This document shows positions 1 through 32,944 of a stretch of DNA of 32,944 nucleotides, piece by piece. Position 1 is the stretch's first letter. The number at the start of each line of letters is the position of its first letter. This DNA comes from Dehalococcoidia bacterium. Its GTDB lineage: Bacteria; Chloroflexota; Dehalococcoidia; DSTF01; WHTK01. The notes under the pieces are model-generated. The model saw nothing but the letters and a program-made list of their open reading frames with translations, was not told the origin of the DNA and ran no database searches. The stretch covers positions 1 through 32,944 of the forward strand of contig DATLYJ010000005.1 in assembly GCA_035574915.1 (NCBI GenBank), in the 5' to 3' direction. The position numbers and the translations under genes were made by a program.

Positions 1-1
1 A

Positions 2-226
2 TACGGCAATCTGACCAACTACCGCCGTATCCTCGATGTCGAGGGCGCCAACCCCGGTGACGTCGCCGTCTGCGGGCCGGAGGCCAGGGTAGAGCAGCAG
101 CTGCGCGCGTTCGGCTCGGCGGGGGCGACCGACCTCCTGGCTTCCATCTACCCGGTCGGCGAGGACTCGGCTGCTTCCATCGAAAGGACGCGGCAGTTCC
201 TGAAGACGCTCGTAGGCCGGCTGTAG
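2..226 (+). CDS. C-terminal part of an F420-dependent LLM-class oxidoreductase (5' end outside window)
   Basis: The first 74 codons of the window are open in frame 2 and end at a TAG at 224-226. The peptide begins YGNLTNYRRILDVEG, continues with a VAVCGPEARVEQQLRAFG segment, then GATDLLASIYP, and ends RQFLKTLVGRL. This order (YRRxLDxEG, then a short strand and a helix predicted to bind CoA or F420, then GATDxxAxxxP) is what I recognise as the C-terminal end of the luciferase-like (LLM) F420-dependent oxidoreductase family. These enzymes are TIM-barrel proteins that move hydride between the deazaflavin F420 and a substrate that cannot be guessed here. The catalytic N-terminal part is missing, so the assignment rests on the tail alone. 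The SDR gene starts 21 nt downstream on the same strand, so the two are probably co-transcribed. Confidence 0.6.
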   Translation, partial: YGNLTNYRRILDVEGANPGDVAVCGPEARVEQQLRAFGSAGATDLLASIYPVGEDSAASIERTRQFLKTLVGRL

Positions 227-247
227 AGGACCGGAAGGAGCCCAGCG

Positions 248-982
248 ATGGACCTGCAGGGAAAGGCGGCGTTGGTCACGGGCGGCGGCTCCGGCATCGG
301 CCGGGCTACGGCGCTCCTCCTGGCGCAGAAGGGCGCCTCCGTACTCGTCGCCGACATCGACGAGACTAGGGGAGGCGACACGGTGAAGATGATCGCCTCC
401 GCGCGCGGGACCGCGGCTTTCGTGCCCATGGACGCGACCCGGGAGGGGGAGATCGAGAAGGCGATCCGGAAGGTCGTGGAACTGTGGGGAAAGCTGGACG
501 TGATGTTCAACAACGCCGGCATCCTCACCGGCGTGCCCGCCTTTCCTGACACGCCCGTGGAGCAGTGGTCGCGGGTGGTGCAGCTGAACTTCTGGGCAGT
601 GATCCGCGGCACCCAGGCCGCTATCGAGTCCATGAAAGCGTCAGGCGGCGGCGTGATCGTGAACACGGCGTCGATGGCAGGTGTCAATCCGTGGCCAATG
701 GACCCCGTGTATTCGGCAACCAAAGGCGGCGTCGTCTTTTTCACGAAGGCCCTTGCCTGGCTCGCGACCAGCGCGAACGTGCGCGTGAACTGCGTCTGCC
801 CGACACTCGTGCAGACGCCGCTGCTCAGTGACGCCTCGGATGCGCGCATCGCCGACCTCCAGCGGCTCACTCGACTCAAAGCGGACGATGTCGCGCGTGC
901 GGTCCTGCGCTTGATCGAGGACGATAGCCTTGCCGGCAAGGCCCTGACGGTGTTGCCGGGCCAGGAGCCAGCATTCGCATAA
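248..982 (+). CDS. Short-chain dehydrogenase/reductase (SDR)
   Basis: This is a 244-residue classical SDR, of normal length for the family. The Rossmann cofactor motif TGGGSGIG is at residues 11-18. An acidic residue ends beta strand 2 (VADID, about residues 34-38), which favours NAD(H) over NADP(H). The NNAG structural motif is at 88-91. The catalytic triad is Ser142 (NTAS), Tyr155 and Lys159 (YSATK). The product is a cytoplasmic alcohol or hydroxy-acyl oxidoreductase; its substrate cannot be read from sequence. The ATG at 248 is preceded by a good Shine-Dalgarno, GGAAGGAG at 233-240. It lies 21 nt after the LLM oxidoreductase and 58 nt before the ABM gene on the same strand, so a small catabolic or detoxification operon is plausible. 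Confidence 0.9.
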   Translation: MDLQGKAALVTGGGSGIGRATALLLAQKGASVLVADIDETRGGDTVKMIASARGTAAFVPMDATREGEIEKAIRKVVELWGKLDVMFNNAGILTGVPAFPDTPVEQWSRVVQLNFWAVIRGTQAAIESMKASGGGVIVNTASMAGVNPWPMDPVYSATKGGVVFFTKALAWLATSANVRVNCVCPTLVQTPLLSDASDARIADLQRLTRLKADDVARAVLRLIEDDSLAGKALTVLPGQEPAFA

Positions 983-1040
983 GGCCTGGTGCAGACAATC
1001 AGGGTTACGCGGGCCGTCGGGCCCAACAGGAGGTGGAGAG

Positions 1041-1355
1041 ATGTTCATTGCTACGAACAACTTCAAGGTCGCGAAGGGGCGCGAACAGGACTTCGAGAAC
1101 TCCTGGCGCAACCGGCGCACCTATCTCGATGACGTGCCGGGCTTCATCAGCTTCGCCCTGCTGAAGGGCGACAACGAAGGCGAGTACGTGAGCATGACCA
1201 CCTGGGAGAGCCGCCAGGCATTCCTGGACTGGACGAAGAGCGAAGCGTTCGCCCTGGGGCACCGGCAGGGGTCGGTCGCCGGCGTGCTGGAGGGGCCGCC
1301 GGTCGTGCGGCTTTACGAGGCGGTCCTGGAGCAGAAGGCGCCGGCGCGCGCCTAG
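1041..1355 (+). CDS. Antibiotic biosynthesis monooxygenase (ABM) / IsdG-HmoB-like domain protein
   Basis: This is a 104-residue single-domain protein of the dimeric alpha-beta barrel (ABM) fold. Recognisable parts are the first strand FIATNNFKVAKGRE, then FENSWRNRRTYLDDVPGF, the SMTTWES strand-turn and the helix FLDWTKSEAF followed by GHRQG. The Asn near residue 6-7, the W of TTWES and the downstream His are features shared with IsdG/HmoB-type heme-degrading members. ABM proteins are very diverse, so heme degradation is only one possibility; a small quinone or polyketide monooxygenase is another. A strong Shine-Dalgarno, AGGAGGT, sits 6 nt before the ATG. It is probably co-transcribed with the SDR upstream and ends before a convergent hairpin. 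Confidence 0.8.
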   Translation: MFIATNNFKVAKGREQDFENSWRNRRTYLDDVPGFISFALLKGDNEGEYVSMTTWESRQAFLDWTKSEAFALGHRQGSVAGVLEGPPVVRLYEAVLEQKAPARA

Positions 1356-1373
1356 CGTTAATTGCCGCGTGAA

Positions 1374-1402
1374 CGCACCGTCGCCCTGCGACCGGCGGTG
1401 CG
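1374..1402. terminator. Bidirectional hairpin between convergent genes
   Basis: The outer arms CGCACC and GGTGCG enclose an inner perfect stem GTCGC-CCT-GCGAC with a 4-nt bulge. It lies between the ends of the ABM gene (+) and the EEP gene (-), so it can serve both. There is no clear T tract on either side. Confidence 0.5.
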
Positions 1403-1408
1403 GCCTGG

Positions 1409-2182
1409 TCAGGCTGTCGGAGACAGGCGTGCCAGGACCCCCATGTGGTCCGAGGGCCAGACCCCCTCGACTGGACGGTCCCCGATCAGCCGCGCCGCGA
1501 CGGCGGTGAACTGGGAAGGCCGCACGAGGATGTAGTCGATCGCGGCCTTCGCCTGGCTTTCTTCGTCCACCGGCGGCCCTTCACGGCGCTCGGAGAAGCC
1601 CGGCTGGCGGCCGGCGAGGGGCCGGAGCGGCGTGGGGAACGTACTCTCGGGATGGCGGCCGTTCGCCATCTCGAAGGCGGAGCGGAGGTAGGGCCAGAAG
1701 ACGGCCATCGTCCGGCCCTCCGGTACGGCGTTGAAGTCGCCACAGACGATAGCCGGCGCCTCTGGCTCGCGCTCGAGACGGCCGAGGATGACGGACGCCT
1801 CCCGCTGGCGCAGCTTGGAATCGCGCGGGTGCAGGTGGACGTTATAGACGTCGAGCGGCGCGTCCTGGACGTCGAGGCGCACGCGAAAGCAGTTCGGTAC
1901 GCCGGGACGCAGCTCGACAGGCTCCTGGTCCACCACGCGGAAACGTGACAGCACGCCGAGCGCTTCGGTCCAGCCATCGTCAGGCCGGACGAAGGCGCAC
2001 TCGGCGGCATGCTGGTAGCCGGCGCGCGCCGCTATGACCTCCGTCAGAGCCCGGCCAGGCGGTACCTCCTGCAGGCAGACGATGTCCGCCCGTACCTGGC
2101 CCAGGAGCGCCAGGACGGCACGTAAGCGCTGCTCGAAGTCCTCGTGCTTGTAGACATTGAAGGTCGCGACTGCGACTTCCAC
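1409..2182 (-). CDS. Endonuclease/exonuclease/phosphatase (EEP) family protein
   Basis: This 257-residue single-domain EEP protein has all the metal and catalytic landmarks of the DNase I-like fold: Asn9 (TFN), Glu39 (CLQE), His116 (YNVHLH), Asp149 and Asn151 (GDFNA), Asp216 (IDYIL) and the terminal SDH at 244-246. Such enzymes cleave phosphodiester or phosphomonoester bonds in a Mg2+-dependent way; substrates range from DNA to sphingolipids and phosphoinositides. No signal peptide is seen, so it is probably cytoplasmic. The start is a GTG with only a weak ribosome site. The gene ends convergently with the ABM gene, and the terminator hairpin of the solute-binding gene upstream separates it from that gene. 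Confidence 0.85.
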   Translation of the reverse strand: MEVAVATFNVYKHEDFEQRLRAVLALLGQVRADIVCLQEVPPGRALTEVIAARAGYQHAAECAFVRPDDGWTEALGVLSRFRVVDQEPVELRPGVPNCFRVRLDVQDAPLDVYNVHLHPRDSKLRQREASVILGRLEREPEAPAIVCGDFNAVPEGRTMAVFWPYLRSAFEMANGRHPESTFPTPLRPLAGRQPGFSERREGPPVDEESQAKAAIDYILVRPSQFTAVAARLIGDRPVEGVWPSDHMGVLARLSPTA

Positions 2183-2219
2183 GGGCCGATTCTAATTGCT
2201 GGCCCTGCGCGGGAGGAGA

Positions 2220-2249
2220 GCGGGCCCCCGCAACGCTGCGAGGGCCCGC
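2220..2249 (-). terminator. Terminator hairpin downstream of solute-binding gene 1
   Basis: The perfect 8-bp arms GCGGGCCC and GGGCCCGC enclose an inner CGCA-ACGC-TGCG stem. It begins 21 nt past the stop at 2271. No T tract follows. Confidence 0.6.
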
Positions 2250-2270
2250 GGGAAGTGTCGGACGCCGGCC

Positions 2271-4151
2271 TCAGGCGGGCTTGAAGGGCGGCTTCGTATC
2301 GTCGATCCAGACGGCCTGGCCGAAGGTCTCCGTGACGGCGTTGCCGCCGGCGTAAGTGCGCAGGAGGCCAAGGTTGGCGACGCAAGGCCAGTAAGTGCCG
2401 AAACCGAGGGCGTCGTACGGGTAGGGGCGCTGATAGCTCTTGCCCGTGATGTAACGGATGAAGTCGCCGACGAGATCCTGCTGCTTCTGCAGGTCGAACT
2501 CGCCGCGGATCTTCTCGATCATGGAGTTGGCCTGCGGGTCGCCGAGGTGCGCGTTGCGGCCGTCGGGCGCCATGCCGTGGAAGCGGGCGCCGTCCTTGTG
2601 CATGGTGGCGAAGAGCTGCGAAGCGACGGTCGGGTAGCCGCGCTCGGCGGCCCAGATGATGCCGTTGTACCCGGGCGGCGTCTTGCCGGGGTTCGCGGAC
2701 TGGGTGTAGCTGTAGTAGTAGTTTGGCAGCCAGTCGGTCTGGTAGTCCTTGGGCTGCTGCCTGACGCGAATGCCGCCTTCACTGAACATTCCGACCAGTA
2801 TCTCGGCGACACGATGATAGGTCGTGCCGTACTGGGTCCCCTGGTTGTAGTAAAGGTCGGTCTCGAAGCCGTTCGGGAAGCCGGCCGCTGTTAGCAGCTT
2901 CTTGGATTCTGCCGGGTTGAAGCGCAGGTACTTGGCGTTCGGGCCGAACTTCTTGTCATCCAGCGGGTCGACCCAGTAGCCCTCCCAGCCGGCGCCAACC
3001 ATCGTGTGGTAGCGAATAGGCACCTCCAGCCCGTCGGCGGCGAACTTCGGCCGGTTCGAGATCACGTCCGCCATGAGCTCGACGTCGATCAGCATTGAAG
3101 CTGCCTGACGGACGCGCTCGTCCTTGAAGGGCGAGTTGCCCTCGTAGCCGAAGCCTATGAACGAGGGAGTGGTGGCGAAGCTTTCGCCCTGGCGCAGCAA
3201 CAGCGCTGGTATGTCCTTCTTGGTCTGAATGACGTCATCCTGCGTAGCCTGGGTAAGCCAGATGTTGCCTGCCCGGAACTGGGCGAGGCGGGAAGCGTAC
3301 TCGCTGACGATCGGGTTTTCGACCTTGTCGTAGTAAGGCCGGCCCTTCACGTAGTAGTCCGGGTTCTTGCGCCAGACGTGGAGGGCCGAGGGGCGGTACT
3401 CCTCGAGCAGGAAGGGCCCGTAGCCGCGCACCTCACCCTTGGGGTCGAAGCCGCCGTCTGACTCGCGCGGCATTACGAAGAACAGGATCGCCGTGGTGAA
3501 AAGCTGGACGATGGACGCGTCCGGCTGCTTCATCTTGAAGACCACCGTGCGCTTGTCAGGCGCGGAGACGGACTCCACCGGCGCCTGGGGATTGGCCTCC
3601 GAATAGGCCATGTCCGGGCGGAAGGGGCTGACCTGGGCGAACTTCTTCCAGCTAAAGACGACATCATCGGCGTCGATTTCGCGGCCGCTCGTGGGCGCAC
3701 GGTTTTCCCACTTGAGGCCTTGCCGCAGCTTGAAGGTCAGTTGCAGCTTGTCGCCGCTCAGCTCGAAGGACTCCGCCAGGTCTCCCTCGGACGCGCCGGT
3801 CGCCCGGTTCGGGTACTTCGCGGCCACGAACTTCAGCATGCGGGGGTAGGTGTAGTAGGCAACAGAGCTTTGAGTGTTGAAGGACGAGCTGGAGAGGGGG
3901 TCGAAGCTGACTACGTCCGTGTTGATGACGTTCTTGAAGACGCCGCCCGGCTTTGCCCGGGCCGACGAGTCTTCCGGGGTCGACAGAAGGCCGCTACGGT
4001 CGACTGGCTGGGCGGGACGTTCCTCGCCGCCGCCGCAGCCGACGGCGCCAAGGGCCGCTACCCCGACCCCGGCGGCCATGCCTCCGGCGAGGACGCGACG
4101 CCGCGAGGCGCGCGATAGGGTGAACCGCTCCCAGTAACCCTTTTCTGCCAT
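2271..4151 (-). CDS. ABC transporter family-5 substrate-binding lipoprotein (SBP paralog 1)
   Basis: This is a 626-residue extracytoplasmic solute-binding protein of the DppA/OppA type (SBP_bac_5). The N terminus has MAEKGYWERF, then a twin-arginine motif SRRRVLAG, a hydrophobic stretch and a lipobox ending VGC followed by Gly; it should be exported folded by Tat and lipid-anchored. The mature part shows DPLSSSSFNTQS, EGDLAESFE, LKWENRAPTSGREIDADDVVFSWK and RGYGPFLLEEY, the usual family-5 landmarks. The chosen ATG has GAAGGAGCG just upstream; a longer frame reaches 4259 but would cover the promoter. Its closest relative here appears to be paralog 4 (shared SDGGFDP segment). No permease gene is adjacent. 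The ligand is unknown; peptides are the default guess. Confidence 0.88.
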   Translation of the reverse strand: MAEKGYWERFTLSRASRRRVLAGGMAAGVGVAALGAVGCGGGEERPAQPVDRSGLLSTPEDSSARAKPGGVFKNVINTDVVSFDPLSSSSFNTQSSVAYYTYPRMLKFVAAKYPNRATGASEGDLAESFELSGDKLQLTFKLRQGLKWENRAPTSGREIDADDVVFSWKKFAQVSPFRPDMAYSEANPQAPVESVSAPDKRTVVFKMKQPDASIVQLFTTAILFFVMPRESDGGFDPKGEVRGYGPFLLEEYRPSALHVWRKNPDYYVKGRPYYDKVENPIVSEYASRLAQFRAGNIWLTQATQDDVIQTKKDIPALLLRQGESFATTPSFIGFGYEGNSPFKDERVRQAASMLIDVELMADVISNRPKFAADGLEVPIRYHTMVGAGWEGYWVDPLDDKKFGPNAKYLRFNPAESKKLLTAAGFPNGFETDLYYNQGTQYGTTYHRVAEILVGMFSEGGIRVRQQPKDYQTDWLPNYYYSYTQSANPGKTPPGYNGIIWAAERGYPTVASQLFATMHKDGARFHGMAPDGRNAHLGDPQANSMIEKIRGEFDLQKQQDLVGDFIRYITGKSYQRPYPYDALGFGTYWPCVANLGLLRTYAGGNAVTETFGQAVWIDDTKPPFKPA

Positions 4152-4231
4152 CTTTCGCTCCTTCGTTCCGTTCTGTCCCGCTCGCGCGGCCGCACTCAAT
4201 TTACGCATTGACTGCGTGGATAGATGGCTCC

Positions 4232-4259
4232 AGTATCGCTCGCGACTCCAGCCTGTCAA
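4232..4259 (-). promoter_or_regulatory. Promoter of SBP paralog 1
   Basis: On the minus strand, TTGACA (4259-4254), a 16-nt spacer and GATACT (4237-4232) form a good -35/-10 pair upstream of the ATG at 4151. A small inverted repeat, ACGCA-TTGAC-TGCGT (4203-4217), follows in the leader. Confidence 0.6.
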
Positions 4260-4296
4260 TCCTCGCCTGCGCAGCCTGCAGGCGCTCTCAGAATCA

Positions 4297-4320
4297 GGGA
4301 GCCGGCTGATGCCGGCTCCC
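4297..4320 (-). terminator. Terminator hairpin downstream of SBP paralog 2
   Basis: A perfect 10-bp stem (GGGAGCCGGC / GCCGGCTCCC, loop TGAT) begins 25 nt after the stop at 4346. The T tract on the minus strand is weak. Confidence 0.65.
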
Positions 4321-4345
4321 CTGAAGAAGATTTCTCCCTTCTCGG

Positions 4346-6211
4346 TCAGGAGGGACGGTTAAGCGGCGGCTTGCTGGTATCGATCCACCAGTACGGGACG
4401 TAGAACTCGTTGGTCGGGCTGCCGCCAACCTGGGTGCGGTAGAGGCCGTAGTTCCCTATGACGGGCCAGTAGGCCTGGATGGTGAGCGAAGTCGGGACCG
4501 GCGGGATGGAGTAGACCTGCCCGGCGGCGTAACGCAGGATGTCGTGCACCATGGCGATCTGCTTTTTGGTGTCGAACTCGCGCCGGGCCGCCTCGATCAT
4601 CTGGTTGAGCTTGGGGTCGCCCTGCTTGGCGTTGCCGCCATCCGGGCGCACGCCGCGGTAGCGGCCGCCACTGGGATGGTAGTTGCCGAAGAGCTGGGCA
4701 ATCGCCGTCGGGTAGGCGAGCTCCAGCCGGTACATGAAGCCGTTGTAACCGTTCGAGCGGTCACCGGTGTAGCTGTAGTAGACCTCCGGAATGTACTCGG
4801 TCTGGTACTCCTTCGGCGTCGACTGGGCCTCGATGCCGATCTCCTTGACCATGCCGACGATGATTTCGACCGTGCGTTCGTAAGCGGCGCCGTACTGCCT
4901 GGGTGTCCAGAAGAGGGGCGCCTTGAAGCCGTTGGGGAAGCCGGCCGCGGCCATGAGCTTCTTACCCTCGGCAATGTCGAACTTCGACCACCACTTCGCG
5001 TTCGGGCCGAACTCCTTCTCGTCCTGGGGGTCGAGCCAGTACTCGCCCCAGCCGGCGCCGAGGAGGGTTTGATAACGCGTGGCGAGGTCGTAGCCCTCGC
5101 GGCGGAATTGGTCGCGGTTGGATATCACATCGGCCATCGTCTCGCGGTCGATGGCGAGAGCCACTGCCTGCCGGACGCGCAGGTCCTTGAAGGGCGAGTC
5201 GCCCTCGTAGCCCCAGGAGATGTGCCCGGGCGTCGCGGTGTACTCCGAGTCGCGTTGGACGGCGAGCTGGGGCACTTCCTTAATCACCGAGAGGACGTCT
5301 TCGGCGGTGGCGACGGGCGTCCAGATGTTGCCCGCCTTGAACTGGGCCAAGCGCTGGGCGTACTCGGTGATGTGGGGCTGCTCAATCTCGTCGAAGAAGG
5401 GTCGGCCTTTGACGTAGTAGTCCGGTATCTTCTTCCAGTGGAACAGGGCGGAGGGCGTGTACTTCTCCAGCATGAAGGGCCCGTAGCCGCGCACCTCGTT
5501 ACGAGGGTCGAACTTGTCCTCTGCCTCGCGCGGCATGACGAAGAAAATGCGGGCGCTGGCGAGTAGCTGGAGGGTCGAGGCGTCCGGTTCGTGGAGCTTG
5601 ACGATCACGGTGCGCTTGTCCGGGGCGACCATGTCCGTGACTGGCGCACCGGGGGCCGCTGGGTCGTACTTCAGGTCGCTGCGGCGCACGCCTACCTGGG
5701 AGAACTTCTTCCAGTTCCAGACGACATCTTCGGCGTCGATCTCGCGGCCGTTGGTGGGCGAACGGGCGTCCCACTTGAGGCCGGGCCTGATCTTCAAGGT
5801 GACCTGGAGCTTGTCGCCTGAGACCTCGAAGGACTCGGCCAGGTCTCCCTCAACGCTGCCGTCGGTGAACTCCGGGTACTTCGCCGGCTTGAACTTCAGA
5901 AGACGCGGATAAGTGTAGACAGAGACAGCAGTGAGGGTTGTGAATCCCTGCGAGGTATGAGGGTCGAGAGAGGCGGGGTTGGCGGAGCCGTAGACGCCCT
6001 TGAAGACACCGCCGGGTTTGGCGCGAGAGGTGGTGTCTACCGGCTCCTGGACCTTGCCCTGGGTCTTCGGCGAAGGCTCCCCGCCGCTTTCGCCGCCGCC
6101 ACAACCGGCCAGGGCGATGGTGGCCGCGCCCAGACCGGCCGTGGCGCTGCCGGCGATGGCCCGGCGCCTGGTGATGCGGACGGCACGAAATCTCTCCCAG
6201 TAGCTTTGCAT
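4346..6211 (-). CDS. ABC transporter family-5 substrate-binding lipoprotein (SBP paralog 2)
   Basis: This 621-residue family-5 solute-binding protein starts MQSYWERF, has a Tat-type TRRRAIAG motif, and then a lipobox LAGC followed by GGG. Landmarks include ASLDPHTSQGF, EGDLAESFE, NGREIDAEDVVWNWKK and RGYGPFMLEKY. It is strikingly like paralog 3 along its whole length, far more than like paralogs 1, 4 or 5, so the two look like the most recent duplicates. The ATG is fixed by AAAGGAGCG 8-9 nt upstream. The gene is a single-gene unit with its own promoter, a leader inverted repeat and a terminator. It should sit on the outer face of the cytoplasmic membrane and deliver an oligopeptide-like or other ligand to a permease encoded elsewhere. 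Confidence 0.88.
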   Translation of the reverse strand: MQSYWERFRAVRITRRRAIAGSATAGLGAATIALAGCGGGESGGEPSPKTQGKVQEPVDTTSRAKPGGVFKGVYGSANPASLDPHTSQGFTTLTAVSVYTYPRLLKFKPAKYPEFTDGSVEGDLAESFEVSGDKLQVTLKIRPGLKWDARSPTNGREIDAEDVVWNWKKFSQVGVRRSDLKYDPAAPGAPVTDMVAPDKRTVIVKLHEPDASTLQLLASARIFFVMPREAEDKFDPRNEVRGYGPFMLEKYTPSALFHWKKIPDYYVKGRPFFDEIEQPHITEYAQRLAQFKAGNIWTPVATAEDVLSVIKEVPQLAVQRDSEYTATPGHISWGYEGDSPFKDLRVRQAVALAIDRETMADVISNRDQFRREGYDLATRYQTLLGAGWGEYWLDPQDEKEFGPNAKWWSKFDIAEGKKLMAAAGFPNGFKAPLFWTPRQYGAAYERTVEIIVGMVKEIGIEAQSTPKEYQTEYIPEVYYSYTGDRSNGYNGFMYRLELAYPTAIAQLFGNYHPSGGRYRGVRPDGGNAKQGDPKLNQMIEAARREFDTKKQIAMVHDILRYAAGQVYSIPPVPTSLTIQAYWPVIGNYGLYRTQVGGSPTNEFYVPYWWIDTSKPPLNRPS

Positions 6212-6240
6212 CGTTCCGCGCTCCTTTGCAAGACGTTATC

Positions 6241-6264
6241 TATGAGGCGATAGGACGCCTCATA
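6241..6264. promoter_or_regulatory. Perfect inverted repeat in the leader of SBP paralog 2
   Basis: TATGAGGCG and CGCCTCATA form perfect 9-bp arms around a 6-nt spacer (ATAGGA). The element lies between the -10 region and the Shine-Dalgarno, so it could be a regulator operator or an mRNA stem-loop. I see no equally good copy before the other four paralogs. Confidence 0.5.
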
Positions 6265-6275
6265 AGATGCAACAG

Positions 6276-6303
6276 AATTCAACTGTGCGGAGCGCGCTGT
6301 CAA
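6276..6303 (-). promoter_or_regulatory. Promoter of SBP paralog 2
   Basis: On the minus strand a perfect TTGACA (6303-6298) is followed after 16 nt by TGAATT, a weak -10. The position relative to the gene matches the other paralogs. Confidence 0.5.
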
Positions 6304-6313
6304 TACCCCGACC

Positions 6314-6350
6314 GGCAAAAAGAAGAGGGGCCGGTGGCTACCGGCCCCTC
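6314..6350 (-). terminator. Intrinsic terminator downstream of SBP paralog 3
   Basis: A perfect 11-bp stem (GAGGGGCCGGT / ACCGGCCCCTC, loop GGCT) is followed on the minus strand by TTCTTTTTG, a real T tract. It begins 22 nt past the stop at 6373. Confidence 0.85.
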
Positions 6351-6372
6351 CTGCGGGCGTCCCGGCGAAAGG

Positions 6373-8241
6373 TCAAGCCGGCCGGTTGAGCGGCGGCTTG
6401 GTGGTGTCGATCCACCAGTAGGGCACGTAGGACTCGTTCGTAGGGCTGCCGCCGGTCTGGGTGCGGTAGAGGCCGTAGTTCGCGATCACCGGCCAGTAGG
6501 CGACGATGCCGAGGTTCGCCGGTCGCGGCGGGATGGAGTAGACCTGGCCGGCGGCGTAGCGCAGGATGTCGTGCACCATAGCGATCTGCTTCTTGGTGTC
6601 GAATTCCTTCCGCGCGGCCTCGATCATCTGGTTGAGTTTGGGATCGCCCTGCTTGGCGTTGCCGCCGTCCGGGCGCACGCCGCGGTAGCGGCCGCCGCTG
6701 GGGTGGTAGTTCCCGAAGAGCTGTGCCACGGCCGTAGGGTAGGCAAGCTCGGCGCGGTAGATCATGCCGTTGAAGCCGCGCGTGCTGTCCCCGGTGTAGC
6801 TGTAGTAGATTTCCGGGATGTACTCGGTCTGGTACTCCTTCGGTGAGGACTGCGCCTCGATGCCGACTTCCTTGAACATGCCGATGAGGATGTCGACCTC
6901 GCGCTCGTAGGCGGCGCCGTACTGGCGCGGCGTCCAGTAGAGGTTTGTCTTAAACCCATTCGGGAAGCCCGCCGCGGACAGGAGTTTCTTCGCCTCGGAT
7001 GGGTTGTACTCGCTCCACCACTTCCCGTTCGGGCCGAACTCCTTGGAGTCCTGGGGGTCGAGCCAGTAGTCGCCCCAGCCGGCGCCGAGCAGCGTCTGAT
7101 ACTTCGTGACGGGCTCGAAGCCCTCGGCCTTGAACTTTGGCCTGTCGTAGGTGACGTCCGCGATCGCCTCGCGGTCGATGGCGAGCGCGACGGCCTGGCG
7201 CACGCGCAGGTCCTTGAACGGTGAGTCGCCCTCGTAACCCCAGGAGACGTGAGTCGGCGTCGGGTTGAGGTCCGCTTCCTGCTGGACTGCGAGCTGGGGC
7301 ACTTCCTTGATCACCGAGAGCACGTCCTGGGCGGTCGAGACCGGCGTCCAGATGTTGCCGGCCTTGAACTGCGCCAGGCGCTGCGCGTACTCGGTTACGT
7401 GAGGCTGCTCGATCTCGTCGAAGAACGGCCGCCCCTTGCGGTAGTAGTCCGGGATCTTCTTCCAGTGGAAGAGGGCGGAAGGAGTGTACTTCTCCAGCGT
7501 GAACGGCCCGTAGCCGCGGACCTCGTTGCGGGAGTCGAACTTGTCCTCCGCCTCGCGCGGCACGACGAAGAAGATGCGGGCGCTGGCCAGCAGCTGAAGG
7601 GCGGAGGAGTCGGGCTCCTTCAGCTTCACGATGACCGTGCGCTTGTCGGGGGCGATCATGTCGGTCACCGGGGCGCCCGGCGCGGCCGGGTCGTACATCA
7701 GGTCGGAGCGGCGGACGCCGACCTGGGAGAACTTCTTCCAGTTCCAGACGACATCTTCGGCGTCGATCTCGCGGCCGTTTGTGGGGGAGCGGGCGTCCCA
7801 CTTCATGCCCGGACGGATCTTCAGGGTCACCTGGAGCTTGTCGCCCGAGACCTCGAAGGACTCGGCGAGGTCTCCTTCGACGCTCCCGTCGGTGAAGTCG
7901 GGATACTTCGCCGGCTTGAAGGTGAGCAAGCGAGGGTACACATATACGGCGACTGCCGTGAGGGTGGTGAACCCCTGCGAGGTATGTGGGTCGAGAGAGG
8001 CCGGGTTGGCTGAGATGTAGACGCTCTTGAGGACGCCGCCAGGCTTCGCCTGTGACGTCGTATCGACCGGGATTTGCACCTTGCCCTGTGTCTGGCCCCG
8101 GCCGCCACCGCTGTCATCGCCTCCGCCTCCGCAACCGGCCACCGCCAGCGCGATTCCCCCGGCGCCGAGGGCCGCCGCTCCTGCCAGCACCCTTCGCCGG
8201 GCTGTGCGGGCGGCAGCGAAACGCTCCCAATAACCTTGCAT
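6373..8241 (-). CDS. ABC transporter family-5 substrate-binding lipoprotein (SBP paralog 3)
   Basis: This 622-residue family-5 solute-binding protein begins MQGYWERFAAARTARRRVLAG (YWER motif plus Tat arginines) and continues through a hydrophobic stretch to the lipobox VAGC and a Gly-rich linker. The mature protein is nearly superimposable on paralog 2 (ASLDPHTSQGF, EGDLAESFE, RGYGPFTLEKY, SGGRYRGVRPDGGNAKQGD). The frame is open up to 8316, but the ATG at 8241 has AAAGGAG at the right distance and the upstream frame runs into the promoter area. Same role as its neighbours: a lipid-anchored binding protein feeding an unlinked ABC permease. Differences from paralog 2 are concentrated in the middle region and near the ligand-binding loops, which would fit changed ligand preference. 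Confidence 0.88.
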   Translation of the reverse strand: MQGYWERFAAARTARRRVLAGAAALGAGGIALAVAGCGGGGDDSGGGRGQTQGKVQIPVDTTSQAKPGGVLKSVYISANPASLDPHTSQGFTTLTAVAVYVYPRLLTFKPAKYPDFTDGSVEGDLAESFEVSGDKLQVTLKIRPGMKWDARSPTNGREIDAEDVVWNWKKFSQVGVRRSDLMYDPAAPGAPVTDMIAPDKRTVIVKLKEPDSSALQLLASARIFFVVPREAEDKFDSRNEVRGYGPFTLEKYTPSALFHWKKIPDYYRKGRPFFDEIEQPHVTEYAQRLAQFKAGNIWTPVSTAQDVLSVIKEVPQLAVQQEADLNPTPTHVSWGYEGDSPFKDLRVRQAVALAIDREAIADVTYDRPKFKAEGFEPVTKYQTLLGAGWGDYWLDPQDSKEFGPNGKWWSEYNPSEAKKLLSAAGFPNGFKTNLYWTPRQYGAAYEREVDILIGMFKEVGIEAQSSPKEYQTEYIPEIYYSYTGDSTRGFNGMIYRAELAYPTAVAQLFGNYHPSGGRYRGVRPDGGNAKQGDPKLNQMIEAARKEFDTKKQIAMVHDILRYAAGQVYSIPPRPANLGIVAYWPVIANYGLYRTQTGGSPTNESYVPYWWIDTTKPPLNRPA

Positions 8242-8300
8242 ATACCTTTGTGCTCCTTTTAGGGCCGGTTGTTGTCGCGTGCCGGCCATTATTGCTGCGG

Positions 8301-8329
8301 ATAGTCGCCTCCACACGCAGGCGTGTCAA
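8301..8329 (-). promoter_or_regulatory. Promoter of SBP paralog 3
   Basis: On the minus strand TTGACA (8329-8324), a 17-nt spacer and GACTAT (8306-8301). The -10 is a partial match only. A GGCCGG...CCGGCC inverted repeat (8263-8287) lies in the leader. Confidence 0.5.
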
Positions 8330-8345
8330 GAGCCTCGAAATCTGG

Positions 8346-8373
8346 ACGAGGGCCTGCGAAAGCAGGCCCTCGT
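8346..8373 (-). terminator. Terminator hairpin downstream of SBP paralog 4
   Basis: A perfect 12-bp stem (ACGAGGGCCTGC / GCAGGCCCTCGT) with a GAAA loop begins 27 nt after the stop at 8401. No long T tract follows. Confidence 0.75.
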
Positions 8374-8400
8374 GTCAGAAGCCGTCGCCGGCGGGAGACT

Positions 8401-10281
8401 TCAGGAGGCCTTCACGGGCGGCTGGGTCTGGTCCAGCCACCAGTGGATCGTAGACTCGACGGCCGCATTACCGCCGGGGTAGGTCACATAGGCCCCGATG
8501 TTCCGGATCACCGGCCAGTAGACGCCGAAGTTCTTCGCGCCCACCGGCCGCGGCACCTGGTAGGCCTTGCCCGTCATGTAGCGGATGAAGTCCTTCACCA
8601 GGGCCTGCTGCTTCTCGATGTCGAACTCGCGCTGGATCTGCTCGATCATCGCGTTGACCTTCGGGTCCCCGAGGTGGGCGTTGTTGCCGGTGTCGGTCAG
8701 GCCCTGGAAGAGCGAGCCGTCCTTGTGGAAGGTGCCGAACAGCTGTGACGCGACCGTCGGGTAACTCTTGTGGGCAGCGTAGACCAGGCCGTTGAACCCC
8801 TTGACCCTGCCGGACTCGTACGCGGCTCGGACGTAACCGAGGTAGTAGTTGTCGTAGTAGGTCTGGTAAGGGATGGGGTTCTCGCGCGAGCGTATGCCGC
8901 CGTCGCGGAGGTTGCCCGCGAACACGTCCTTGATGAGGTGATAGGTGGCGCCGTAGTTGTTGTCCGCGTTGTAGATGAGGTCGACGTCGACGCCGTTGGC
9001 GTAGCCCGCGGCGCTCATCAGCTTCTTCGCCTCGGCGATGTCGAGCTTCAGGTACTTGTGGTTCGGGCCGAACTCCTTCTCGTTGTAGGGGTCGATCCAG
9101 TAGCCGGCCCAGCCGGCGCCGACGATGGTGTGGTAGGCGATCGGGATGTCGAGGCCCTCCCGGGCGAGGCCGTCCTTGTTGTGGACGACGTTCGCGAACG
9201 CCTCCCGGTCGATCAGCAACGATACGGCCTGGCGCATGCGCTCGTCCTTGAAGACGGAGTTGCCTTCGTAGCCGAAGCGGATGTGCGAGGAGACGCCTGT
9301 CGGGAAGCTGTCGTCCTGGTAGACGAGGCCCTGGGGGACGTCCTTGATCGTCTGAGGGATGTCGGTCTGGAGTAGTCCGTGCACGTCCGTCCAGATGTTG
9401 CCGGCTTTGAACTGCGCCAGGCGCGCCGCGTATTCAGGGAGGATCGGCTCTTCGCGCGCGTCGTAGAAGGGGCGGTTCTTGACGTAATAGTCCGGGTTCT
9501 TCTTCCAGCGGAAGTACGCGGACGGACGGTACTCGTCGAGGATCCAGGGCCCGTGGCCGCGGACCTCCGCCCTGGGGTCGAAACCGCCATCGGACTCGCG
9601 CGGCATGACGAAGAAGTGGGCGGCGGACGTCAGGAGCTGGAGCAGCGAAGAGTCCGGCTGCTTGAGCTTGAAGATGATCGTGTTGCGGTCCGGCGACGAG
9701 ATGGACTCGATGGGCGCGCCGGCGCTCTTCTCCGCGTCGTAGGCCAGGTCCTGCGCGGCGGCGTTGCGGGAGGTGAACTTCCGCCAGCTGAAGAGGACGT
9801 CCTCCGCGTCGATGAGGCGGCCGTTTGTGGGGGCGCGAGCGTCCCATTTGAGGTCGCGCTTCAGCTTCAGGGTGAGCTGGAGCTTGTCGCCGCTGATCTC
9901 GAAAGAGTCCGCGAGGTCACCCTCGGACTCGCCCGATGGCTGCTCCGGATACTTTGCCGCCTTGAATTTGAGCAGACGCGGATAAGCGAGGGTCGCCACG
10001 GACAGGGTCTGTGCGTTGTTCGTCGAGAGTACGTCGAAGCCCGTGGGCACGTCGGCCGTACGGACGGTCTTCAGGGTGCCGCCGGTCTTTGCCTTGGCGG
10101 TCTCGTCCTGCGGCCGCTGAATGAGGCCGCTCTGCTCGCCCAGCTTCGCGCCTCCGTCCCCTCCTCCGCCGCAGCCCACCATCGATAGGGCAGCGACGCC
10201 TGTTCCGGCCGCCGCTGCTGTGGCGATGGCCCTCCGCCTCGAAAGTCGAGAGGAGGTGATCCGCTCCCAGTAACCTGCCAT
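8401..10281 (-). CDS. ABC transporter family-5 substrate-binding lipoprotein (SBP paralog 4)
   Basis: This 626-residue family-5 solute-binding protein begins MAGYWERITSSR, followed by Tat motif SRRRAIAT, a hydrophobic core and the lipobox MVGC plus Gly. Landmarks are EGDLADSFE, NGRLIDAEDVLFSWRK, SDGGFDP and RGHGPWILDEY. It groups by eye with paralog 1 rather than with the 2/3 pair. The start is the ATG with CAAAGGAGC upstream; the frame extends to 10353 but that overlaps the -35 box. The gene is the first of the four minus-strand copies, and the divergent TetR gene begins 156 nt away. That makes it the copy whose promoter is best placed for control by that repressor. Confidence 0.88.
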   Translation of the reverse strand: MAGYWERITSSRLSRRRAIATAAAAGTGVAALSMVGCGGGGDGGAKLGEQSGLIQRPQDETAKAKTGGTLKTVRTADVPTGFDVLSTNNAQTLSVATLAYPRLLKFKAAKYPEQPSGESEGDLADSFEISGDKLQLTLKLKRDLKWDARAPTNGRLIDAEDVLFSWRKFTSRNAAAQDLAYDAEKSAGAPIESISSPDRNTIIFKLKQPDSSLLQLLTSAAHFFVMPRESDGGFDPRAEVRGHGPWILDEYRPSAYFRWKKNPDYYVKNRPFYDAREEPILPEYAARLAQFKAGNIWTDVHGLLQTDIPQTIKDVPQGLVYQDDSFPTGVSSHIRFGYEGNSVFKDERMRQAVSLLIDREAFANVVHNKDGLAREGLDIPIAYHTIVGAGWAGYWIDPYNEKEFGPNHKYLKLDIAEAKKLMSAAGYANGVDVDLIYNADNNYGATYHLIKDVFAGNLRDGGIRSRENPIPYQTYYDNYYLGYVRAAYESGRVKGFNGLVYAAHKSYPTVASQLFGTFHKDGSLFQGLTDTGNNAHLGDPKVNAMIEQIQREFDIEKQQALVKDFIRYMTGKAYQVPRPVGAKNFGVYWPVIRNIGAYVTYPGGNAAVESTIHWWLDQTQPPVKAS

Positions 10282-10325
10282 CTGTTGCTCCTTTGAAGTG
10301 CAGGTGGACTTTGAAGATTCCCAAA

Positions 10326-10353
10326 GGTGTACTTTCCTGGCCTTACCTGTCAA
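10326..10353 (-). promoter_or_regulatory. Promoter of SBP paralog 4
   Basis: On the minus strand a perfect TTGACA (10353-10348) is followed after 16 nt by TACACC, a poor -10. The leader holds a direct repeat CTTTGAAG (two copies about 10 nt apart), one of which overlaps the Shine-Dalgarno. Confidence 0.45.
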
Positions 10354-10395
10354 GCGCTCAGGCTCAGAGTGGGCGCCGGCGGGGTCGGCACGGTC

Positions 10396-10401
10396 TATAA
10401 T
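10396..10401 (+). promoter_or_regulatory. -10 element of the TetR gene
   Basis: A perfect TATAAT lies 35 nt before the GTG start at 10437. No convincing -35 box is seen at the usual distance. The intergenic space is shared with the divergent promoter of SBP paralog 4. Confidence 0.6.
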
Positions 10402-10436
10402 TCCGCGCTGTAAAGTCTGCGAGTCGGGGGCTGCCG

Positions 10437-11045
10437 GTGAGTGAACGGGGCGAGACCGCTTCTTCGAGAGAGCGCCGGCGCCAGGTCCTGCGCGCCGTAT
10501 CGGAACTCATTGCCCGCCACGGCATCGATGGGATGTCGATGCGGCAGGTGGCGGAAGCGGCGGGCATGAGCACCGGGACGATCAACTACCATTTCAAGAA
10601 CAAGCGCGGCCTGATCATGGCGGCGATGGACCACGTGTACTCGGTGCCGCAGGACTGGTCGCCATACGCGGACCTGCCGCCGCTGGAGCAGTTGCGAGTG
10701 CGCGCCGGGATCTTCATCCTCCGTTCGGAAGCCCGGCAGCGCTGGGGCCGGTTCTGGCTCGAGTACGCCGCCCAGGCCGGGCGCGACACTGAACTGCTGG
10801 AGAGCCACAAGGCGCGCCACCAGCGACGGCGGGAGGTCTTCGCCCAGACGATCGCCCTGGGACAGAAGGCGGGAGAGGTCCGGCGGGACATCGACCCCTT
10901 CGGCGCGGCGGAGGCCCTGCTGGCGCTGATCGACGGGGTCACCACGCAGCAGATCGCCTTCGGGCTCTCTCCCGAGCGCGCCGAGGAGATCCTCTCCGGC
11001 TTCATCCGCCATCTCGGCGCGCACTCCGCGTACCCGTTCGACTAA
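10437..11045 (+). CDS. TetR/AcrR-family transcriptional regulator
   Basis: This 202-residue protein has an N-terminal HTH of the TetR family. The segment RRQVLRAVSELIARHGIDGMSM is the first helix pair, and MRQVAEAAGMSTGTINYHF followed by KNKRGL is the recognition helix and its flank (residues about 35-60). The C-terminal part is all-helical with FWLEYAAQAG and ALLALIDGVTTQQIA, like BetI-type ligand-binding domains. It starts with GTG. It lies between four solute-binding genes on one side and a fifth on the other, divergent from paralog 4 and in the same direction as paralog 5, so it may regulate either or itself. The inducer is unknown. Confidence 0.88.
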   Translation: MSERGETASSRERRRQVLRAVSELIARHGIDGMSMRQVAEAAGMSTGTINYHFKNKRGLIMAAMDHVYSVPQDWSPYADLPPLEQLRVRAGIFILRSEARQRWGRFWLEYAAQAGRDTELLESHKARHQRRREVFAQTIALGQKAGEVRRDIDPFGAAEALLALIDGVTTQQIAFGLSPERAEEILSGFIRHLGAHSAYPFD

Positions 11046-11060
11046 CTAACGCGACTCCCG

Positions 11061-11089
11061 TTGACATCGCCCGAAGCCGGTGCTACGTT
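11061..11089 (+). promoter_or_regulatory. Promoter of SBP paralog 5
   Basis: A perfect TTGACA (11061-11066), a 17-nt spacer and TACGTT (11084-11089). Transcription would start about 175 nt before the ATG, giving an unusually long leader. Confidence 0.55.
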
Positions 11090-11104
11090 TCCGCCAACCC
11101 AGAA

Positions 11105-11212
11105 TCGCACGTGCGTGCGAGCCAATGATTGACGCGACGAAGCTTCTCCAGCCCCCTCCCGCCTCCAGGAGGCCGCCCGCATGGCAGGCCCTCCCGAAGC
11201 TGGACACCAGCT
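11105..11212 (+). promoter_or_regulatory. Structured long leader of SBP paralog 5
   Basis: Between the promoter and the gene are three inverted repeats: TCGCAC-GTGC-GTGCGA (11105-11120), GCCTCC-A-GGAGGC (11161-11173) and AGCTGG-ACA-CCAGCT (11198-11212). The first lies at the predicted transcription start and could be an operator. The others could form stem-loops in the mRNA. No known riboswitch consensus was recognised. Confidence 0.35.
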
Positions 11213-11270
11213 AATCTCCGGTCCCCGCAGCCTGCACCACTCGTAGACCACAGGTGAAGGGAGCAGCCCC

Positions 11271-13067
11271 ATGTCCTCATCGAATTACTGGGTTCGGATC
11301 CGGGACCAGAGGATACCCCGCCGTAGTGCTCTCGCCGGGGCGTCGACCGTAGGGCTTGGCGCCGCTGCCCTGGCGTTGGCCGGCTGCGGCGGCGGCGGAG
11401 AGGGGGGCGCGGGGTCCAAAGCGTCCGATTCGAGGCTCGGCAAGCCTGAGGACACCACTCGCCAGGCCGTACAGGGCGGCACCTTCCAGGACTACATCAC
11501 GACCGAGGTCCAGACGTTCGACCTGGCGCGCACCAGCAACTTCACTGCCTTCAACACGGTTGGGTGGCGCATATACGGCCGACTGCTGCGCTACAACTCC
11601 GGTCCGTTAGGGGAGGCGATTACCTCGAAGATCGAGGGGGACCTCGCGGAGTCCTTCGAGGTCACGCAGGACGGCCTCACCTGGACCTTCAAGTTGCGGC
11701 CCAACGTGAAAATGCAGCCAGTGGCGCCGCTGAACGGCCGTCCGCTGGACATCGAGGACGTGAGGCTGAGCTGGGAGCGCTTCATCGAGGGCAGCCCCCG
11801 CCGCGTCCGGTTCGACATGGTGGACAGCGTCTCCTTCCCGGACGCCCGCACCATGGTCTTCAAGAACAAGTTCCCTTATGCGCCTTTCGGGCCCCTGATC
11901 GCGGACACAAGCTCTTTCTGGATCATGCCCAAGGAAGTGGCGAAGGGCGAGGTGGACTACCGCCCCGTTGGCGCCGGCACCGGGCCTTTCATCCTCGAGA
12001 ACTACCAGCGCGGCGCCTTCCTGCGTTGGAAGCGAAACCCGAACTACTTCGACGCCCCGCGGCCGTACGTCGAGACGGTGGAGATGCCGATCATCACGGA
12101 ATACGCCCAGCGGGCAGCGCAGTTCCGCGCGAAGAACATCGACGTCTTTACGCCGCTGGAGCCGGACGTCCTGAGCATGTTCAACGACCTGCCAGACGCC
12201 ACCGCCTGGCAGGGCGACTTCACGCTTTCGCAGAACTACGTGCTGTTCCCGCGCAACAGCGCCCCCTTCGGTGGCCAGCACGGCCAGCCAGGCGGCGACG
12301 TGCGCCTGCGGCGCGCCCTCTCCATGGCCTTCGACCGCGACACCTTCATCGACGTCTTCCGAAACGTTACGCCCATCCGCAACGCCGGGTTCAGCGTCGA
12401 CGTGAAGTGGGACAACCTGCTGTCGCCCGGGTGGACTTTCTACCTCGACCCGCAGGACTCGAAAGAGATGGGATACCCGGAGAAGGCGCCAGGCAAGTGG
12501 TACAAATACGACGTCGCCGAAGCCAAGAAGCTGCTCGCCGCGGCTGGCTTCCCCAACGGCATCGACTCCGAGATCCACTACTCGACCATCTGGACGGGCG
12601 ACTTCACGCGCCGGATGGAGGTCACGCGCGACATGTGGAGGGAGGCCGGCTTCCGGTTCGACAAGCTCGTGGGGCACGAGTTTCAGACGGACTACCTGCC
12701 CAACGTGATCACGAAGGGCGACTTCAATGGCGTGCGCCTCGGCCCGTTTACGGAGTACACGGAGGAGGATCAGTACTGGGTGTCCGCCTTCAGGCCGGGC
12801 ACGGACCGCAACCCCGCGGGCTGGGACGACCCCAAAGTCCTGGACCTGATCGACAAGCAGCGGCGCGAGTTCGACGTCGAGAAACGCAAGCGCCTCAACT
12901 GGGACCTGCAGGTCTACCTCTCGGACAACATGTACAACATCCCCTGGGGCGGCCAGGCGACGAGCGGCTTCACGTTTACGCAGCCCTGGGTGAAAAACTA
13001 CCGGGTGTACCGCCAGGTCCCGAACTCGGCGACCTACCTGTGGCTGGACCATACGAAGAGGTCGTAG
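11271..13067 (+). CDS. ABC transporter family-5 substrate-binding lipoprotein (SBP paralog 5)
   Basis: This 598-residue family-5 solute-binding protein is the most divergent of the five. The N terminus has NYWVRIRDQR, a Tat motif of the form PRRSALAG, a hydrophobic stretch and the lipobox LAGC followed by GGGG. Further landmarks are EGDLAESFE, NGRPLDIEDVRLSWERF, GTGPFILENY and RRALSMAFDRDTF. It keeps the YWxR signature but lacks the third Arg of the RRR seen in the other four. The ATG has GAAGGGAG upstream. It is transcribed on the opposite strand from the other copies and follows the TetR gene, from which it has its own promoter and a long structured leader. It is expected to be a lipid-anchored binding protein; no permease is nearby. 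Confidence 0.88.
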   Translation: MSSSNYWVRIRDQRIPRRSALAGASTVGLGAAALALAGCGGGGEGGAGSKASDSRLGKPEDTTRQAVQGGTFQDYITTEVQTFDLARTSNFTAFNTVGWRIYGRLLRYNSGPLGEAITSKIEGDLAESFEVTQDGLTWTFKLRPNVKMQPVAPLNGRPLDIEDVRLSWERFIEGSPRRVRFDMVDSVSFPDARTMVFKNKFPYAPFGPLIADTSSFWIMPKEVAKGEVDYRPVGAGTGPFILENYQRGAFLRWKRNPNYFDAPRPYVETVEMPIITEYAQRAAQFRAKNIDVFTPLEPDVLSMFNDLPDATAWQGDFTLSQNYVLFPRNSAPFGGQHGQPGGDVRLRRALSMAFDRDTFIDVFRNVTPIRNAGFSVDVKWDNLLSPGWTFYLDPQDSKEMGYPEKAPGKWYKYDVAEAKKLLAAAGFPNGIDSEIHYSTIWTGDFTRRMEVTRDMWREAGFRFDKLVGHEFQTDYLPNVITKGDFNGVRLGPFTEYTEEDQYWVSAFRPGTDRNPAGWDDPKVLDLIDKQRREFDVEKRKRLNWDLQVYLSDNMYNIPWGGQATSGFTFTQPWVKNYRVYRQVPNSATYLWLDHTKRS

Positions 13068-13095
13068 CAGCTTCCGCTGGTTCCCTGAAGACAGA

Positions 13096-13128
13096 CAACG
13101 GAGGCCGGCATGGCGCCGGCCTCCGTTG
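13096..13128. terminator. Bidirectional hairpin between SBP paralog 5 and VKOR
   Basis: The perfect 14-bp arms CAACGGAGGCCGGC and GCCGGCCTCCGTTG enclose a 5-nt loop. It lies 28 nt after the plus-strand stop and 17 nt beyond the minus-strand stop of the VKOR gene. The minus side continues into TCTGTCTTC. Confidence 0.75.
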
Positions 13129-13145
13129 CTGCAACGGCGCAGGCG

Positions 13146-13649
13146 CTAGCCGGACTCCTGTCCCCAGAGCAGGTACGCGGTCGACAGGAGCAACGAGAGG
13201 GTGAGCACGACGGCCGAGGCGACGCACCAGGCGCAGATCGCGTGCAGTATCTCGAGCTCGACGTACGTAAGGTAGCCGGCATAGCCCGCGCCGGCGAGCG
13301 CCATGCCCCAGTAGGCTACCGGCCAGATGTCGCTCGCGGGGCGCGCCGCCCAGGCGAGCGCTGTCGTCAGAAGGCCGGTGTACGCGAGCAGGCCGAGCAC
13401 GGATACGGGGATGCCGGCCACGGCGGCATACTCGCTGGAGTTGACGTAATCACATTGGCCGCCGAGGCCGCCGCACTCGATCGGCTTCTCGGCGTAGTGG
13501 GTCATCGTAAGGTAGCCCGAGATGCCGAGGCCGACCACGGCGAGGACGGCGAGGATGACGGGCACGAGGCGCGCCAGCGGCTGCGCCTCGGCCGGCGCTT
13601 GCTCCCGGACTCCAACCCGCATGGCCTCAGAGCGGGGACCTGCCGTCAT
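13146..13649 (-). CDS. Vitamin K epoxide reductase (VKOR) family membrane protein
   Basis: This 167-residue integral membrane protein has four or five predicted helices. The VKOR landmarks are a loop Cys pair Cys59 and Cys66 (ECGGLGGQCDYV), Ser71/72, and the CxxC active site CAWC at 139-142 in the last helix pair. Bacterial VKOR re-oxidises a DsbA-type oxidase and passes the electrons to quinone, replacing DsbB. It lacks the C-terminal thioredoxin domain found in some homologs, but the DsbA-like partner is the gene directly upstream, whose stop overlaps this ATG by four bases (ATGA). That coupling strongly supports the pair working as one disulfide-forming relay for exported proteins. Confidence 0.92.
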   Translation of the reverse strand: MTAGPRSEAMRVGVREQAPAEAQPLARLVPVILAVLAVVGLGISGYLTMTHYAEKPIECGGLGGQCDYVNSSEYAAVAGIPVSVLGLLAYTGLLTTALAWAARPASDIWPVAYWGMALAGAGYAGYLTYVELEILHAICAWCVASAVVLTLSLLLSTAYLLWGQESG

Positions 13650-14368
13650 TGGCCCGCCAGCGCCTTATCGATGGCGGTCTTGAAGACGGAGTAGGGCTGG
13701 GCGCCGGAGATCTTTGTGCCGTTGACGAAGAACACCGGCGTGCTGTCGATGCCAAGCTGCCTGCCGGCGCGCGTCTCCGCCTCAATCGCGGACCTGTACT
13801 TGCCACTCTCGAGACAAGAGTCGAACATCGCCCGGTCTAGGCCCACGCGGTCGGCCATCTGCTTCAGGCGGTTAGTGCTGAAAGCGCCGCGGTTTTCGCC
13901 CTGCTGGTTGGCGAAGAGGATATCGTGGTACTCCCAGAACTTGCCCTGGTCGTTGGCGCACTCCGATGCTTCCGCCGCGACGATTGACTCATTCCCCAGG
14001 AAGGCAAAGTGGCGGTACTCCACCTTTACCTGGCCGGCCTTCACGTAGTTCTCGATCACCTGCGCCAGGGCCGTGTCATTCGCCTGCCGACAGAAGGGAC
14101 ACTGGAAGTCCTCCCAGGCGACGACGGTCACGGGCGCCGTCGGCGACCCCAGCGTGCGGCCGTCCCGGTTGATTTCCGCCGGGATGGTGGAACTGCCGCC
14201 GCCGCTGCGGCTCACGGCGCCGATGATGACCAGCGCGACGACCGCGGCGAACGCGAGCCCTCCAGCCAGTACCATCAGCCTGCGCCGGCGCTGCCTCGCC
14301 TGTCGTGCGGCGCGGGCCTGCTCTTTCGCCCGCCGCGTCGGCGACTTGGCCCTCACTGCTCTGGCCAT
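13646..14368 (-). CDS. Membrane-anchored DsbA-like thiol oxidoreductase
   Basis: This is about 240 residues: a very basic N-terminal cytoplasmic tail (about 1-30), one membrane helix (about 31-52), then a thioredoxin-fold DsbA domain. The active site CPFC is at 90-93 after WEDFQ, and the cis-Pro loop is STPVFFVNG near 209-217. An extra Cys pair (about 137 and 185) could form a structural disulfide. The role is oxidation of cysteines in exported proteins; the partner VKOR is the next gene with an ATGA overlap. The frame opens at a GTG (14383), but the ATG at 14368 has GGTGGGAG eight bases upstream, which decides the start. An ATG at 14374 is too close to that site. Confidence 0.9.
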   Translation of the reverse strand: MARAVRAKSPTRRAKEQARAARQARQRRRRLMVLAGGLAFAAVVALVIIGAVSRSGGGSSTIPAEINRDGRTLGSPTAPVTVVAWEDFQCPFCRQANDTALAQVIENYVKAGQVKVEYRHFAFLGNESIVAAEASECANDQGKFWEYHDILFANQQGENRGAFSTNRLKQMADRVGLDRAMFDSCLESGKYRSAIEAETRAGRQLGIDSTPVFFVNGTKISGAQPYSVFKTAIDKALAGQ

Positions 14369-14404
14369 TGACATCACTCCCACCCAGCTTAGTGGCCGGC
14401 TGTT

Positions 14405-14448
14405 GTCCGCGTGTTAAGGCGCCGTTAGGCGTCGGTGAACGCGCGGAC
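14405..14448. other. Long stem-loop upstream of the DsbA-like gene
   Basis: The arms GTCCGCG (14405-14411) and CGCGGAC (14442-14448) enclose an inner CGCC-GTTA-GGCG stem. It lies about 40-80 nt upstream of the DsbA-like start, in a 205-nt gap between that gene and the end of the MBL gene. It could terminate nothing obvious on the plus strand, so a leader structure or operator is more likely. Confidence 0.3.
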
Positions 14449-14573
14449 AGCATCCGCCACCATCCAGCGTAGGGAGGCGGGCGCCGGGCGGCGAGGGCCA
14501 GGCGGTATACGAGAGATCGGTGCAAACGGCACTGGCGGCACCCGCGCCTGAACTGGCAGCGCTGTTCCGTGGC

Positions 14574-15434
14574 CTAAGCTGGCTCTGTCTCCAGATCTAC
14601 CCACTTGCGGAAGTTGCCTTCGCGCGTCATGCGGCCGACGCCCGGGAAGGGAGCGTGGACGCTGATGATCACCTGCCCCTGCTCGATGGCCCGCTCGACG
14701 ATGGCCTTCTTGGTCTCCATCGAGACCAGCGGCAGTATGTCGAAGGACGATACCCAGGCCGTACGCTCGAGCTGGACGACCGCCTGGGCCATGTCGCCGA
14801 TGTAGACGGCCGTCTCGCCTCGCGATGACAGGACCACCGAGGCGTGGCCCTCCGAGTGCCCGGGCGTCGGCACGATGGTGATTTCGTCCGTCACCCTGTG
14901 TTCGCCATCGATCAGGTGGAGGTGGTCGCTGTCCCTGAGCGGCGCCAGGTTCTCGGCGAGGTACGTGGCCCGCGTGCGCTCGTTCGGGTTGAGTGCCGCC
15001 TCCCACTCGGCGCGGGTGATCAGGTACTCGGCGTTGGGGAAGGTAAGGCTGAGGTTGCCGTCGAGATAGCGCGTGTTCCACCCGCAATGGTCGAAGTGGA
15101 GGTGGGTGTTTATGACGATGTCGACTTCCTCGGGGCGGATCCCGAGCTTCGCCAGGTCGGCGAGCAGGTTGCCTTGGTCCGCGGGCGTGGCGTTATCGCG
15201 GCCGGTGCGGGGTTTGTCGCCGACACCCGTCTCGATGAGCACCAGCTTGCCCTGGGACCGCAGCACCACGCTATTCAGGGCCAGCGACATGCGGTGGCGC
15301 TCGTCCAGCTGTCCGGCGTAGCCCTCCCACATGATGCGCGGGACGATGCCGAAGACGGCCCCGGCGTCCTGGAAGAAGGTGCCGTCCGAGATTATCGCGA
15401 GGTCCAGCGCGCCGAGTCGGTACTTCGCCGGCAT
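14574..15434 (-). CDS. MBL-fold metallo-hydrolase
   Basis: This 286-residue metallo-beta-lactamase-fold hydrolase has the metal motif THLHFDH (His111, His113, Asp115, His116), then His193 in TPGHSEGH, Asp214 in YIGDMA and His260 in SVHAPFPG. The set is complete for a dinuclear metal site. The N terminus (LGALDLAIISDGTF) and overall length place it with the lactonase-like and quorum-quenching-like MBL proteins, but the family covers many hydrolases and the substrate cannot be named. It has no signal peptide. A promoter-like TTGACC / TAGGCT pair sits directly upstream, giving a very short leader and no clear Shine-Dalgarno. Confidence 0.88.
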   Translation of the reverse strand: MPAKYRLGALDLAIISDGTFFQDAGAVFGIVPRIMWEGYAGQLDERHRMSLALNSVVLRSQGKLVLIETGVGDKPRTGRDNATPADQGNLLADLAKLGIRPEEVDIVINTHLHFDHCGWNTRYLDGNLSLTFPNAEYLITRAEWEAALNPNERTRATYLAENLAPLRDSDHLHLIDGEHRVTDEITIVPTPGHSEGHASVVLSSRGETAVYIGDMAQAVVQLERTAWVSSFDILPLVSMETKKAIVERAIEQGQVIISVHAPFPGVGRMTREGNFRKWVDLETEPA

Positions 15435-15444
15435 GGCGTCGCAT

Positions 15445-15472
15445 AGCCTAGCGGCTCCGGCGCTGCGGTCAA
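15445..15472 (-). promoter_or_regulatory. Promoter of the MBL-fold hydrolase
   Basis: On the minus strand TTGACC (15472-15467), a 16-nt spacer and TAGGCT (15450-15445). The -10 ends 10 nt before the ATG, so the transcript would be nearly leaderless, which fits the missing Shine-Dalgarno. Confidence 0.4.
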
Positions 15473-15497
15473 AGGGTCACTGTGCGCGCGCGAGGTC

Positions 15498-16013
15498 CTA
15501 CGTCGGGCTGCCCTGGAGGCCCTGCTCGCTACGCAGCCAGTAGATCTCGTTCCGGTGGCCGAACAGGTGAGTCATTACGTGGTTGCCGATGATCTGGCCC
15601 AGCGGCTCCTCCGCCCTGCGCCAGGGGTGCATTTTGTCGAGGTCCGCCTCCGTGAGGCCCGCCAGGTAGGCGTCGACATCCGCCCACACCGCGCCCGCGT
15701 AGTCCAGGAACAGAGGCAGGTCCCGGATCTCGATCTCGCGCGCCTGCTCCAGCGTGTGGCCCGTGCCCTGGCCGCGCTCCGGCAGGCCAAGCTTCGCGGC
15801 CCAGCCACCCTCGGCCCATAGCTCCGGCTTCCTCTGCACCATGAGCCTCAGGATCACGTCCTCGCTCCGCACCATGTGCCACAGCACCCAGGCGATGCTG
15901 TAGTGCCCCTCCGGCCTGAAGTTCAGCTGCTCCGGCGTGAGTTCTCTCACGGCGTCCACCGTCGTGTTGTGCAGGCGCTGGAAGCTGCTGCGGAAGAAGT
16001 CGATCGTGTTCAT
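15498..16013 (-). CDS. DinB-like superfamily protein
   Basis: This 171-residue four-helix-bundle protein of the DinB/YfiT type begins MNTIDFFRSSFQRLHNTT. It contains LNFRPEGHYSIAWVLWHMVRSED and, near the end, NHVMTHLFGHRNEIYWL. The His residues of LWHM and THLFGH are placed like the DinB metal triad. DinB-fold proteins include mycothiol- or bacillithiol-dependent transferases and many of unknown role; nothing here names the substrate. The frame extends upstream to 16130 but would overlap the DUF35 gene almost entirely in another frame, so the ATG 13 nt after the DUF35 stop was chosen. It has no Shine-Dalgarno, so coupling to the upstream gene is likely. Confidence 0.82.
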   Translation of the reverse strand: MNTIDFFRSSFQRLHNTTVDAVRELTPEQLNFRPEGHYSIAWVLWHMVRSEDVILRLMVQRKPELWAEGGWAAKLGLPERGQGTGHTLEQAREIEIRDLPLFLDYAGAVWADVDAYLAGLTEADLDKMHPWRRAEEPLGQIIGNHVMTHLFGHRNEIYWLRSEQGLQGSPT

Positions 16014-16026
16014 GTGGGAGTCCGCG

Positions 16027-16446
16027 CTAATCCGCGGCCACTGTCCGGAACTTGGGCACCGCCACCTCCTCCGACAGATCCTCGAAGACGGCCTCGACGC
16101 GCGCGCCGACGCGGATGTCGCTGTTCGCAACCCCGACGAGGTTGGAGATGATGCGCGGCCCTTCGTCCAGCTCCACCAGCGCGACGTTATAGGGCACCTC
16201 GTCCTTGAAGGAGGGGTGCAGCACCTGGTGCATGACCACGAAGCTGTAGACTACCCCCCGGCCTGAAGCCTCTGCCCACTCCAGCGCCTCACTGGTGCAG
16301 GCGTCGCAGGCCTCGCGCTGGGGCGCCAGGTTGCGGCCGCAGTTGCTGCAGCGCTTGATCAGGAGCCGGCCCTCCTTCGCCGCGCGGAAGAACTCCGCGC
16401 TGCGTTCGTCAGGGGTCGGGATCGGGCGGTTAGTGGTAGTGGTCAT
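16027..16446 (-). CDS. DUF35 zinc-ribbon / OB-fold protein
   Basis: This 139-residue protein has an N-terminal helix (ERSAEFFRAAKEGRLLI), a rubredoxin-like zinc ribbon with Cys33, Cys36, Cys47 and Cys50, then an OB fold (GVVYSFVVMHQV, VPYNVALVELDEGPRI). DUF35 proteins bind acyl-CoA and are obligate partners of thiolase-fold enzymes, for example the acetoacetyl-CoA thiolase/HMG-CoA synthase channel of archaea and the Ltp2 aldolase of actinobacterial steroid side-chain breakdown. The thiolase-fold gene is immediately upstream on the same strand, 112 nt away, which supports a complex. GAGGAGA lies 5 nt before the ATG. DinB follows 13 nt downstream. Confidence 0.9.
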   Translation of the reverse strand: MTTTTNRPIPTPDERSAEFFRAAKEGRLLIKRCSNCGRNLAPQREACDACTSEALEWAEASGRGVVYSFVVMHQVLHPSFKDEVPYNVALVELDEGPRIISNLVGVANSDIRVGARVEAVFEDLSEEVAVPKFRTVAAD

Positions 16447-16464
16447 GTCGTCTCCTCAGTACGG

Positions 16465-16556
16465 AGGGAGTGCAGCGTACAGAGTGCAGTAGTGCAGAGA
16501 TCGAGCTGGCTATGCGGTGGACCCTGCACCATGCACTCTGCACCCTGCACTCTCCT
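16465..16556. repeat. Long imperfect palindrome built of GTGCAG / CTGCAC units
   Basis: The left arm (16465-16497) and right arm (16524-16556) are each 33 nt. The reverse complement of one aligns to the other with only a few mismatches and small gaps, around a 26-nt loop. Each arm contains three TGCAG (or CTGCA) units. It fills the gap between the Ltp2-like gene and the DUF35 gene. It could be a terminator, an mRNA processing or stabilising stem, or a relic of a small palindromic mobile element. Confidence 0.6.
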
Positions 16557-16558
16557 GC

Positions 16559-17758
16559 TCAGGCCGGCCTCGGGCTAAGGATGATCGACGCGTGGTAGTC
16601 GAGTATCCCGCCGTTGCCGGTGACCAGAACAAGGTCGTTCTTCGCCACCTGGCGCTGGCCGCCCCCTCCTCGCGCCTGGATGACGCCTTCGGACATGGGT
16701 GTCATGCCCCACATGTAGAAGGCGCTAAGTTCGCCGCCGCCGGTGTTCGTTGGCAGGCTGCCGCCGGGGCCGAGCTTGCCGTCCTCAACGAAGGCGCCGC
16801 CTTCTCCCTTGGCGCAGAAGCCGTAGTCTTCGAGCGTCACGAGCACGGTGTAGGTGTAGCAGTCGTAAAGTTCGCAGATGTCTATGTCCTTCGCCGTGAT
16901 GCCCAGTTGTCCGTACAGGGTCTCGCGCGCGATCACCGCTCCCGTCGACACTTCGTGCGGGTCGCCGGCGCTGCGGGAGTCGCCCGGGTGGCCCTGGGCC
17001 ATCGCCAGCACGTACGCGGGCGAAGCCTTCGCGTCCGCCGCTCGCTCGACGGAGGTCACGATGACGGCGACGGCGCCGTTCGACACGAGGCAGCAGTCGA
17101 GCAGGTGCAGCGGCTCGACGATGAAGCGCGAGGCCTGGTGGTCCTCGATCGTGATCGGCGTGCGCATCTGCGCGCGGTCATTCATGACCGCCCAGTCGCG
17201 CTCCGCGACCGCTATCGCCCCGAACTGCTCGCTCGTCGTGCCGAACTCGGCCATGTGCCGCCGCGCCGCCATGGCGTATCCGATGTTTACACCGAAGTAA
17301 CCATAGTGGGCGTTGAGGCCCGCCCAGCCCGGCGGCCCTGCCGGCCTTCCGTTCCCGCTGGCCGCGGCCGCCCGTGCGGCGCCACCGTAGGCAGCGCCCG
17401 AAGAAGCGCCCGGGGCCGCCAGCGGCGTGTCCGCGAACACGCAGGCCACGTAGTTCGCCATGCCGTTCTGCACCGCCATCGAGGCGTACTGCACCATCTG
17501 GCAGGCCGTAGACCCGGCCGCGTTCATGTGGTTCAGGAGCCGCAGCCCCTTGAAGCCGCCCGCGTTCTGTAGGCCCAGCCCGATGCTGTTGCTGATCCCG
17601 GCGTTGATCAGGAGGCCGTCCAGGTCGTCCTTCTTGAGCCCTGCGTCCTCGAGGGCGAGGTTGATCGCCTCGATCGCGAGGCTTGTCCCCGAGCGCCCGA
17701 AGACCTTCCCCATCTCTGTAATCCCGAGACCTACAATCGCGGCCTTTGCCTGCGCCAT
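16559..17758 (-). CDS. Thiolase-superfamily protein resembling Ltp2-type retro-aldolases (no nucleophilic Cys)
   Basis: This 399-residue thiolase-fold protein has the N-terminal half (IVGLGITEMGKV, LALEDAGLKKDDLDGLL, GSTACQMVQYASMAVQNG) and the C-terminal half (CELYDCYTYTVLVTLEDYG, NTGGGELSAFYMWGM, LVTGNGG) of the SCP-x/lipid-transfer group. In true thiolases the nucleophile is the Cys of CxSGS; here the aligned residues are Asn79-Ala-Ala-Gly-Ser, so thiolysis is unlikely. Tyr298 (LYDCY) and Tyr348 (AFYMW) stand 50 residues apart, matching my memory of the catalytic Tyr294 and Tyr344 of actinobacterial Ltp2. Such enzymes split beta-hydroxyacyl-CoA by retro-aldol cleavage together with a DUF35 protein, which is encoded just downstream. 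AGGAG lies 8 nt before the ATG. Side-chain degradation of a steroid-like or branched lipid is an inference. Confidence 0.8.
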   Translation of the reverse strand: MAQAKAAIVGLGITEMGKVFGRSGTSLAIEAINLALEDAGLKKDDLDGLLINAGISNSIGLGLQNAGGFKGLRLLNHMNAAGSTACQMVQYASMAVQNGMANYVACVFADTPLAAPGASSGAAYGGAARAAAASGNGRPAGPPGWAGLNAHYGYFGVNIGYAMAARRHMAEFGTTSEQFGAIAVAERDWAVMNDRAQMRTPITIEDHQASRFIVEPLHLLDCCLVSNGAVAVIVTSVERAADAKASPAYVLAMAQGHPGDSRSAGDPHEVSTGAVIARETLYGQLGITAKDIDICELYDCYTYTVLVTLEDYGFCAKGEGGAFVEDGKLGPGGSLPTNTGGGELSAFYMWGMTPMSEGVIQARGGGGQRQVAKNDLVLVTGNGGILDYHASIILSPRPA

Positions 17759-17797
17759 GCGGATGCTCCTGCGGCTGGAGTTGCGGGCTTACGGATT

Positions 17798-18543
17798 CTA
17801 CAGCGGCGCGGGTGCTTCGAAAATCGCCGCGATGAGCTTATAGCAGTCACCGTTGAAGGGCTCGCCCAGCGAGACCGTGACCAGCAGCCGCCTTTCGTCC
17901 AGCCCCAATTCCCGGGGCCGGTACTCTCCCTCCCGCCTGCCCGCGATCTCGAGCTCCCAGACGGGGTCGGTGACCGAGAGGTAGTACCCGGAGCCGCCGT
18001 GGCGGAAACGGAGCCTGGCCTGAGGGTTGCCGGAGTAGCTCCGTGTGGACACGAAGACGGCTTCTCGCGGACGTACCAGGGCCAGGGATGCCTCCAGGGG
18101 ACTCGCCGCCGCCGCGCTGTACGGGATGCGGTCGCCCGTGGTGCCGAGGATCAGTGGACGGGCGTCGATAGCCGCCGCCAAAAGGCCTGCGACCGTTTCG
18201 GCCCGGCGCGCGACACGCTGCCATGGCCGGGCGGAGACCACGTGGTTTTCCGGCTGGTGGGGCTCGGGCCTCGCCCGGTGAAGCCAGATACGGAGCACGT
18301 CCAGCACTCGCGGCTCGGAGCCATCGGGAAGGCGGTAGTGCCTGGGGAACAGGGTGCCGTCGTCCTGGGGCGACACCGGCCGCAGCCAGCGCCCGCTCTC
18401 GAGGTCGAGCCCGGCGACGCACCGGCCGCCGTGCTTCTTGGAGAAAGCCAGGCACAGCAGGTCGACGCTGTCCGCCCGGGGCCGCCTCGTCCGCCCGCTT
18501 CGGTGCCCGGACTACCTCCGAAAAGCCGCCGGAGGAATGACAC
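17798..18543 (-). CDS. Dual-OB-fold (DuOB) protein with an apparent -1 frameshift near its N terminus
   Basis: The main frame reads DLLCLAFSKKHGGRCVAG, then GRWLRPVS, LLDV-like and QPENHVV segments and a second OB-like half ending VSLGEPFNGDCYKLIAAIF. I recognise this as the dual OB-domain family, predicted to bind nucleic acid. This frame has no usable start: its first ATG/GTG (18376) lies after the first conserved block, and a TAG lies upstream. A second frame starts with GTG at 18543, two bases after the stop of the DUF488 gene, and reads MSFLRRLFGGSPG, a normal-looking N terminus. The two join if one C is added to the CCCC run (18478-18481 on the plus strand). So the gene is either frameshifted, in error, or recoded. 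It is the third gene of the DUF488 operon. Confidence 0.75.
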
Positions 18544-18545
18544 TG

Positions 18546-18983
18546 CTAGAGGTGCTCGATGCTCACGTCACGCCATTGGGCCTGAAGGTACTCCGCCGCC
18601 AGCCGCCTGTGACACCTGTCTGCCTTGGGCTCACTGCAGAGCAGCGCGATCCTACGGGCGAAGTCCGACGGACGCAACTCCTTCGCGACCGCGCGTTCTA
18701 CGAGAAGGTCCTGGTAGCGCCGGGCGTAGGTTTCCCACTCGATCTCCTTCGAGCGATAAGCCTTGAGCAGGTCCTCCGCCGGCGCCAGCAGCAGTTCATG
18801 CCGGTAGCCGATGCCGGCGATGGAGGCCAGCAGATAGGGGAGGTCGGACTTCTTGGTGAAGCCGGTCAGCTGGGAGACGTTGTTCAGCCGGACGTCGACG
18901 AGTTGCTCGACCCGGGCGCGCTTCAGTGACTCGAAGAACTGCTCGGCCGTCTTGCCGGCAAAACCGATCGTGAAGATCTCCAC
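18546..18983 (-). CDS. DUF488 family protein B
   Basis: This 145-residue DUF488 protein shows the family landmarks: TIGFAGK at residues 5-11 (the usual TIGHS with His replaced), DVRLNN at 30-35, and the terminal Cys116...Cys124-His125-Arg126 motif (CSEPKADRCHRR). The family is of unknown biochemical function; the conserved Asp-Val-Arg and Cys/His residues suggest an enzyme. It begins at a GTG with GAGGAG 5-6 nt upstream; that ribosome site and the first 20 codons lie inside the end of the preceding DUF488 gene (61-nt overlap). The dual-OB gene follows after two bases. The TIGF-type and TIGHS-type proteins are clearly different subfamilies, so this is a heterologous pair and not a recent duplication. 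Confidence 0.85.
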   Translation of the reverse strand: MEIFTIGFAGKTAEQFFESLKRARVEQLVDVRLNNVSQLTGFTKKSDLPYLLASIAGIGYRHELLLAPAEDLLKAYRSKEIEWETYARRYQDLLVERAVAKELRPSDFARRIALLCSEPKADRCHRRLAAEYLQAQWRDVSIEHL

Positions 18984-19531
18984 AGGCTCTCCTCGCCGTC
19001 GTCGAAGAAGCCGCGCTGCGCCAGACTGGAGACCTTCTGTGCGCCCGCGATCTCCGCTTCGTCCTGGACGCGGCCGTCGCCGCGGATATGGTGGATGGCA
19101 TACCCGTCGCCGGCAAGGACGCGGCCGATCAGCAGCCTGCGGTGGCAGTCAGTCGGGTCCTCTTCCGAGCACATGATCGCGACGCGCTCGTGCTGCTCCA
19201 CGAGCAGCTTCAAGCGCGACAAGCCCAGCGCGAAGAACTCGCTCTGTGCCACCTTGTAGTACAGGACGTGCCCGTGGACGTCGTAGTATTCGTGCCCCCC
19301 GGGCCGGCCACCGAGCGTGTCGCCGGCGAAGACGTAGGCGATGCCGGCATGCTCGAGCCGCTGGGCCAGGGCAGCGTGGTTGAACTGGGGCGCGAACTGC
19401 GAGTAGGGCTGTGAGCGCACGTCTATCAGGGCGCTGATGCGGCTCAACGCCAGCAGCCTCAGGAAGCGGTCCAGGCTCTGGTTCGAATGCCCGATGGTGT
19501 AGACAACCGCCGAGGCCGAGCGCGCGCACAT
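18923..19531 (-). CDS. DUF488 family protein A
   Basis: About 202 residues. The family motifs are TIGHS at 12-16, DVRSQPYS at 37-44 and Cys121...Cys129-His130-Arg131 (CSEEDPTDCHRR). Between them is a Tyr-rich segment (HEYYDVHGHVLYYKV) typical of the larger DUF488 subgroup. The last 20 or so residues, rich in Ser and Arg, lie over the start of the next gene in another frame and may be read-through after loss of an original stop. The frame opens at 19612 (GTG), but the ATG at 19531 is preferred: a -10 element ends 9 nt upstream, so the mRNA is probably leaderless, and the family motif starts 11 residues later. It is the first gene of the DUF488-DUF488-dual-OB operon. Confidence 0.85.
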   Translation of the reverse strand: MCARSASAVVYTIGHSNQSLDRFLRLLALSRISALIDVRSQPYSQFAPQFNHAALAQRLEHAGIAYVFAGDTLGGRPGGHEYYDVHGHVLYYKVAQSEFFALGLSRLKLLVEQHERVAIMCSEEDPTDCHRRLLIGRVLAGDGYAIHHIRGDGRVQDEAEIAGAQKVSSLAQRGFFDDGEESLWRSSRSVLPARRPSSSSSH

Positions 19532-19534
19532 GTT

Positions 19535-19548
19535 CGAACAAATATTCG
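19535..19548. promoter_or_regulatory. LexA-like (SOS) box candidate overlapping the DUF488 promoter
   Basis: CGAACAAATATTCG matches the Gram-positive LexA consensus CGAACRNRYGTTYG at all fixed positions but one (A for G at the tenth base). It covers the -10 element of the DUF488 operon and lies just before the ATG, where a repressor would block transcription. Next to it is the perfect palindrome TGTTCGAACA (19531-19540). The LexA box of this lineage is not known to me, so the call is tentative. Confidence 0.4.
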
Positions 19549-19570
19549 CGCCGCCCGTCCGCCTTGTCAA
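19541..19570 (-). promoter_or_regulatory. Promoter of the DUF488 operon (leaderless)
   Basis: On the minus strand TTGACA (19570-19565), an 18-nt spacer and AATATT (19546-19541). The ATG at 19531 would lie at or within a few bases of the transcript start; there is no Shine-Dalgarno. Confidence 0.55.
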
Positions 19571-19600
19571 CACGGGGTCGGGCGAAGGGTGAGCGTCTGT

Positions 19601-19606
19601 TAGAAT
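19601..19606 (+). promoter_or_regulatory. Extended -10 promoter of the PHP gene
   Basis: TAGAAT preceded by TGT (TGnTAGAAT) lies 14 nt before the TTG codon at 19621. No -35 is seen, as is usual for extended -10 promoters. It faces away from the DUF488 promoter. Confidence 0.45.
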
Positions 19607-19620
19607 CCGCACAGACTCAC

Positions 19621-20292
19621 TTGGACGGGCTCTTCTACCTGGACCTCCACTCCCACTCGACCGATGCCTCCGACGACGCCGGCGGCACGGTAGAGGGCTA
19701 CCTCAAGTGGCTGGCGGGCCGGCGGAAACGCGGCTACCAGGTGGATGGCTTCGTGCTCACGGAGCACCGCGGCTTCGACCCTGACGTCTCCTACGACGAC
19801 CTGGCCCGGCAGTACGGCCTTGTCGTCCTCAAGGGCGCCGAGCTCGAGACCGACATCGGCCACGTCCTCGTTTACGGCATCACCGAGCGCCTGCAGCGCG
19901 AATTCGACTTCTCGCGCGTCGACCTGCCCTCGGCGGACCTCTTCGCCGCCGTGCGAGAGTACGGCGGCTACGCGGTCGGAGCCCATGCCGGCCGGCCGCG
20001 CATCGGCCTCTGGGACCACGCCGAGGCCGGCTCCCACCTCGCCCATGTCGAGGCGATCGAGACGCTGAACGGCGGCAGCAGCGGAGAGGAGAACGGGCGC
20101 GCCGAAGGCCTGGCGGAACGTTACGGCCTCAAGCGCGTCGGCGGCTCCGACGCCCATTACGTCAGCTCCATAGGCCGCTGCCTTACGGTGTTTCACAGGC
20201 CCATCCGCCGCATCGAAGACCTGGTGGAAGAACTGCAGCACGGGCACTACTTCCCGATGCGCATCGAGGACACATTGAGGGGGGTGGAATAG
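19621..20292 (+). CDS. PHP-domain metal-dependent phosphoesterase
   Basis: This is about 223 residues, with the PHP-family metal ligands in order: DLHSHST (residues 8-14), TEHRG, GAELET, GHVLVYG, GAHAGRP and GSDAHY near the end. Members hydrolyse phosphoesters in small metabolites such as histidinol phosphate or nucleotide 3',5'-bisphosphate, or act in DNA polymerases; this one is a short stand-alone form. No ATG precedes the first motif. TTG at 19621 fits the extended -10 upstream and places the HxH motif at the usual distance from the N terminus; an in-frame TTG at 19564 is less likely because it lies before the promoter. The MaoC genes follow after 2 nt, so an operon is likely. Confidence 0.85.
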   Translation: MDGLFYLDLHSHSTDASDDAGGTVEGYLKWLAGRRKRGYQVDGFVLTEHRGFDPDVSYDDLARQYGLVVLKGAELETDIGHVLVYGITERLQREFDFSRVDLPSADLFAAVREYGGYAVGAHAGRPRIGLWDHAEAGSHLAHVEAIETLNGGSSGEENGRAEGLAERYGLKRVGGSDAHYVSSIGRCLTVFHRPIRRIEDLVEELQHGHYFPMRIEDTLRGVE

Positions 20293-20294
20293 GC

Positions 20295-20771
20295 ATGGCT
20301 CTGCCGGCTCAGGACGAGGAGCTGAGCTACGACGAAAGCGTCGTAGGTGTCGAGGTCGAGACCGGGCGTTTCGAGGTGACGAAGGAGCACATCCTCTCCT
20401 TCTGCGAGGCCATTGGTGACACGAACCCGCTGTTTACGGACGAGGAGGCCGCCAGGACAGGTCCCTACGGCGGACTCATCGCTCCCCCGGCCTTCTACAC
20501 CTCCATCCGCACCGGCGGCGGCCTCGACCCGAAGCTGCGCTACGGTAACCTGACCCTGAACGCCGGCCAGCACTGGGAGTACCACGCCCCGATCCGTCCC
20601 GGAGATACGATTACAGCCCGGACGAAGGTGCATGACATCTACGAGAAGACCGGCCGCACCGGCCGCATGGTCTTCCTCGTGCGCCGCACGACCTACACCA
20701 ACCAGCGCGGCGAGGTCGTGGCGGTGTCCGACGCCTCCCTGGTGCACCGGAAGGTGGAGCAGCAGCAATGA
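20295..20771 (+). CDS. MaoC-fold dehydratase/hydratase subunit (FAS1-like N-terminal type)
   Basis: This 158-residue hot-dog-fold protein has the MaoC_dehydrat_N signature AIGDTNPLFTDEEAA followed by GLIAPPAFY. In active R-hydratases the motif is GDxNPxH; here the His position is Phe, as in structural subunits such as HadA. It is expected to pair with the next gene, whose ATG overlaps this stop by four bases. Pairs of this kind hydrate or dehydrate enoyl-CoA or acyl-carrier-bound chains in beta-oxidation-like or fatty-acid pathways. A GGGGGGTGG Shine-Dalgarno lies within the end of the PHP gene, 2 nt away. The pathway could be linked to the Ltp2-like aldolase 2.5 kb away, but this is inferred only from known pathway pairs. 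Confidence 0.85.
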   Translation: MALPAQDEELSYDESVVGVEVETGRFEVTKEHILSFCEAIGDTNPLFTDEEAARTGPYGGLIAPPAFYTSIRTGGGLDPKLRYGNLTLNAGQHWEYHAPIRPGDTITARTKVHDIYEKTGRTGRMVFLVRRTTYTNQRGEVVAVSDASLVHRKVEQQQ

Positions 20772-21217
20772 GAGAGCAGGTCTACGGCGAAGACATCGAG
20801 CCCGGCGACGAGATTGGCCCCCTGCTCAAGCATCCGGACCTCGCCCAGGTCCAAAAGTACCTAGCCGCCGGCCGCATGGGTGACGGCAGCGGCATGTCGA
20901 GTCGCTTCACGAGCGATGAGGCCGCCCGCAGGGAGGGCCTCGCCGGCCCGATAATCCCGGGGCCAATGAGCCAGGCGTTCCTGTCGCAGCTCCTCACGGA
21001 CTGGTGCGGCCCAGAGGGCTGGGTCCAGAGCCTCGAGGTCAACTTCCGCCGCTCGACCCGGCACGGCGAACCTCTGAAGTGCATTGGGCTCATTACGGAC
21101 AAGCAGGACCAGGGGGACAGGACCCTCGTCCGCCTGGACGTGTTCATCGAGGACCCTCGCGGCGACCGGCCGACGCAGGGCGTGGCCGAAGTCCTGATCC
21201 CGGCGCGCAGGCCCTGA
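20768..21217 (+). CDS. MaoC-fold hydratase partner subunit
   Basis: This 149-residue hot-dog-fold protein has the parts RFTSDEAARREGLAGPIIPGPMSQAFL and the strand WVQSLEVNFRRSTRHGEPL. It has the same fold as its neighbour and the same GPxxPGPM turn seen in HadB/MaoC2 proteins. The residues that would align with the catalytic Asp and His of MaoC hydratases look replaced (Ser and Arg by eye), so catalysis through the standard dyad is doubtful. The gene begins in the ATGA overlap with the upstream subunit, which supports a heterodimer. The UspA gene follows after 22 nt. Confidence 0.8.
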   Translation: MREQVYGEDIEPGDEIGPLLKHPDLAQVQKYLAAGRMGDGSGMSSRFTSDEAARREGLAGPIIPGPMSQAFLSQLLTDWCGPEGWVQSLEVNFRRSTRHGEPLKCIGLITDKQDQGDRTLVRLDVFIEDPRGDRPTQGVAEVLIPARRP

Positions 21218-21239
21218 TAGCGCCCCAAGAAGGAGCCCC

Positions 21240-21725
21240 ATGTTCGAGACCATCCTCGTGCCGCTGGACGGATCTGACCTGGCCGAGGAGGCCATCGACC
21301 CGGCTGGCGAGCTTGCCAGGTGCTTCGGTTCGCGCATCGTGCTCGTGCAGGCGGTCGACTCGCTCGCCATGCGCATGTCTCAGCCTCCTGCGATCATCGA
21401 GGCGCCTGCCGCCGCCGCCGCGAGCGTCGACGTGTTCCAGTCAGCGCTGGAGGCAGAGAAGGAGGGCGCCCACCGCTACCTTGCGGAGGTGCGGGACCGC
21501 CTCGCCGCCGGTGGAGGAAGAGTGGAGGCGTTCGTAGGCGAAGGGCCGGCAACGGACGTCATCCTCAGTGTCGCCCGGGAGCAGGGCGCAGGCGTCATCG
21601 TGATGTCGACCCATGGACGTGGCGGCCTGGGGCGGCTGGTCTTCGGCAGCGTCGCCGATGGCATCCTGCGCCGCTCGGAGACTCCCGTGCTCCTCATCCG
21701 GTCCCGGGAGCGGCCGAAGACCTAG
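21240..21725 (+). CDS. Universal stress protein (UspA family)
   Basis: This is a 161-residue single Usp domain. It begins MFETILVPLDGSDLAEEAI, the typical first strand and phosphate-facing turn. It ends with the ATP-binding motif STHGRGGLGRLVFGS followed by VADGILRRSETPVLLI (the Gx2Gx9G(S/T) pattern is intact), so it should bind ATP. Usp proteins act in stress survival through partners that are usually unknown. An Ala-rich insertion (about residues 55-70) lengthens the loop after strand 2. AAGGAG lies 4-5 nt before the ATG. The gene is last in the plus-strand PHP-MaoC-MaoC-Usp series and ends convergently with the degenerate GGDEF gene. Confidence 0.93.
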   Translation: MFETILVPLDGSDLAEEAIDPAGELARCFGSRIVLVQAVDSLAMRMSQPPAIIEAPAAAAASVDVFQSALEAEKEGAHRYLAEVRDRLAAGGGRVEAFVGEGPATDVILSVAREQGAGVIVMSTHGRGGLGRLVFGSVADGILRRSETPVLLIRSRERPKT

Positions 21726-21762
21726 GACAAGGCTGCCCGTGACAGTCTGCGGAGCCGTGATT

Positions 21763-22926
21763 CTAGGCTGCTTCGCTGCCGCCCGCCTTCAGCGACCGGA
21801 TCATCCCTAACGTCTCGTCCAGCCTCTTCAAGAGGTCCCCAACCGCGCCCGCGGTGGCGTCTGCTCCGCCCTGGGGTCCGCTGTTGGGGGCTGCCGCCGG
21901 ACCGCGTGTTGCCGCCGGAGTGGACAGCCAGACGCCCGGTTGCTCCTCCTCCGGCGCTTCCGCCCCCAGCCATTTGCCGGCGAGGGCGCCGACGAGCGCC
22001 TCTTCTTCGTCCTCCCCCTCACCCTTGCGCAGCAATTCGGGGGCGGGCAGGTCCGGGGCTTCTGCCCCGTCGATCTGGAGCCGCGTGGGGCTCCGTTCTG
22101 CGAGCCGCAGTGCGACCTCCGCCCGGCGCAGCAGGTCCTCGACTGTCGTGGCACAGTGGGGGAAGAAGGTCACGCCGAAGTGCAGTGGCAGCGGTCCGCC
22201 GGGCTCGCCCTCGGGTGGGTTGGCCTTCTTGGCTGTGCGCGCCAGGCGACGGACGAGTCCGGTTATGTCCTTCGGCCCCGTCTCCGGCAGCAAAAGCGCA
22301 AAGCCTCTGTCTCCGTAGCGGTAGACCCGGTCGATGTTGTGGCGCGTGTTCAGCAGCACCGAAGCCGTGGCCTTCAGGCCGAGCTGCCACTTGTCGTCTG
22401 CCCGGTAGTCGAACTTGGCCCGTCTCGAGTCGACACCCGCGAGCATTACCGCGAACTCGCGGCCGAACCGGCGCGAGCGCACGAGTTCGCGCTCTATCGA
22501 CTCAGCCAGCAGGCGCTCCTGGTAGACGCCGGTCTCTTCGTCCACTTCCGATTGGAGCGCGAAGTGTCCGTTGAGCGCCAGGCTCTCTTTCTCCAGGACC
22601 GAAAGCTGACGCCTTGTCAACATGGCAGCAGCGGCAAGGGCAACCAGGCCTGCCAACTCCATCCACATCAGCTTCTCGAAGAGGACGTAGTCGCCCAGCT
22701 GCGCTCGGGCATAGTTCGGCCCGGCCCACACGACCGGCACCACCGCCAGGGCAATTGCCGGGGGTAGCCACATCGCTGCTCCGACGGTGACCAGCACCAT
22801 GCCGACGCGGATGAGCATTCCGTCCGGGTCCTCGGCCGAAAGGGCGGAAACGCCGACGGCGAGCGACCAGAGCGCTACGACAGCGAACTGGAGAAGGAGA
22901 CGCTTGCGTAGGGAGGCTTGCGCCAT
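21763..22926 (-). CDS. Membrane protein with a degenerate GGDEF domain
   Basis: About 387 residues. Three hydrophobic segments (about 9-29, 39-67 and 87-104) are followed by a coil and a GGDEF-type domain: DEETGVYQERLLAESIERELVRSRR, FAVMLAGVD, then RYGDRGFALLLPET at about 203-216, and LHFGVTFFPH. The active motif GGDEF is replaced by YGDRG, so cyclic di-GMP synthesis is not expected; it may bind GTP, c-di-GMP or a partner instead. The C-terminal ~120 residues are acidic and low in complexity. A longer frame starts at 23067 but overlaps the previous gene; the ATG at 22926 has AGAGGA upstream, 7 nt after that gene's stop, so the two are one operon. Confidence 0.8.
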   Translation of the reverse strand: MAQASLRKRLLLQFAVVALWSLAVGVSALSAEDPDGMLIRVGMVLVTVGAAMWLPPAIALAVVPVVWAGPNYARAQLGDYVLFEKLMWMELAGLVALAAAAMLTRRQLSVLEKESLALNGHFALQSEVDEETGVYQERLLAESIERELVRSRRFGREFAVMLAGVDSRRAKFDYRADDKWQLGLKATASVLLNTRHNIDRVYRYGDRGFALLLPETGPKDITGLVRRLARTAKKANPPEGEPGGPLPLHFGVTFFPHCATTVEDLLRRAEVALRLAERSPTRLQIDGAEAPDLPAPELLRKGEGEDEEEALVGALAGKWLGAEAPEEEQPGVWLSTPAATRGPAAAPNSGPQGGADATAGAVGDLLKRLDETLGMIRSLKAGGSEAA

Positions 22927-22933
22927 GGGTCCT

Positions 22934-24784
22934 CTACTCGTCGCGACCGGTGATCCGGAGGGCGACCGTCCCCGGGCCGGCTTCGAGGATTTCGATCCCC
23001 TGGCCGATCGCCTCGGCCAGCTCGCGGGCGAAGGCCTCGGCGCTGACCTGCGACCCGATCTCGACACGGAAGGTGACTTCCTCGCGCGCGTAGTCTGCCA
23101 GGGTTACGTTCTCAACCTTGCTCAGGCGCCCGAGCGCGCCGTCCAGGCTCAGGAGGCGGTCGAAGTCCGGTACCGGCGCTATGGTGAGCACCAGGCGGCC
23201 CTCGAGCATCGCGGCGCCGGAGCCTCCGGCCGATGTCGTGGCTCCGGCCTCTTCTTCGACCATGGAGGCCGTCGGGGCTGGCGTGTAGTCCGGGTGCGAC
23301 CACAGCGGGAAGGGCGCGCCGGAGGCCGGCTCGTCCGGCTGGGGAGACGGCTCGAGGCTCTCGTCCTTGTCAGCGTGCCAGGCGTCCGAGGATCGCTCGT
23401 AGTCGGCCCCTGAGGCCGTAGCCGGCGACGGCCATTGAATGGCCCCGTCGTAGTGGTCTTCGCCCTGGTCTCCGGCGGCCTCCGGCTCAGCCTCGACGGG
23501 CCAGGCCTGGTCCGTCGCCTCCGGAGTCTCGCTCGCGCTCGGCCCGGCCCAGGCCTGCGCTTCGGCGTAGCCGGCGGCCGGTTCCCTGGCGGCGGACGCG
23601 GCTTCCGGCCCGATGACTTCTTCGGCTGGCCATACGTGCTCGGTCCACTCGGAGCGCGCGGTCTCCGCCGGCCCGAGCGCCTCGGGCCTGGACTCGGCCG
23701 CCACCGACACCTCCCCGGGCGCCTGCACTTCCGAGGGCGCCGCCTCTTCGACGGCCCAGGCCGACTGCCCCTCGTCTCGAGAGGACTCGTCAGTAGGGGA
23801 AGCAGGGGAGGAGGTGCTCCAGGCGGCCCAGGAAGCCTCCGGCTGCGGCTCCTCCTCTTCACTCTGCATGCCGGTCTGCTGGAGGTCAGCGGGCATCGCC
23901 ACCTCAGCCCCCCGGTCGAGGCTGGCGAGTCGCGACTGGAGGCCCTTGATCAGCTCGGCGATGAGCTGGTAGTCGGCCTCGAGGCGGTCCAGCAGGGCCT
24001 GGGTGCCCGGATCCTCGGGCGCAGGGCGGCGCGCTTCGGCCGCGTGGGTCATGGCTTCCAGGGCGGCGGCTCGCGCGTCTTCGGCGGCGCGCTCGGCCGC
24101 GACCGCGGCCTCCTGGCTCGCCTTCAGCGATTGCTCGACCCTGGCGGCGGCTTCGTCGTCGACGCGGGCAGCCTCTGCGTGGAGGCCGTGCCGCGCCTCC
24201 GCGACTGCCATCTCGACGGACTCGGCGCTGCGCCGCGCGGCCTCTGCCGCTGCCTCGGCGGCCGCCGAGGCGGCGCGGCTGGCCTCGACCGAGGCCTCGA
24301 TGCGCTCCAGCGCCTCATCGGTCTTCCGGCGCGCTTCCTCGGCGGCCTCGCGGGCGGTAGCCAGGGCCTCGTTGGCTGCCCGGACTGCCTCGTCGATCTG
24401 CGGCCTCACGTCAGCAAGCATGGCCTCGATGTCGCCCCGGATCTGCGCGCGCGCCTCCGCGATCACGCTTTCGAGCGTGCTTGAGATGCCGCGGGCATCC
24501 TCCGCGGCCCGGCCGGCGACATCGGCCATCTCCCGGCTCTCGCCTGCGGAGTGCTCGGCGCGGGCGGCGTACTCCTCCATCGCGCGCATCGCCTCTCGGG
24601 CGAAGTTCTCGGCGGCGTGGGCGAACTGCTGGTAAGTGGCGCTTACGCTTGCCACCAGGGCGCGCATTGCCTGCTGAAGTGCGCCACCGCCCATCTCCGC
24701 CTCCACCGGCTCGAGTGCCCGGATCTCGGGTCGCCGGTCTTCCCTGGAGTCATCGTAGTCATACGCCGATCCGGCCTGCACCAT
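22934..24784 (-). CDS. Large Ala/Glu-rich coiled-coil protein with a C-terminal alpha/beta domain
   Basis: 616 residues in three parts. Residues about 30-300 are long Ala/Glu/Arg helices with heptad-like spacing, a strong coiled coil. Residues about 310-520 are an acidic, Pro/Trp/Ser-rich linker with recurring WP and WA pairs. The last ~95 residues (LEGRLVLTIAPVPDFDRLL onwards to VALRITGRDE) form a compact alpha/beta domain with strands before and after helices, like small ferredoxin-like adaptor domains. No signal peptide or membrane helix is seen. I do not recognise a named family. Its operon partner is the degenerate GGDEF membrane protein 7 nt downstream, so a scaffolding role at the membrane is a guess. 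The start has GGAG 9-10 nt before the ATG. Confidence 0.8.
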   Translation of the reverse strand: MVQAGSAYDYDDSREDRRPEIRALEPVEAEMGGGALQQAMRALVASVSATYQQFAHAAENFAREAMRAMEEYAARAEHSAGESREMADVAGRAAEDARGISSTLESVIAEARAQIRGDIEAMLADVRPQIDEAVRAANEALATAREAAEEARRKTDEALERIEASVEASRAASAAAEAAAEAARRSAESVEMAVAEARHGLHAEAARVDDEAAARVEQSLKASQEAAVAAERAAEDARAAALEAMTHAAEARRPAPEDPGTQALLDRLEADYQLIAELIKGLQSRLASLDRGAEVAMPADLQQTGMQSEEEEPQPEASWAAWSTSSPASPTDESSRDEGQSAWAVEEAAPSEVQAPGEVSVAAESRPEALGPAETARSEWTEHVWPAEEVIGPEAASAAREPAAGYAEAQAWAGPSASETPEATDQAWPVEAEPEAAGDQGEDHYDGAIQWPSPATASGADYERSSDAWHADKDESLEPSPQPDEPASGAPFPLWSHPDYTPAPTASMVEEEAGATTSAGGSGAAMLEGRLVLTIAPVPDFDRLLSLDGALGRLSKVENVTLADYAREEVTFRVEIGSQVSAEAFARELAEAIGQGIEILEAGPGTVALRITGRDE

Positions 24785-24812
24785 CTGAACCGCTCCATGC
24801 CCAATTTGATGC

Positions 24813-24831
24813 CGTCCTTCCGGAAAGGACG
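24813..24831 (-). terminator. Hairpin downstream of the sigma/anti-sigma operon
   Basis: The arms CGTCCTT and AAGGACG (7 bp) enclose a CCGGA loop, about 65 nt past the stop at 24896. There is no strong T tract; it could also shape the leader of the coiled-coil gene. Confidence 0.35.
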
Positions 24832-24895
24832 CGGCCTTCCTCGAAAGAGGGACAACTAAATATCGGCGCGGGCGAGGCGCTGGTTTAGGCGCCGG

Positions 24896-26245
24896 CTAGG
24901 GCCTTGGGGTCGGGGAAGGCGGCGTCCGGGTGGGCGTGCTCGTTGGCGTCGCCGTCGGTGACGCCTCGTGCTCTACCGAGTCGAGGATGCGGGTGAGGAT
25001 CAGCGCCCTCTCGCCTCCGGCAACCGCTACGAGGTCGGGGACGAGCATGCGGTCGCCCCGGTCGGAGCGGAGCAGGACCAGGACGCCGTCGATCAGGGCC
25101 TGGATCTCGCCGCTGCGGACGTTGATGTTCAGGCTGACGCCGCTGCCGCTGACGAAGAGGCGGTTGGTGTCCATTTGCGCCAGTCCATCCGCGCCGAAGC
25201 TCACGCCGCTGATCGTCCAGGAACTGGGAAGCTCGATCGTGAAGGTCGGGGTGGAGAACTCTGACCAGCCTGTGTCGCCGGGCAGCAGGCGCAAGCGGGC
25301 CTGGTTGCCGGTGAGCGGCGCCAGGGTCGCGGTCGGCGCTGGGCGAGACGTCGCGCTCGGCGCTGCGGTCGCGGCGGTCACGGGCGAGGCGCCCGACGCT
25401 GCAGCCGCGGAGCTACCGGGCGCCGTCGGTTCGAGGGTCGCCGGTACGTGGGCGGCGGCGATGCGGACTACGCGTTCCTCGACCGGTGCCAGTTGAGCTT
25501 GCACCTGCGGCGCTACCGGCGAGTCCGCCACCGCCTTCTTCTGCCGCTCGATCAGCTCCTGGGCGACGACCGCCGACTGAGTCTGGTTCGGGCCGATCTT
25601 TTCGGCGATGTTGGCGAGCTTGCTCGCGACGGCGAGATGCACCTCCGGCGCCACCGGCAGCCCGGCTTCGGCCTTCTGTTCGATCTGCTGGATCTGCTCC
25701 TCGAGCGCTGCCAGTTCCTGACCCACGGTGGGCTTCGCCGAGGCGGATGTGAAGTAAGCCATGCCCGCGACAGTGAGCGCGAGGACGAGTACCGCGGCGG
25801 CCGAGAAGCCCATGCGCAGGGCGTAGCTCATGCCGCGCGGCGCCGCGGCCGGGCCGGCGCTCGCAGCTTCCAGCAGGCGCCGGCGGGCGTTTACCCAGAA
25901 GGCCAACCGCGGCGGTGGCACGGCCCGCAGAGACTCCTGGGCAGACGCGCCCGCGGCGTTGAGGAAGCGCTGGCGTGTCGTCCTCACGAAGTGAGGGTCC
26001 GGCTCCGCGGCGAGGGCCTGGCGGGCCTCGCGCCCGGCCACGAACATCAGCTTGTCACGGGCGCGCTGGCGGAACTCCTCCCGCGGCGCGGACGCGTAGG
26101 CGACCCGCAGCAGCAGCGCCTGGCGCAGGAGCGGCTCCAGTTCAGCGCGGCGCTCCGGCCAGGCAGAGAGGCACTCCTCCGGAGTCAGGCCGGCGTCGAT
26201 GCCAGCAAGGGCTTCCTGCATGAGCGATTCGATGCGCTTGCTCAT
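24896..26245 (-). CDS. Membrane protein, probable anti-sigma partner of the adjacent sigma factor (DUF5667-like)
   Basis: 449 residues. The cytoplasmic N terminus (1-140) holds short helical repeats (RIESLMQEALAGIDAG, ECLSAWPERRAELEPLL, REEFRQRARDKLM, RQRFLNAAG) typical of the part that precedes DUF5667. One membrane helix lies at about 147-166. Outside it has a helical segment (EELAALEEQIQQIEQKA-like) with repeated APEVHLAVASKL/APQVQAQLAPV units, a Ser/Thr/Ala/Pro-rich stretch, a small beta domain, and a Thr-Pro tail resembling glycosylated wall-spanning linkers. Its ATG overlaps the sigma factor stop by four bases (ATGA), the usual arrangement for anti-sigma factors; no ZAS zinc motif (HxxxCxxC) is visible. 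Anti-sigma function is inferred from position. Confidence 0.75.
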   Translation of the reverse strand: MSKRIESLMQEALAGIDAGLTPEECLSAWPERRAELEPLLRQALLLRVAYASAPREEFRQRARDKLMFVAGREARQALAAEPDPHFVRTTRQRFLNAAGASAQESLRAVPPPRLAFWVNARRRLLEAASAGPAAAPRGMSYALRMGFSAAAVLVLALTVAGMAYFTSASAKPTVGQELAALEEQIQQIEQKAEAGLPVAPEVHLAVASKLANIAEKIGPNQTQSAVVAQELIERQKKAVADSPVAPQVQAQLAPVEERVVRIAAAHVPATLEPTAPGSSAAAASGASPVTAATAAPSATSRPAPTATLAPLTGNQARLRLLPGDTGWSEFSTPTFTIELPSSWTISGVSFGADGLAQMDTNRLFVSGSGVSLNINVRSGEIQALIDGVLVLLRSDRGDRMLVPDLVAVAGGERALILTRILDSVEHEASPTATPTSTPTRTPPSPTPRP

Positions 26246-26880
26246 GACTTCTTCTGCCCCTGTCCGGCAGCGTGGCCGTTTCGCTGGGCCAGTTCCGGGT
26301 ACTTGGGTGTCATCAGCACCTGCAGGCGCTGCATGCCTTTGTGCTGCAGCACCTTCACGTTGTTCTCGTTTTTGCCCAGCGCTTTCGCCGTATCCGCGAC
26401 GGACAGCCCGGAGGCAAAACGCAGGATGATCACGTCGCGCTGCGCCTCCGGCAGCAGGGCGACGGCCTTGCGCAAGTCCTCCAGCGCCATCGTGCGCTCC
26501 GTCGTCTCGGCCGGGTCGGCGTTGCGCCGGTCCATGAGCTCTTCCGGCAGTTCGCCGTCCTGGGCGCGCTTGCCGTTACGGCGCGTGAAGGAGACCACCT
26601 CGTTGCGGGCGATGCGCATGAGCCAGGCGGCGAAGGGCACTTTGCGCCATTCGTAGGAAGGGAGGCCGGCGAGCATCTTCAGGAAGATCTCTTCCGCCAC
26701 GTCCTCGGCGTCGTGCTGGTTGCCCAGTCGCGCCAGCGCGTAGCGGTATACCTGGTTGATGTGCGTGTCGTAGAGCGTGGCCAGCGCCTCGAGGTCGCCC
26801 GCCTGGGCGGCCTCGATCACCTTGCGTTCCGGCTCCCACTCACGGGCGCCGTCGGAGCTCGAGGAGAAGAGCTTTGTCAT
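26242..26880 (-). CDS. ECF-like RNA polymerase sigma-70 family factor
   Basis: This 212-residue two-domain sigma factor has region 2 from about residue 25 (LATLYDTHINQVYRYALARLG, DAEDVAEEIFLKML, FAAWLMRIARNEVVSFTRR) and region 4 from about 135 (VALLPEAQRDVIILRFASGLS, VADTAKALGKNENNVKVLQHKGMQRL). Regions 1 and 3 are missing, as in ECF factors. It directs RNA polymerase to a special promoter set, controlled by the membrane protein encoded next, whose ATG overlaps this stop. The frame opens at 26979; the ATG at 26880 gives a family-like N terminus (MTKLFSSSSDGAREWEP), though its ribosome site is weak, so upstream starts remain possible. Confidence 0.9.
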   Translation of the reverse strand: MTKLFSSSSDGAREWEPERKVIEAAQAGDLEALATLYDTHINQVYRYALARLGNQHDAEDVAEEIFLKMLAGLPSYEWRKVPFAAWLMRIARNEVVSFTRRNGKRAQDGELPEELMDRRNADPAETTERTMALEDLRKAVALLPEAQRDVIILRFASGLSVADTAKALGKNENNVKVLQHKGMQRLQVLMTPKYPELAQRNGHAAGQGQKKS

Positions 26881-27063
26881 CTTCTCAGATGGCCTGGGAA
26901 AACGAGCCAATGATACAGTCTCCTCGCAGCGCCGAGAAATCGGAACAGCAAGAACCATCCGCTCCTGCTCGGCGTCCATACATAAGAACGACCGGGACCG
27001 ATAAAAGGTTAATCGCGGCCCTTCCCCGGCGGCATAGGGCTTTCACCCGATTCTCGCGGTACG

Positions 27064-28002
27064 ATGGCCGCGATGCGAGTACTCGTAACCGGCGGCGCCG
27101 GCTTCATCGGGAGCCACACGACAAGGATACTCCTCGAGCGCGGCCACCAGGTGACCGTGTACGACAACCTTTCATCGGGCCGCCGCGACATCGTGCCCAG
27201 GGCGGCCGTCTTCGTCCGCGGCGACCTCAAGGACGAGCGCAAGCTGACTGAGACCCTGGCGGAGCACGATGCCGTGGTGCATCTCGCGGCCTTCATCGCC
27301 GTCGGCGTATCCGTGGAGCGCCCTGTCGCCTTCGCGGAGAACAACATCGTGAACACGGTCCGGCTGCTGGAGGCGATGCGCAGGACCGGCGTCCGCCGCA
27401 TCGTCTTCTCGTCCTCCGCCACCGTCTACGGCGTCCCCAAGCGTCTTCCCATCCGTGAGGAGGACCCCCTTGGCATTCAGTCGAATCCTTACGGAGCAAC
27501 GAAGATCGCCGCGGAAGCCTTTGTCGCCGTCTATCACCGGCTCCACGGCTTCGACGCCAACATCCTGCGCTACTTCAATCCCTTCGGCCCGAACGAGCTC
27601 TGCGAGCCGGAGACGCACCTCATCCCCAACGTCATCCGCGCCGCCCTGCTGAGGCAGCCCGTGCCCCTCTACTGGAAGGGCGAGCAGATCCGCGACTACA
27701 TCTACGTGGAGGACCTGGCGGCGGCGCACGCGGAGGTGCTCGAACTGCCGGGCCTGAACTACTTCAACGTCGGCAGCGATACGGGGACGAAGGCGCGGGA
27801 CATTGTCCAGAAGGTGACGGACATCCTCGGCTACAGCGTCCCGATCAGGGACCTCGGCGAGCGCCCTGGCGACGTGCCGGCGAACTACGCCACCTCCGAG
27901 AAGCTCCGGAAGGCCACGAGATGGCGGCCGCTGGTCGGGCTGGACGAAGGCCTGCGCCGCACGATCGAGTATTACCGCGCGCGCCTGGGCATCGAAGGCT
28001 AG
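27064..28002 (+). CDS. galE: NAD-dependent epimerase/dehydratase, UDP-glucose 4-epimerase-like
   Basis: This 312-residue extended SDR has the Rossmann motif TGGAGFIGSH (9-18), SSSATVYG (116-123) and the catalytic Tyr143...Lys147 (YGATK). The middle region has RYFNPFGPNE and LRQPVPLYWKGEQIRDYIYVEDLA, and the C terminus YATSEKLRKATRWRP; this is the GalE/WbpP branch of nucleotide-sugar epimerases. It would interconvert UDP-sugars for exopolysaccharide or glycan building; the exact sugar is not fixed by sequence. The protein is slightly shorter than typical GalE (about 330-340). The ATG at 27064 has no Shine-Dalgarno; an ATG at 27073 is an alternative. It ends convergently with the SWIM gene. Confidence 0.85.
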   Translation: MAAMRVLVTGGAGFIGSHTTRILLERGHQVTVYDNLSSGRRDIVPRAAVFVRGDLKDERKLTETLAEHDAVVHLAAFIAVGVSVERPVAFAENNIVNTVRLLEAMRRTGVRRIVFSSSATVYGVPKRLPIREEDPLGIQSNPYGATKIAAEAFVAVYHRLHGFDANILRYFNPFGPNELCEPETHLIPNVIRAALLRQPVPLYWKGEQIRDYIYVEDLAAAHAEVLELPGLNYFNVGSDTGTKARDIVQKVTDILGYSVPIRDLGERPGDVPANYATSEKLRKATRWRPLVGLDEGLRRTIEYYRARLGIEG

Positions 28003-28050
28003 CGAACGCCGCGGACGCGCCGCAAGGCTCGGCGGACGTGCGCACTCGAG

Positions 28051-28074
28051 CCGGCGGGCCCCTCAGCTCGCCGG
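28051..28074. terminator. Hairpin between convergent galE and SWIM genes
   Basis: The arms CCGGCG and CGCCGG (6 bp) enclose a 12-nt loop in the 94-nt gap between the two stops. It is short and lacks a T tract. Confidence 0.3.
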
Positions 28075-28096
28075 GCCGCGAGGAAGCCGGTCTTTC

Positions 28097-28363
28097 CTAG
28101 ACCGTCGCCCTCAGGGGAGAAGCCGCGATCACGGGCGCGGGCAGCATCCCTTCCAGGATGCGCTCGAGGGCCATGGTGTGGGCGCAGGCGCCATAACCGG
28201 CAAAGAAGTCACAGGTGCAACGCCACTTCTCGTCCGCCAGTTCGACGTCGTGGTCGGCGTTTTCGCCACGGAAGTGGACGCTGAGGGCGTTTACCCGGAT
28301 GCGGTCGCGCTCCTGCGCGTACCGCCTGGCCTTCTCGATCTTGCCGATGACGCTGGAGTTCAC
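28097..28363 (-). CDS. Small SWIM zinc-finger protein
   Basis: This 88-residue protein has one SWIM domain. The CxC-x8-CxH pattern is complete (Cys49, Cys51, Cys60, His62; CTCDFFAGYGACAH), after a helix-strand start VIGKIEKARRYAQERDRI and LSVHFRGEN. SWIM domains bind zinc and, usually, DNA or protein. Stand-alone short forms like this are common near housekeeping genes in Chloroflexota (from memory) and have no assigned function. It starts with GTG and a strong AGGAGG about 5 nt upstream. Just before that ribosome site is a strong terminator-like hairpin with a T tract, so expression may be attenuated. Confidence 0.85.
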   Translation of the reverse strand: MNSSVIGKIEKARRYAQERDRIRVNALSVHFRGENADHDVELADEKWRCTCDFFAGYGACAHTMALERILEGMLPAPVIAASPLRATV

Positions 28364-28694
28364 GTGCGCCTCCTACTATCGGACCTGTGGAAAAACACAG
28401 CGGGCACCTCGTCGAAGGTGCCCGCTCTATACCTGGAGACCAGTACGACCGTCATAGGTTGTCCAGGTGAATTATCGGCGGCCAGGGCCGAGGGGGTCAA
28501 GGCCAACTGGCTCTTCTTTACGCGCTCGAGGCGCGGCCAGGCTCCCCGTCCCCGCCAGGTACGGAAGCGTCGGCCGCCGCGCGGGCAACCTGGGCTGAAC
28601 TTGCTCGACGAGCCGCGACCCCGCGATGCAGGAGGCACCGGATCGGTCAAAAGCTCCAAGACCGCGCCTCGAAGGCCGCGTCGGCGCCGGCGCC
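28364..28694. other. 331-nt gap between the SWIM gene and glyA
   Basis: No gene is supported here. Short frames (for example 28472-28747 minus) are Arg/Pro-rich and have no family resemblance. The gap contains the terminator/attenuator at 28385-28426. Near the glyA stop is the self-complementary GGCGCCGGCGCC, which may help to end the glyA transcript. No tRNA was found. Confidence 0.5.
28385..28426 (-). terminator. Intrinsic terminator with overlapping alternative hairpin upstream of the SWIM gene
   Basis: On the minus strand a perfect 11-bp stem (AGCGGGCACCT / AGGTGCCCGCT) is followed by GTGTTTTTCC, a T tract. The T tract is itself the loop of a second stem, CTGTG-TTTTTC-CACAG. The SWIM gene's AGGAGG begins a few bases further on. 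It may end the glyA transcript or act as an attenuator of the SWIM gene. Confidence 0.75.
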
Positions 28695-29948
28695 TCAGTC
28701 ATAAGCAATGCCCGGCGCCGGAAAGGCCGCGCAGAACTCCGCCACATCTCTCGCTATCGCGGCCAGCCGCTCCTCGTCCTTCACCGCGCCCACGACCTCG
28801 TCGATCCAGGCCGCGATGCGCGCCATCTCGGGCTCCTTCATGCCGCGCGAGGTCACGGACGGTGTGCCGATGCGCACACCGCTGGGGCTGAAGGGCCGGC
28901 GCGGGTCGTAGGGGATGGTGTTGTAGTTTGCGACGATGCCAGCCTTGTCCAACGCCTGGGCCATGGGCTTGCCCCAGACCTTCTTGGTCGTCATGTCGAT
29001 GACTGCCAGGTGGTTGTCCGTGCCGCCGGAGACGAGCGAAAAACCGCGCTCCATTAGCTGCGACGCCAGGGCCTTGCAGTTCCGGACCACCTGGTGCGCG
29101 TAGTCGCGGAACTCGGGCGTCGCGGCCTCCTTCAGCGCCACACCGATCGCCGCCGTCGTATGGTTATGGGGCCCGCCCTGGAGGGCCGGGAAGACGGCAC
29201 GGTCGATGGCAGCCGCCAACTCCTCCCGGCACAAGATCATCGCGCCCCGCGGCCCCCTCAGGGTCTTGTGAGTCGTCGTCGTGATGACGTCGCAGTAGGG
29301 CGAAGGGTCGGGGTGCGCGCCCGCGACGACCAGCCCGGCGATGTGCGCGAGGTCGGCCATGAAGTAGGCGCCGACCTCCTTCGCGATCTCGCCGATGAGC
29401 TTGAAGTCGAACTGGCGCGGGTAGGCGGTAGCGCCAGCGACGATGATCTTCGGCCTCTCCCGCCGAGCGAGCTCGCGCATCTTGTCGTAGTCGATGAGGT
29501 GTGTGACAGGGTCGACCGTGTACTGAACGGCGCGCCAGAAGCGGGAGGTGGCGCTGACCTCCCAGCCGTGAGTGAGGTGGCCGCCATGGGGAAGCGCGAG
29601 GCCCATGATCGTGTCGCCGGGTTCCAGCAGCGCGTAGTAGACCGCCAGGTTCGCTGGTGAGCCGGAGTAGGGCTGGACGTTGGCGTGGTCCATGTGGAAC
29701 AGCGCCTTCGCCCTCTCGATCACGAGGTTCTCGAGCTCGTCCGCATAGCGTTGACCCTCGTAGTAGCGGCGGCCCGGGTAGCCCTCCGAATACTTGTTGA
29801 CGAACACGGTGCCCAACGCCTCCATGACCGCGGCGGAGGCGTAGTTCTCGGAAGGTATGAGGCGGATCGTTTCCGCCTGATACTTCTCCTCCGCTCGCAC
29901 GAGGTCGTAAATCTCCGGGTCCGTCTTCTTCAGGTTCTCGAGGCGCAT
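28695..29948 (-). CDS. glyA: Serine hydroxymethyltransferase
   Basis: This 417-residue PLP enzyme has the full GlyA pattern: IPSENYAS (31-38), NKYSEGYPGRRYYEG (51-65), VQPYSGSPAN, FMADLAHIAGLVVAG with Asp199 and His202, and the PLP-binding Lys228 in TTTTHKTLRGPRG. It turns serine and tetrahydrofolate into glycine and 5,10-methylene-tetrahydrofolate in the cytoplasm, feeding one-carbon metabolism. The length is normal. AAGGAGCG is well placed before the ATG. The gene has a 500-nt upstream gap holding repeat relics and its own promoter, not identified with confidence. No glycine or folate riboswitch was seen in that gap. Confidence 0.97.
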   Translation of the reverse strand: MRLENLKKTDPEIYDLVRAEEKYQAETIRLIPSENYASAAVMEALGTVFVNKYSEGYPGRRYYEGQRYADELENLVIERAKALFHMDHANVQPYSGSPANLAVYYALLEPGDTIMGLALPHGGHLTHGWEVSATSRFWRAVQYTVDPVTHLIDYDKMRELARRERPKIIVAGATAYPRQFDFKLIGEIAKEVGAYFMADLAHIAGLVVAGAHPDPSPYCDVITTTTHKTLRGPRGAMILCREELAAAIDRAVFPALQGGPHNHTTAAIGVALKEAATPEFRDYAHQVVRNCKALASQLMERGFSLVSGGTDNHLAVIDMTTKKVWGKPMAQALDKAGIVANYNTIPYDPRRPFSPSGVRIGTPSVTSRGMKEPEMARIAAWIDEVVGAVKDEERLAAIARDVAEFCAAFPAPGIAYD

Positions 29949-30024
29949 GCGTTCGCTCCTTGGCCTATCAGCTGGTGCTGTCTTCCCTTACGTCCTGAGG
30001 ATGGGGCGAGGTGGAAAACGAAAA

Positions 30025-30231
30025 CCCCACGACCGAGGTCGTGGGGCGCGCGGTGAGCCGGACCTCGGCCTGGGGCCTAAATCCGTCCTCCTCCGATGCC
30101 ATGCCCGCGGGCTTCCACGCTGCTACGGTAGCCGTCCGGCCACCTGGCGTCAATGCGGCGCCGGCTCTCCGTGCAAGCGCGTGGGTGAGCGAATCGGCGG
30201 AAGCACCGCCGTCAGGACGGCAGGACGGCAA
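30025..30231 (-). mobile_element. Probable relic of an IS200/IS605-type (TnpB) element right end
   Basis: On the minus strand the gap ends in a perfect hairpin with arms CCCCACGACC and GGTCGTGGGG, followed by TTTTCGTTTT. Hairpins of the form CCCACGAC-N-GTCGTGGG are typical of the right ends of IS200/IS605 and IS1341 elements, where they also form the 3' part of the TnpB guide RNA. The frame leading into it (29968-30231) reads ARRAGAALTPGGRTATVAAW and similar, which could be a decayed TnpB tail, but this is weak. No left end, TnpA, or zinc-ribbon CxxC of TnpB remains. Alternatively it is just an intrinsic terminator. Confidence 0.4.
30213..30228. repeat. Tandem octamer CAGGACGG x2
   Basis: Two perfect adjacent copies of CAGGACGG, flanked by inverted GCCGTC/GACGGC units. 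Probably replication slippage in non-coding sequence. Confidence 0.6.
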
Positions 30232-30329
30232 GCCACCGCCATCAAGAGGACATCCCTGGGGCGGCCTTCAGCCGTGGAACCTGACGCGGGCAGGCCTAGC
30301 AATTCAGCCGGCCGGCTCAACCGACATGC

Positions 30330-30378
30330 GGCTGACACTCTGGCAGTCGCTAACAGGCCGCTGCCTTTGTCAGTAGCC
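30330..30378. other. Two-stem structured segment upstream of the methyltransferase
   Basis: CTGACA (30332-30337) pairs with TGTCAG (30368-30373), and inside it GGCAG (30342-30346) pairs with CTGCC (30361-30365) around a 14-nt loop. It lies upstream of the mapped -10 of the methyltransferase, so it would be in its mRNA only if an earlier promoter exists. It may belong to the minus-strand relic. Confidence 0.25.
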
Positions 30379-30440
30379 CATGGCCGGGAGCCTGTCTCTA
30401 CGTCACCTTCAAGTAGTCGCCCGATTCGGTCGCGGACGGC

Positions 30441-30446
30441 GATAAT
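30441..30446 (+). promoter_or_regulatory. -10 element of the methyltransferase gene (leaderless)
   Basis: GATAAT ends 8 nt before the ATG at 30455, a spacing that places the transcript start at or next to the start codon. There is no Shine-Dalgarno and no clear -35 box. Confidence 0.5.
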
Positions 30447-30454
30447 CTGGGTGC

Positions 30455-31240
30455 ATGTCCCGAGACCCTTACGCCGACTTCGCGGAGCTGTACGACTTCG
30501 CCTACTGGGACTTCACTGACGACGTGGACTTCTACGAGAACCTGGCGCGCATCCACGACGCGCCCGTGCTGGAGCTCGGCGCCGGCACGGGCCGCCTCGC
30601 CATCAGGCTCGCCGCGGCGGGATTCCCGGTGACGGGGCTCGACTCCTCTGCGCCGATGCTGGCACGGGCGCGCGAGAACATGCGCGCGGCAGGCATCTCC
30701 GAGAAACGGCTGCGGCTTGTCCAGGCGCCCATGACCGACTTCGACCTGGGCCAGCGTTTCGGCCTCGTCGTGGTCGCTGCGAACACCTTCCAGCACCTGC
30801 TGACGACAGCCGAACAGCGCGCCTGTCTCGCCTGCGCCGCGCGTCACCTGATACCAGGCGGCACTTTCGCCATGAGCGTGCGGTCGCCGGCGAGCGTCTC
30901 CTGGGAGGACGCGGGTGCACCGGCGCCCGTGATGCTGGACTGGACGCGCAGGGACGCGGCCACCGGCGAGACAGTGATGAAGCTGGTCGCCGCCCACCCG
31001 GACCCCGCGACCATGACCCGCCACCTTACCTATATATATGACCGCATAGGGCCCGACGGCAGCCTGCGCCGCGCGCTCTTCGAGACCGACCTGCGCTATT
31101 CGAGCCAGGCGGAGGTGGAGCTTCTATTGCAAGAGGCGGGACTGCATGTTACACACGTCTACGGGGACTACGACCTCGCTCCAGTAGGCCCCGGGACGGA
31201 ACAACTCATCTTCGTAGCCAGGGCCGGGAGTTCTAGTTGA
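30455..31240 (+). CDS. Class I SAM-dependent methyltransferase
   Basis: This 261-residue Rossmann-fold methyltransferase has motif I LELGAGTGR (39-47), the acidic residue after strand 2 (GLDSS, Asp63), LVQAPMTDFDL (motif II area) and LVVVAANTFQHLL (motif III/IV). It begins with DPYADFAELYDFAYWDF, the cap region typical of the YP-type methyltransferases acting on small molecules. The substrate is unknown. The ATG is probably leaderless. The stop overlaps the next start by four bases (TTGA), so it is translationally coupled to plsX, though no biochemical link is obvious. Confidence 0.88.
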   Translation: MSRDPYADFAELYDFAYWDFTDDVDFYENLARIHDAPVLELGAGTGRLAIRLAAAGFPVTGLDSSAPMLARARENMRAAGISEKRLRLVQAPMTDFDLGQRFGLVVVAANTFQHLLTTAEQRACLACAARHLIPGGTFAMSVRSPASVSWEDAGAPAPVMLDWTRRDAATGETVMKLVAAHPDPATMTRHLTYIYDRIGPDGSLRRALFETDLRYSSQAEVELLLQEAGLHVTHVYGDYDLAPVGPGTEQLIFVARAGSSS

Positions 31241-32256
31241 AGATCGCACTCGACGCCATGGGCGGCGACAAGGCGCCCCTCGAGACAGTAAAGGGGGCCG
31301 TCCAGGCGGCACAGACATACGGCGTCGAGATCACCCTCGTTGGCCCGGCGGCCACCATCGAACGCGAGCTAAAGAAGTACGGCGCCCACCCGCGCGGCAT
31401 CTCCATCGTCCCGGCCGGCGAGGCCATCGACATGGAGGAGGACGAGATCGTAAAGGCGGTGCGCAGCCGCCGCGACGCGTCGATCAACGTCGCCCACCAC
31501 CTCGTCCGTGACGGCGAGGCCGACGCGGTCGTGTCGGCGGGGAACACGGGCGCCGTCATGGCCTCCGCCATTACGGTCCTCGGCCGCATCCGCGGCATCG
31601 AGCGGCCTGCGGTCGCGACCCTGCTGCCCTATAACGAGGGACGCGTGCTCCTCCTGGACATCGGCGCCAACCCGGAGTGCAAGCCCTCGTACCTTGTGCA
31701 GTTCGCGCAGATGGGCTCGGTGTACATGGAGAAGGTGGTCGGAGTGCGCAATCCACGCGTCGCCCTCCTGAACATCGGCGAGGAGGCCGTCAAAGGCAAC
31801 GACCTGACCAAGGAGGCCTACGAACGCCTCAGCGACGCAAACGTGAACTTCACGGGCAACATCGAGGGGGTCGAGATCCACAAGGGTAAGGCCGAGGTCG
31901 TCGTTACGGACGGCTTCACCGGCAACATCGCGCTCAAGGTCGGTGAGGGGCTGGCGGACTACATACTCGAGCAGGTGCGGGCCGTGATTAAGAGTAGCCC
32001 CCTCTTCATCGCCGCGTCGCTCCTCATGCGGCCGGCCCTGAGACGGGCTCTGAAGCGACTGCAGTACGAAGAATATGGAGGCGCGTACCTCCTGGGCGTA
32101 AACGGCGTCGTGGTAATCGCGCACGGCCGCGCCGATGCGAGCGCCATAACGAACGCGGTGCGTGTCGCGAAGATCGCGGCCGAAAGCGGCCTCATCGAGA
32201 CGCTGCGGGAGTCGCTGGCGCGCCACCACGCGACCGCCGAGGCAGCGGCCACCTGA
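31237..32256 (+). CDS. plsX: Phosphate acyltransferase PlsX
   Basis: This 339-residue protein is clearly PlsX: MKIALDAMGGDKAP at the start, then VSAGNTGAVMA, LLDIGANPEC, LLNIGEEAVKGNDLTKEAYERL, TDGFTGNIALK and GGAYLLGVNGVVVIAHG. PlsX makes acyl-phosphate from acyl-ACP, the first step of phosphatidic acid synthesis with PlsY. It starts with TTG, in the TTGA overlap with the methyltransferase stop; GGGAG lies upstream. In many bacteria plsX sits with rpmF and fab genes; here it does not. The length is normal, and the last ~10 residues are an Ala-rich tail. Confidence 0.96.
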   Translation: MKIALDAMGGDKAPLETVKGAVQAAQTYGVEITLVGPAATIERELKKYGAHPRGISIVPAGEAIDMEEDEIVKAVRSRRDASINVAHHLVRDGEADAVVSAGNTGAVMASAITVLGRIRGIERPAVATLLPYNEGRVLLLDIGANPECKPSYLVQFAQMGSVYMEKVVGVRNPRVALLNIGEEAVKGNDLTKEAYERLSDANVNFTGNIEGVEIHKGKAEVVVTDGFTGNIALKVGEGLADYILEQVRAVIKSSPLFIAASLLMRPALRRALKRLQYEEYGGAYLLGVNGVVVIAHGRADASAITNAVRVAKIAAESGLIETLRESLARHHATAEAAAT

Positions 32257-32336
32257 TGGGCGCGATGAGCGGCCGCGGGCTCTCTAGCGCGGCAGCGACT
32301 CCCTGCCGTCCGCAGCCCCGGTTCCGCTGACCGGCC

Positions 32337-32944
32337 ATGGACATCGTGGAAGTGACCGCGGCCCGGCGCTTCTCGCGCGAGCGCGCGAACCGCATTGGAC
32401 TGATCGACAGGCCGCGCCTGGTCTGCGACCTCGTGTGCCTCGAACCTGGCCAGCGGGAGCCTCGCCGCGACCCGACGGCCTCGGACGAAATGTATTACAT
32501 CATCGAAGGCAAGGGCGTGGTGCGCATCGGCCAGCACGAGTACGAGATCTCTGCCGGACAAGCGCTGGTCGTCCCGCCCCAGATGGAGCACTGGCTGACG
32601 AATCCCGGTCCCGGGCGCGTCTCGGCGCTGGCCCTGCTGGCGCCCAAGCCCGGCCGCGAGGCCGAAGTAGGCCGGCGTGCGGCACGCGACGGGCAGGCGG
32701 GGCGAGCCCGGCCAGGAGGGGGCGAAGGGCGCCGGCCGGCGCGAACGGGGCCGAGGCCGCCCTCCGGTGGCGAGCGAGAGGCTGCACGAGGCGGAGGCAG
32801 GGGACGACCTGCTGCATTCCCGCGCCGCGAAGCCGAAGGCGCGCAGGGGCGCCGCCCTCCGGGAGCGTCCAGAGCGCGCGCCGGGACGCGCGGCGGTGGC
32901 AGCCCAGCGGCGCGCGGGCGGCCGCAGGGGGACGGTCGTGGCGG
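32337..32944 (+). CDS. Cupin-domain protein with Arg/Gly/Pro-rich extension, runs off the window
   Basis: An open frame begins at ATG 32337 and has no stop before the window end (202 codons and counting). Residues about 30-102 form a cupin: EPGQREPRRDPTASDEMYYI with EGKG (motif 1; the metal His pair is replaced) and GQALVVPPQMEHWLTNPG (motif 2, His85). From about residue 107 the sequence becomes Arg/Gly/Ala/Pro-rich with no fold visible and codon use unlike the cupin part. A shift to the next frame there would read ASERLHEAEAGDDLLHSRA, which looks more protein-like, so a frameshift or a second gene in another frame is possible. No Shine-Dalgarno is seen. The cupin's substrate is unknown. Confidence 0.65.
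   Translation, partial: MDIVEVTAARRFSRERANRIGLIDRPRLVCDLVCLEPGQREPRRDPTASDEMYYIIEGKGVVRIGQHEYEISAGQALVVPPQMEHWLTNPGPGRVSALALLAPKPGREAEVGRRAARDGQAGRARPGGGEGRRPARTGPRPPSGGEREAARGGGRGRPAAFPRREAEGAQGRRPPGASRARAGTRGGGSPAARGRPQGDGRG

What the first reader, a model, noticed from the sequence alone, without database searches (positions are those of the whole stretch)
2220..13128. Array of five solute-binding lipoprotein paralogs without any transporter partner
Five family-5 binding proteins, each with its own TTGACA promoter and its own terminator hairpin 21-28 nt after the stop, sit together with only a TetR gene among them. No DppB/C/D/F genes are present. The copies form a near-identical pair (2 and 3), a second pair (1 and 4) and an outlier (5). 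This looks like expansion of ligand receptors feeding one shared permease, or sensing rather than transport.
Basis: partly seen in the sequence, partly recalled or inferred. Interest (0 to 1): 0.6.

Follow-up and report, generated by a model that had tools for sequence, protein, structure and literature searches.

The report
Many uptake receptors, few shared pumps
An uncultured Chloroflexota bacterium carries five neighbouring genes for surface 'catcher' proteins of one nutrient-import family but no pump beside them; across its genome such catchers far outnumber pumps, which suggests many interchangeable receptors feeding a few shared pumps, an arrangement known on a smaller scale in other bacteria.

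Summary
The five family-5 solute-binding lipoproteins are real (2271-13067), each with its own exact TTGACA and its own 11-14 bp hairpin, and no permease or ATPase gene lies on the contig, which is the whole window. The pair 2/3 is 82% identical, not near-identical; the 1/4 pairing is not recovered by the tree. Genome-wide (96% complete, Dehalococcoidia) there are 33 such receptors, 12 Dpp-type permease pairs and one OppD/OppF ATPase pair plus one single ATPase; 22 of 33 receptors have no permease within 4 kb (17 securely, 5 near contig ends). Window copies 1-4 sit in an 11-member orphan radiation whose sister is a permease-linked receptor. A receptor-less permease pair of the same clade is conserved in the family relative (40 receptors, 4 permease pairs). 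Of the two DppA residues that hold peptide ends, the Asp is absent from all five and the Arg is kept only in copies 2 and 3, so they are probably not dipeptide receptors. Best reading: interchangeable receptors for diverse small organics feeding shared permeases and ATPases, a scaled-up version of what is known in Borrelia and Pseudomonas. Unexpected: an invariant Tyr-Trp upstream of the Tat motif in 27 receptors and in no other protein found.

The parts
2271..4151 (-). copy 1: Tat lipoprotein, SBP_bac_5 receptor (626 aa)
   Evidence: PF00496 E 5.5e-56; YWERF..SRRR Tat signal and lipobox
4254..4259 (-). TTGACA of copy 1 (followed by GATACT at 16 nt)
2220..2249 (-). 13 bp hairpin after copy 1, no T-run
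4346..6211 (-). copy 2: Tat lipoprotein, SBP_bac_5 receptor (621 aa)
   Evidence: PF00496 E 4.4e-53; model pLDDT 92.5; family-5 fold
6298..6303 (-). TTGACA of copy 2
4296..4321 (-). 11 bp hairpin after copy 2
6373..8241 (-). copy 3: Tat lipoprotein, SBP_bac_5 receptor (622 aa), 82.3% identical to copy 2
8324..8329 (-). TTGACA of copy 3
6323..6352 (-). 13 bp hairpin with T-run after copy 3
8401..10281 (-). copy 4: Tat lipoprotein, SBP_bac_5 receptor (626 aa)
   Evidence: PF00496 E 4.1e-44
10348..10353 (-). TTGACA of copy 4
8346..8373 (-). 12 bp hairpin after copy 4
10437..11045 (+). TetR-family regulator, BetI-type C-terminal domain, divergent from copy 4
   Evidence: PF13977 E 3.6e-16, PF00440 E 7.7e-14
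11061..11066 (+). TTGACA upstream of copy 5
11271..13067 (+). copy 5: Tat lipoprotein, SBP_bac_5 receptor (598 aa), outlier
   Evidence: PF00496 E 1.4e-54; 34-36% identical to copies 1-4
13096..13128 (+). 14 bp hairpin after copy 5

Best explanation
The five genes are separately transcribed, Tat-exported, membrane-anchored solute receptors of the DppA/OppA (family-5) fold. They belong to a genome-wide set of receptors that has outgrown its transporters. Each receptor probably catches a different small organic compound (probably not a dipeptide) and hands it to one of a few shared DppB/C-type permease pairs: most likely the C67:17364/18429 pair or the receptor-less C100 pair for copies 1-4, and the C91 pair for copy 5. 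One unlinked OppD/OppF ATPase pair (C148, perhaps with the single ATPase on C107) would energise all the permeases. Shown: gene anatomy, counts, unlinked organisation, tree position, loss of the peptide-anchoring Asp, purifying selection on copies 2/3. Inferred: actual docking of orphans on these permeases, ligand identities, ATPase sharing, and one transcript per gene.
For: 33 receptors against 12 OppB-type permeases; 22 of 33 receptors more than 4 kb from any permease hit, 17 of them not near a contig end. Joint tree of 148 proteins: copies 1-4 lie among 11 orphans (clade support 0.968) whose sister is the permease-linked C67:15391 receptor (12-member clade support 1.0); copy 5 and the C88 orphan group (0.958) with the permease-linked C91 receptor and 21 receptors of the relative G001. 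A receptor-less permease pair on C100 is orthologous to a receptor-less pair in G001 and sister to the C67 pair; the C91 pair is orthologous to the G001 C38 pair. Only 3 oligo_HPY ATPases in the genome and no PF00005 ATPase next to any of the 12 pairs. Expansion is confined to this family in its order: 33 and 48 PF00496 matches, against 4-17 in the other 16 of 18 genomes. The Asp that holds the peptide amino end (E. coli DppA D436; PMC12136057, passages) is kept in 3 of 33 receptors and 0 of 5 window copies; the loop ending there is among the most variable in the 11 orphans (identity 0.28 against a mean of 0.51; 3.4% of windows as low). dN/dS about 0.18 for copies 2/3. Individual TTGACA and hairpins, 5 of 5.
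Against: No docking, binding or expression data. Some orphan-permease links could lie across contig breaks (183 contigs; 5 of 22 orphans are near contig ends). Deep nodes of the permease tree are weak (0.04-0.6). In the relative G001 only one clear Opp-type ATPase was found and no pair, so the single-pair picture is not confirmed there; that genome is 93% complete. The residue D436 that the orphans lack also contacts the permease scoop loop in E. coli, so docking must differ in detail. The variable loops were chosen from two known residues, not from a full pocket map.
Confidence: 0.6

Rival explanations
1. The orphans are sensors: ligand-bound lipoproteins signal to kinases, chemoreceptors or regulators rather than deliver cargo.
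For: Transcription regulators adjoin several copies (TetR in the window; LuxR, two TetR and one LacI among 25 neighbours of 15 orphans). A PAS-type histidine kinase lies about 4 kb from the receptor-less C100 permeases. A sensing role is proposed for orphan receptors of another family in PMC5994714 (passages read).
Against: None of the 25 neighbours examined is a sensor kinase or chemoreceptor. The regulators found are cytoplasmic one-component types, which fits control of receptor expression as well. A receptor-less permease pair is conserved.
Confidence: 0.15
2. The receptors are largely redundant copies kept for dosage (more of the same receptor) and share one ligand.
For: Copies 2 and 3 are 82% identical.
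Against: Most others are 34-60% identical, and the loops at the two known ligand-contact sites are among the more variable parts of the orphan clade (3.4% and 6.5% of windows as low). Separate promoter-like elements and separate genomic neighbourhoods.
Confidence: 0.12
3. Cognate permeases exist one-to-one but are missing from the assembly or too divergent for the profile.
For: 183 contigs; the window is a complete contig with only 2.2 kb to the left of copy 1; five orphans are near contig ends.
Against: The genome is 96.4% complete. 11 of the 12 permease pairs already have their own receptor. The better-assembled relative (70 contigs) has 40 usable receptors and 4 permease pairs.
Confidence: 0.08

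Closest known systems
Borrelia burgdorferi Opp system (five OppA, two permease heterodimers, one OppDF pair; PMC5736914, passages read)
   Same: Same transporter family; several independently regulated receptors, fewer permeases, one ATPase pair; three receptors in tandem.
   Different: Here 33 receptors (22 orphan), 12 permease pairs, Tat-type signals, loss of the peptide-anchoring Asp; no experiment.
Pseudomonas aeruginosa DppA1-A5 with DppBCDF (PMC4206461, abstract and section 5 read)
   Same: Five DppA-type receptors with a close pair (83%), a looser pair (59%) and one distant copy, serving one permease by genetic test.
   Different: There permease and ATPases form one operon near four of the receptors, and the ligands are di/tripeptides; here nothing is linked.
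Orphan TTT receptors ('Bugs') of Bordetella and Rhodoplanes (PMC5994714, passages read)
   Same: Lineage-specific expansion of orphan receptors with few membrane partners, in tandem arrays.
   Different: Unrelated receptor and transporter family (TTT); here ABC family-5 receptors.
Listeria CtaP with its two associated permeases (PMC10269559, passages read)
   Same: Family-5 receptor, among the Foldseek matches (5isu), with two associated permeases. That no ATPase gene adjoins them is from recall, not from the passages read.
   Different: A single receptor; no expansion.

Membership tests
Family-5 solute-binding proteins (PF00496) | Profile match above the curated cut-off | tested here: met
   all five above 32.4 bits; 151-191 bits for the four scanned
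Family-5 solute-binding proteins (PF00496) | Two-lobed DppA/OppA fold | tested here: met
   model of copy 2 pLDDT 92.5; best Foldseek match E 9.4e-31, TM 0.68/0.80; copies 1, 3, 4, 5 not folded
Tat lipoproteins | Twin arginine, hydrophobic stretch, lipobox Cys | tested here: met
   R15, R16 and C37 invariant in 25 aligned signals; export itself not tested
DppA dipeptide receptors | Arg and Asp that bind the peptide ends (R383, D436 in E. coli DppA) | tested here: not met
   Asp in 0 of 5, Arg only in copies 2 and 3; NCBIfam DppA model 47 bits for copy 2 against cut-off 1005
Multi-receptor/shared-permease Opp systems (Borrelia, Pseudomonas type) | More receptors than permeases in the genome | tested here: met
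   33 versus 12; relative 40 versus 4
Multi-receptor/shared-permease Opp systems (Borrelia, Pseudomonas type) | One ATPase pair serving several permeases | tested here: inconclusive
   genomic arrangement fits in G000; no pair found in G001
Multi-receptor/shared-permease Opp systems (Borrelia, Pseudomonas type) | Receptors shown to deliver ligand to the shared permease | not testable with these tools
   needs uptake or ATPase assays
TTT/Bug orphan receptors | TctC-type receptor family | tested here: not met
   only SBP_bac_5 found in the four receptors scanned

The most novel reading that the evidence does not exclude
This Dehalococcoidia family runs a three-tier plug-in import network: dozens of non-peptide receptors, a few permease pairs (one pair with no receptor of its own) and one ATPase pair. 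Its receptors carry an extra code in the cleaved Tat signal (Tyr-Trp ten residues before the twin arginine) that routes only this receptor class, for example to a dedicated chaperone or assembly site.
Probability: 0.25. Interest if true: 0.65.

Novelty: new variant of a known kind. Interest (0 to 1): 0.42.

Why it matters
It shows how an uncultured lineage could broaden its diet cheaply by adding receptors, not whole transporters. Annotation by neighbouring genes would wrongly leave these receptors without a transporter. The conserved motif in a signal peptide predicted to be cleaved is a concrete, testable oddity.

Tried and rejected
Peptide-receptor annotation: rejected as a default, because the peptide-anchoring Asp is missing. 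One-to-one permeases: rejected by counts. Strong tie to CoA-transferase family III genes: 5 of 22 orphans and 8 of 33 receptors lie within 5 kb of one, against a background of 9.9%; nominal P 0.06 and 0.013, treated as suggestive only. Coupling-helix test of ATPase sharing: the EAA region is the most conserved stretch of the 12 OppB-type permeases (0.75 against 0.39), but that is usual for this family (recalled) and so not diagnostic; a first version had four permeases in the wrong frame and was redone. The search of genome contigs with one window protein found nothing; an alignment was needed. Padloc scan: nothing for the two receptors and the TetR given. Literature searches listed no report of a family-5 receptor expansion in Chloroflexota; only open-licence PMC text is held, and two of them returned nothing.

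Cautions: the permease and ATPase profiles used were built from rows that included a few wrong-frame or antisense ORFs (4 of 24 permeases, 3 of 6 ATPase rows); the key absence of ATPases in the own genome rests on PF00005, which is independent of them. Gene neighbours were called by a simple ORF score; two short neighbours (97 and 112 aa) were not scanned. Receptors shorter than 450 aa or below 200 bits were dropped before the joint tree, as were the four named loci that duplicate G001 and loci L086-L106. An earlier count said 48 loci without ATPase; the recount gives 49.
Full report
WHAT IS THERE. The window is a complete contig (C5) of a 3.25 Mb, 183-contig, 96.4% complete genome (contig length 32944). 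Its nearest named relatives by these receptors are Dehalococcoidia, Tepidiforma among them. Five family-5 solute-binding proteins lie at 2271-13067, four on the minus strand and one on the plus strand, with a TetR gene between. All five start with a Tat lipoprotein signal. Exact TTGACA precedes all five (72-210 nt upstream) and an 11-14 bp hairpin follows all five (20-28 nt after the stop); the chance level is 0.017 TTGACA per 250 nt and 4.4% of random 70-mers with a stem of 9 bp or more. A stricter promoter scan finds a -10 only for copy 1, and a T-run only after copy 3. So separate transcription units are likely but not shown. Over all 22 orphans of the genome, 11 have an exact TTGACA within 250 nt and 13 a hairpin.

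RELATIONSHIPS. Pairwise identities: 2/3 82.3%; 1/4 56.5%; 1 with 2 or 3 about 52%; 4 with 2 or 3 about 50%; copy 5 34-36% to all. Copies 2/3 have dN 0.12 and dS 0.70, so they are not recent duplicates and are under purifying selection. In the 148-protein tree copies 1-4 belong to 11 orphans (0.968), with the permease-linked C67:15391 receptor as sister (1.0); copy 4 joins 2/3 (0.946); copy 1 has no firm partner (0.39); copy 5 pairs with C88 (1.0). The array therefore mixes local duplicates (2/3) with members that have close kin elsewhere.

GENOME CONTEXT. There are 33 PF00496 receptors, 12 OppB-type permeases (PF19300), matching 12 adjacent permease pairs, and 3 oligo_HPY ATPases, two of them adjacent on C148 and closest to OppD and OppF models, below those models' cut-offs for a firm name. 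By distance, 22 receptors have no permease hit within 4 kb and 11 do; 5 of the 22 are within 1.5 kb of a contig end. No PF00005 ATPase adjoins any of the 12 pairs; the nearest on those contigs are about 5-12 kb away and low-scoring. In the wider set, 0 of 49 loci with permeases from this genome, its relative, other Chloroflexota and a few other phyla had an ATPase within 4 kb, and 8 of 8 proteobacterial loci did; 6 of the 49 had less than 2.3 kb downstream, and a few overlap. Unlinked ATPases are thus usual in this part of the tree and not special to this genome.

RELATIVES. Of 18 genomes of the order, the two of this family have 33 and 48 PF00496 matches and the other 16 have 4-17; OppB-type permeases number 12, 4 and 1-6. 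The relative G001 gave 40 receptors of usable length, 34 orphan, 3 near a contig end and 3 near permeases, one of these convergent, with 4 permease pairs. Its receptors form their own radiations (10 and 21 members, both 1.0), so much of the expansion happened separately in the two genomes. Arrays of three to four orphans also occur in other Chloroflexota MAGs (L065, L066, L072, L077). One permease pair without a receptor beside it (C100) is orthologous to a receptor-less pair in G001 (0.905 and 0.992) and sister to the C67 pair; the C91 pair is orthologous to the G001 C38 pair (1.0). Receptor-less permeases beside permease-less receptors are what sharing predicts. Against the simple picture, G001 showed only one clear Opp-type ATPase.

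LIGANDS. The predicted structure of copy 2 is confident (pLDDT 92.5) and matches family-5 receptors of peptides, opines, glutathione and nickel. In E. coli DppA, R383 and D436 hold the two ends of the dipeptide and also contact the DppB scoop loop (PMC12136057, passages). The Asp is kept in 3 of 33 receptors here, none in the window; the Arg in copies 2 and 3 only. Within the 11 orphans the seven positions ending at the Asp site have identity 0.28 against a mean of 0.51; the four ending at the Arg site 0.26 (3.4% and 6.5% of windows as low). This points to diverse, probably non-peptide ligands. Of 25 neighbours of 15 of the 17 non-window orphans, 6 are acyl-CoA enzymes, 4 other catabolic enzymes, 4 transcription regulators, 8 other, 3 unmatched. 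Closeness to CoA-transferase genes is only suggestive.

UNEXPECTED. All 25 aligned signal peptides share Tyr-Trp ten residues before the twin arginine. A profile of them, searched over the whole genome, puts exactly the 27 receptors with the motif first (E 6.9e-5 or better, two of them not in the training set); the next match (E 1.2e-4) and all later ones, 27 in all, begin at model position 6 or later, so none contains the pair. A tryptophan 5-16 residues before the twin arginine is found in 26 of 27 receptors with a recognised Tat signal here, 35 of 37 in G001 and 56 of 67 in the other loci. The signal is predicted to be cleaved at the lipobox, so the motif should act before or during export. 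I recall no described function; the literature was not searched for it.

JUDGEMENT. It is a known design (Borrelia, PMC5736914; Pseudomonas, PMC4206461) on a larger scale and probably with other ligands. Sensing remains possible.

Noticed in passing
window 4131-4136, 6197-6202, 8227-8232, 10267-10272 (minus strand) and 11286-11291 (plus strand): Invariant Tyr-Trp ten residues before the Tat twin arginine in all five copies and in 27 receptors of the genome, in no other protein found by profile search.
   Followed up: partly
L026:2327-4471: Permease pair with no receptor in the 14 kb examined, beside an M16 peptidase and about 4 kb from a PAS-type histidine kinase; the orthologous pair in G001 is also receptor-less.
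   Followed up: partly
L024:4154-10938: The OppD/OppF-like ATPase pair follows two CoA-transferase family III genes and an intervening BrkB-type gene; the single ATPase on C107 is also 2-3 kb from CoA-transferase genes.
   Followed up: no
L065, L066, L072, L077: Other Chloroflexota MAGs carry tandem arrays of three to four orphan family-5 receptors with no permease in the stretch.
   Followed up: partly
window 18923-19612: Protein matching the PADLOC candidate-defence model PDC-M45B at E 1.4e-53; likely a DUF488-type protein by recall, not by a call.
   Followed up: no
window 16559-21217: Thiolase-like and MaoC/FAS1-dehydratase-like genes on the same contig.
   Followed up: no

Follow-up and report, generated by a model that had tools for sequence, protein, structure and literature searches.

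Two adjoining genes in the window (the whole stretch of 32,944 nucleotides that we analysed) are likely to encode a heteromeric acyl-CoA retro-aldolase whose predicted active site mixes features of Ltp2 and Sal. In the literature we found no assay for any member of its exact clade (YDCY together with Tyr348). A preliminary description of this DNA had already suggested a retro-aldolase with a DUF35 partner, and this suggestion is strengthened by a Tyr pair that never varies, a Gly where thiolases have their nucleophile, linkage to DUF35 genes and a clade shared with the ibuprofen enzyme IpfD. The pair probably acts on a 3-hydroxyacyl-CoA that is alpha-branched or alicyclic, rather than on a classical steroid.

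A thiolase-fold protein and its DUF35 neighbour

Both ORFs named in the preliminary description were recovered (Table 1). The 399-residue ORF is followed downstream on the same strand, after a gap of 112 bp, by the 139-residue DUF35 ORF. The best PDB match of the larger protein is TcLtp2 (6ok1_A, E 5.5e-65), with further matches to a Sphaerobacter "thiolase" (4u4e) and to CtSal (9myr_A, E 1.6e-47), and it also has a Thiolase_C_1 domain match. These matches, together with an AF2 model built from 52 sequences (pLDDT 85.6, pTM 0.89), confirm the thiolase fold proposed earlier. The top structure matches of the model were Ltp2 (6ok1_C, Z 46.1), 4u4e (45.9) and Sal (9myr, 45.4). Because these scores of 45-46 are tied, the fold sets the protein in this group without choosing among the three, and the modelled fold alone does not separate aldolases from their thiolase relatives.

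The smaller protein contains zf-ChsH2 and OB_ChsH2_C domains and is closest to ChsH2(DUF35) (6ok1_B, E 4.1e-24) and ShyDUF35. Its C4 zinc pattern is canonical for DUF35 partners (PMC12329534). NCBIfam subfamily models also match, in every case below the model cut-off. The pairing itself is widely kept: a DUF35 gene lies on the same strand no more than 1.6 kb away in 78 of 80 named orthologues and is the sole constant neighbour. In the query's own genome, each of the eight DUF35 genes adjoins a different thiolase-fold gene. That genome likely belongs to class Dehalococcoidia, in support of the earlier assignment to Chloroflexota.

Table 1. Features of the gene pair and of a nearby hydratase-like pair, in window coordinates.
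Feature	Position	Strand	Basis
Thiolase-fold protein, 399 aa, proposed retro-aldolase catalytic subunit	16559..17758	-	ORF
Codon of Gly82, thiolase nucleophile Cys column	17513..17515	-	Gly in 80/80 orthologues, TcLtp2 and CtSal
Codon of Tyr298, proposed catalytic base (YDCY motif)	16865..16867	-	Aligned with TcLtp2 Tyr294 and CtSal Tyr302; 80/80
Codon of Cys300, position of CtSal catalytic acid Cys304	16859..16861	-	80/80 orthologues; Ala in IpfD
Codon of Tyr348, proposed catalytic acid	16715..16717	-	Aligned with TcLtp2 Tyr344; 80/80; present in IpfD
DUF35/ChsH2-like protein (zinc ribbon + OB fold), 139 aa, proposed partner subunit	16027..16446	-	ORF
Zinc finger Cys33-Cys36-Cys47-Cys50 of the DUF35 protein, C-x2-C-x10-C-x2-C	16297..16350	-	Sequence and conservation
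MaoC/FAS1_DH-type hydratase subunit, possible upstream step	20295..20771	+	PF13452, 2.3e-34
Second MaoC-like subunit, possible partner, start overlaps the first	20768..21217	+	Weak NF006045 match only

Active-site residues

The 399-residue protein was aligned with the 80 named orthologues (55-67% identity), TcLtp2, CtSal and thiolases. Tyr298, Asp299, Cys300 and Tyr348 are identical in all 80, and the same residue pattern was found in 18 orthologues drawn from 40 relatives. In TcLtp2, Tyr294 of the YDHF motif acts as the base and Tyr344 as the acid, while CtSal uses Tyr302 and Cys304 of a YDCY motif, has Gln at the Tyr344 position and requires Cys304 (PMC12329534). The two Tyr residues singled out in the preliminary description therefore hold up, as they align exactly with the TcLtp2 pair and never vary. 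Their separation by 50 residues, which had been offered as a sign of Ltp2, is real but uninformative by itself: with 14 Tyr placed at random, a pair so spaced arises 34% of the time, so it is positional homology and invariance that count.

The columns that hold the nucleophilic Cys, the HDCF His and the GHP His in thiolases are occupied here by Gly82, Tyr298 and Tyr348. True thiolases (6esq, L172 and L175) have Cys in the Gly82 column, and the Tyr348 column contains His in thiolase and Gln in CtSal. The earlier view that this is not a thiolase thus stands, since neither the nucleophilic Cys nor a thiolase His is present. Two of its details need correction. The protein was called "Cys-less" and in fact has seven Cys, Cys300 among them. 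An Asn was read at the nucleophile position through a slip of register: the Cys column is the invariant Gly82, and residue 79 varies (N in 38 orthologues, Q in 21, S in 15, T in 5 and E in 1), which led us to reject Asn79 as a functional residue. In the AF2 model, the helix at the nucleophile region begins at residue 81.

The query thus has the general marks of a thiolase-fold/DUF35 retro-aldolase, namely the fold, no nucleophile Cys, the motif Tyr and a DUF35 gene. What is new, as read from the aligned residues, is that a large clade combines the Ltp2 and Sal types of active site (Tyr, Cys, Tyr). Genes of this kind are publicly annotated as "thiolase" or "lipid-transfer protein", and the residue pattern tells the probable retro-aldolases of this broad clade apart from real thiolases.

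Placement among known enzymes

In maximum-likelihood trees (LG+G4, ultrafast bootstrap), the query, its orthologues and the same-genome paralogue L002 form one clade (100). This clade is the sister of the Ltp2-containing clade (96-99 jointly), not a part of it, and stands apart from Sal. Pimelobacter simplex and Nocardia fusca have a separate gene for a true YDHF Ltp2 (L158 and L160). Given that and the sister placement, the query clade is not Ltp2 under another name. CtSal groups at 100 with L003 and L005, which are paralogues from the query's own genome. A second thiolase-fold/DUF35 pair in this genome (L148, G000:C163, 2481-4096) also groups with CtSal at 100, and its thiolase-fold protein, which has YDCY and a Gln where the query has Tyr348, represents the Sal type in a genome of the Chloroflexota.

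TcLtp2-ChsH2(DUF35) (6ok1) resembles the query pair in the two Tyr equivalents, the Gly at the nucleophile column and the DUF35 partner, but is only 38% identical, falls in another clade and has the His of YDHF where the query has Cys. Unlike ChsH2, the query DUF35 protein is free-standing, with no fused MaoC domain. CtSal-CtShy(DUF35) (9myr) shares the Cys-bearing YDCY motif and a DUF35 partner; it differs in its 30% identity, its Gln in place of Tyr348, its clade and the C3H1 zinc site of Shy, which is C4 in the query partner. The 4u4e protein, a putative thiolase of Sphaerobacter thermophilus (Chloroflexota), is 39% identical and has Tyr at 298, but reads YDSF with His at 348 and falls, with support 82, on the Sal side of the tree. 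SCP2 thiolases and the archaeal acetoacetyl-CoA thiolase 6esq share the fold, and 6esq also a DUF35 association, but at 26% identity they retain the Cys nucleophile, the HDCF motif and the second His.

A relative from ibuprofen degradation

A tblastn search against plasmids led to pIBU218, the ibuprofen plasmid of Rhizorhabdus wittichii MPO218. The matching gene is flanked on one side by ring-hydroxylating dioxygenase genes and on the other by a DUF35 (OB-fold) gene with a CoA ligase. Published q-ipfE qPCR primers match one DUF35 gene uniquely (L193); they place ipfE at the adjoining DUF35 gene, so the match is ipfD. The ipf region is required for growth on ibuprofen, and the IpfD step is described as a retro-aldol cleavage giving propionyl-CoA and 4-isobutylcatechol (PMC9195938). 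The table and text of that paper conflict on the locus affected in each mutant, and both name the ipf region. What is known of IpfD comes from genetics and metabolism, and not from kinetics of the purified enzyme.

IpfD-IpfE (HRJ34_RS27705/27700) resembles the query pair in its 50% identity, both Tyr and the adjacent DUF35 gene. IpfD and the query fall within one clade (UFBoot 95-100), with weak support for their order inside it (37-60), and the IpfD subclade, which has YDAF where the query has YDCY, is a distinct branch. Two IpfD-like plasmid proteins likewise have Ala at position 300 and keep Tyr348. The ipfDE cluster includes ring-hydroxylating dioxygenase genes that the query genome does not have. 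IpfE (L193 13015-13413) also lacks the four zinc Cys that most DUF35 partners of the clade keep, so the two pairs are not identical in build. By sequence, then, the closest genetically studied relative of the query is this ibuprofen enzyme, not a steroid enzyme. The residue pattern also links the steroid aldolases to IpfD, a link that we did not find in the literature searched. Since Sal, a proteobacterial Ltp2 (Comamonas) and IpfD (sphingomonads) have already been described, the earlier remark that the query lies outside the actinobacteria where such enzymes are known is out of date. Elsewhere on pIBU218, another DUF35 gene precedes the gene of an Ltp2-like "lipid-transfer protein" (50938-52502; L193 24139-24984), and this pair adjoins enoyl-CoA hydratase and CaiB genes.

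Genomic context and the steroid question

Apart from the DUF35 gene, the neighbours of the orthologues are mixed: CoA-transferase III, nitronate monooxygenase, luciferase-like proteins, ATP-grasp CoA ligase, hydratases and esterases. The MaoC pair of the window (20295-21217) lies 2.5 kb from the aldolase gene on the opposite strand. Its first subunit weakly matches ChsH1/ChsH2 structures, and its second has no match in the PDB. Nocardioides-type loci have a FAS1_DH/MaoC pair directly upstream of the aldolase. We rejected the window pair as a conserved operon partner, as it is not kept beside the aldolase in relatives, and as the possible upstream hydratase it is no more than a lead. The query genome yielded no ring-hydroxylating dioxygenase alpha subunit (PF00848), which makes a hydratase more likely than a dioxygenase as the maker of the 3-hydroxyl group.

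Steroid side-chain cleavage had been suggested for this pair. A search of the query genome (3.25 Mb, 96.4% complete) for accompanying steroid catabolism genes covered KshA (PF19298) and the HsaC/TesB-type extradiol dioxygenase TIGR03213, and neither KshA nor TIGR03213 was present. Among ten named genomes with an orthologue, KshA occurs in three (Pimelobacter, Nocardia and Nocardioides) and is absent from seven. The KshA search of 301 Chloroflexota genomes gave matches in 25, at most 143 bits, so there is no general association; most KshA matches from true steroid degraders score 280-316 bits. Two genomes of the same order, G005 and G003, encode KshA-like Rieske proteins (L189 and L190, about 140 bits). 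A published survey likewise found neither a complete 9,10-seco pathway nor hsaC in Chloroflexi (PMC5790920). With the orthologues present in KshA-less genomes and in contexts of many kinds, the steroid proposal is not borne out.

The alternative in the same proposal, a branched acyl-CoA, is plausible, as Ltp2 and IpfD release propionyl-CoA from alpha-methyl substrates. For SAR202 Chloroflexota, an alicyclic, sterol/hopanoid-like route with CaiB/BaiF expansions has been proposed (PMC5395668). The query genome has 55 matches to PF02515 (CaiB/BaiF type III CoA-transferase), many as tandem pairs, and together with the SAR202 proposal these make a non-classical alicyclic substrate possible. The CaiB/BaiF set resembles the expansions described for SAR202.

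Proposed mechanism and alternatives

By analogy with Ltp2-ChsH2(DUF35) and Sal-Shy(DUF35), the complex would most likely be built from two subunits of each kind, thiolase-fold and DUF35. Its reaction would split the C-alpha/C-beta bond of a 3-hydroxyacyl-CoA, itself probably made by CoA transfer and hydration, into acetyl- or propionyl-CoA and a ketone or aldehyde. We infer that Tyr298 takes the proton off the 3-hydroxyl group and that the CoA enolate receives its proton from Tyr348, which stands where thiolases have His. Gly82 would leave space at the site of the missing nucleophilic Cys and offer a backbone NH, and Cys300 may assist or relay protons.

The residue roles could also follow Sal, with Tyr298 as base, Cys300 as acid and Tyr348 only structural. 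YDCY is the CtSal motif, its Cys304 is essential there (PMC12329534), and Cys300 is invariant in the 80 orthologues. We nevertheless think this assignment unlikely, because position 348 is Gln in CtSal and invariant Tyr in the query clade, which is also nearer to Ltp2 than to Sal (UFBoot 96-99), and because Tyr348 is retained in IpfD and the two IpfD-like plasmid proteins, all three of which have Ala at 300. This loss of the Cys with both Tyr kept, as read from the sequences, is the best available argument that a Tyr pair, not Tyr/Cys, would be at work in the clade. The question of Tyr or Cys as the acid can be tested cleanly here, as the query clade carries both and IpfD only one.

Three further readings differ on the function of the pair. 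That it serves as a side-chain aldolase in a steroid or sterol pathway of Chloroflexota is very unlikely: Ltp2 and Sal are among the nearest solved enzymes by fold and sequence, and the SAR202 proposal (PMC5395668) and the PF02515 matches point the same way, but both steroid markers are missing from a 96% complete genome, as is KshA from seven of the ten orthologue-bearing genomes, steroid degraders carry a separate true Ltp2, and the Chloroflexi survey (PMC5790920) found no complete pathway and no hsaC. Still less probable is an IpfDE-type enzyme acting on the dihydrodiol of an aryl-acetyl- or aryl-propionyl-CoA; the identity and clade shared with IpfD favour it, as do related plasmid clusters in which it occurs together with a CoA ligase and ring-hydroxylating dioxygenases, yet the absence of PF00848 argues against a dioxygenase-fed step and the YDAF subclade is a separate branch. 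The least probable reading is a true thiolase or acyltransferase working with another residue, or a non-catalytic scaffold. The overall fold would suit it, as would the Friedel-Crafts acylase PhlABC and the thiolase BbsAB, in which a thiolase fold likewise has a DUF35 partner; against it, all three thiolase residues are absent, and the invariant aldolase catalytic positions argue against a dead scaffold.

Returning to the retro-aldolase, a wider reading, which we think unlikely, is that the large Tyr/Cys/Tyr clade, with members in Chloroflexota, Actinomycetota and Pseudomonadota, serves generally for retro-aldol cleavage of acyl-CoAs that are alicyclic or branched. In these Chloroflexota it might then take part in the breakdown of recalcitrant alicyclic material, for example hopanoid- or sterol-like acids, without the 9,10-seco steroid enzymes.

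Other features of the window

Four large tandem ORFs of one protein family occupy positions 2271-10353 on the minus strand. A fifth member, at 11271-13067 on the plus strand, looks like a solute-binding lipoprotein. Two adjoining, overlapping ORFs at 18546-19612 on the minus strand are DUF488-like.
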